The position numbers were made by a program, and so were the translations under genes. From Deltaproteobacteria bacterium (GTDB lineage: Bacteria > Desulfobacterota > Desulfobulbia > Desulfobulbales > Desulfurivibrionaceae), in NCBI GenBank assembly GCA_026388695.1, contig JAPLJH010000020.1:1-38591 (forward strand): a stretch of 38,591 nucleotides of DNA. The letters run 5' to 3'. Numbering within the stretch: position 1 is the stretch's first letter; the number at the start of each line of letters is the position of its first letter. The notes beneath the pieces are model-generated. The model made no database searches, was not told the origin of the DNA, and saw only the letters and a list, made by a program, of their open reading frames with translations. Below, one piece after another: positions 1 through 38,591 of the stretch.

Positions 1-1
1 T

Positions 2-253
2 TATAACCTCTTTTTCAAGGATTCGGTCAGGAAGGATCTGGATTCCATCCCAAAAAACGACCTGCGACGGATCATCGAGCGAATAGAAAGCCTTGCCGCA
101 AATCCCCGGCCCCTTGGTTGCGAAAAACTCTCCGGCCAGGAGAAATACCGCCTTCGCCAGGGAAATTACCGCATCATCTATTCGATACAAGACACGCAAC
201 TGACCGTTTGGGTGGTCAAGGTCGGCCACCGCCGGGAAGTCTACCGAAGCTAA
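2..253 (+). CDS. RelE/ParE-family toxin, 5'-truncated by the window edge
   Basis: An open frame runs from the first bases of the window to a TAA at 251-253 and gives 83 residues with no start codon, so the N-terminus lies outside. The residues follow the RelE/YafQ-like mRNA-interferase pattern: a helical part with IPKNDLRRIIERIESLAANP, then KLSGQEKYRLRQGNYRIIY and a C-terminal VVKVGHRREVYR, where the basic and aromatic residues of this fold lie. Family members are about 85-95 aa, so only a few residues are missing. A cognate antitoxin would be expected just upstream, out of view. RelE toxins cleave mRNA at the ribosome; activity of this copy is inference. Confidence 0.8.
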   Translation, partial: YNLFFKDSVRKDLDSIPKNDLRRIIERIESLAANPRPLGCEKLSGQEKYRLRQGNYRIIYSIQDTQLTVWVVKVGHRREVYRS

Positions 254-352
254 ATTTTCTCGCCTCGCCACTCCTCCTTTTTCTGAAAAACCCTCGCCCG
301 CGTCTGGGGCGAAGACGGGAAAAGTAGGGGCACTCCCCTAGTTTCCTCTACC

Positions 353-400
353 GAATCAAAGAATCAGGGAATCAGGGAATCAGGGAATCAGGGAATTATC
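353..400. repeat. 8-bp tandem repeat (GAATCAGG)n
   Basis: Four perfect head-to-tail copies of GAATCAGG occupy 361-392. They are flanked by degenerate copies GAATCAAA (353-360) and GAATTATC (393-400). The array ends 23 bp before the next start codon, so copy-number change could alter the leader of the downstream gene. No gene covers 254-423; apart from this array I see nothing else in that stretch. Confidence 0.9.
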
Positions 401-423
401 CCTACCTTCATCTTGGAACCACA

Positions 424-747
424 ATGAAAAAAAACTTTAAGTTGACCCACCCAAATATCAAAGTTCCAAGGCTGGTTGAAGCCATCAAATTTGAAGTGAG
501 AAAATATTTAAAGAGAGAACGGAATAAGCCGCTTCCCGATACGGTCGATTTTTGGGATTTTGACTGCCGGTTCGGGGCGGATGAGGAAAGCGCTGAGGTG
601 ATTCATGTGTCCGCCATCAACAAATCCATTGATGAGGCCGAAGCGAAACAGTTCGCATCCTTTTATTTGGAAATTCTGGCCAAACCGGGTCGTCGCACCA
701 AAAAGCCTGTGGAAGAGCCGCAAATAGACGGGAAAGAAGAAGTGTAG
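424..747 (+). CDS. DUF6172-like conserved hypothetical protein
   Basis: This encodes 107 aa beginning MKKNFKLTHPNIKVPRLVEA with a central VDFWDFDCRFG block. The pattern matches, from memory, the small DUF6172 proteins of proteobacteria; no biochemical role is known to me. It is a soluble, charged protein with no signal peptide or membrane segment and a Lys/Glu-rich tail. The start ATG at 424 has only a weak ribosome binding site (TTGGAA). The stop lies 15 nt before the start of the ArsC-like selenoprotein, which has its own strong site, so the two genes probably share a transcript. Confidence 0.75.
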   Translation: MKKNFKLTHPNIKVPRLVEAIKFEVRKYLKRERNKPLPDTVDFWDFDCRFGADEESAEVIHVSAINKSIDEAEAKQFASFYLEILAKPGRRTKKPVEEPQIDGKEEV

Positions 748-762
748 AGAAAGGAGGACACG

Positions 763-1107
763 ATGAAGATCGATTGGGCTTATCTGCGTAAGGGCTGAAC
801 CTCCTGCCGGAATGCTCAGGAGGTTCTTGAGCGGGAAAAGGTGGTGCTTGGCGAGGTGGTGGACGCCCGTACAGTGCGGCTGGATGACGCGGCGGCTTGG
901 GAGTTGCTGCGCCAGGCGGCGAAAATCACCGTGGCCAAGGGCAAGACGGTTTCAACGCTGACTCCGCAGCAGGACGGGAAGGACGCGATCCTCAAGCAGG
1001 TGATGGGGCCGAGCGGCAACCTCCGCGCCCCGACCCTGCAGGTGGGCGACGCGTTTGTGGTCGGCTTTCATCTCGATTTCTACCAACAATGGTTGCAGGG
1101 AAAATAA
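763..1107 (+). CDS. ArsC-family selenoprotein (thioredoxin fold, in-frame TGA = Sec12)
   Basis: Starting at ATG 763, six nt after a consensus AAGGAGG (751-757), the frame runs MKIDWAYLRKG, then TGA (796-798), then TSCRNAQEVL and on without a break to TAA at 1105-1107, giving 114 aa if TGA is read as selenocysteine. The TGA occupies the first position of a UxxC redox motif (Sec12-Thr-Ser-Cys15). That is where ArsC/Spx-like thioredoxin-fold proteins carry Cys. The C-terminal GNLRAPTLQVGDAFVVGF contains the cis-Pro region conserved in the family known as ArsC family (seleno)protein. SECIS-like hairpins lie just downstream of the TGA. A conventional gene caller would begin at 841 (GTG), which has no ribosome binding site and lacks the active site. 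Substrate unknown; a thiol/selenol oxidoreductase role is inferred. Confidence 0.92.
798..832 (+). promoter_or_regulatory. Candidate bacterial SECIS element (two alternative hairpins)
   Basis: Two mutually exclusive hairpins follow the TGA. The first pairs AACCTCCTG (798-806) with CAGGAGGTT (817-825), nine perfect pairs with a 10-nt loop. The second pairs GCTCAGG (814-820) with CTTGAGC plus one G-U pair (826-832) and exposes the loop AGGTT (821-825). That loop starts 22 nt after the TGA and has G at its second position. The second form fits the bacterial SECIS model (a loop G read by SelB at roughly 16-37 nt from UGA) better; the first is thermodynamically stronger by eye. Folding was done by hand. 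Confidence 0.7.
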
Positions 1108-1216
1108 TCCCTTGCCTTCAAGTATCGGGGTCACACAAGTATCGCTGGCAGGTCTTGAGAAATCAGTTTTGGGGAACAGGGAATCACGGGTGCCAAAGGG
1201 AGATCAGTAAATCATA

Positions 1217-1250
1217 TTGACCTGTTTAGCTAAATTGGTTATTTTAGCTT
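1217..1250 (+). promoter_or_regulatory. Promoter/operator of the Phd-RelE module
   Basis: A TTGACC box (1217-1222) and TATTTT (1240-1245) are 17 bp apart. They overlap an inverted repeat, AGCTAAA (1228-1234) and TTTAGCT (1243-1249), with an 8-bp spacer. A palindrome over the -10 box is the usual layout for autorepression by a Phd/YefM antitoxin-toxin complex. The functional reading is inferred from position. Confidence 0.55.
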
Positions 1251-1267
1251 TATCAGGAGGTGGTCCT

Positions 1268-1510
1268 ATGGAAATTACAGCCACGGAATTAAAAAACAGG
1301 TTCGGAAAATACCTTGATATCTCCAGGGTTGAGCCAGTGATTGTTGACAAAACCGGCAGAAAGACCGCAGTCTTACTTTCTTATGAGGAATACAAACGCC
1401 TCACTGAAATGGAAGACGCCTACTGGGCACAGAAGGCTCTCGGGGCAGAACAGGAAGGGTATGTCGGGACGGAAAAGAGTCTGGCCTCTCTGAAAGAGCA
1501 GCATGCTTAA
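1268..1510 (+). CDS. Phd/YefM-family antitoxin
   Basis: This 80-aa protein begins MEITATELKNRFGKYLDIS and continues PVIVDKTGRKTAVLLSYEEY, the standard Phd/YefM DNA-binding N-terminus, followed by an acidic helical tail that would wrap the toxin. I chose ATG 1268 because AGGAGG (1255-1260) sits just upstream; the frame is open back to a TTG at 1217, but that lies in the promoter/operator. The stop overlaps the toxin start by 8 nt, a coupling typical of toxin-antitoxin pairs. Such antitoxins neutralise the toxin and repress their own operon. Confidence 0.88.
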   Translation: MEITATELKNRFGKYLDISRVEPVIVDKTGRKTAVLLSYEEYKRLTEMEDAYWAQKALGAEQEGYVGTEKSLASLKEQHA

Positions 1511-1766
1511 ACTCGATCTGACCAAAAAAGCCTTGGGTTTTCTCGAACAGTTGCCGCCGAAGCAGTTCCGGCAGGTGGCGAACAAGGTGTTCGGCTTGAT
1601 GGAAAACCCGGAGCCAAACGATTCAAAAGCGCTGGTTGGTTACCCCTTTCGCCGTGCCGATATCGGGGAATATCGGATCGTTTACCGGGTGGAAGATGAT
1701 ATCCTGAAAGTGGCGCTCATCGGTAAGCGCAATGATGATGACGTCTATAGACAGCTGAAACGATAG
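1503..1766 (+). CDS. RelE/ParE-family toxin
   Basis: This encodes 87 aa with MLKLDLTKKALGFLEQLPPK at the N-terminus and PFRRADIGEYRIVYRVEDD near the middle, the core strand pattern of RelE-type toxins. The ending (LIGKRNDDDVYRQLKR) is also typical. It overlaps the upstream antitoxin by 8 nt and is full length for the family. It resembles the truncated toxin at the left edge only in fold-level motifs, so the two look like separate acquisitions. Ribosome-dependent mRNA cleavage is the known RelE activity; ParE-like gyrase poisoning cannot be excluded from sequence alone. Confidence 0.87.
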   Translation: MLKLDLTKKALGFLEQLPPKQFRQVANKVFGLMENPEPNDSKALVGYPFRRADIGEYRIVYRVEDDILKVALIGKRNDDDVYRQLKR

Positions 1767-1908
1767 CGAAAACTGGCGTCATCCCACTGTTTCACCCCAG
1801 CCAGACAACGCCGACACATGAGTGTTGCACGCCGGTCACCCCCACCAATACCTCTGAAACCTGACTCCCCTGCGCAAATGAGATCAGGCTCCATGCAAGG
1901 ATGCGCGC

Positions 1909-2781
1909 ATGACATCCATCCTCCAGTGCCCTGTTTGCCGAGAACCGCTGCTTGTAACCGCAACCGGCTACCAATGCGCCGCAAACCACAGCTTCGATGC
2001 CGCCCGCCAGGGGTATGTCAACCTGGTGCTTGCCCAGAACAAACATTCCAAAGAGCCGGGGGATGACCCGGAGATGGTCCTGAGCCGGAGACGGTTCCTG
2101 GACCTGGGGTATTACAATCCGGTCTCCGACGGGATCAACGAGGCCGTCGGTACCGTGCTGGCGGGGTTGGAGCGTGAAAACGAATGCTGCGTGCTTGATG
2201 CCGGTTGCGGTGAAGGGTTTTATCTCCAACGCCTCAAGGAGGCTCTGGCCCATACCCCTGAGGTGCGCCTCCCGATTACGTATCACGGCGTCGACGTGTC
2301 CAAGTTTGCGGTGCGCCAGGCCACCCAGCGCGACCGAACCATGGCGTGGTTCGTGGCGAGCATCAACGACCTGCCCTTTCTGGATACCTCCCTGGATCTC
2401 GTGCTCAATGTCTTTTCCCCGGCCAACATCCCGGAATTTTCCCGGATCCTCAAGCAGGGCGGCAGCCTCATCTTCGTCAACCCAGGGCCGAGACACCTCA
2501 ACGGCTTGCGGGAGATCATCTATCCGGTCACCCGGGAGCATGCCCCCCCTGCGATCACCGAAAAAGCCGAAGCGCTTTTTGCCCCTGCCACCGTGGCGCG
2601 GATCACCTACCCGCTTGCGCTTGCATCCAATCAGGAGATCATGGACCTGCTGGCCATGACCCCCTATTACTGGAACATCGATCAGGAAACCAAGGGTAAG
2701 GTGGCGGCCTTGGACCGGTTGGAGCTGGAAGTGGATGTGGAGATTCGGGTCTTCAAGAAAAAGAGCGCCGCCAGGGGGTAA
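1909..2781 (+). CDS. rlmA: RlmA-like 23S rRNA (guanine-N1) methyltransferase
   Basis: The 290-aa product has an N-terminal zinc finger (C7, C10, C23, H27) followed by FDAARQGYVNLV and the PGDDPEM segment. It then has a Rossmann methyltransferase domain with motif I VLDAGCGEGFYL at about residues 95-106. Later PGPRHLNGLREIIYP and LLAMTPYYW also match E. coli RlmA as I remember it. RlmA-type enzymes methylate N1 of a guanine in helix 35 of 23S rRNA (G745 in E. coli, G748 for the TlrB relatives) using SAM. The 142 bp before it show no clear promoter. A tylosin-resistance type specificity cannot be told apart by sequence alone. Confidence 0.85.
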   Translation: MTSILQCPVCREPLLVTATGYQCAANHSFDAARQGYVNLVLAQNKHSKEPGDDPEMVLSRRRFLDLGYYNPVSDGINEAVGTVLAGLERENECCVLDAGCGEGFYLQRLKEALAHTPEVRLPITYHGVDVSKFAVRQATQRDRTMAWFVASINDLPFLDTSLDLVLNVFSPANIPEFSRILKQGGSLIFVNPGPRHLNGLREIIYPVTREHAPPAITEKAEALFAPATVARITYPLALASNQEIMDLLAMTPYYWNIDQETKGKVAALDRLELEVDVEIRVFKKKSAARG

Positions 2782-2817
2782 ACGATCCGCTTCTTGCCCC
2801 GGACTGAATGCCCCCCA

Positions 2818-3618
2818 TCAGCGGTGATGTTCGGCAATCTTGGCAAACATCTGCACCAGTCCCGCGCAGAGGGTGTAGATGGATTTGATATGGAGATTGG
2901 TGCTGCAGGAGGCGTCGAAAAAGATGGTGAGCTTGGAGTGCAGGTCGCCTTCCGGCCCCTGGTAGCAGATGAGCAAGGGGATTTTCGGTAAGGGATAGAG
3001 AATCAGAGCGATATCCGCCTCGTACCAATCAACAGCCTTCCCCATGAAAAGCCCGATCAGGTCGGTGAGCAGATCCGGGTTGGCGTCCGCCAGTCTCCTG
3101 AGCGGTTCTTCGCAGCGGCTGGTGAAGAGCCCCTGCCATTCGATGCCCCCTGGAATCTCCCGAAAGGAGATCCAGTTGCCGCTGATCTCCGCATGGGTTT
3201 TGTGGGTGATGTAGGAGAGTAGCGGGGCCAGGACCCAGGGGATGATATGGCATTCTGAGCTCATCCTGCCCCGGCGGTCCAGAACGAAATCCTTGCCCAG
3301 GGAGTTGACGACTATGCTCTCGCCCTTGACGGTTGCCCCGATCAGGGGCGCAACCCGCTCCAGATCCAGCGCGGCCATCTTGGCTTGCAGCTTGTCGATG
3401 AACTCCGCCTGATTTTCTTCCTTGAGTCCTGGCTTCTGATACCTCCCGGAAAATTCCGCCGCAATATCCTGATCCAGGTCCGGGCACTCACCAAGCCTCC
3501 TGCTCCCCGCCACGATTGCCGCGGCAAAGGCGAGGCAGGAAGGAAGCTGGCATTTGCCGCAATTGGATTGCGGCAGAATCTTATAAACATCCAGGGGGGT
3601 GCAGGCGGCTTTGAACAT
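2818..3618 (-). CDS. [4Fe-4S]-motif protein with DUF3786 domain
   Basis: The 266-aa product opens with a cysteine motif C20-x2-C23-x4-C28-x16-C45. This is the Fe-S pattern (PF04060) of corrinoid Fe-S proteins and related redox proteins. The remaining 200 residues match the DUF3786 type, with ECHIIPWVLAPLLSYI and the ALILYPLPKIPLLICYQGP segment near the end. I take ATG at 3618; the frame is open upstream to a TTG at 3642, and neither has a good ribosome binding site. DUF3786 proteins are common in anaerobes, and their role is not established. The gene lies 44 nt downstream of the small ORF that starts at 3926, on the same strand. Confidence 0.82.
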   Translation of the reverse strand: MFKAACTPLDVYKILPQSNCGKCQLPSCLAFAAAIVAGSRRLGECPDLDQDIAAEFSGRYQKPGLKEENQAEFIDKLQAKMAALDLERVAPLIGATVKGESIVVNSLGKDFVLDRRGRMSSECHIIPWVLAPLLSYITHKTHAEISGNWISFREIPGGIEWQGLFTSRCEEPLRRLADANPDLLTDLIGLFMGKAVDWYEADIALILYPLPKIPLLICYQGPEGDLHSKLTIFFDASCSTNLHIKSIYTLCAGLVQMFAKIAEHHR

Positions 3619-3662
3619 AATGGCAGGGTAATGAAGAAACAAAGAAAGAACGAGGAAATTCC

Positions 3663-3926
3663 CTAGCCCTTTTCAAATTTTTTCATCTTATCCCCGATCC
3701 GGGAGGCTTTTTCGCATTGGGACCCTTGCTTGGGATTGCAGTCAAGGAGGATGGTCATCACCTTGTCGGCTGTTTTATTGCAACCGGCGTCTTCCAGCCG
3801 TCCCAAAATATCGGACATCAGCTTGTTGAATTGCACACATTTTTCGTAATCGGAAGAAGCACGCTGGTGGAGGATGGCCGCCTTCTCCAGGTCTTCCTTG
3901 ATATCTTTCGGGATTGATTGCGACAT
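3663..3926 (-). CDS. Small hypothetical protein
   Basis: This is an 87-aa, mostly helical, charged protein beginning MSQSIPKDIKEDLEKAAILH. It has four cysteines (EKCVQF, AGCNKT, LDCNPK, QCEK) and no signal or membrane segment. I recognise no family. It lies between topB (upstream) and the Fe-S/DUF3786 gene (downstream) on the same strand, so it may be part of an operon with either. Coding status rests on its open frame, codon use like its neighbours and the tight fit between genes. Confidence 0.6.
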   Translation of the reverse strand: MSQSIPKDIKEDLEKAAILHQRASSDYEKCVQFNKLMSDILGRLEDAGCNKTADKVMTILLDCNPKQGSQCEKASRIGDKMKKFEKG

Positions 3927-3995
3927 GTGGTCAGGTCCTTTGGGCGAAAACCAGGGACAGGTCAGGGGCAGATTCTACAACGCCATCTTTTTCGG

Positions 3996-6077
3996 TTACG
4001 GGCGATCCGATTTCTCCACTTTCTTCTGCCGCTCGGCCGAGGGCAACAACAGGTCCATGACCATGCCCTGGGTGGAGAGGATGAGCATCCGCGGCTCATC
4101 CTCGATCCTTACCGGCTGGGGCAGGATGTGCTGCTGGAGCAGCACCTGAACCTGTTTGGCCGTAAGGGTTACCCCCTTGCACTCCGGCTCGAGGACAAAT
4201 TCACAGCCATCCTTCCAGCCCGAGCAGCCGTAGGCTCGCTTCCCTTTGACCACCTCCTTGCCGCAGAGCGGACAGCTGCCCCAGCGTGCGGTGTCTAGCC
4301 GGGCGGCAGTGCTGCTCTGAATGAGGGTGCGGATGTAACCGCTGATTCCGGCCATGAACTCGTCGGGGTCGAGCTGGCTGCGCTCGATTTTCTTGAGTTT
4401 CTCCTCCCACTCCCCGGTCATCTCAGGCGACTTGAGCAACGGGTCCAGAATAAGAGCGATGAGGCAGCGCCCCATGTCGGTGCAGCGCAGCTGCTTTTTA
4501 TCGCGCTGGATATAGCCGCGGCTGAGCAGGGTTTCGATGATGGCCGCACGGGTGGCAGGGGTGCCGATGCCGCGCTCCTTGAGCGCTTCGCGCAAGGCAT
4601 CGTCCTCAACGAATTTACCCGCCGCCTCCATGGCCCCGAGCAGCGAGTTTTCGTTAAAATGCTTGGGCGGGATGGTTTTGCCTTCACGCAGGGATGGCTC
4701 GTGCGGGCCGGTTTCTTCCTTGGCAAAGGCTGGCAGACTCTGCTCCTCGGCCGCGTCCTGGCTCTGCTTCTTGTTCTGAAAAAGCACGGTCCATCCGGGT
4801 TCGACGACCTGAGTCCCTTTGGCCTCGAATTTCATCCCGTTGCTGACCCCGTCCACCGTGGTGATATTTTTAACGCAGACCGGATAGAAGGCGGCGATGA
4901 ACTGGGTGGTGATCGCCTCGTACACCAGCTGCTCCTGGGCATTAAGGCCGCGCGGCGCGACGCCGGTGGGGATGATGGCGTGGTGGTCGCTCACCTTGGT
5001 GTCGTCGATGATCCGCTTAGTGAACGGCAATTTCGCCAGGTTGAGGGGCGCAACATCTTCCGGGCGGAAAGATTTGAGCTGCGCCAAAATTTGAGGAATC
5101 CGCGGCTGCAGATCCTTGCTCAGGTAGCGGGAATCGGTTCGCGGATAGGTGACAAATTTTTTTTCGTAGAGATTCTGGGTGGCGGCAAGGGTATCGGCAG
5201 CCGAGAGCCCGTGCAACTTGTTGATTTCCCGCTGCAGGGTGGTGAGATCAAAGAGCTGGGGCGGCTGCTCTTTTTTCTCCTTTGCGACAATCCCGGTGAT
5301 GGCAAAGGGCTGATCAATGATTTTTTCCAGCAGGGCCTGGGCCTTTTCCTGCTTTTCGAAACGCTTGCCCGTATACTTGAACACCACCTCCCGGTAGCGG
5401 GTGGTGAGTTCCCAGAACAGCTGGGGCCGGAACTGGAGGATGGTGTCGTCGCGCTCCACGATCATGGCCAGGACCGGGGTCTGCACCCTGCCGATACTCC
5501 AGAGCACCCGATCGTTGCCGCCGCCGATCCGACCGTGGCGCACGGTGTAGTACCGGGTGGCATTGAGGCCGACAATCCAATCGGACTCGCTGCGGCAGCG
5601 GGCTGCGGCATAGAGCGCATCGTAGTCGTGGCCGTCCTTGAGATCCTTGAACGCCTCCTGGATCGCGTCCGGGGTGAGCGAATTGAGCCAGAGGCGGCGG
5701 ATCGGCTTATCCTCGCAGTTGCACAGCGCCAGGATGTAGCGAAAAATCAACTCCCCTTCCCGCCCGGCATCCGTGGCGCAGATAATCTCATCGGCCTGCT
5801 GGCACAGGGTTTCGATAACCTTAAACTGCTCGTCCACCCCGCGATTTTGAATCAGGGTGAGTTTGAATTTTTCCGGCACAAACGGGAGGGTTTCCAACGA
5901 CCAGCGCTTGAGGGCGGGATCATAGTCCCCCGGTTCCTGGAGGGTGACAAGATGCCCGAAAGCCCAGGTGATCGCGCAGCCCCGCCCCTCGATATAGCCC
6001 TTCTTCTTGGCCTTGATATCGAGAACCTCGGCAATATCGCGCGCCACAGAGGGTTTCTCGGCAATAATAACTTTCAT
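3996..6077 (-). CDS. topB: DNA topoisomerase III
   Basis: The 693-aa type IA topoisomerase has an N-terminal Toprim domain (IIAEKPSVARDIAEVL at 4-19 with Glu7, and DAGREGELIFRYI from 103). It has the interrupted archway/gate domains and the catalytic Tyr311 in FVTYPRTDSRYLS. A C-terminal zinc-ribbon-like CPLCGKEVVKGKRAYGC element is followed by a further conserved tail. The enzyme relaxes and decatenates DNA through a 5'-phosphotyrosine intermediate. The length agrees with TopB. A 490-aa open frame on the opposite strand is a shadow of this gene. The start ATG at 6077 has only a weak ribosome binding site. Confidence 0.95.
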   Translation of the reverse strand: MKVIIAEKPSVARDIAEVLDIKAKKKGYIEGRGCAITWAFGHLVTLQEPGDYDPALKRWSLETLPFVPEKFKLTLIQNRGVDEQFKVIETLCQQADEIICATDAGREGELIFRYILALCNCEDKPIRRLWLNSLTPDAIQEAFKDLKDGHDYDALYAAARCRSESDWIVGLNATRYYTVRHGRIGGGNDRVLWSIGRVQTPVLAMIVERDDTILQFRPQLFWELTTRYREVVFKYTGKRFEKQEKAQALLEKIIDQPFAITGIVAKEKKEQPPQLFDLTTLQREINKLHGLSAADTLAATQNLYEKKFVTYPRTDSRYLSKDLQPRIPQILAQLKSFRPEDVAPLNLAKLPFTKRIIDDTKVSDHHAIIPTGVAPRGLNAQEQLVYEAITTQFIAAFYPVCVKNITTVDGVSNGMKFEAKGTQVVEPGWTVLFQNKKQSQDAAEEQSLPAFAKEETGPHEPSLREGKTIPPKHFNENSLLGAMEAAGKFVEDDALREALKERGIGTPATRAAIIETLLSRGYIQRDKKQLRCTDMGRCLIALILDPLLKSPEMTGEWEEKLKKIERSQLDPDEFMAGISGYIRTLIQSSTAARLDTARWGSCPLCGKEVVKGKRAYGCSGWKDGCEFVLEPECKGVTLTAKQVQVLLQQHILPQPVRIEDEPRMLILSTQGMVMDLLLPSAERQKKVEKSDRP

Positions 6078-6211
6078 CGAACGATTTTCTCGCGGTCAAT
6101 ATGTTCTTCTGTTACAAAGGAGACAGCATGACAGTTGACGCCCCCCCGTACAGACCAGGCGCCGCACCCTAAACCGAATCAGCCGGTGACGCAAGGCGGG
6201 AAGTTCCTTGA

Positions 6212-6234
6212 TATTCTGGCGACTCCCCAGAATA
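6212..6234. repeat. Inverted repeat between topB and the Fic gene
   Basis: TATTCTGG (6212-6219) and CCAGAATA (6227-6234) form eight perfect pairs around a 7-nt spacer. It sits between two divergent genes, so a terminator role is unlikely; a protein-binding site or a cruciform is possible. Confidence 0.5.
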
Positions 6235-6263
6235 CTTGATCATAGAACAACTACTAAGGTTTT

Positions 6264-6283
6264 CTTAACAGTTCAATGTTAAG
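6264..6283. promoter_or_regulatory. Operator-like palindrome upstream of the Fic gene
   Basis: CTTAACA (6264-6270) and TGTTAAG (6277-6283) are a perfect 7-bp inverted repeat with a 6-bp spacer, 30 bp before the chosen start. It lies in an AT-rich stretch where a promoter would be expected. Autoregulation by the downstream protein is only a guess. Confidence 0.45.
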
Positions 6284-6312
6284 GCATAAAAAAATTTTAG
6301 GGGTAATTGTCA

Positions 6313-7308
6313 ATGGCCAGTGAAATTGTCATCTACCAGCAAGAGGGGCATGTCGTTGAAGTGCGTTTAGATGGTAATCGGGACACGATCTGGCTGAGTC
6401 AAAGACAGATGGGCGACTTGTTTGACAAAGATAGTGATACCATCGGGTTACATCTGAAAAACATCTACAAAACTGGCGAACTGGATCAAAATACAACTAC
6501 CGAACAATCCTCGGTAGTTCGCCAGGAAGGCAAGCGTCAGGTTAAACGGGAAATCCTTTTTTACAATCTTGATACCGTTATTTCAGTGGGGTATCGGGTC
6601 AACTCAAAACGTGCTGTTCACTTTCGCCAATGGGCTACCCGTATTCTGCGTGAGCACCTGACCCAGGGCTGGACCCTCAATCGCCAGCGTTTTGAGGCCA
6701 ACGCCCGTGAGCTTGAGGCTGCACTATCGCTGGTGCGCAAGGCAGCACAAAGTCCGGAACTGCTTATCGATGCCGGCCGGGGCCTGGTTGAGATCGTCAG
6801 CCGCTACGCACAAACCTTTTTGCTGCTGCAGCGCTACGACGAAGGCCTGCTGACCGCACCGCCTACCCAAACGGGTGGCGTTTTGCAGACGGTGACGGAG
6901 GCACGTGCTGCCCTGGCAGGATTAAAGACCGAACTGATCAGCCGCAAGGAAGCAACCCCGCTCTTTGCCCAAGAGCGGGAGAATGGGCTGGCCTCGTTGC
7001 TCGGCAATCTGGATCAGACGGTCTTTGGCGAACCGGCCTATCCCAGCATTGAAGCCAAGGCCGCCCACCTGCTCTATTTTGTCATTAAAAACCACCCGTT
7101 TGCCGATGGCAATAAACGCAGTGGGGCCTTTCTCTTTGTTGATTTTCTAAATCGCAATCATCGTCTGCTCAACGAACAGGGCGAGCCGGTGATCAATGAT
7201 ATTGGCTTGGCAGCGCTGACTTTGCTAGTTGCCCAATCAGACCCGGCCAACAAGGAAACAATGATCCGCCTGATTATGAATATGCTGGCCCATGAGATGG
7301 CAGCATAG
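6313..7308 (+). CDS. RhuM-Fic/DOC fusion protein
   Basis: This encodes 331 aa. Residues about 1-120 match the RhuM (virulence RhuM/BRO-like) domain: IWLSQRQMGDLFDKDSDTIG, then an HxKNIYKTGEL-like helix and FYNLDTVISVGYRVNS. The C-terminal part is a Fic/DOC domain with the signature HPFADGNKRSGAF at 261-273, His261 being the catalytic residue. Fic enzymes transfer AMP or another phosphate-containing group to protein hydroxyls; the target here is unknown. I chose ATG 6313 over a TTG six bases upstream. No antitoxin gene is visible next to it, so inhibition may be built in or encoded elsewhere. Confidence 0.88.
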   Translation: MASEIVIYQQEGHVVEVRLDGNRDTIWLSQRQMGDLFDKDSDTIGLHLKNIYKTGELDQNTTTEQSSVVRQEGKRQVKREILFYNLDTVISVGYRVNSKRAVHFRQWATRILREHLTQGWTLNRQRFEANARELEAALSLVRKAAQSPELLIDAGRGLVEIVSRYAQTFLLLQRYDEGLLTAPPTQTGGVLQTVTEARAALAGLKTELISRKEATPLFAQERENGLASLLGNLDQTVFGEPAYPSIEAKAAHLLYFVIKNHPFADGNKRSGAFLFVDFLNRNHRLLNEQGEPVINDIGLAALTLLVAQSDPANKETMIRLIMNMLAHEMAA

Positions 7309-7367
7309 CGAAATTCGAAAAAACCAGTTAACCCCATAAAAAACAGCAAGGTACAAGCAGACAAACC

Positions 7368-7850
7368 GTGAAAATACGCCCACTCACCCCGGAAAATTAC
7401 CCCAAGGCTTCGGCCCTGTTGCGGCAGGCATTCCCCCGCAGCACCAAGGAAGTGCAACTGGTGGAAAATCTCCACAAGAACGGCAAACCGGTGCATGAGT
7501 GGGTGTGCATCCATATCAATGCGGTCATCGCCTATATCGCTTTTACCACGGCCTACAATGGCTCGGCTGCGTGCGGCCTGCATCTGGCACCGTTAGCGGT
7601 GAAGCCGGAGTTTCAAAGGCAAGGGATCGGCTCCGAGTTGCTGCGCTTTGCCCTACGGCAGGAGGCTATCAGGGATAAGACCATCTTTGTTTTGGGTGAT
7701 CCCCGCTTTTATCAAAAATTTGGCTTTGCTCCCTGCGTCATGCCGATTTGTCCCTTTGACAAAAACAATGCCCATTTCCTGAGCCTGCGCAATAACACCG
7801 CCAGCCAGTTCACGGTGGGGTATGAGGCGGAGTTTGGGGCTAAGAGTTAG
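7368..7850 (+). CDS. GNAT-family N-acetyltransferase (YhbS-like)
   Basis: The 160-aa protein shows the GNAT core: LHLAPLAVKPEFQRQGIGSE is strand 4 plus the acetyl-CoA pyrophosphate-binding loop (Q/RxxGxG/A). GDPRFYQKFGFAP is the typical C-terminal part of the YhbS/Eis-like group. The start is GTG at 7368 (KIRPLTPENY), 59 nt after the Fic stop, so the genes may be co-transcribed. The acyl acceptor cannot be named from sequence. Confidence 0.85.
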   Translation: MKIRPLTPENYPKASALLRQAFPRSTKEVQLVENLHKNGKPVHEWVCIHINAVIAYIAFTTAYNGSAACGLHLAPLAVKPEFQRQGIGSELLRFALRQEAIRDKTIFVLGDPRFYQKFGFAPCVMPICPFDKNNAHFLSLRNNTASQFTVGYEAEFGAKS

Positions 7851-7883
7851 ATTGGCATTTATGGCAGGAGAGGTGTCCCGGCG

Positions 7884-8417
7884 CTACTTCATCTTTGACC
7901 GCAGCTTGATCTTTTCTCCGGCAACCATGAAATTACCGCTGCCGAGATGATGGATTGTCCGGGGGTTTTTCACGGCGGAGTCGATCCAGGCCTTGACCAC
8001 TTCAAGGACAAACAAGCAATACTTGGCCACCATCTCTGTATCGACCACCCGGCACTCAAGATTGGCAAAGCACTCCTCGATAAGCGGGGCGCCGACTTGC
8101 GTGGCAGGCCTAGCCGTGAGGCCAAACCGCTCGAACTTGTCTGTATTCGCCCCCGAGGTATTGCCGCACCCCACGACCTTTTCCGCTATCTCTACGGTGG
8201 GAATGTTGATGACGCATTCGTTGGTTGCCTGTAGCAGGCCGAAGGTATGGTTGCCGCTGATGACGCAACCCACCAGAGGCGGCTCAAACTCGAGCATGGT
8301 GTGCCACGACATGGTCATGATGTTTAAGCGTCCGTCGAGGGCAGTGGTGAGCAGGACAACCGGCCCCGGTTCGAGCAGGCCATAGACCTCGGACAGAGGA
8401 AAGGATTTTCTGGCCAT
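7884..8417 (-). CDS. Flavin reductase-like FMN-binding protein
   Basis: The 177-aa product, starting MARKSFPLSEVYGLLEPGPV, contains VVLLTTALDGRLNIMTMSWH and the VGCVISGNHTFGLLQATNEC region of the flavin-reductase-like split-barrel domain (FlaRed family). These proteins bind FMN and in several cases reduce flavin with NAD(P)H. I chose ATG 8417, which follows AAGGGAG at good spacing; the frame is open further upstream across the intergenic hairpin. The gene lies downstream of the BCAM0308-like gene on the same strand. Confidence 0.85.
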   Translation of the reverse strand: MARKSFPLSEVYGLLEPGPVVLLTTALDGRLNIMTMSWHTMLEFEPPLVGCVISGNHTFGLLQATNECVINIPTVEIAEKVVGCGNTSGANTDKFERFGLTARPATQVGAPLIEECFANLECRVVDTEMVAKYCLFVLEVVKAWIDSAVKNPRTIHHLGSGNFMVAGEKIKLRSKMK

Positions 8418-8437
8418 GTTAGACTCCCTTGCAACAA

Positions 8438-8467
8438 CGCCGCCCTTCTCCCTTCGGCAGGGCGGCG
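8438..8467 (-). terminator. Intergenic GC-rich hairpin (possible attenuator/terminator)
   Basis: CGCCGCCC (8438-8445) and GGGCGGCG (8460-8467) pair perfectly over eight bases. On the minus strand it follows the BCAM0308-like gene and precedes the flavin reductase ribosome binding site. Only a short TTGTTG follows, so termination would be partial. Confidence 0.5.
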
Positions 8468-8482
8468 TCCCTGATCGTCCGG

Positions 8483-8968
8483 TTATTCCCGAACCCAAGT
8501 AAGTCGGATGATTTTTTCGCCATCACCGTAGGTAAAATCAAGCTCTCCCTGGTAGGCGTTGTTCAAGGCCTCGCCAATCCGCCGGGCCAGGTGGATGCCC
8601 GTGGTTGTTACGAGGGTGCGGCCCTCTTCCTCGGCAATGGCCATGAGCCGCTCCATGGGATGCGCCTTTTTCTCCTGGGCCTCCAGGTTGTGAATCAGGT
8701 TGGTGATCTCCTCGCGATGGGTTCCGTAAAATCCACCCCGGATTTCCAGGTAACCGGCCGGGAAATTATCCTTGATGCGCTGGCAGGCCGGACAGACGAT
8801 GGCATGGGCATTGACCGCCGCCTCCCACCAGGCCCAACGGCCCTCCAGGAACACGGCCCCGCATACGCTGCATACCGTGGGCTCGGGCAACTTCCGCCGT
8901 TCATGATAGGTGTCATGCCGCTTTTCCTGAATCAGCCGATCCCTTCTCCCATATTGGCCTTTGTCCAT
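8483..8968 (-). CDS. BCAM0308-like zinc-ribbon protein
   Basis: The 161-aa soluble protein has a Cys4 zinc ribbon (CSVC at about 33-36, CPAC at about 59-62) with the conserved GRWAWWEA between the pairs. It then has RIKDNFPAGYLEIRGGF, HREEITNLIHNLE and TTTGIHLARRIGEAL. This order matches the family labelled BCAM0308 in databases, from memory, which somewhat resembles the N-terminal part of NMD3. Function is not established. A TATAAT box on the minus strand at 9101-9106 may be its -10 element. The ATG at 8968 follows a GGAGAG site. Confidence 0.75.
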   Translation of the reverse strand: MDKGQYGRRDRLIQEKRHDTYHERRKLPEPTVCSVCGAVFLEGRWAWWEAAVNAHAIVCPACQRIKDNFPAGYLEIRGGFYGTHREEITNLIHNLEAQEKKAHPMERLMAIAEEEGRTLVTTTGIHLARRIGEALNNAYQGELDFTYGDGEKIIRLTWVRE

Positions 8969-9223
8969 ACTGTTTCTCTCCTTGTCGTTTGCTGTTCACC
9001 TTCAGGCAGCATCACTTCCTGCAAGGGCAGACTGGCCATGCCCGTTTCGCTATAATGGTCCCTCCCTCTGTTTTTGTTGAGTCAGACTCCCCATGTTTAA
9101 ATTATACATCCAGCTACCAGGTAAAACACAAGCTCCAAATCAGTTTTATTTACGCACCTCATTCCCTGCCATGCGGCACGGAATAACAGGGGTATCTTCC
9201 CATTTTTCCGCAGGAATACCCAC

Positions 9224-9253
9224 TTGACATTCCGACAGACAATGGTCCATCAT
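9224..9253 (+). promoter_or_regulatory. Sigma70-like promoter of the SAP/coiled-coil gene
   Basis: A perfect TTGACA (9224-9229) is followed after 18 bp by CATCAT (9248-9253), and a strong GGGGAGGGA ribosome binding site lies at 9281-9289. The rest of the 327-bp gap 8969-9295 holds a TATAAT at 9051-9056 without a -35 box, another on the minus strand at 9101-9106, and a short hairpin GGGCA/TGCCC (9025-9043). No gene is seen there. Confidence 0.55.
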
Positions 9254-9295
9254 CATTAACATGACAGATAAACTTTTTTTGGGGAGGGACCTGCA

Positions 9296-9784
9296 ATGGA
9301 CATGACACAAGTCAAAGAAAAAGCGAAACAGCTTGGCATCCAGGTCGGCAAGATGAAGAAGGTGGATTTGATTCGAGCCATCCAGAGCAAGGAGGGCAAT
9401 TTCCCCTGCTTTGAGACGGCAAAGGATTATTGCAGCCAACTAACCTGCGCTTGGCGAAAGGCCTGCCTCCCATCCAAGGAAATGGAGAAAAAACACGAAC
9501 AGACCAAAAATCTCTACCTGAAAAAAATAAAGGCCGAGCTGGAAACCCTCACGAACAAGCTTGCCGATCTTAAAAAGAAATCGCAAAAAACCATGGGAGC
9601 AGGCAAGACAGAGGCACTGGCCGAGATCCACAAGCTCGAAAAAAAGATTGAGGACCTCAAGAAAAATGCCCATGGGCTTGCCACGGCGAGCGAAGATGCC
9701 TGGGAAATTACCAAGCAGGGGGTCGATAAAGCATGGAAAGGTCTGCGCGATTCAGCCAAAAAGGCCTTGGCGAAATTCAGCTGA
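9296..9784 (+). CDS. SAP-like domain protein with Cys cluster and coiled coil
   Basis: The 162-aa product starts with a helix-extended-loop-helix of SAP/Rho-N type (VKEKAKQLGIQVGKMKKVDL, then IRAIQSKEGN). Next come four closely spaced cysteines (C38, C46, C51, C57), then a long Lys/Glu-rich coiled coil and a Trp-containing amphipathic tail. The SAP-like part followed by the Cys cluster recurs in small deltaproteobacterial proteins; the coiled-coil tail is reminiscent of stress-related helical proteins. The SAP part suggests nucleic-acid binding and the cysteines a metal site; both are inference. It is a single gene with its own promoter. Confidence 0.72.
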   Translation: MDMTQVKEKAKQLGIQVGKMKKVDLIRAIQSKEGNFPCFETAKDYCSQLTCAWRKACLPSKEMEKKHEQTKNLYLKKIKAELETLTNKLADLKKKSQKTMGAGKTEALAEIHKLEKKIEDLKKNAHGLATASEDAWEITKQGVDKAWKGLRDSAKKALAKFS

Positions 9785-9830
9785 GGGTTCGGTGGCGTGA
9801 TGGGGTTTGGGGCCGAACCTCGACAAAAAA

Positions 9831-10511
9831 TCAGCGCGAGATGGTGAAATCCCACCCCATTTCAATCGCCAGCCATTGCGGAAGCAGCATTCGTGAACGG
9901 GAAAAATCCAAGCCCGAGTTTTCGATATAATCCTGTAATGCCGTTGAAAACGGGCTGGCCGCCGTGACCACCGATCGGAGCATCAGCGGCGCGTCTGCGC
10001 TAGATTCCGGATCGTTTGCCACCTGGCAGGACTGGGGCTGCGAAGAGACAAAATGCGTGCGGCACACCACCGGCCGCACGGGATAGGCGCCACACACCCC
10101 ATTGACATCAAGCGGGCAGGAATGGTCGTAGCAGGAAAGATCTGCCAGCTCGTCGATGGTGGACAACGGATGCCTGCCAGGTTTGGCATCGTCCCACGCA
10201 TGCCATTGCTGGGTGCGCAGACGAAGGCCGCGTATCTGCTCTGCGGAGAATTCCCGCCTGATATATTGCGCCAAGGTGTGGGCCTCGGCACTGTTGGTAA
10301 GGATATGATACCGGCAACAGTGGCAACAGCCCGGTTTACAACTTGGCAAGATGCCCTCTTCGCACCGCAGCCGATCCAGTTCGCAGGCAATTGCCGCATC
10401 CAAAGAAGCATACACACCGATGACAAAATGCTCTTGCGGGGCAATGGGGATATCGGCTCCGAATTCCATAGTGTCATTACCGGAACAGCCATTTTCAATC
10501 AGGTTTATCAT
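9831..10511 (-). CDS. YkgJ-family cysteine-cluster protein
   Basis: The 226-aa protein has the CKPGCCHCC cluster near residue 60 and further Cys in CYDHSCPLDVNGVCGAYPVR with the trailing RPVVCRTHF. That is the CxxxCxxCC-type zinc or Fe-S binding signature of the YkgJ (UPF0153-like) family. Function is unknown; relatives are often linked to metal-dependent modification. The ATG at 10511 follows AAGGA closely; a second ATG 14 codons further in is possible. It has no signal peptide. Confidence 0.82.
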   Translation of the reverse strand: MINLIENGCSGNDTMEFGADIPIAPQEHFVIGVYASLDAAIACELDRLRCEEGILPSCKPGCCHCCRYHILTNSAEAHTLAQYIRREFSAEQIRGLRLRTQQWHAWDDAKPGRHPLSTIDELADLSCYDHSCPLDVNGVCGAYPVRPVVCRTHFVSSQPQSCQVANDPESSADAPLMLRSVVTAASPFSTALQDYIENSGLDFSRSRMLLPQWLAIEMGWDFTISR

Positions 10512-10683
10512 TCTTCCTTTTTTTGGGCAGGGACTTCAGACAGGGACAAGGCCATAAGTCCGATCAGCATGAGCCGACAAATTTATTGGCACAAACGTCC
10601 CACGCATCACTTGTAGATTCGCGTGCAAGACGCGTGCGACATTCTACCACCGCCGTTGCAGTTCTTTCGGGTGCATACGCATG

Positions 10684-11364
10684 TTAGCGGACCGCAGTTA
10701 CGAACGGGCGAAGCCTCTTCCAATCTTCTCTTTGCACAGCCAGCGGCCTATGAGTATTGCGTATCCTTGCGCCGCAATGGTACACGGCGAATGCGCGGCT
10801 TCCATTCGGGAGAATTCTTCCACCGACCGCTTCAACTTCTGAGCGAAAGGGACCGCACTCCATGGCGAACCCGCGAAGAATCGTGCGGTACGCACGTTCA
10901 CCGAGTCCGACGACAACCTTTGGATGAACGATTTCAATTTGGCGGCGAAGGAAGTTCGCACAGTTAACGAACCAAGACGCACTGACCTTTCCTTGAAGCC
11001 CGCCTTGAGCATCCTTCAAGCAGAGAATCGCGTTGGTAAAGAAAGCAACGTCGCGACCGAATTTGGAGCCTGGTTCTCCGATCAAAATTCCGGCAATACC
11101 GACCAGTTCCACAAGCGCAAGATTCGTCGGATTGCGTGGCCCTTCGCGCCCTTCACGACGAACGAAGTACGACGTGTCACCCCAGTCTTGGCCGACAACC
11201 ATCAGGGACGCATCGAGGTTCCCCTGCCAGAGCGACCACGCACCAATATGTTCCGAATCGAATCGACCGCCGTTGACATCTGCGGGGTTCGTCAGTCCGC
11301 AACAGAGATGACATGCCTTTCTGTCGGCAACCACTTGGGCGTAGGGAGCTGTCCTCTTCATCAC
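10684..11364 (-). CDS. Uracil-DNA glycosylase superfamily protein
   Basis: The 226-aa product has CHLCCGLTNPADVNGG at the N-terminus, then SLMVVGQDWGD (motif 1 of the UDG superfamily, a GQDxG variant) near residues 54-64. It continues FFTNAILC, VVVGLGERAYRTIL and a C-terminal AVYHCGARIRNTHR where the second UDG motif lies. The enzyme type (uracil excision or another base) cannot be fixed, since both catalytic motifs deviate from UdgA/UdgB as I know them. The N-terminal Cys residues may be part of an Fe-S or zinc site. Confidence 0.7.
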   Translation of the reverse strand: MMKRTAPYAQVVADRKACHLCCGLTNPADVNGGRFDSEHIGAWSLWQGNLDASLMVVGQDWGDTSYFVRREGREGPRNPTNLALVELVGIAGILIGEPGSKFGRDVAFFTNAILCLKDAQGGLQGKVSASWFVNCANFLRRQIEIVHPKVVVGLGERAYRTILRGFAMECGPFRSEVEAVGGRILPNGSRAFAVYHCGARIRNTHRPLAVQREDWKRLRPFVTAVR

Positions 11365-11397
11365 CTGGATCCGGCTAACAAGTTATCCTGCGAATAT

Positions 11398-11425
11398 GGC
11401 TATCATGCCGAAAATCATGATAGCC
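11398..11425. repeat. Perfect 10-bp inverted repeat downstream of pit
   Basis: GGCTATCATG (11398-11407) and CATGATAGCC (11416-11425) flank an 8-nt loop. It lies between the end of the pit gene and the start of the UDG-like gene, both on the minus strand. No T-run follows on the minus strand, so it is a weak terminator at best, or an operator of the UDG-like gene. Confidence 0.55.
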
Positions 11426-11496
11426 AGAAATATAGGCAAAAAATGGCAGGAAAAAATACGCTATTGGTCGCCCCAACACACGGAACTTTCGCCGTC

Positions 11497-12861
11497 TTAC
11501 TTACCAAGCCCCACAAGCATCAGCAACTCATACGAAAGCGCAGCAACCAACCCGGCGGCTGGAAGGGTCAGAACCCAGGCCATGACCATGCTCTGCGCCA
11601 CACCCCAACGCACTGCGGACAGCCGCTTGCTGGCGCCCACCCCGAAGATGCTGCCGGAGATGACGTGGGTGGTGCTCACCGGCATGCCAAAATGGCTGGT
11701 CACGAAGAGGACGATGGCGGAGGAGGTCTCGGCGGCAAAGCCGTGCACCGGCTCCAGCCGGATAATCTTATGCCCCATGGTCTTGATGATCCGCCAGCCG
11801 CCCACCGAGGTTCCCAGGGCCATGGCGATGGCGCAGGAGAATACCACCCAGGTGGGAACCACGGGCTCGGGGATCAGCCGGGCGCTTACCAGAGCCATGG
11901 TGATGATACCCATGCTTTTTTGGGCGTCGTTCAGGCCGTGGGTAAAGGCCATGGCCGCGGCGGAAACAATCTGTAGGTTGCGGAAACTCGCGCTCACCCG
12001 GCCGGGATGCACATGGGCAAGGGTTTTGAAGATAATGCCCATAAGAATAAAGCCGATGATAAAGCCCATGGCAGGAGAACCAACCAGTGGGATCAACACC
12101 TTATGGACAATCCCGCCCCACAGAACCGTGGGCAGCCCGCCGTGGATGATGGCCGCCCCGCACAGACCGCCGATCAGGGCGTGGGAAGAGCTGCTGGGGA
12201 TGCCGTATTTCCAGGTGATCAGGTTCCAGACGATGGCGCCGAGGATGGCGGCCAGGATAACCACCTGGAAGGCCTGCTGGTTTGAATCAAGCTCTTGAGG
12301 GTAGGCCTTTTCCAGCAGGGCGCGGTTGGTGTTGGCCAAATCTTCCGGTTTCAGCTTGGTGGCATCCTTGATCTTTGCCACCGTCTTCTCCTTGAGCGCG
12401 ACCCCGGCGAACCGCTCGGCGGAATAGAGATCGGCTTGGGTGATGGCGCGGTTCAAGTCAGCCACCATGGCACTCTGCAACTCCGGGGAGGCAGCGGTGC
12501 CCACGGTGTATTGCTTGAGCAACCCCTGGGTTGCGGGAGAAAGCCCCGTTGCCAGATATTGGGAGACCGGATCAGCGGGATTTTTCAGCTTGGCGGCAAA
12601 CTCTGCCGGCTGATGGATATCAACGGTCTGAAACCGCGCCGTATCGACCAGGCCGCTGGCAACCGTGATCGCCACCTGAGTGGAAACCAGGGCGCCGACG
12701 AAGTTCAGACAGGCCGCCATGACAATCGCCTTGCGCGGCGAGAGCACCCGGGTGGAGACCACTGTGGCGATGGCGTTGGCCGTATCATGAAAGCCGTTGA
12801 TATAGTCGAAGGCCAGGGCACAGACCACAACCAGGGCGAGTAACAGCGACACACTAAGCAT
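11497..12861 (-). CDS. pit: PiT-family inorganic phosphate permease
   Basis: The 454-aa polytopic protein carries the two PiT signature repeats: FDYINGFHDTANAIATVVST at the N-terminus and THGLNDAQKSMGIITMAL in the second half. It also has GFAAETSSAIVLF and GMPVSTTHVISGSIFG. A hydrophilic segment of roughly 100 residues (about 75-190) splits the first set of helices. Members carry H+- or Na+-coupled phosphate (metal-phosphate) uptake across the inner membrane. The start overlaps the DUF47 gene stop by 8 nt, so the two are co-translated. Confidence 0.93.
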   Translation of the reverse strand: MLSVSLLLALVVVCALAFDYINGFHDTANAIATVVSTRVLSPRKAIVMAACLNFVGALVSTQVAITVASGLVDTARFQTVDIHQPAEFAAKLKNPADPVSQYLATGLSPATQGLLKQYTVGTAASPELQSAMVADLNRAITQADLYSAERFAGVALKEKTVAKIKDATKLKPEDLANTNRALLEKAYPQELDSNQQAFQVVILAAILGAIVWNLITWKYGIPSSSSHALIGGLCGAAIIHGGLPTVLWGGIVHKVLIPLVGSPAMGFIIGFILMGIIFKTLAHVHPGRVSASFRNLQIVSAAAMAFTHGLNDAQKSMGIITMALVSARLIPEPVVPTWVVFSCAIAMALGTSVGGWRIIKTMGHKIIRLEPVHGFAAETSSAIVLFVTSHFGMPVSTTHVISGSIFGVGASKRLSAVRWGVAQSMVMAWVLTLPAAGLVAALSYELLMLVGLGK

Positions 12862-13483
12862 ATTTCACAACCACGCTTTCGATGATGTGGGCGACATCTT
12901 CGCATTTGTCCACCGCCACTTCGATCCGGTCGTACACCGCCTTCCATTTGATGACGTTGATCGGGTCCGCATCCGGGGCATTGAGCAGGCTGGCCAGCGC
13001 CTTACGGAAGGCGGCGTCGTGCTCGTTCTCGATCTGGTGAATGCGGATGAAAAGATCCTGGACATTATCCCGGTTTGGCTTGGTGCGCAGCGTCTTGACC
13101 GTATCCAGCGTGGCTTCGGTGATCCGCACCAGCCGCACCACCAGCCCTTCCAGATCGGGGCGCAGTTCCTTCAGTTCGTAGAGCGCCATCCTGCCGGTGC
13201 AGGCCTCAATGCAATCGGTTATGTCGTCCAGCGCGCTGGACAGGGCGTGCAGATCTTCCTTGTCCAACGGGGTGACAAAGGTGGCATCGATCCGATTGGC
13301 CAGCTCATGGGTGATGTGGTCGGCCTCGCTCTCTATCTCCTTGATCCTGGCTGCGTGCGTGGCGAGATTGGCGAAGTCATTGACCAAGGCCTGAAATTCC
13401 ATGGCCGCATCCACCGCGGCCTGCGCCTGTTTTTCTAGCAGCGCGTAAAAACCCTGCTTCTTGTTTAATCCTGGAAAACGCAC
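12854..13483 (-). CDS. DUF47/PhoU-like Pit accessory protein
   Basis: The 209-aa all-helical protein matches the DUF47 (TIGR00153-like) family, with FAREAARIKEIE-type heptads, EADHITHELANRIDATFVTP, LSSALDDITDCIEA and the C-terminal KWKAVYDRIEVAVDKCEDVA. The pair of acidic E-x3-D helices is the PhoU-type metal site. Such proteins accompany Pit permeases and probably regulate them. I chose GTG 13483 because AAGGAGG lies 7 nt upstream; a TTG earlier in frame would fall inside that site. First gene of a two-gene operon with pit. Confidence 0.9.
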   Translation of the reverse strand: MRFPGLNKKQGFYALLEKQAQAAVDAAMEFQALVNDFANLATHAARIKEIESEADHITHELANRIDATFVTPLDKEDLHALSSALDDITDCIEACTGRMALYELKELRPDLEGLVVRLVRITEATLDTVKTLRTKPNRDNVQDLFIRIHQIENEHDAAFRKALASLLNAPDADPINVIKWKAVYDRIEVAVDKCEDVAHIIESVVVKYA

Positions 13484-13504
13484 AAGCTTACCTCCTTGCA
13501 AAAT

Positions 13505-13536
13505 GAAAAAACAGGGCGATCACACACAGAATCGCC
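13505..13536 (-). terminator. Terminator after the VWA-OmpA gene
   Basis: On the minus strand GGCGAT pairs with ATCGCC (13515-13520 with 13531-13536), followed by CTGTTTTTTC. It lies directly after the stop of the VWA-OmpA gene and separates it from the DUF47-pit operon. Confidence 0.65.
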
Positions 13537-13544
13537 GAAAATAA

Positions 13545-15584
13545 TTACTCCGTATATTGAAGCGTGATGATCACTGTCCGGTTCAGCGATCTTCCCTCGG
13601 GCAGGCTGTTGTCGTAGGGCGGATTGTTGGGTCCGTTACCCGTATGGGTTATGTTTGCCGCCGCGACAGCCTTGGCCTGGAGAGTGGTATCGTACACCGC
13701 CTTTGCCCGGCGGGCCGACAGGTCGATATTGTATTTTTCCGTACCGATGCTGTCGGTATGCCCGGCGATATCCATGGCCACGGACTTAAGCTCCGCCACC
13801 CTGGCAAGCACCCGGTTGACAATGACCTGATTGCGGTCCTTGAGTTCGGTTCGGTCAAAGTCAAAGAGGATCAGGCCGTATTTCTCCACCACCTTGTTCC
13901 CTGTTTTCTGGGCGATGCGCTCCTCCCGCCGGATAAAGTTGATGGCAATGGGGTTGCTGGCGGTGCTGAACACGTTGCCTTCCTTGTCTTTCACTTCAAG
14001 ATCGGCGCTGAGCTGACCAAGGACGGCAAGATCACGCAGGCCCAAGGCTTCCAGGGCAAAGGCCACCTCCGTCGGCGGAACCCCTGCACCTTCCCTGGTG
14101 GCCAGCACCTTGTCTGCACCGCCCAACAATCTCAGCTGCCAGTGCGTGATTTCGATCTCGGCCTGTAGGGAGGGAGTAATCCGAATCTCCTTGGTGTCGG
14201 CCTGTTCCAGCATGTAAATGCTCTTGATGGTGTCGAGGATGGCCGGATGCGTGGCCAAGATTTCCACCCGCTGATTTTCCACGACCCCTTCCGGAACCCG
14301 GCTGGAACTGGGCACTGCCGGAAGATTCCGGGCCTTGATTTCCATGCGGGACGGGTCAATGCCCCATACGGACTTCAGGTAGGCGGCAACCGCCTCGGCC
14401 CGACTCTTTGCCAGGGCGATCTTGCCCTTTTCCACGCCGGTATTGGAGTTGCAGCCCACCAGGGTAATGCGGGCCTCGGGGTTGGCCAGCAGACGTTTGC
14501 CGATCACGTTCAAAACATGGTGGTGTTTCTCCATGGTGCCCGTGAGTTTTTCCTCGGCAAAGGACCCGGTCTCCTCCGCACTGGTCAGGGCGACGTATCG
14601 ATCAGGGATGCGGCTTTTGCCCGTGTCAAAATAGACGTGGTTGAGCAAGGGAGAGCTGTCCACCATGGTGACTTCCTCGATGTTCACGGCGGCGGGCGCG
14701 CTGGCCAGCGTCCCGGTTGGGGGAGCAAGAAACCGGTAGGTGACCACATAGCGGTGGAAGATGGTGGTGGAGAATTTCTTGAGAATGGGCAGGAAATCGC
14801 TGGCCGAGTTGGCCTTGCGGATCATGCCGTTATGGCCCTGGGCAAAGGAACTCAAAAAGGTATCCAGGCCGGGCTTGTCCATATAGTCCACGGCATAGGC
14901 GGAGAAGTTGCTCACGCCCTTGGCCGCCAACGCCACCTCTTCACCCTTCACCTTGCTGTTGATGTCTTCCCCATCTGAGAAAACGATCATGAACTTCTGG
15001 CTGTCCGCAGGCATCTGGCCGATGATCTCCAGGCCCTTCTGCATGCTGTCATAGAGGTAGGTGCCGTCGGTGGTGGCAGGGAAAAAACTGCCCCGCAAAA
15101 ATTGGTTCAAGGCCTGCGCCTCGTTTGCCTGAAAGGTTCGGGTGGAGACCCGGGGCTGCTTTGCGCCCGGGTCGACAAAGGTGACGACATGGACATTGTC
15201 GATGGGCCGGACCAGGGCGAGGAAGCTGTTCAAGGCGGCCAACAGGGGTTCCACCGCCTTGCGCTGCTCCATGGAATAGGAATTGTCCACCACCAGCACA
15301 ATATTGAGGCCGATGTTCCGCTGCTCCTGGACATCTTCCACCGAAATGATCTTGGCTGTTTTTGGCCCTTGCTTGATGGAAAAATCCTCTTTCTTCAAGC
15401 CCAGGATGGCCTCCCCGCCCTTATCCTGAACCGAGACCAGCACCTTACCCTCTTCCAGGGCTTGGAAACTCAGTTTCGCCTTAGGGCGGAGGGCCTGCAC
15501 CTCAAGAGCATCCAAGGCCAGGCTCGCGCCCGCCCAGGCAAAAACGACGAGAAACAAGCAAAGAAGACTAACGATCTTTTTCAT
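13545..15584 (-). CDS. Exported VWA protein with two OmpA-like domains
   Basis: The 679-aa protein begins with a signal peptide (MKKIVSLLCLFLVVFAWAGASLA). A von Willebrand factor A domain follows, with the MIDAS motif DNSYS (VLVVDNSYSMEQRK) and later FSDGEDINSK. Two OmpA-like peptidoglycan-associated domains come next. The central one holds NHVYFDTGKSRIPDRY, ITLVGCNSNTG and KSRAEAVAAYL. The C-terminal one holds GLILFDFDRTELKDRN, MDIAGHTDSIGTEKYN and LSARRAKAVYD. I chose ATG 15584 (AGGAG seven bases upstream). Predicted periplasmic or outer-membrane tethered; the function is unknown. Confidence 0.85.
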   Translation of the reverse strand: MKKIVSLLCLFLVVFAWAGASLALDALEVQALRPKAKLSFQALEEGKVLVSVQDKGGEAILGLKKEDFSIKQGPKTAKIISVEDVQEQRNIGLNIVLVVDNSYSMEQRKAVEPLLAALNSFLALVRPIDNVHVVTFVDPGAKQPRVSTRTFQANEAQALNQFLRGSFFPATTDGTYLYDSMQKGLEIIGQMPADSQKFMIVFSDGEDINSKVKGEEVALAAKGVSNFSAYAVDYMDKPGLDTFLSSFAQGHNGMIRKANSASDFLPILKKFSTTIFHRYVVTYRFLAPPTGTLASAPAAVNIEEVTMVDSSPLLNHVYFDTGKSRIPDRYVALTSAEETGSFAEEKLTGTMEKHHHVLNVIGKRLLANPEARITLVGCNSNTGVEKGKIALAKSRAEAVAAYLKSVWGIDPSRMEIKARNLPAVPSSSRVPEGVVENQRVEILATHPAILDTIKSIYMLEQADTKEIRITPSLQAEIEITHWQLRLLGGADKVLATREGAGVPPTEVAFALEALGLRDLAVLGQLSADLEVKDKEGNVFSTASNPIAINFIRREERIAQKTGNKVVEKYGLILFDFDRTELKDRNQVIVNRVLARVAELKSVAMDIAGHTDSIGTEKYNIDLSARRAKAVYDTTLQAKAVAAANITHTGNGPNNPPYDNSLPEGRSLNRTVIITLQYTE

Positions 15585-15680
15585 GGTGTTGCTCCTGTGG
15601 CGGATGCGAAAGCGCATCACGAAGGCAAAGATTTTGCGAATTTTTTCTAAGCAAGAAGGACGCGGGCGGACTGAAGGCCC

Positions 15681-16340
15681 TCACTCGGGCGGCGTATCGG
15701 AAAGCCCCCTGCCGATGGCATATTTGATAAGATCGGCCACGCGTTTGATGTTGAGCTTCTTCATCATGTTGGCCCGATGGTGTTCAACGGTCCGCTTGCT
15801 GATATCGAGCTTCTCGGCGATATCCCGGCTCGTTACCCCCTCGGCCACCAGCTGCAGGATCTGCCTTTCCCGCGGGGTTAGGATCTCGCCAGAGCCATCA
15901 TTCCGGCTGGTGCAGGCGGCGATGACGTCTTCGGGAAATTCTCCGGCCAGATTGGGGGAGATATACACCTCGCCCTGGCGAATTCGGGCAATGGCCGGGA
16001 GCAGCTCGGTATCGGAATCTTCCTTAAGCAGATAGCCGTCCGCCCCGGACGCAAAAGAGGAGCAGAGGTACTGTTCGCCCTTGTGCATGGTCAACATGAG
16101 CACCTTGATCTGCGGACAGATCTTGCGCACCTCCCGGATCGCCTCAATCCCGCGCAGGTTGGGCATGGAGATATCCAGGATGGCAAGATCCGCGGGCGTG
16201 GTTTTTAAAAGCTCGATGAGTTCCAAGCCATCGGCCGCTTCACCGACCACCTTGAGGGTAGGGTTCTCCTCGATCATTTTTTTAACCCCATGCCGGATCA
16301 GGGCATGATCATCAGCCAGCACTATACGACATATACCCAT
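15681..16340 (-). CDS. NarL/FixJ-type response regulator
   Basis: The 219-aa product has an N-terminal receiver domain (acidic pair D10-D11, phospho-acceptor D56 in LAILDISMPN, Lys in YLLKEDSD). The C-terminal LuxR-type helix-turn-helix has LTPRERQILQLVAEGVTSRD and ISKRTVEHHRANMMKKL. It would bind DNA as a dimer when phosphorylated. No histidine kinase gene is adjacent; the upstream neighbour on the same strand is a membrane protein, 124 nt away. Confidence 0.92.
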   Translation of the reverse strand: MGICRIVLADDHALIRHGVKKMIEENPTLKVVGEAADGLELIELLKTTPADLAILDISMPNLRGIEAIREVRKICPQIKVLMLTMHKGEQYLCSSFASGADGYLLKEDSDTELLPAIARIRQGEVYISPNLAGEFPEDVIAACTSRNDGSGEILTPRERQILQLVAEGVTSRDIAEKLDISKRTVEHHRANMMKKLNIKRVADLIKYAIGRGLSDTPPE

Positions 16341-16464
16341 GACACTCCCCTTCCACGTCGGACCAGTCCGGAAAAATCACATTATATTCCCTGGTTATAT
16401 ACAGTAGTCGGCAATTTCCCGCAGTAAAATTTGCGCGTCTGACAAAGAACTGCAAACCAACGAC

Positions 16465-17352
16465 TTACAGCCGAACAGCATGGGCACAGGCGGTGGCGTC
16501 GGTGGGGGCAAAGGCGTTGTATGCCAGGCTGATCCCCAGGGCAAAAAGGATGGTCCCCACCCCGATGGCTGCGCTGATCGCAACCGGAGCAATGAGCGCC
16601 AGCCGGATAAGCACCGTAGCCACCGCGTAGCCGGAGTTGCGAAAGGACACCAGATAATGGGCGCTGTACCGAAGCGAAATAAGCACGATGAGCACATCGC
16701 TGAAGATCAGCAGGGTATAGAAAGAAGCAAAGGCGTTTTCCGGCATCCCCAGGGTGAAATACCCCCACAGGTCCAGCAGACAGATGCCGCCGAAGGAAAA
16801 CAGCAGGATAACGGCGATGAGCTTCTTGGCCAGAATAAAATGACTGCGAACCCTCTCATCCGCCGTGATGGGATGGGAGCATTGCGCCCGGTAGAAAAAT
16901 CCCAGCACCGCAAAGATCAGTAGAGCGCCAACGGAGGTGGCGGCAAAATCCCCCAGGGCCGGTTGGATCTCGGCCCAGTTCAACGGCTCGCTGAAATGGG
17001 AAAAGGTCTTGAAGGTGTCCCGCAGGAGGATCAGGGAAAGAATCTCGAACTGCTTGCCCACCGAACGGGTCACCGAATGGGCAAGACTCAGTATCAGGCT
17101 GACCACCTCGATTCCCAAAAGCAGGTTGAAGGCATGCTCAATGGCAACAAGATGGCTACGGGAAAAGTGCGAGGCAAAAGGTTCAGGCAAAAAGCCGCGG
17201 CGGTTGAGTTCGATCACCACGATAGCGGAGATAAAAAAACTCACCAGCGCCGTGGCGAAGAACCGGAGTCCATCCTTGCTCTCCAAATGCAGCTCGATCC
17301 AGTCAAAAAGAAAACCCGCCCGTATCAAGAAAAAATCCATAGTGTCCGTCAC
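16465..17352 (-). CDS. Polytopic membrane protein of unknown function
   Basis: The 295-aa product shows about seven hydrophobic segments, for example FATALVSFFISAIVVIEL, FNLLLGIEVVSLILSLA, TSVGALLIFAVLGFF, LIAVILLFSFGGICLLDLW and a final VGTILFALGISLAYNAFA. No family is recognised. A soluble stretch with VTRSVGKQFEILSLILLRDT lies between helices. An alternative start is Met5. It precedes the NarL-type regulator on the same strand; sensing or supplying a signal for that regulator is speculation. Confidence 0.75.
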   Translation of the reverse strand: MTDTMDFFLIRAGFLFDWIELHLESKDGLRFFATALVSFFISAIVVIELNRRGFLPEPFASHFSRSHLVAIEHAFNLLLGIEVVSLILSLAHSVTRSVGKQFEILSLILLRDTFKTFSHFSEPLNWAEIQPALGDFAATSVGALLIFAVLGFFYRAQCSHPITADERVRSHFILAKKLIAVILLFSFGGICLLDLWGYFTLGMPENAFASFYTLLIFSDVLIVLISLRYSAHYLVSFRNSGYAVATVLIRLALIAPVAISAAIGVGTILFALGISLAYNAFAPTDATACAHAVRL

Positions 17353-17508
17353 CGCCTCCTGAAAATGAGAATACCTATAGCTCTATGCTACAAATCATTC
17401 CGCCTCCCTGCCAACAAAATCTTTGACTTACGCTGGCCCGATGAGCAATCATAAAAACAAGAGCTGTTCTTGGGCAGTCAATCCCATCCTGTTTTCTCTG
17501 AGGCGATT

Positions 17509-18171
17509 ATGAGCGCGGAATCGATCCAGGCCATGCTCCGCACCATTGAAGAAGAATGCCACTTTACCGGCGGCATCACCGGTCGCTTCACCCTGCGCCA
17601 AGAGATTTTTGACGCCATGGCCACGGTGCGGCGCGAGGATTTCGTCCCAGACGAACTCAAGCCCTACGCCTACGACAACAACCCCCTGCCCATCGGCAAC
17701 GGCCAGACCATCTCCCAGCCTTTCATCGTCGCGCTGATGACCGACCTGCTGGAGCCAGACCCGGACGACATCATCCTGGAAATCGGCACCGGTTCGGGAT
17801 ATCAGGCCGCTGTTTTATCGCAACTGGTCAGACGGGTGTACAGCCTTGAAATCATCCATGAGCTGGCCAAACAGGCAGCCCGGCGCTTGCAACGCCTGGG
17901 CTACGACACCGTGGAGGTCATTGCCTCCGACGGCTCTTTCGGCCTGCCGGAGCACGCCCCTTATGACGGGATCATCGTCACCGCTGCAGTACCACACATC
18001 CCCAAGGCCCTGATCGAGCAGCTCACGCCTTCCGGCAGAATGGTCATTCCGGTGGGTCGGCCCCCTCTGCCGCAAGACCTGCTGCTAGTGGAAAAATCCG
18101 GCGCCAAGATCACCAGCCGAAGCATTCTCTCCGTGGCTTTTGTCCCCTTCACCGGAAAAATGACGGACTGA
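17509..18171 (+). CDS. pcm: Protein-L-isoaspartate O-methyltransferase
   Basis: The 220-aa product holds the PCMT core: REDFVPDELKPYAYDNNPLP, the conserved GNGQTISQPFIVALMTDLL segment and motif I LEIGTGSGYQAAVLSQL, followed by VYSLEI and VIASDGSFGLPEHAPYDGII. The enzyme methylates L-isoaspartyl residues with SAM to start repair of damaged proteins. I chose ATG 17509, preceded by GAGG; the frame is open to a TTG 39 nt upstream. It stands alone between convergent and divergent neighbours. Confidence 0.93.
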   Translation: MSAESIQAMLRTIEEECHFTGGITGRFTLRQEIFDAMATVRREDFVPDELKPYAYDNNPLPIGNGQTISQPFIVALMTDLLEPDPDDIILEIGTGSGYQAAVLSQLVRRVYSLEIIHELAKQAARRLQRLGYDTVEVIASDGSFGLPEHAPYDGIIVTAAVPHIPKALIEQLTPSGRMVIPVGRPPLPQDLLLVEKSGAKITSRSILSVAFVPFTGKMTD

Positions 18172-18190
18172 TCGCCCTGCCATCAACCGA

Positions 18191-19456
18191 TTAGCCAAAC
18201 AGCCCCACCAGAAAAAGACTCAGCAGCGGGAAATAGGTAATGAGACACAGACAGACCAGCAATATCGCCAAAAATGGCAGGGTGGCGGTGTAAAGCTCGG
18301 TAATAGGTCGATCAAAACGATAGCTGGCCAGGAAGAGATCAAGGCCCACTGGCGGGGTGCAGTAACCGATCTGGAGGTTGGTCAAAAAGATGATGCCCAG
18401 GTGGGTGGGATCAACCCCATAGCCTTGGGCAATGGGCACGATGAGCGGCACCACCAGCACCAGAGCGGAAAAGATGTCGAGCAAGCAGCCGACCATAAGG
18501 AGAAAGACGTTCAGCAGCAGGAGAAAGGTGTACTTGCTTGAGATATGCTCCCGGATCAGAGCAAAGAGCTTGGCCGGGATCTCCTGATCGATCAAAAAGC
18601 TGGTGGAAGCCATGGACGCAGCCAGCACCACAAAGATCCCTCCGAACAGGGCCATGCTCCGCACCACGATGGAGGGCAGCTGCGCCGGGGTGATATCCCG
18701 ATGTACACACATCTCCACGATCAAAACGTAGAGAGCAGTCACCGCCGCCGCCTCACCCACGACAAAAAAGCCGCCGTAAATCCCCCCCAGAACAATAACC
18801 GGCAAGGGCAGCTCCCAGGCCGCAGCCCGCAAGGCTCGCCGTCTTTCCCCTGCCGGCACAGACGGGCGGGGGCCACGGGTGGCCGCACCCTTCCTGATGC
18901 TGTAAGCAGCCAACAGAAGCAGCATCAACAGGCCGGGCAGCATCCCGGCCAGGAAAAGATGGTCAATCCGGGTCTCGGCGATGACCCCGTAGAGGATAAG
19001 GGGGAGACTGGGAGGAAACAGCAGGCCCAGGCTACCGGAAGTGGTGATCAGGCCCAAGGAAAACTGTTCCGGGTAGCGGTCCTTGAGCATGGCCGGGAAC
19101 AACAAGCCACCCAAGGCAAAGATGGTCACCCCGGAGGCGCCAGTAAAGGCGGTGAAAATCGAACACACCACCAGGGCGATCACCGCAAGCCCGCCGGGCA
19201 GCCAACCCAACAGTACGTTGGACAGGTCCAGCAACCGCACCGGCGCCTTGCTTTCGGAAAGCACGGTTCCGGCAAGAATAAACAGAGGCAGGGAGAGGAG
19301 CATGGGGGTGTCGGCCAGCCGGGACATCTCGATGATCACCACCGAGGGGTCAACGCCTGTGCCATGGAATGACAGCAAGGCCATGGCGGCCATCACCACA
19401 AAGAGCGGGACGCCCAACACGGCCAACCCGAGGGTTATCAGTTGCAGGAGCTGCAT
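18191..19456 (-). CDS. dctM: TRAP transporter large permease (DctM type)
   Basis: The 421-aa protein has about twelve hydrophobic segments and DctM landmarks: LLSLPLFILAGTVLSESKAP near the N-terminus, FTAFTGASGVTIFALGGLLFPAML, GSLGLLFPPSLPLILYGVIAETRI, and PPVGLDLFLASYRFDRPI near the end. It is the ion-coupled translocation subunit in the inner membrane. It is the last gene of the four-gene TRAP operon, 8 nt after the DctQ stop. Confidence 0.93.
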   Translation of the reverse strand: MQLLQLITLGLAVLGVPLFVVMAAMALLSFHGTGVDPSVVIIEMSRLADTPMLLSLPLFILAGTVLSESKAPVRLLDLSNVLLGWLPGGLAVIALVVCSIFTAFTGASGVTIFALGGLLFPAMLKDRYPEQFSLGLITTSGSLGLLFPPSLPLILYGVIAETRIDHLFLAGMLPGLLMLLLLAAYSIRKGAATRGPRPSVPAGERRRALRAAAWELPLPVIVLGGIYGGFFVVGEAAAVTALYVLIVEMCVHRDITPAQLPSIVVRSMALFGGIFVVLAASMASTSFLIDQEIPAKLFALIREHISSKYTFLLLLNVFLLMVGCLLDIFSALVLVVPLIVPIAQGYGVDPTHLGIIFLTNLQIGYCTPPVGLDLFLASYRFDRPITELYTATLPFLAILLVCLCLITYFPLLSLFLVGLFG

Positions 19457-19464
19457 ATCAAGAC

Positions 19465-20007
19465 CTACGCCGACTCATCGGAGGCTCGGACCGCCTTTCC
19501 GGCCAGGGCGACGCGAAGGCTGCGTACGCTGCTGATCAGGAAACGCAGGACGATCCCGGCAAAGGCGATGGGGAAAACCAGATTGAGCTGCCAGGAGGAA
19601 AGCCCGGCCATCTCCTGCCCGTTGCCTTGGCCCGCTTCTTGAAGGACAAAGTCGGCAGCCACCCAGGTAAGCACCAGACACACGCCTGTGGCAAAAAGAT
19701 AGCGCAGCACCCGCAGCCAGCGAAAAATGCCCTTGGGCAGAAGGTGGGAGGCAAGATCGATGGAGATATGCTTGTCCATCTTGGTGGCCACCACAGCCCC
19801 AAGGAGCCCGGCCCACAGCACCATGACCCGCAAGAGCGGATCGGCCCAGGACAACCCGCCCCCCCAGACATCGCGCAGCACGATCTGGGCGCAGGCCAGA
19901 AGGATCATGGCGGCAATAAGCAACAGGAGAACCGCCTCCTCAAGCCTCTCCAGCAATCGACCAATCTGTTGCATGCCCTCGGAAAACCAGGCCCTGAGGT
20001 CGCTCAT
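19465..20007 (-). CDS. dctQ: TRAP transporter small permease (DctQ type)
   Basis: The 180-aa membrane protein has four hydrophobic helices (LLLLIAAMILLACAQIVLRD, WADPLLRVMVLWAGLLGAVVA, a third with ATGVCLVLTWVA, and LVFPIAFAGIVLRFLIS). It shows the DctQ pattern FKDVWGGGLSWADPLLR-like, where W-A/E preceeds the second helix. Its ATG overlaps the DctP stop in an ATGA arrangement, so translation is coupled. It assembles with DctM as the membrane unit of the transporter. Confidence 0.9.
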   Translation of the reverse strand: MSDLRAWFSEGMQQIGRLLERLEEAVLLLLIAAMILLACAQIVLRDVWGGGLSWADPLLRVMVLWAGLLGAVVATKMDKHISIDLASHLLPKGIFRWLRVLRYLFATGVCLVLTWVAADFVLQEAGQGNGQEMAGLSSWQLNLVFPIAFAGIVLRFLISSVRSLRVALAGKAVRASDESA

Positions 20008-21041
20008 TTCGCCGCAGCCCCGCTTGCGGATTTTGCCCGAAAATCGGCAAGCAAACGGGTCGCCGCCTCGTATATCTCCTTGGAAAAGGCCGTGCCGGTC
20101 AAACGCGGCACGGTTTTTTGATCGCGCACCGCCAGCAGCTGCCGCAGGGTTTCCTTGTCCGCTGGCACCATCTGGATGCCATTCTTTTTCAGAGTGACAA
20201 GGGCCTCTTCATTGCTGCGCCGGGTATCGAGCAACAAGCCCGCGAAATGCTTTTTCGCTGCGGCCTCCATCAGAGCGGCATGCTGGGGCGGCAGTTTATC
20301 AAAGGCGTTCTTGGCAAAAACCAAGCCGCCATAGGCGTAGCCAAAGGGCGTATCGGTGATATATTTGGTCTTGGTAAACCACTGGAGGACGATGGAGCCG
20401 TAAAACCCGTTGAATACCGTATTGATCATGCCGGTTTGCAGGGAGGACAACACGTCCGGGATGGAAAGGGGAATGGGGGTGACGCCCATGTCTTCCAAAA
20501 AGCTGCGGCTGAGCGGATCATTCTCCGGGGCCCAGCACTTACTCGCCCGCAACTGGGCCACCGTGGTCACCGGCTCGCCGGACATGGTGTAGACAAAACC
20601 GACCTCGGTCATGGCCAGCAGCACCAAGTCCTTTTCCAAAAAGGCCTTTTGAAAAAGGGGGAACAATCCCTCGGCAACCCGGTCCACCTCGGCATAGGAT
20701 CTAAAGAGAAAGGGGATGGCCATGATCCGAAAATCCGGCACGGTCTCGCTGATCCCGGTCATGGTAAAGCCGCCAGCCTGGAGCTGGCCGATCCGCATCT
20801 TGCGGTACATGGCCCGGTCGTCGCCCATCACCCCGCCCATGTAAAGCTTGAACCCGATCTCACCATTGCTCTTGGCAGTGACCTCTTCCTGAAACGCCTG
20901 AAAATGCCTGGCCCAAACGCTGCCATCCGGGGCAAGAGTGGCGATCTTAAAGAGATAGCGGGGCGCAGCCTGTGCGCCCATCGGGGCCATGAGTACCAGA
21001 AGGGCGATGCCGAAACAGATCGTGCGCAACAGACGATTCAT
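20004..21041 (-). CDS. dctP: TRAP substrate-binding protein (DctP type)
   Basis: The 345-aa protein has a signal peptide (MNRLLRTICFGIALLVLMAP, then MGAQAAP). The mature part has the DctP fold landmarks FKIATLAPDGSVWARHFQAF, GVMGDDRAMYRKMRIGQLQA, MSGEPVTTVAQLRASKCWAP and GMINTVFNGFYGSIVLQWF. It binds the substrate in the periplasm and delivers it to DctQ/DctM. The CWAPENDP segment at the usual ligand-arginine region differs from C4-dicarboxylate binders, so the substrate may not be a simple dicarboxylate. Linked to a TatT gene upstream. Confidence 0.9.
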   Translation of the reverse strand: MNRLLRTICFGIALLVLMAPMGAQAAPRYLFKIATLAPDGSVWARHFQAFQEEVTAKSNGEIGFKLYMGGVMGDDRAMYRKMRIGQLQAGGFTMTGISETVPDFRIMAIPFLFRSYAEVDRVAEGLFPLFQKAFLEKDLVLLAMTEVGFVYTMSGEPVTTVAQLRASKCWAPENDPLSRSFLEDMGVTPIPLSIPDVLSSLQTGMINTVFNGFYGSIVLQWFTKTKYITDTPFGYAYGGLVFAKNAFDKLPPQHAALMEAAAKKHFAGLLLDTRRSNEEALVTLKKNGIQMVPADKETLRQLLAVRDQKTVPRLTGTAFSKEIYEAATRLLADFRAKSASGAAAK

Positions 21042-21061
21042 ACCTTACTCCTTAACCGCTT

Positions 21062-21952
21062 CTAAAAAATTTCATCGGCCTGAGCCAGCAATTTCTGGGC
21101 CCGCCGCTTGGCCAAAACATTGGGCAGGGTCAGGTCCGGGGCTAAGGCAAGGTCAAAGGCCAGGGCCTCCTCCAAGAGACTAACATAAAGCTCCCGGTCA
21201 AAGGTCTGCTTGGCGTAATATTCGGCATAGGCCACCAGGGCCGGGAGAAACCGCCGCTCGCCCAAGGCGAGGGCTTTCTCAAAATGTTCCCGGCTCACTT
21301 CCGGCCTCCCGCCCAACATCGCCGGACGGGAGCCATTATAGATGCCGAGAAAGAGATGGGCGCCGCCTTGATAAAAGCGCTCATCCAGGGCCAGCACCCG
21401 CAGCATCAGCTGTTCGACCTTGGGCAGATCGACCACCGCCGCAGGCGCACCCTTGCTGAAACCGATCCAGGTGGCCCAGCCGTAACCGCCCCAGAACAGT
21501 TTGTCCACCTCCCCGGAGCCGACGGACTGCACCGCCTCGCTGAACTGGGCCAGCGGAAGCTGGTCTGCACCACCAAGGCCTTTATGTGTACCCAGCAGAC
21601 GCAGGCCGTATGCCTTGGCCATTTCCCCAAGCACTGCGGCCCGCTCCGGACGGCCACATTCCGGCATGAGGCTCGCGTAAGCCGTATAGGCCTGGGTGCC
21701 ATGCAGCAGCAGCCGGGCATTGTCCGGGTCGGAAACCAGCAGGCTGTCAAGGAGCAGTAGATACGAGGGCGCACCGTCACAGACCAGTTCCAGGTCTGCC
21801 TGGCGATTGAGATTTTTCACCACCGGCCCGACCATGGGCGGGATCACCAGCGAGGCGCACCCCGGCGACAAAAAAGAGAGCGCGAACAGCACCGCAACGA
21901 GACGCCCATGTCGCATGAAAAAAACCCGCCAGTGGTCAATGATCTTCAGCAT
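21062..21952 (-). CDS. TRAP-associated TatT-family lipoprotein
   Basis: The product is 296 aa from ATG 21952 (284 aa from a later ATG at 21916; the frame also opens earlier). A lipoprotein-type signal ends in LSFLSPGC, so the mature Cys would be lipidated. The body is helical, with GTQAYTAYASLM, GGYGWATWIGFSKGAPAAVVDLPKVE and FLGIYNGSRPAMLGGRPE, matching the TatT family first described in Treponema pallidum. TatT is a TPR-like partner that binds the periplasmic TatP/DctP protein and is thought to handle hydrophobic ligands. It is the first gene of the TRAP operon, 20 nt before dctP. Confidence 0.85.
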   Translation of the reverse strand: MLKIIDHWRVFFMRHGRLVAVLFALSFLSPGCASLVIPPMVGPVVKNLNRQADLELVCDGAPSYLLLLDSLLVSDPDNARLLLHGTQAYTAYASLMPECGRPERAAVLGEMAKAYGLRLLGTHKGLGGADQLPLAQFSEAVQSVGSGEVDKLFWGGYGWATWIGFSKGAPAAVVDLPKVEQLMLRVLALDERFYQGGAHLFLGIYNGSRPAMLGGRPEVSREHFEKALALGERRFLPALVAYAEYYAKQTFDRELYVSLLEEALAFDLALAPDLTLPNVLAKRRAQKLLAQADEIF

Positions 21953-22060
21953 GGCCAACCTGATCCTTGTTATACAAACGCTTGCGGCGCGCCCCACTCC
22001 TCTCCCGCCAAGTATACCATACCCTTTTGCACCCCGGATACAGACAACCGGACCCGGCGC

Positions 22061-22096
22061 AAAAAAAATGCCCCGGTAAAAGAATTACCAGGGCAT
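22061..22096 (-). terminator. Rho-independent terminator after the FKBP gene
   Basis: On the minus strand ATGCCC and GGTAA pair with their complements (22068-22079 with 22085-22096, one mismatch) and are followed by eight T residues (22061-22068). It lies 25 nt past the FKBP stop. Confidence 0.85.
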
Positions 22097-22121
22097 CAGA
22101 ACAGACTCGTTATGCAGCAAA

Positions 22122-22550
22122 TCAGGAAATCGCCACCAGCTCCAGATCAAAGGTGAGATCCTTGCCTGCCAGGGGTGGATTGGCGTCGAGGATGACAACC
22201 TCATCCGTTACCGCCAGAACCGTGACCACAACCAGTTCCCCGTTGGCGCCGCCCATCTGCAACTTTTGATCAACCTCCGGATTGAGATCCGGGGGAACCT
22301 GACTGAGCGGCACCTCGATAACCAGCGCATCATCCTTTTTCCCATAGGCTTTATGCGCAGGGATGGTGACCTTTTTCTTGTCGCCGATGGCCATTCCCAA
22401 AACTGCTTCATCAAACCCCACGATTACCTGGCCGCCGCCAAGGGTAAACACCAGAGGGTCACGCCCGGCCGAGGAATCAAAAACCGTTCCATCCTCCAGC
22501 GTGCCGGTATAATGAATCTTGACGCTATCTCCTTTTTTGGCCTGTGACAT
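22122..22550 (-). CDS. FKBP-type peptidyl-prolyl isomerase (SlyD-like)
   Basis: The 142-aa product begins [20 protein letters not shown] and carries the FKBP elements [40 protein letters not shown] and [15 protein letters not shown]. The insert-in-flap (IF) chaperone domain follows ([17 protein letters not shown] onward), and the chain returns to the FKBP fold with [14 protein letters not shown]. There is no His-rich metal-binding tail and no signal peptide. It catalyses cis-trans Pro isomerisation in the cytoplasm. I chose ATG 22550 (AAGGAG six bases upstream). Confidence 0.92.
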
Positions 22551-22758
22551 GTCGTGCTCCTTTTCGTCTTCTCCCTGGCGGGATTTTATTTCAATAAAAT
22601 TGAGGTAGTTATCGCAAAACCCCACAGGGGTTCATGCTTTTTCAAGAATGGACTTGCTTAAGGCCCTGCTTTGGCTTTAAGCTGGGGGCCGTATTCCCCT
22701 TTTTTGAAACTACACAGTCAAAACAGCAGCAACGCGGCGACAGCAAAGGACTTGCCCC

Positions 22759-22986
22759 ATGTACGAATGGATTCTCACCGGGCTCAGTATCCTGGGAACC
22801 TTATACAACCTACAAAAACGCGCAGCCGGTTGGGTGATATGGACCATCGCCAACCTTGGCTGGATTATCAGCTTTTCCCATAAAGGCATGATGGCAGAGG
22901 CCTTTCTCTTCTCGGTCTATCTGGTGCTGTCCGTTTACGGCATCTTCAAATGGTGGCCCCGCCAGCCCCAGGAAGAAAAAGGCTGA
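22759..22986 (+). CDS. Half-size PnuC-like membrane protein
   Basis: This encodes 75 aa with three predicted helices: MYEWILTGLSILGTLYNLQK, AGWVIWTIANLGWIISFSH and AEAFLFSVYLVLSVYGIFKW. The pattern (IxGTxxNxxK, then WxIWxxANLxWI, then YxxLSxYGxxxW) is that of the PnuC/SWEET-like three-helix repeat, but the full transporter has about 200-250 aa. It may form homo-oligomers like SemiSWEETs; vitamin transport is inference. A weak AGGAC ribosome binding site lies 10 nt upstream. Confidence 0.75.
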   Translation: MYEWILTGLSILGTLYNLQKRAAGWVIWTIANLGWIISFSHKGMMAEAFLFSVYLVLSVYGIFKWWPRQPQEEKG

Positions 22987-22995
22987 AGCCAAGGC

Positions 22996-23886
22996 TCACG
23001 CGCCCAACTGGATGGAATCCTCCACGCCGAGAGTCTGGTAAATATCCAGGGCCTGTCGGGAGTGGTTCAGGGTGTAAAAATGGATTCCCCGCACCTCGTT
23101 GTCGATCAGGTCGCGAACCTGCTCGGTGGCCCAGTGCACCCCGACCTTTTCCACCTGTTCCTCGCTTCTCGCCCTATCCAGCCCGCGTAACAACGGGGCC
23201 GGAATCCTTGCCCCGGCGGCAAGCTCCGCCATCCGCACCATCCCGCTCTTGGAGGTGATGGGCATGAGCCCGGCAATGATGGGCACCGTGATCCCTGCCA
23301 GGGCGCACCGGTCACGAAAATCATAAAAATCGCGGTTGTCAAAAAAGAGCTGGGTCACGATATAGTCCGCCCCGGCATCAACCTTGGCCTTGAGATAGTC
23401 CATCTCCAGCAGCCGGTTGGGAGTGGCGGGATGGCCCTCGGGAAAACCGGCCACGCCTACGCCCATCTGCGGAAAATTCTTTTTGATAAAGGCGACCAGA
23501 TCGGCGGCATAGGCAAAGCCATCCTCGGGCTGGACGAAATCCTTCTGGCCCTTGGGAGGATCGCCGCGCAGGGCAAGAATATTCTTCACCCCGCTTGCGG
23601 CATAGTTGCGCAGGATATCCCCGGTCTCCGTTCGATTTGAGCCGACGCAGGTCAGATGGGAGACCACGGTGAGGTTGGTCTCCTGCTGAATCCGAACAAT
23701 GAGCTTATGGGTCCGGTCCCGGGTAGAACCACCCGCCCCGTATGTCACGCTGACATAGGCGGGTTTCAGGGGCATCAGGTCGGAGATGTTGGCAAAAAGA
23801 TTTTCCCAGCCCGGCTCGTCCTTGGGCGGAAAGAATTCAAAACTAAAGGAAATCCTGTTGTTCTCTAAAATATCTTTAACCAGCAT
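22996..23886 (-). CDS. metF: Methylenetetrahydrofolate reductase
   Basis: The 296-aa TIM-barrel flavoprotein shows FSFEFFPPKDEPGWENLF at the N-terminus (catalytic Glu in FEFFPP), then PAYVSVTYGAGGSTRDRTH, HLTCVGSNRTE, ILALRGDPPKG, GVGVAGFPEGHP and DYIVTQLFFDN. It reduces 5,10-methylene-THF to 5-methyl-THF using FAD and NAD(P)H or ferredoxin. I chose ATG 23886 because MLVKDILENNRISFSFEF is the family-like start; an upstream extension to 23940 exists. The leader upstream carries hairpins, so post-transcriptional control is possible. Confidence 0.93.
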   Translation of the reverse strand: MLVKDILENNRISFSFEFFPPKDEPGWENLFANISDLMPLKPAYVSVTYGAGGSTRDRTHKLIVRIQQETNLTVVSHLTCVGSNRTETGDILRNYAASGVKNILALRGDPPKGQKDFVQPEDGFAYAADLVAFIKKNFPQMGVGVAGFPEGHPATPNRLLEMDYLKAKVDAGADYIVTQLFFDNRDFYDFRDRCALAGITVPIIAGLMPITSKSGMVRMAELAAGARIPAPLLRGLDRARSEEQVEKVGVHWATEQVRDLIDNEVRGIHFYTLNHSRQALDIYQTLGVEDSIQLGA

Positions 23887-23947
23887 CGTCTCTCTAACCC
23901 GTTGTTTTGGTGAAAATATTTCAAATATCAGAAAAACCACCTATCTA

Positions 23948-23975
23948 CCCTGTTTGACGGACTCGCCAAACAGGG
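23948..23975 (-). promoter_or_regulatory. metF leader hairpin flanked by AGGTGG repeats
   Basis: On the minus strand CCCTGTTTG pairs with CAAACAGGG (23948-23956 with 23967-23975), nine bp with a 10-nt loop. The hairpin is flanked on both sides by AGGTGG and lies in the metF 5' leader, 62 nt before the start. I do not recognise a known SAM, SAH or THF riboswitch. Confidence 0.45.
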
Positions 23976-24059
23976 AAAGAAGCCACCTGTCCGTAACATA
24001 AAATCAAAGAGTTACCAAGCAATAACTGTTGTAATCGTGTCTTTTTACGATTTCAACAA

Positions 24060-24125
24060 ATTTGCCGACCGATTGCTCGAAAAATTCACCCGCATCGGGG
24101 AAAAAATGCGCGGTTGTCGGCAAAT
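24060..24125. repeat. Nested inverted repeat in the metF-pentapeptide gap
   Basis: ATTTGCCGAC (24060-24069) and GTCGGCAAAT (24116-24125) pair perfectly over ten bases. Inside them CGCAT (24091-24095) pairs with ATGCG (24106-24110). No gene covers this; the 520-bp gap 23887-24406 contains only this, the metF leader hairpin, a promoter and the palindromic element at 24215-24348. Confidence 0.6.
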
Positions 24126-24154
24126 ACGCGGTCAGCGATCTCCAACAGGACAGG

Positions 24155-24200
24155 CCGGACTCTCATCTTGACTTGACAAAGTCCGGGCCAGGGTTGTAAT
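24155..24200 (+). promoter_or_regulatory. Sigma70-like promoter of the pentapeptide gene, with overlapping inverted repeat
   Basis: TTGACA (24173-24178) is followed after 16 bp by TGTAAT (24195-24200), five of six matches. CCGGACT (24155-24161) and AGTCCGG (24180-24186) form an inverted repeat straddling the -35 box, a layout suited to repression. The transcript would include the palindromic element before the pentapeptide gene. Confidence 0.65.
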
Positions 24201-24214
24201 CAGATTCTGGTAAA

Positions 24215-24348
24215 GTAAGCGATCACAGGGCACCGCATCTGCTTCGCAGTCTCGCGATGCTCGCTTAGCTGTCATCGGCCTGCTCACATAGGCAGGCTAT
24301 AGTTCACAAGCCTCTTTCGCGCATCTACGGCACCCTGCAATCGCTTAC
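24215..24348. repeat. Imperfect palindromic element with internal hairpins (MITE-like or structured RNA)
   Basis: The ends are an inverted repeat: GTAAGCGAT (24215-24223) matches ATCGCTTAC (24340-24348), and over 20 bp the arms agree at 16 positions. Inside are a GCCTGC/GCAGGC hairpin (24278-24297), a CTGC/GCAG hairpin near 24239-24248, and GCATCT repeated at 24235 and 24321. No coding frame is credible. It lies directly downstream of the promoter, so it is probably transcribed. Confidence 0.6.
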
Positions 24349-24406
24349 GTTTTCTGGGCAAAGCGTAGTTCACGGCCCCACCCTGTGGTCAGTTATCTGG
24401 TGAAGG

Positions 24407-26374
24407 TTGAAAACATTGCGCCATCGGGAAGATGGCCGGGGGGATCACGAAACATTGGCACATTCAAACAGAAAAACACCTGCGGCCGCCCTGCTCTTCT
24501 GCTCGCTGTGCCTGGCTGCCGCACCCCGCCAGGCCGCCGCCTACACCGCTAAAGACCTTGAAACCCTCTTGTCCACCAATCGTTGCGTGGAGTGCGATCT
24601 CTCCGGTGCGGATCTGCGCCGGGCAAAGCTTTCCGGCGCTTTTCTGGAGCGAGCCAATCTCGCCAAAGCAAACCTGGCCGGAGCCAATCTGGAAGGGGCA
24701 AACCTCAAGGCTGTTGATCTTTCCGGGGCGAATCTGGTCGACGCCAACCTGCGGGAGGTTGATTTCTACAGGGCAGATCTCACCGGCGCCTTTCTCAAGG
24801 GGGCCAATCTCAAAGACGCCTCTCTTTCTCCCAGCAGCCGTGACCGGGCAATCCTTGAGGGCGGCACATACACCGCCCCAGAAAACGCCCTGAAAGAGCC
24901 GAAAAAACCTCTATTGGAACCGGCGGCTATCGTCCCCCCGCTTCAGGAAAAAATCGAACCAGCCACGCCTGTCGCGCTGCCGCATACGACGAAACCAGCG
25001 CAGACAACTCCCCCGGTTGCCCCCGTAATTCCAGCACCTGCCCAGCCGAAACCAGCTCCAGCGCCAAGGCCTGTTCCTGATTCGTTGCCTGCCCCGCCCC
25101 TTGCGGAGATTGCGCAGGCAAGGCCAACACACCCGGTGGTCACAGCGCCCGAACCGCCGCCTGTTACCCCGACGGCTAAGCCCATGACGCCTGCCCCGCC
25201 ACCAGTGCAGACGCAGCCCGCCCCGGCCAAGGTTGCCAAAAAAGCGACAACTCCCGCCACGACCATCCCAGAGGAAACCGCCTCTGAGGTGGACCGCCTG
25301 ATCGCCCAGAACGCCTGCCCAGGCTGCAACCTGGCCGGAGCCGATCTTATCGGCCTCAACCTGAATCGGGCAAATCTGGCCGGAGCCAACCTGAGCGGAG
25401 CCAATCTTGCCAGCGCGAGCCTCAAAACCGCAGACCTGGCCTCAGCCAATCTCACCGGGGCCAATCTCACCGGAGCCAACCTGGCCGGAGCCGATCTCTA
25501 CAAGGCCGACCTCAGCGGAGCAATCCTTGAGGGGGCGGATCTTGAAGGCGCCTACCTGATCGACACGATCCTGGAGAAAGAGCGACAGAAGGGCAACAAA
25601 GCCGACATTGATGCCTTCCTCGCCCAATACCGGGATAAAACAAAAGCCTCCGCCCCCAAGGGAAAAAATTCCCAGAAAAAAGAGCGGACGCAGATGGAAA
25701 ATCTCTGGTCCCCCGCTTTCAAAACAATGCAGCCAACGATGAATGTTCCAGACCAGGAGAACGAAACACCTGATCTCACCGTTGCTTCATCGTCCAGCCC
25801 AGCCCCGGCTGCCGCCCTGGCCAGGAAAGAAGCGCCCGTCGCTCCTCCAGTGCCCAGCGCCCCGGCAGTGGCCCAGGCCGCCATAACGCCTCCGGCCAAA
25901 GCTGCCCCAACGGAGACGAAGCCACCTGCGGCAAGCACCACCGTCCCGCCCCCGCCCATTGCGGCACCGATCCAGACAATCCAACCCGCCCCGGTGAAAA
26001 AGGCGGAAGAAACGAAGGAACCTGCCCCCCCCAAGCTGAGCGATCTGGAAAAACTCCTGCAACTGAACCGCTGCGTGGAATGCAACCTTGTCGGCCAGGA
26101 TCTTTCCGGGAAAAAGCTGAAAGGGGCCGCCCTCGAGCGCAGCAATCTCTCCGGGGCGAACCTACGGGACGCCAATCTGGAAGGGGCCAACCTCAAAGGC
26201 GCGAATCTCAGCGGAGCCAATCTGGAGAATGCTAATCTGGAAGGGGTTGATTTCTACAAGGCGGACCTGAGCAACGCCAATTTCAAGGGCGCAAATATCA
26301 GGGACGCATCAGGACTGAAACAGACCGGCGCCCAGCCGGAAGAACCCGCGAGCACCGGTTGGTTTTCAAAATAA
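24407..26374 (+). CDS. Exported three-module pentapeptide-repeat protein
   Basis: The 655-aa frame contains a signal-like segment (AAALLFCSLCLAAAPRQAAA) and then three modules, each opening with an N-x-CxxC motif (Cys60/63, Cys304/307, Cys556/559). Modules 1 and 3 begin with LxxLLxxNRCVEC, and module 2 with NACPGC. Each module has runs of A(D/N)LxxA pentapeptides such as LSGANLEGANL. Pro/Ala-rich linkers of about 150 residues separate the modules. Pentapeptide runs fold as right-handed beta-helices. No ATG is in frame at the start: TTG 24407 and TTG 24455 (10 nt after GGGGGGA) are both possible. Predicted periplasmic or surface-exposed; partner unknown. Confidence 0.85.
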   Translation: MKTLRHREDGRGDHETLAHSNRKTPAAALLFCSLCLAAAPRQAAAYTAKDLETLLSTNRCVECDLSGADLRRAKLSGAFLERANLAKANLAGANLEGANLKAVDLSGANLVDANLREVDFYRADLTGAFLKGANLKDASLSPSSRDRAILEGGTYTAPENALKEPKKPLLEPAAIVPPLQEKIEPATPVALPHTTKPAQTTPPVAPVIPAPAQPKPAPAPRPVPDSLPAPPLAEIAQARPTHPVVTAPEPPPVTPTAKPMTPAPPPVQTQPAPAKVAKKATTPATTIPEETASEVDRLIAQNACPGCNLAGADLIGLNLNRANLAGANLSGANLASASLKTADLASANLTGANLTGANLAGADLYKADLSGAILEGADLEGAYLIDTILEKERQKGNKADIDAFLAQYRDKTKASAPKGKNSQKKERTQMENLWSPAFKTMQPTMNVPDQENETPDLTVASSSSPAPAAALARKEAPVAPPVPSAPAVAQAAITPPAKAAPTETKPPAASTTVPPPPIAAPIQTIQPAPVKKAEETKEPAPPKLSDLEKLLQLNRCVECNLVGQDLSGKKLKGAALERSNLSGANLRDANLEGANLKGANLSGANLENANLEGVDFYKADLSNANFKGANIRDASGLKQTGAQPEEPASTGWFSK

Positions 26375-26424
26375 AGTTACGACAGGCCTTGCTCGGACGG
26401 AACCAACAGCCGAGCAAGACAAGC

Positions 26425-26449
26425 AAAGCCCAGGGAGGGCGGGGCTTTT
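26425..26449. terminator. Terminator between convergent genes
   Basis: AAAGCCC (26425-26431) pairs with GGGCTTT (26442-26448) around a 10-nt loop, ending in a short T run. It lies between the stop of the pentapeptide gene and the stop of the response regulator gene and may serve mainly the former. Confidence 0.6.
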
Positions 26450-26859
26450 CACTTGCCCTTGTTGATCTTGATTTCCTTTTTCTCAAGAACCCGACCAAGG
26501 GCCTCTTCCAAATCCTCGGTGGAAAACGGTTTTTCGATGAATTCATGCACCCCGAGCCGGAAGGCCTCGGAAATTACCGCTTCGGTCATGTAGGCGGTGA
26601 GCAGAATTTTTTTGACCTGGGCATTGATGTCCTGCGCCCTTTTTAAAAATTCAAGGCCGTCCATGCCGGGTAGCCGATAGTCGGTGATGATGATATCGCA
26701 GGCATTGTCCTTGATGATCTCCAGGGCGTCTTCCCCGGTCTCCACCGCCATGAGCGCGCAATTTTCATTGGCAAAGAACCGCCGCAAAGAATCCCTGATC
26801 CACTGATCATCCTCAACCAGCAACACCTTCATCCCCTGCAATCTTACAAACAGGTCCAT
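26449..26859 (-). CDS. Single-domain response regulator
   Basis: The 136-aa product is a CheY-like receiver with no output domain: acidic patch E16-D17-D18, phospho-acceptor D60 in DIIITDYRLPGMDGLEF, the switch Thr in ILLTAYMTE and Lys in FIEKPF. The tail is Lys-rich. ATG 26859 follows AAGGAGG. It lies 19 nt downstream of the GAF-PAS histidine kinase gene, which is the likely phosphodonor. Output would have to go through protein contact. Confidence 0.9.
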   Translation of the reverse strand: MDLFVRLQGMKVLLVEDDQWIRDSLRRFFANENCALMAVETGEDALEIIKDNACDIIITDYRLPGMDGLEFLKRAQDINAQVKKILLTAYMTEAVISEAFRLGVHEFIEKPFSTEDLEEALGRVLEKKEIKINKGK

Positions 26860-26878
26860 ACCGCCCTCCTTGAAGAGT

Positions 26879-28654
26879 TCACCCCTCCTGTTCGGGTTCT
26901 GCTACCAGGGCAATGACAAATTCAGCGCCGCCCCAGGCGCTTTCCTCCACGATCAATGTGCCGTGATGATCGCTGATGATCCGCTGGCACAGACTCAGGC
27001 CGATGCCGGTCCCGTCACTCTTGGTGGTGTAAAACGGATCAAAAACCTTGTCCCGCAGGCCTTCCGGTACTCCTGGGCCTGAATCGCCCACCCGGATCAC
27101 CACCGCCTCCTTTTCCAGAACGGTCCGCACCGAGATTTTTTTTGCTTCGACCGGGCGCAGGGCTTCTGCCGCATTGGTCAACAGATTGAGCATGACCTGC
27201 TCGATCAGGCTGGCGTCAAGACGGCAGCGGGGCAGATCAGCTGCCAGGTCTTTTTCCAGCCCCACCCCGTCTCGGCGCAAGGCGGCCGCACACAAGGAAA
27301 GCGCGTTTTCCACCGGTTGATTGACATCAACCATCCGTAACTGCGGCTGGCCCGGCTTTGAAAAATCTATGACCCGCCGGATCACCGATTCTATTTGCCC
27401 GGAGGCGGCCTGCGCCTGGGTAAGGATCTCGCCCACTGCCTCCAGATTCCCCCCCCGGTCATGGATCTTGGCCAGGGTATCGAGATAGATGTTGATGCCG
27501 GACAAGGGGTTGCGTATCTCATGGGCAATACCCGCCGCCACCCGCCCCAGGGAAGACATCTTGTCCTGAACCCGGACAATCTGCTCCAGTTCCCGGTTCC
27601 GGGTGATGTCGATCATGCTGACCAACACCGTCTTCCGCCCCTGATACTCAATGCGGCTGGCCCGGCAAAACACCCATTTCATGGCCTGGCCCCCGGCATC
27701 TTTCTGCTGGGGATAGAAACGGAAGTCCACGTCCACCGAGGCCGCCTCGCCACGACTGACCCGGCCATAGGCAGCCTCCACCTTTGCCAGATCATCGGGA
27801 TGAACCCCGACAAAAACGTCCGGTAAAAAATGGGAGGGAAGAGGCCCAAAGATTCTTTTCTGCTCGGGATTGCGATAGATGATCGCATCATCCTGAATCA
27901 GAAGAATCCCGGCCAGGGAGTTTTCCACCAGCTCCCGAAACCTGTTTTCCGTAATGGCCCGTTGCGCCTCAAGCTCCATGAGATGGAGGGCCAGCCCCAC
28001 ATCCTGGGCAATTTCGGCAAACAGCCGCTGCTCTTCACGATTATGCTCGCGGGCCGCCGAGGAGGAAACACTGAGCAGGCCATAGGTCTGATCGTGGTGG
28101 CTCAGTCTGGCGGTAAAACAGACCCTATCCGTATCGTTCGGCGCCAGAATACAGCCCACACAGCGGCTTGCAGAATCGCTCACCACCAAGCCATCCCTGA
28201 CCAAGGCTTTTTTCGCGCAGGTCGGAAATATCCCCCTTTCCATGCCCTGCCGCACCCGAGAAAACTCTTCGCCCAAACCGACTTCGGCACAGCAAGCCAG
28301 CGCCCCCTCCCTGTTTACCAGGGCAAGCCAGGCACTAAAATAATGGCCGTCATCCACCAGAATCCGACAGATTCCCTCAAGAAGCTCATCACGGCCCTTT
28401 CGCTCGGCCAACAGCAGATGGATTCGACGCACGGTCCGCACAACCAGGGCAAGATTGGCCTCCCGCTCCCGACTCTTCCACCGTTGCAAAAGCCAAAACC
28501 GAACCGCTACCCCGCCCACGCCACCCAACAGGACGAGCAGACTTGCTTGCAGAGAAAAATCAGGGCCGGGACGCCCCACCTGCACCGGGGAGAGAAGGGA
28601 AAGCAGCACCGCCCCTCCCAAAAAAGCCAGGATGTTCAGTATGCTTTTGCGCAT
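26879..28654 (-). CDS. GAF-PAS sensor histidine kinase
   Basis: The 591-aa product has two N-terminal membrane segments (ILAFLGGAVLLSLLS and LLVLLGGVGGVAVRFWLL). A GAF domain (about 75-230) carries a Cys cluster (C146, C165, C168, C179), and a PAS domain follows (about 235-355). The HisKA domain has the phospho-acceptor His378 in GIAHEIRNPLSG. The HATPase domain has NLLTNAAEAL (N box), VGDSGPGVP (G1) and GTGIGLSL (G2). It is a complete kinase and probably partners the receiver protein downstream. The hybrid kinase lies 19 nt upstream in the same direction, so all three may be one operon. Confidence 0.92.
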   Translation of the reverse strand: MRKSILNILAFLGGAVLLSLLSPVQVGRPGPDFSLQASLLVLLGGVGGVAVRFWLLQRWKSREREANLALVVRTVRRIHLLLAERKGRDELLEGICRILVDDGHYFSAWLALVNREGALACCAEVGLGEEFSRVRQGMERGIFPTCAKKALVRDGLVVSDSASRCVGCILAPNDTDRVCFTARLSHHDQTYGLLSVSSSAAREHNREEQRLFAEIAQDVGLALHLMELEAQRAITENRFRELVENSLAGILLIQDDAIIYRNPEQKRIFGPLPSHFLPDVFVGVHPDDLAKVEAAYGRVSRGEAASVDVDFRFYPQQKDAGGQAMKWVFCRASRIEYQGRKTVLVSMIDITRNRELEQIVRVQDKMSSLGRVAAGIAHEIRNPLSGINIYLDTLAKIHDRGGNLEAVGEILTQAQAASGQIESVIRRVIDFSKPGQPQLRMVDVNQPVENALSLCAAALRRDGVGLEKDLAADLPRCRLDASLIEQVMLNLLTNAAEALRPVEAKKISVRTVLEKEAVVIRVGDSGPGVPEGLRDKVFDPFYTTKSDGTGIGLSLCQRIISDHHGTLIVEESAWGGAEFVIALVAEPEQEG

Positions 28655-28673
28655 CGATTAAGAGAATATTCCC

Positions 28674-31127
28674 CTATTGCTTGGTCTGCCCATCGGCATC
28701 AAGCACCTGCCGCACCACCTCAGTCAATCTTGCGGTACTCAAAGGCTTGAGCAGGTACTCACGCACCCCCAGCTCCCTGGCCTCTGTTTCGGTGAAAATA
28801 TCGCTGTAGCCTGTGGTCATGATGATTGGGATGTCTGGACGCAAGGCCAGAATCTTTTCGGCAAGCTGGGCGCCGGTCATGCCCGGCATGGTGAGATCGG
28901 TAATCACCAGATCAAAGGCCTCCGGAGCGGAGACAAACCGCAGCCATGCCTCCCGGCTGTCGCCATAGGCCTGCACCTGATAGCCAAAGGCCTCAAGCAC
29001 CTGCTTCCCCAATTCAGCCAACGTCGCTTCATCATCCACAAACAGAATGCGTTCCGTCCCACCAGACATAGACAGATCGCCCTGGACACCACCAATCTCT
29101 CCCACCTCCATGATGCGGGGAAAATAGAGATCAAAGGTCGTTCCCTGGCCAGGAACACTCACAACCTCCATCGCGCCCTGATGGCTTTTTACGATCCCAT
29201 GCACCACAGCAAGCCCCATCCCGGTTCCTTCCCCGACCTGTTTGGTGGTGAAAAACGGCTCAAAGATTCGCGCCGCCACGTCCGGGTCCATCCCCTGCCC
29301 GGTATCCCGCACCCCGAGATGGATATAGGCTCCTGGTCGCAGTTCCCGACTCAAAGCGGCGCGGGATTCGTCAATCTCTTCGGGGGCAAGGGTGACCGAG
29401 ATGACTCCCCCTTTGCCACGCATGGCGTGGGAGGCATTGATACAAAGATTCATCAGCACCTGATGGATCTGCACCGGATCTGCCAAGGCCCAACAGGCCT
29501 GGTCACTTATTTCCAACTTCATTTCCATGGTGCTGGGCAAGGAGGCCCTGAGCAGCTTCATAGCCTCCTTGACTATGCCCCGCATTTCAAGGGGTTCCCG
29601 CCTTGCCTCGTTCTGCCTGCTAAAGGTAAGAATCTGCGCCACCAGATCCCTGGCCCGCTTGCCTGCCTTAATCACTTCAGCCAGCTTGGCGTGGGCAGGC
29701 ATGCCCTGGGGCAGATCCAGCATGACCAGCTCGGTGTAGCCCATGATCGCGGCAAGGATATTGTTAAAATCATGGGCAATGCCGCCAGCCAGGGTGCCGA
29801 TGGCCTCCATCTTCTGGGCCTGTAGCAGTTGAAACTCCAGCTTCTTCTGTTGACTGATATCCTTGGCAAAATGGGCGATACCGCCTATCTTGCCCTTTCC
29901 CTGGCCCTGATCATCCATGATCGGGGTGGCGGTAAGCAAAAAGGTCTTGTGCAGCTCGGGATGAAAAATCTCCTGGCTGTATGACTTGGGTTCGTGGGAA
30001 GCAAGATACGCCGCACAATCAGGACAAGGTTCTGAAATCCCGCGCAACACTTCGTAACAATAGCGGCCGACCAACTCTTCCTCTGTTTTTTTTAGGATGC
30101 GACAGGTCGCCTTATTTACCCTGGTCAGGCACAGGGAAGTATCCTGGAGGGTAACGATGTCATCCACCGCATCAAAGGTCCGCTCCCACTCCCGCTGGGC
30201 CTCGCCCATCCGTTCTTCGGCAACACGGCGTTCGTGGATTTCCTTGCTGAGCTGCTCATTTTTCTGGGAAAGCTCTGCCGTGCGGGCCACCACCATCTTT
30301 TCCAGATGGTCGCGATACCCGGCAAGTTTCTCTTCCGCGGCTTTGCGCTCGGTGATGTCCTGGATAATCATGATGGCTGTGCGCTGTCCGGCATCGACAA
30401 TGGGCAGCACGATCAGGGCAACCCGCCGCTCCTTGAGCAGCAAGACACCCTCCTCGCCAAGGACAATAGGACGTTCCCCGAGTTCGGCAAAAGCTTTTTC
30501 CACTTCCTCCCTGGTGCGTCCTCCAAAAAAAACAAAGATATCCGCAGCGAGGATTTTTTCTTCCCGTGCCCCGAAAAAAGCCGCTCCGGCGGCGTTGACA
30601 TATACGACCTTCCCCTCACAGGTGCATTCGATAATCCCCTCGCTGATGTTGCCAAGGACGACCTCAAAATGTTTCCGCGAACTCAACAGCTCCTTGGTGA
30701 TTTCCCGCTGGTACACGGTTTCAATACCAAATACCCCGGAAGAATCGATATTTTCCTTGTTCTTGCGGGCGGCGAGCACCTTGGTGATATGCTGTTCTAT
30801 ATCGCGGAAAGGCCCCTTGGCAATGCAGGCATTGGCGCCGAACGAGGCGATGTCGATCTTTTCTTCTACGGCAATGGCAGAAAGGATGATGATGCAGACG
30901 TCTTTCAGCTCCGGCATGGAACGCACGATCCGGCACAGCTTGTCACCGCTGATATTGGGCATGACCATATCCACGAACATGACGTCTGGGACAAAGTCGG
31001 CGAGTGCGGCAAGGGCTGTCAGGCTGTCAGGCACGGTTTTCACCTCATAGCCTTTCTTGCCCAAGAAATTGCTCATGAGCCGGAGCATCAGCGGCTGGTT
31101 ATCCACTACCAGAATTTTTTCACGCAT
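28674..31127 (-). CDS. Hybrid histidine kinase with receivers at both ends
   Basis: The 817-aa cytoplasmic protein has, in order, a receiver (D53 in VPDVMFVDMVMP) and a PAS domain with FFGAREEKIL. A coiled-coil region (AGYRDHLEKMVVARTAELSQ) follows, then a second PAS domain with a Cys pair CPDCAAYL. HisKA comes next with His452 in GIAHDFNNILAAIMGY, then HATPase (NLCINASHAM, VRDTGQGMDP, GTGMGLAV) and a C-terminal receiver with D744 in VITDLTMPGM. I chose ATG 31127 with GGGGA upstream. The double receivers suggest phosphorelay or feedback; input is unknown. Confidence 0.92.
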   Translation of the reverse strand: MREKILVVDNQPLMLRLMSNFLGKKGYEVKTVPDSLTALAALADFVPDVMFVDMVMPNISGDKLCRIVRSMPELKDVCIIILSAIAVEEKIDIASFGANACIAKGPFRDIEQHITKVLAARKNKENIDSSGVFGIETVYQREITKELLSSRKHFEVVLGNISEGIIECTCEGKVVYVNAAGAAFFGAREEKILAADIFVFFGGRTREEVEKAFAELGERPIVLGEEGVLLLKERRVALIVLPIVDAGQRTAIMIIQDITERKAAEEKLAGYRDHLEKMVVARTAELSQKNEQLSKEIHERRVAEERMGEAQREWERTFDAVDDIVTLQDTSLCLTRVNKATCRILKKTEEELVGRYCYEVLRGISEPCPDCAAYLASHEPKSYSQEIFHPELHKTFLLTATPIMDDQGQGKGKIGGIAHFAKDISQQKKLEFQLLQAQKMEAIGTLAGGIAHDFNNILAAIMGYTELVMLDLPQGMPAHAKLAEVIKAGKRARDLVAQILTFSRQNEARREPLEMRGIVKEAMKLLRASLPSTMEMKLEISDQACWALADPVQIHQVLMNLCINASHAMRGKGGVISVTLAPEEIDESRAALSRELRPGAYIHLGVRDTGQGMDPDVAARIFEPFFTTKQVGEGTGMGLAVVHGIVKSHQGAMEVVSVPGQGTTFDLYFPRIMEVGEIGGVQGDLSMSGGTERILFVDDEATLAELGKQVLEAFGYQVQAYGDSREAWLRFVSAPEAFDLVITDLTMPGMTGAQLAEKILALRPDIPIIMTTGYSDIFTETEARELGVREYLLKPLSTARLTEVVRQVLDADGQTKQ

Positions 31128-31236
31128 GGTCGTCCCCAAAAACTCTGTGGCCGAGCGCCCCCGCCTCTTGGCCCTGGATGTGCCTTTACCTCACTACTTT
31201 TTTAATTGTAGCACATCTTCCCCCGCCGCCGTGCGG

Positions 31237-32670
31237 TTAAAATGTCGCCATTCCGCTGGCCTCCTGAAAACGGTACAGGGCGTACTTAAAGGGCGATTTC
31301 TCGGCAAACTCCTTGAAATCGAGGGAATAGATGCCGTCCTTATTCTGCCAGATCCGCTCGAAATATCCGCTTGCCTCCCGCACCACCTGCGCATCCGCCA
31401 GGGCTGTCACCTCAAGATCAGCCTCCAGATTCAGGTCATCAAGGTTCCGCCGGGTCAAATTTGCCGAGCCGCCGATGAGCACGGTCTGGCCGGGCAGGGA
31501 GATCATGGTCAACTTGCTGTGAAACTGCTCGCCGTGCGTGCCATACCAGCGGACCTGAATCCTGCCCTGGGATTTCTCGACAAGTTCCTGGGCCACCGGC
31601 CGGTTGGGAATCCCGTTTTTCTTGCGGCCAAAGGCATCCTTGTTGGGATCGAGAAGCAAGCGCACCTCGGCCCCTCTGGCTGCCGCAGCAAGAAGCCCTG
31701 CGACAACCTCGCGATCGGAGAGATAGAACATGGCCATCCGCACCGAACAGCCGCTCCCGCATTGGGCAATGGCCGTTAGCAGCCGCGCCTTAATCTTCTC
31801 TTCGGTGAGCAGGCGCAGATGCACCCCGCCGGATTCAGAGCGAGCCGGCAGCTCCCATCTGGGCAGAGTCTCACCGGAGAGGCTGGCCACGGCCGTTTCC
31901 GACTCGACAACCTCCTGGATCACCCCTCCCTGGGCGACAAAAGCGATATTCGAATGATAGGCACTTGCGTCATGGGGATTGGCAGAGGTGATGAGCACCT
32001 CTTTTTCGTTGGCCACAACCTTGCGGTGATTGGCCTTAAAGTTGAAAAGGCTCAAATACCCCCGCAGGGTCATGGCTGGGCCAGTCGAGGCAAAGGGCGA
32101 GGGCAGCCAACCAGTCCCTTGCGTACCAAACCATTGGCACGCAAGCCGCCATCCGGCCGAATAGAGAAAATTGGAATCGCGCAGTCGGCTGGTATCCGTA
32201 TAGATGATCCGCACCCCGCTGGCCCGCAACCTTCTGAAATGCTTCGGCTCGTCCTGCCCGTAACTGCGGTTGATTGCATCGGTAATGAGCACGATGTCCA
32301 CCTGGGGCGACCGCTGTTTTTTTTCAATAAGCCTGCTGGTCAGCCCGTCGGACAGGGCGGGAAATTTTTCCTCTGGGGCGTGGACGCTGTTAAAGAGAAA
32401 CAGATCGAGCAGAACAAATCGCTCGGCGTCGTCAACGATTCGGCACATCCGGTTATAAATGACTTGTTCGCGCACCGGCTGCCCGTCCCGCTGAAAGGTA
32501 CAGTCAGCAAGGAATTCGACATTCGACACGGCACGCGACGGCCCCTCCAGCGAGAGTCCCCAAGGCAGGGGCCTGCCCGTTCCATACACCACCAGGCCCA
32601 GCCAAACAATGGTCACAACAATAACAAGGATCATCACGAGCTTCCCCTCGCCAAATCTTGCCTTCCCCAT
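31237..32670 (-). CDS. Phospholipase D-like membrane protein (cardiolipin-synthase type)
   Basis: The 477-aa product has one N-terminal transmembrane segment (LVMILVIVVTIVWLGLVVYG) and two PLD modules. Module 1 has NHRKVVANEKEVLITSANPH and module 2 has FHSKLTMISLPGQTVLIGGS. In the HxKxxxxD pattern the eighth position is Glu in the first and Ser in the second motif, so the second HKD lacks its acidic residue. The family transfers phosphatidyl groups (for example cardiolipin synthesis) or hydrolyses phosphodiesters; the exact reaction is uncertain. Start at ATG 32670 with AAGGGG upstream. Confidence 0.85.
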   Translation of the reverse strand: MGKARFGEGKLVMILVIVVTIVWLGLVVYGTGRPLPWGLSLEGPSRAVSNVEFLADCTFQRDGQPVREQVIYNRMCRIVDDAERFVLLDLFLFNSVHAPEEKFPALSDGLTSRLIEKKQRSPQVDIVLITDAINRSYGQDEPKHFRRLRASGVRIIYTDTSRLRDSNFLYSAGWRLACQWFGTQGTGWLPSPFASTGPAMTLRGYLSLFNFKANHRKVVANEKEVLITSANPHDASAYHSNIAFVAQGGVIQEVVESETAVASLSGETLPRWELPARSESGGVHLRLLTEEKIKARLLTAIAQCGSGCSVRMAMFYLSDREVVAGLLAAAARGAEVRLLLDPNKDAFGRKKNGIPNRPVAQELVEKSQGRIQVRWYGTHGEQFHSKLTMISLPGQTVLIGGSANLTRRNLDDLNLEADLEVTALADAQVVREASGYFERIWQNKDGIYSLDFKEFAEKSPFKYALYRFQEASGMATF

Positions 32671-32766
32671 AAACACCCCTTGGAAAGATTAATCCACGTA
32701 TCAACTAACGGTTTTGTATCAAAGAGAAAGACTGACGGCCCACACAAGAGCGCAAAAACGCAATGC

Positions 32767-34248
32767 TCACACCGAAGCCAAAAAGATATCCACCAGATTT
32801 GGATCAAAATGAGTTCCGGCCAGGGAACGGATATGTTCGGCAACCTTTGCCGGAGGCCATGCCTCCCGGTACCGACGGGCCGAGATCAGGGCGTCCCAGT
32901 TGTCGGCAATGGCAAAGATCCTGGCGGCCAGAGGAATCTGTTCGCCTTTCAAACCCCGCGGGTAGCCGGTACCGTCCCACCATTCATGGTGACAATAGGG
33001 GATATCCAGGGCCGGGCGCAGATACTGAATGGGAGACAACAGGTCAAAGGCAAAGGCCGGATGCCGCCGCATGATCTGCTGCTCCTCTTCGCTGAGCGGC
33101 CCGGTATTCAGCAAAACAGTGTCGGGAATTGCCATCTTGCCGATATCATGGAGCAGGGCACCGCGGCGGACATGGTCCAGCTCATCCTCCTGGATGCCCA
33201 GGGCGCAGGCCACCTTCAAGGTGAGCTCAGCCACCCGCTGGGTATGGCCCTCGGTTTCCGAATCCCGCAATTCCAGGGCCTTTGCCCAGCCCTCGATGGT
33301 GGTGTCGTAGGCCAGGGTCAATTCAATATTCGAGTCCTGGAGTTTACGGAAAAGCGTCGCATTATCAATGGCAATTGCCGCCTGGATGGACAGGGCATCA
33401 AAAAAGTCGAGCCATTCCGGCTCGGCGTCAACCCGCTGCCGACAAAAAATCTCAAAAACACCCTTTACCTGCCCTTTGGCAATCAAGGGGACAGCATAGT
33501 AGGTGATGAATTTCTCGTTTCCAAGCAGCGCATGCCGGACAAAAGGGTTGGGAAGTTCGGTAAGATCGGCAATGTGGACAACCCGCCGCTCATAGGCGGC
33601 AAGTCCGGCGGCGCCTTCGCCAAGCCGCACCCTGGATTTTCGGATACCCGTCCCCTCAAAACCCCAGTCCGCCCCATGATCCAGGGTTTGGGTGTGGGTG
33701 TTGAGCAAAAGAATCGCCCCGGCATCCATGCCCAGTTGCGACACGGTCTGTTCCAGAAAGAGCTTCATGGTCAGCCGCAGGTCAAGGCTCGCAGTAATCA
33801 CCATATCGATGGCATGCAGGGTCGCCAGATGCTGGAGCCTTACCCTGGCACGGCCTTCTGCCTCAAGCCGGGCGACAATCTCCTTTTCAAGTTCCGTATT
33901 TTTCTGGACAAGGGCAGCGTTGCTCCGGACGATTTCAATATCCGCTTCCTGAACCTTAACAATGGTGAGTCGGGACAAGCCAATAACCAGAAAGACAAAG
34001 AGGGAGCCGCCGAGAAAAACCAGACCGGTGACGATTTCCACGGGAAAAACAAGCTGTCTGATTTGGATGACGATAAAAAAGAGATACCCGGCAACAAAAA
34101 AGACGATCAGGCTGGTCAAGGCCTGCCATTTCCCAGCCAGGGAAAGGGGAACCTGCCGCCGGGTCTGCACGCAAAGACGTGCTGCGGCGATCAGGAAAAT
34201 TATCCCCGGAATCACCAAGATGATGGACAGCCATTGACTCGATGTCAT
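32767..34248 (-). CDS. GAF-HD-GYP protein (predicted c-di-GMP phosphodiesterase)
   Basis: The 493-aa product has two or more N-terminal membrane segments (WLSIILVIPGIIFLIAAA, LTSLIVFFVAGYLFFIVI, ETV-GLVFLGGSLFVFLVIG), a coiled coil and a GAF domain (about 155-310). The HD-GYP domain has LLHDIGKMAIPDTVLLNTG, HHEWWDGTGYPRGLKG and IFAIADNWDALISARRY. The HDxGK and HH-E-GYP motifs are intact. HD-GYP enzymes hydrolyse c-di-GMP to pGpG or GMP. The GAF domain would sense a small ligand. Start ATG 34248. Confidence 0.92.
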   Translation of the reverse strand: MTSSQWLSIILVIPGIIFLIAAARLCVQTRRQVPLSLAGKWQALTSLIVFFVAGYLFFIVIQIRQLVFPVEIVTGLVFLGGSLFVFLVIGLSRLTIVKVQEADIEIVRSNAALVQKNTELEKEIVARLEAEGRARVRLQHLATLHAIDMVITASLDLRLTMKLFLEQTVSQLGMDAGAILLLNTHTQTLDHGADWGFEGTGIRKSRVRLGEGAAGLAAYERRVVHIADLTELPNPFVRHALLGNEKFITYYAVPLIAKGQVKGVFEIFCRQRVDAEPEWLDFFDALSIQAAIAIDNATLFRKLQDSNIELTLAYDTTIEGWAKALELRDSETEGHTQRVAELTLKVACALGIQEDELDHVRRGALLHDIGKMAIPDTVLLNTGPLSEEEQQIMRRHPAFAFDLLSPIQYLRPALDIPYCHHEWWDGTGYPRGLKGEQIPLAARIFAIADNWDALISARRYREAWPPAKVAEHIRSLAGTHFDPNLVDIFLASV

Positions 34249-34512
34249 ACCGTTTCCCGACAGTGCAAGGAGTTACACTCACACTCCCCGCTTTTTTTAA
34301 ACATTCCATCCCCGATCTGCATTCAGTGTACCGAGCGGATGCGCGAAAGTCAAAATCTCCAGACATCTCCATTTTCAATGCATGGCCAATAGCTGCGACG
34401 CCACCATTGCTTTTCAGAATGATTTCCCCTAACATGGGAGTGCTCTTCTTTTTTATGGATGGATCTAACACCGCCGACGACTTAAAAAACGACTCCGGAG
34501 AACAGCGCGAAC

Positions 34513-35250
34513 ATGCAACTGCAGCCACTGGTCATCGAATACCGCTTCCGCCTACAGGACAACAGCGAGGAGCTCTTCACCATCCTCCTCGATCCCCAAA
34601 CCCTTGAAACCCTGCCCGACCCAACCGCAGAGCCCTTGCCGAACTGGACTGCGCTCTCCTTTGCTCAGTGCGCCAGTTGTCCGCTGAATGAGGCGGCCTC
34701 TCCCCATTGCCCAGCAGCAGCCAATCTCGCCCCCATTGTCCAGCGGGGCGAAAAGCTTATCTCCATCGATCTGGTGGACCTTCAGGTAACAACCGCCGAA
34801 CGGATAAGCCTCCAAAAAACCACGGCACAAAGGGCGCTATGCTCCCTTATGGGGCTGGTCATCGCGACAAGCGGCTGTCCGCACACCGCCTTTTTCAAGC
34901 CCATGGCCCGATTTCATTTGCCGCTGGCCAGCGAGGAAGAAACCATGTTCCGCGCCACGGCAACTTACATGCTGGCCCAATATTTTGTGAAAAAAGAGGG
35001 AGGTCAGGCAGATTTCGACCTGGAGAAGTTGACGAATCTGTACCGCACCATGCAGGAGGTAAATATGGCCATGGCAAAAAGGGTACGGAGCGCATCAAAA
35101 ACAGACTCGTCCGTCAATGCCATTGTGTTGCTCGACATGTACGCCAAGGCCCTGCCCTATGTGATCAAGCAGTCCCTCGACGAACTCCGCTACCTGTTCG
35201 AGCCGTATCTAAAAACAGTCGGTGCTCCGGGGCAAAACTCATCTACCTAG
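34513..35250 (+). CDS. Hypothetical protein, possibly DUF6901-like
   Basis: The 245-aa product begins with LVIEYRFRLQDNSEELFTIL, then has a Cys group (CASCPLNEAASPHC) and GCPHTAFFKPMARFHLPLAS, and a helical C-terminal half ending SLDELRYLFEPYL. From memory it resembles the DUF6901 family, but I am not sure. There is no signal peptide or membrane segment. The four Cys plus His residues suggest a metal site. It starts at ATG 34513 (GGAGAA upstream) and diverges from the HD-GYP gene across a 264-bp gap with no other gene. Confidence 0.65.
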   Translation: MQLQPLVIEYRFRLQDNSEELFTILLDPQTLETLPDPTAEPLPNWTALSFAQCASCPLNEAASPHCPAAANLAPIVQRGEKLISIDLVDLQVTTAERISLQKTTAQRALCSLMGLVIATSGCPHTAFFKPMARFHLPLASEEETMFRATATYMLAQYFVKKEGGQADFDLEKLTNLYRTMQEVNMAMAKRVRSASKTDSSVNAIVLLDMYAKALPYVIKQSLDELRYLFEPYLKTVGAPGQNSST

Positions 35251-36564
35251 CAGACGTCCTCCACCCCCAAGGGCTCTGGATTTGGCAGCCGCCGTCCTAC
35301 CCAAATTACCGCTCGGGTCAGCCGCCGCCACCTGACCGTACAGGGTCTGAGCCTTTGCCTGCTCCCCTGTTTTCTCATAGCTTTCCGCCAGATAAAAGGC
35401 GCTGCCCAGGGTGGGCATGAGCTTCATGCTTTTTTGCAGATGCTCCTTGGCCAAAGCGGGATTGTTCTCTTTCAAAAGCAGATAGCCCAGACCAAAATGG
35501 CTTTCGTGATAATCCCCATCCAGCTGCACGGCCTTGGTCAAACACTTTTTGGCTTCGTCATAATTGTTGTTTTTCAAATGCGCCATTCCCAGCGCAGTTT
35601 GCAGCAGGCCCTGATCCGGGGCTTTATGGGCCGCCTGCTCATACAGGGCAATGGCCCCAGCCAGATCCTTTGCCTGCTCTTTTTCCCTGGCCTTATCGTA
35701 ATCGCCGTATGCCTCCTTGGTTTTCCTTAACGGCGCCATGGCCCGCTGAAAATCCCCGGCCCCAGCAGCATACGCCTCATTATCCATGGCCCAACTATAT
35801 TTGGTGTCAATATAGTACTGGTTGTCCCGCATCCGTTCCTTGGAAAAAGGATGGGTCCGGAACAGGCCCTGCATCCACTGGGATTCTCCCTCGCCACTTT
35901 TCTTGGCTAAAAATTCCTGCAACTCAACCGCACCCTTGGGGCTGTACTGGGCCTTGACCATATAGTCGATGCCCAGCCGATCCGCCTCGCGCTCCTGGTC
36001 CCGGCTGTACGAGCTGTCCAAGATCGAACCGGCCAGTTGCCCTGCCTGCCGCGCCACTCCGCTGTATGAGGTGCCGCTGCTCGAAACGGCCAAAACCTGC
36101 AGCCCCATATTGAGAAGCATGCCCCGTTGCAGATTCTGCACCGAATGCCGAGCCGTAACATGGCCAAGCTCATGCCCCAGCACTGCGGCAAGCTGGGCCT
36201 CGTTTTCCAGAGCAACCAACAGGCCACGGGTAATGGCGATATTACCGCCGGGCATGGCAAAGGCATTGGGGCTGGAGTCGTTGACGACCTTGAAGGTATA
36301 GCTCAGACTGGGTCGATGGCTGACCTTGGCAAGCCGCATGCCAACTGCGGTGACATACTCCTTTAGGTGCTGGTCATCGTACTCCCCCTGCATCCGTTGG
36401 ATCGCCTCGGGAAAGGCCTTTTTACCGAGGGAGACTTCTTCCTGCTCGCTCATGCTGTAAAAAGCCAGCTCCGATTTGCCGGTAGCGGGGTTTACGGCAC
36501 AGCCGGGAAGAAAGGACAGCATCAGGACAAGAAGAGATAGGATTAACCATTGGACACGACGCAT
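35239..36564 (-). CDS. M48-family metalloprotease lipoprotein with TPR-like repeats
   Basis: The 441-aa product has a signal ending in the lipobox LSFLPGC. The peptidase domain contains the zinc motif HELGH (H131-H135) in VLGHELGHVTARHSVQ and the third ligand Glu in SRDQEREADRLGIDYM. The C-terminal part has TPR-like repeats (AIALYEQAAHKAPDQGLLQT and the following NNYDEAKKCLTKAVQLDGDY). This is the BepA/LoiP-type layout for outer-membrane protein quality control in the periplasm. Start: ATG 36564, weak ribosome binding site; a TTG at 36606 is also in frame. Its 3' end overlaps the convergent neighbour by 12 bp. Confidence 0.9.
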   Translation of the reverse strand: MRRVQWLILSLLVLMLSFLPGCAVNPATGKSELAFYSMSEQEEVSLGKKAFPEAIQRMQGEYDDQHLKEYVTAVGMRLAKVSHRPSLSYTFKVVNDSSPNAFAMPGGNIAITRGLLVALENEAQLAAVLGHELGHVTARHSVQNLQRGMLLNMGLQVLAVSSSGTSYSGVARQAGQLAGSILDSSYSRDQEREADRLGIDYMVKAQYSPKGAVELQEFLAKKSGEGESQWMQGLFRTHPFSKERMRDNQYYIDTKYSWAMDNEAYAAGAGDFQRAMAPLRKTKEAYGDYDKAREKEQAKDLAGAIALYEQAAHKAPDQGLLQTALGMAHLKNNNYDEAKKCLTKAVQLDGDYHESHFGLGYLLLKENNPALAKEHLQKSMKLMPTLGSAFYLAESYEKTGEQAKAQTLYGQVAAADPSGNLGRTAAAKSRALGGGGRLLGR

Positions 36565-36684
36565 AAGAGGATACCTGCCAGGATAATTGCCACGAAACGC
36601 ATACAAGGAGTTGAAGATTGCCCAACCACTTTATTCAATCCAACCGCCAAGCGCAAGCAGCGCTTGTTTTCCCAGAAAAGACAT

Positions 36685-36714
36685 AAAAAAAGGGTGGCCG
36701 AATCGGCCACCCTT
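36685..36714 (-). terminator. Strong Rho-independent terminator after the DUF3373 gene
   Basis: AAGGGTGGCCG (36690-36700) and CGGCCACCCTT (36704-36714) pair perfectly over 11 bp with a 3-nt loop. On the minus strand they are followed by a T run (36690 down to 36685). It is placed 25 nt past the porin stop. Confidence 0.93.
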
Positions 36715-36738
36715 AACAACCACTCTACTACCTATGCC

Positions 36739-38202
36739 TTAGAAGCGGCAGTCGAGCAGGAAGTAAACGTTATCCAGTGAAGCATTGGAATCGCCAGGCT
36801 CACCAAACAGCCCCATCGCCATCCCATGATCATAGTTGATATGGGTGTAGCCAAGACGACCAAAAAGGTTGTCGTTAAACGGCTGGAGGTAGTAGAAGTC
36901 ATAGGCATCGCCACGGGTGGCAAGCTTATTGTACAGTTCAGATGAGCCCCAGGTAAAGCTGGCCCAGTATTCACTGCCGTGGTTGTATTCAAACCCGACC
37001 TTGGGATTGTTCCAAGGCTTGTAGGGGATGTTATAGCGCAAGCCAGTGAACACCGACCAACCAGTATGCTCGGTTGTCCCATCGTTATTCAACAAACCCA
37101 TATGGTAAACGCCATCCGTCCTTCCATTGGGATCAGTTTTGTTAAGGCCCGTGGAAAGGAAGATATCAAAACCGGAATCCACAACGTTATTGGCCTGGGC
37201 ATGGGCACCGAACAGGCTCATATTGCCAATTTTCGCTGCTTGTGTTGCTGAGTTTAACATTGCTGAATTGATATCTTCTGCCCGGAGAGCACTCAAGACG
37301 ATCAGGCTGTCTCGCACGCCAGGGATCTCGGTTTCAAAAAACATAGCATAGACATTGGTGTCATCATATTGATTGCCAGGATTATCCAAGTACGCGGTAG
37401 ACCCGTTAGTATCCTGATAGCCCTTGCCCCAGGCAAAACGGATACCGGAGTTCTTCCAGCCAAGATACCGCTCCAGACCAACGGTGGCCACTACGCCATC
37501 CGCCTCACCGTCAAACAGGAGAGAGGGGTAGGTGGACTGACGGAGCCGATTTTCTTTCAACTCGGAAGGCGGCCCCTCGGAAGAGGGATGACGGCCAAAG
37601 GTCAGGGCCAACGGGATGGGCATCCCCTCGGGGATCCAGTCCACATAGGCGCGATCCAGTTTCAGACTGGAGTTGCCAGGAGTATGGGCTTGGTTCGCAT
37701 CGTTGTTGACGCCATTACCTTCGTTGGCAAAATTCTTGTACGCGGTAAGACGACCGGTGAACAGCAGGTTCTTCTGAATCTCCGCGTCCATGTTCAGACG
37801 AAAACGGTTGGTCCAGTAATTGTCGTTGTGGTCCGTGCCAATCCCGCCAGCAATCCCAGGGACAGTAACATCATCCTTCAATTTAAAACTGTCCACCCTG
37901 GTGCGCAGTTCAGCACCCAAGTTGATCCGGTCTTTCAAGGTCTTGGTTTCAACCTTGTCCAGGGTGTCAAAGATGTTTTCCACATCCTTAGCCAATTTAG
38001 TCGGCATGGCGGCAGAACTTGCCTTGCCGGAAGGGCTGTCGGCCTTCTCCATCTGGTCAACCCGCTTCTGCAAGGTGTCCAGACGTTGCAAAATCGCCTT
38101 ATAGTCTTCTGTCGGAATGGATACAGTCGCGCCACCTGCTCCTGCAACGGCACAGCCTGTCCAGGCCAGCAATGCACCTGCGGTCAATAAAATCTTTTTC
38201 AC
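36739..38202 (-). CDS. DUF3373-family outer-membrane beta-barrel protein
   Basis: The 487-aa product has a signal peptide (MKKILLTAGALLAWTGCAVA). A short coiled coil (ILQRLDTLQKRVDQMEKAD) follows, then many amphipathic strands such as GLRYNIPYKPWNNPKVGFEY and a C-terminal FLLDCRF. The final Phe is the outer-membrane insertion signal. The sequence matches my memory of DUF3373 proteins of Geobacter and relatives, which are porin-like. It lies 42 nt downstream of a small cytochrome c gene on the same strand. Specificity of the pore is unknown. Confidence 0.85.
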   Translation of the reverse strand: MKKILLTAGALLAWTGCAVAGAGGATVSIPTEDYKAILQRLDTLQKRVDQMEKADSPSGKASSAAMPTKLAKDVENIFDTLDKVETKTLKDRINLGAELRTRVDSFKLKDDVTVPGIAGGIGTDHNDNYWTNRFRLNMDAEIQKNLLFTGRLTAYKNFANEGNGVNNDANQAHTPGNSSLKLDRAYVDWIPEGMPIPLALTFGRHPSSEGPPSELKENRLRQSTYPSLLFDGEADGVVATVGLERYLGWKNSGIRFAWGKGYQDTNGSTAYLDNPGNQYDDTNVYAMFFETEIPGVRDSLIVLSALRAEDINSAMLNSATQAAKIGNMSLFGAHAQANNVVDSGFDIFLSTGLNKTDPNGRTDGVYHMGLLNNDGTTEHTGWSVFTGLRYNIPYKPWNNPKVGFEYNHGSEYWASFTWGSSELYNKLATRGDAYDFYYLQPFNDNLFGRLGYTHINYDHGMAMGLFGEPGDSNASLDNVYFLLDCRF

Positions 38203-38244
38203 TTATTCTCCTCCTCCCAGTGAATATCTTTTTTCGCCAGTGAA

Positions 38245-38547
38245 TTATTTGGGAATAACCGCGGCTGCCGGTTGATCACTGTCGGCTGCGTGCGACACCA
38301 AATATTTCACTACCGCCTGCAGGTCTGCATCACTCATGCCCATATCAACGGTATGACGTCCCCGGGCAAAGTATTTATCCCACACACTGCCGGCCTTATC
38401 GGCAGGGTTCACAATAGCGGCCTTGCCTCCCTTTTTGTGACATGCGCCACAGCTCTGTAAAAAGAGCGCATCCCCGCTGGCCGCCAAAGCGACAGCCGGA
38501 AGCATCAGCGACATTGCTGTCAACATTGTTACGATTCGCTTCTGCAC
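38245..38547 (-). CDS. Small monohaem c-type cytochrome
   Basis: From GTG 38547 the product is 100 aa: a signal peptide (RIVTMLTAMSLMLPAVALAA) followed by GDALFLQSCGACHKKGG, a CxxCH haem-binding motif. The distal axial Met is likely in HTVDMGMSDADLQAVVKYL. This is the class I (c5/c553-like) layout for a periplasmic electron carrier. GGGAGG lies 7 nt before the GTG; TTG 38550 is the alternative start, and no ATG is suitably placed. It heads the probable two-gene unit with the DUF3373 gene. Confidence 0.9.
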   Translation of the reverse strand: MQKRIVTMLTAMSLMLPAVALAASGDALFLQSCGACHKKGGKAAIVNPADKAGSVWDKYFARGRHTVDMGMSDADLQAVVKYLVSHAADSDQPAAAVIPK

Positions 38548-38591
38548 CAACCCACCTCCCTTTTAAAAATTGATAACAGAAATCCTGTTTC

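Follow-up and report, generated by a model that had tools for sequence, protein, structure and literature searches.

Classical arsenate reductases of the ArsC type carry a CxxS motif. A family of small proteins named after them, NCBIfam NF041106 ("ArsC family (seleno)protein"), is presented in PMC13188914 as an arsenate reductase-like selenoprotein with a UxxC motif, and selenoproteins referred to as "ArsC-like" or "distant ArsC homolog" are listed for Desulfotalea psychrophila and Desulfuromonas acetoxidans in PMC1794560. No title naming a functional study of the NF041106 family was found in a search that covered subscription journals thinly. The bSECIS hairpin, which is expected downstream of a UGA that is read as selenocysteine (Sec), is modelled with a loop of 3-9 nt that has a G within its first two nucleotides, a stem of 4-16 bp, a distance of 16-37 nt from the UGA and a minimum free energy of -7.5 kcal/mol or lower (PMC13188914, Figure 2 legend). 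Here, we describe a gene in a window of 38,591 nt (i.e., the whole stretch of DNA that was analysed, which is an entire contig) from a Deltaproteobacteria genome of 2.58 Mb in 114 contigs (86.93% complete). Judging from comparative sequence data, an in-frame TGA at positions 796-798 of this gene almost certainly codes for Sec at the active site of a small redox protein.

The gene is located on the forward strand at positions 763-1107. A Shine-Dalgarno sequence, AAGGAGG (751-757, +), is found 5 nt upstream of the ATG at 763, in agreement with the strong ribosome-binding site of the original prediction, and the frame continues through 11 sense codons, the TGA at 796-798 (+) and 102 further sense codons to the TAA at 1105-1107. 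Translation yields a 114-residue protein, which starts with MKIDWAYLRKG followed by U12, and confirms both the predicted codon counts and the position of the TGA as the opening residue of a UxxC motif (U12-T-S-C15; the residues after U12 are TSCRNAQ). The GNLRAPT block that had been noted further downstream comprises residues 85-91. Because the GTG at 841 is codon 27 of the 114-residue frame and the TGA is codon 12, a gene call that starts at this GTG drops both the active site and Sec, as predicted, and the gene is a clear example of a case where standard gene calling would shorten a gene in this manner.

The selective constraint around the TGA was estimated by comparing the window gene with 30 relatives, each at least 55% identical. 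The pN/pS ratio was 0.028 for codons 1-11, 0.29 for codons 13-26, 0.42 for codons 27-60 and 0.36 for codons 61-107. Substitutions on the 5' side of the TGA are nearly all synonymous in these relatives, a codon-level signature of strong purifying selection ahead of the TGA. Because the ratio is low in the blocks that flank the TGA, the sequence is coding on both sides. The NF041106 profile, which matches the product with 120.5 bits (curated cut-off 85, E 4.3e-35) over residues 3-107, also spans both sides of the TGA; the protein belongs to the family by a score above the cut-off together with Sec or Cys at the first UxxC position.

Members of the family were identified in 84 of 146 genomes, including that of the window, at 85 places, of which 80 contain one in-frame TGA and five contain none. 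In a separate draw of 395 genomes from the phylum, 36 displayed a match at E <=0.001; the 28 that scored above the cut-off, 12 of which were already in the set of 146 genomes, all contain one TGA, while the eight below the cut-off are divided into five with and three without TGA. The former five, each with one in-frame TGA (G210, G479, G386, G515 and G256), possibly represent another selenoprotein family. The pooled loci comprise 154 places, which correspond to 126 distinct sequences; L093 is a fragment, and L067 contains a second stop. In this set, the codon at position 12 is TGA in 121 sequences, TGT in four and TGC in one, and the TGA is kept down to about 35% identity. Cultured bacteria with the TGA form include Desulfocicer vacuolatum (L073) and Malonomonas rubra (L070). 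A stop-aligned or unrelated residue in the homologues at this position, which would argue against Sec, was not observed in any of the 126 sequences, i.e., only TGA or Cys is found, and Trp at position 12 is absent from the same set. The five Cys forms (L022, L032, L038, L100 and L113) all belong to a single genus, g20, which also harbors a TGA form (G041); they possibly reflect a recent change from Sec to Cys accompanied by decay of the downstream hairpin. Residues W5, Y7 and A18 are invariant in all 126 sequences, R9 and G11 are found in 125, and the motif G-x-L-R-x-P is found in 124, the exceptions being the fragment and the sequence with the second stop. Position 15 is occupied by Cys in 122 sequences and by Ser in four, three of which are Sec forms with UxxS (L083, L137 and L169) and one a Cys form with CxxS (L113), i.e., the resolving Cys is not universal. 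A tblastn search of 50,697 phage records (E 0.01) did not yield any relatives.

The original prediction proposed a search of the genome for selA, selB, selC and selD, and all four were found, the complement expected of a genome that encodes bacterial selenoproteins. SelA (617 bits), two copies of SelB (367 and 365 bits) and SelD (374 bits) scored above their cut-offs, and so did the tRNA-Sec (72.5 bits), which was identified by ARAGORN as tRNA-SeC with anticodon TCA. The selD gene (L018, contig C10 of G000) is itself interrupted by one in-frame TGA, flanked by KAAG and AAK in the translation, and it probably encodes another selenoprotein, as judged from its sequence. The two selB regions (L001 and L002, contigs C77 and C99) are about 90% identical over 4.9 kb and perhaps originate from two strains in one genome bin. 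A selA match was found in 132 of the 146 genomes, in 77 of the 84 that harbor the NF041106 family and in 55 of the 62 that do not; because selA is near-universal among the relatives, its presence lifts a refutation but carries no discriminating power. Three genomes (G063, G070 and G120) have a TGA-type family gene, selB and tRNA-Sec, and selA was not found in them. The gene found after selA in G117 starts at a contig end in G120, and parts of the G063 sequence read N. The missing selA is probably a data gap in these two genomes, an account that does not extend to G070. SepSecS, which could stand in for SelA, was sought in nine genomes and gave a single sub-threshold match (G130) and none above the cut-off.

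A bSECIS-type hairpin that the original prediction did not describe, GCUCAGGA-GGU-UCUUGAGC, is found at 814-832 (+), with an 8-bp stem, a 3-nt loop and 23 nt between the UGA and the loop. The scan suggested in the original prediction thereby returned an element that fits the published model, with its GGU loop, the distance of 23 nt, a free energy of -10.1 kcal/mol and a stem of 9 pairs when the U-G pair 813-833 is included. The segment 811-840 folds at -10.7 kcal/mol, and none of 200 shuffled sequences folded as well. A scan of the window for in-frame TGA codons preceded by at least 8 codons, followed by 60 and with Cys two or three residues away gave 12 places, of which only 796 satisfies all bSECIS limits. 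Four Rfam matches were obtained between 400 and 1800 at a permissive threshold, all of them under the gathering scores.

Comparison of the Sec genes supports selection on this hairpin. At least seven of the eight pairs are found in 56 of 121 Sec genes, versus a mean of 4.6 and a maximum of 15 in 200 synonymous-codon resamplings. Both members of a pair vary: at pair 816-830 these 56 genes have U-A in 33, C-G in 13, G-C in three, U-G in one and non-pairs in six. A score for hairpins with G in the loop, which was designed after the sequences had been seen and was run on 120 Sec genes (the fragment L093 being too short), had an observed mean of 15.0 versus the expected 6.8; for 67 of the 120 genes individually, 300 resamplings gave a value below 0.05. 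The corresponding numbers at five control offsets located downstream, with 60 resamplings each, were 0, 7, 2, 5 and 6 of 120, and the observed mean exceeded the expectation by at most 1.2. The two arms are also linked beyond the codon usage of each column (z 5.8 in the column-wise control). An energy of -7.5 kcal/mol is reached as a single unbroken helix in 42 of 120 Sec genes versus 65 of 1200 control positions; 84 of 120 reach -5 kcal/mol, and some qualifying stem is found in 119 of 120. In the Cys genes, which are not independent of each other because they all belong to g20, the loop-G score is 0 in five of five and none reaches -7.5 kcal/mol. Four of the five keep six or seven of the eight pairs, and L113 still forms a stem of 6 bp whose loop starts with G (-5.1 kcal/mol). 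The loop is AUC in four of the five Cys genes and G-first in 55 of the 56 Sec genes with at least seven pairs. Hence, the contrast between Sec and Cys genes is not clean and the difference is mainly in the loop and the energy. Because only 42 of the 120 Sec genes reach -7.5 kcal/mol, the Cys genes partly keep their stems and are not independent, and the score was defined post hoc, the 814-832 hairpin has good support as a Sec signal, not proof.

The window protein has no match to the Pfam ArsC family (PF03960) at E values up to 1, and its glutaredoxin-type Pfam matches fall below the threshold (12.4 versus 22.9 bits). In 33 aligned members (the window protein and 32 of the 43 loci from the relative search, with 11 loci excluded) weak Pfam matches were obtained to glutaredoxin in 19 and to ArsC in 11 (E up to 0.1, best 0.00051). 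When the profile of these 33 members was compared with the PDB, Spx ranked first (3l78, E 7.3e-5), with YffB at rank 6 (1rw1, E 0.0015) and 2m46, a putative arsenate reductase, at rank 8 (E 0.016). An AlphaFold2 model of the window protein (pLDDT 94.7, pTM 0.88) returned, in a fold search, Spx chains at ranks 1-6 (6gho, E 2.4e-4), a glutaredoxin chain at rank 7 and YffB at rank 8, with TM scores of about 0.5 and high rmsd values, three of the matches being at E <=0.001. The predicted assignment to the ArsC family is upheld by the NCBIfam name, whereas the missing Pfam ArsC match and the Spx and YffB structures as nearest neighbors do not follow it. Profile and model suggest a remote relationship of the protein with Spx, YffB and ArsC, and the evidence favors a redoxin of the Spx/YffB kind over an arsenate reductase.

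The TGA could in principle be an ordinary stop codon, such that the locus is either a pseudogene or a shorter gene that starts at GTG 841 and encodes 88 residues lacking the active site. An open reading frame does extend from 841 to 1107 in the standard code and is preceded by AGGAGG at 818-823, though 17 nt away from the GTG. However, this reading is extremely unlikely because a stop that is held in place across nearly all of the 126 sequences, between conserved flanks, is not the result of decay, and both the very low pN/pS ahead of the TGA and the extent of the NF041106 match contradict it. Decoding of the UGA as another amino acid, such as Trp or Cys, by a changed code or a suppressor without SelB would be in line with the five homologues that have Cys at position 12. 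The chance of such decoding is close to negligible given the complete set of tRNA-Sec, SelA, SelB and SelD in the genome, the hairpin 3' of the UGA that fits the bSECIS model, and the absence of Trp at this position. A further scenario starts from the Sec reading itself. A second hairpin of 10 bp, with arms at 797-806 and 817-826 (797-826, +), overlaps the UGA, excludes the 814-832 hairpin and is preferred to it when 796-850 is folded alone. The two could act together as a switch that regulates how the UGA is decoded. Both hairpins pair perfectly in the window; all pairs of the 10-bp hairpin are present in eight of 121 Sec sequences, and its pairing exceeds the expectation when synonymous codons are resampled gene-wide (7.5 versus 6.5 of 10 pairs, z 10.1, 120 Sec genes). 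However, this excess disappears when codon usage is kept per position (z -0.7, i.e., no linkage of the arms), while that of the bSECIS hairpin stays. The gene-wide excess could be accounted for by the arm shared with the bSECIS, and because the 10-bp hairpin includes two bases of the UGA, a ribosome at this codon would already have melted it. The second hairpin is probably a by-product of conserved residues and the shared arm, and a switch is very unlikely; we attach equally little weight to the more restricted proposal that the two exclusive hairpins would tune Sec insertion versus termination in the window's own genus.

A true arsenate reductase with Sec would account for the family name, the sequence clan, the weak Pfam ArsC matches of some members and the presence of 2m46 among the profile matches. 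In opposition to this assignment, the window protein itself lacks a Pfam ArsC match, the top profile and fold matches are Spx, and UxxC is unlike the CxxS of classical ArsC. Furthermore, a scan of ten reading frames within 2-15620 did not yield any ars-family match above the cut-off. Gene neighborhoods were compared for 68 of the 126 distinct loci, those of at least 4 kb (the other 58 were excluded), and no common neighbor was found in more than 10 of them. Inspection by eye of the best 25 recurring neighbor groups, the largest of which is found in 10 of the 68 loci, gave no functional hint, i.e., these groups consist of proteins with common domains, groups from few loci and overlapping frames. 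Arsenate reduction by the window protein is unsupported, and we consider a true arsenate reductase improbable. Near the gene (2-253, 1268-1510, 1503-1766 and 6307-7308) there are RelE-like frames, a Phd-family antitoxin and a DOC (death-on-curing) domain protein, where the RelE and DOC matches are under the curated cut-offs and the Phd match is above.

Taken together, the reading of the TGA as Sec in the original prediction is supported by the sel genes, by the restriction of codon 12 to TGA or Cys and by the bSECIS-type hairpin, and the comparative signature, i.e., TGA or Cys only, constrained flanks and a selected hairpin, strongly backs Sec. We are highly confident that Sec would be inserted at UGA 796 by a SelB-mediated mechanism, and the most likely role of the product is that of a selenol/thiol oxidoreductase. 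The combined picture, in which SelB-dependent insertion yields an oxidoreductase of the thioredoxin fold with U12-T-S-C15 at its active site, is, on the sequence and model data, one in which we place very great confidence. In this mechanism, as the ribosome reaches the UGA at 796-798, the mRNA hairpin at 814-832 would present its GGU apical loop, to which SelB carrying Sec-tRNA-Sec would bind, and Sec would be placed at residue 12 in lieu of termination. The product would be a small thioredoxin-like protein in which Sec12 resides directly ahead of the first helix. Sec12 would act as the attacking selenolate and Cys15 would resolve the selenenylsulfide, while the conserved G-x-L-R-A-P loop is probably the substrate site.

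Among the described proteins, glutaredoxins share the thioredoxin-like fold and an N-terminal redox motif with the window protein and appear at rank 7 of the fold search, whereas the protein remains under the Pfam cut-off for them. Spx and YffB (PDB 3l78, 1z3e, 6gho and 1rw1) are the best solved relatives by both profile and fold, and their CTSC is aligned with UTSC. The window protein differs from them by its low identity of about 16-22%, the TM score of about 0.5 and the high rmsd of 6-8.5. Spx binds the C-terminal domain of the RNA polymerase alpha subunit, and the window protein resembles it only remotely in sequence and fold. The middle region of Spx and ArsC is generally all-helical, whereas the model has two strands there, between the helices at 42-49 and 68-80. 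Among named sequences, the protein is closest to those of a Desulfurivibrio sp. (82% identity) and of an uncultured delta proteobacterium (85%), which makes it probable that the source bacterium is related to these. The ArsC-like selenoproteins described in PMC1794560 also contain Sec and appear there among the Deltaproteobacteria, to which the best named relative found here belongs as well, and they likely belong to the NF041106 family. With the members of NF041106, the window protein shares the UxxC motif at the N-terminus, with Sec or Cys at the same site, and 35-86% identity to the relatives compared; no feature was found that distinguishes it from them, and the gene is a typical new member of an already catalogued selenoprotein family.
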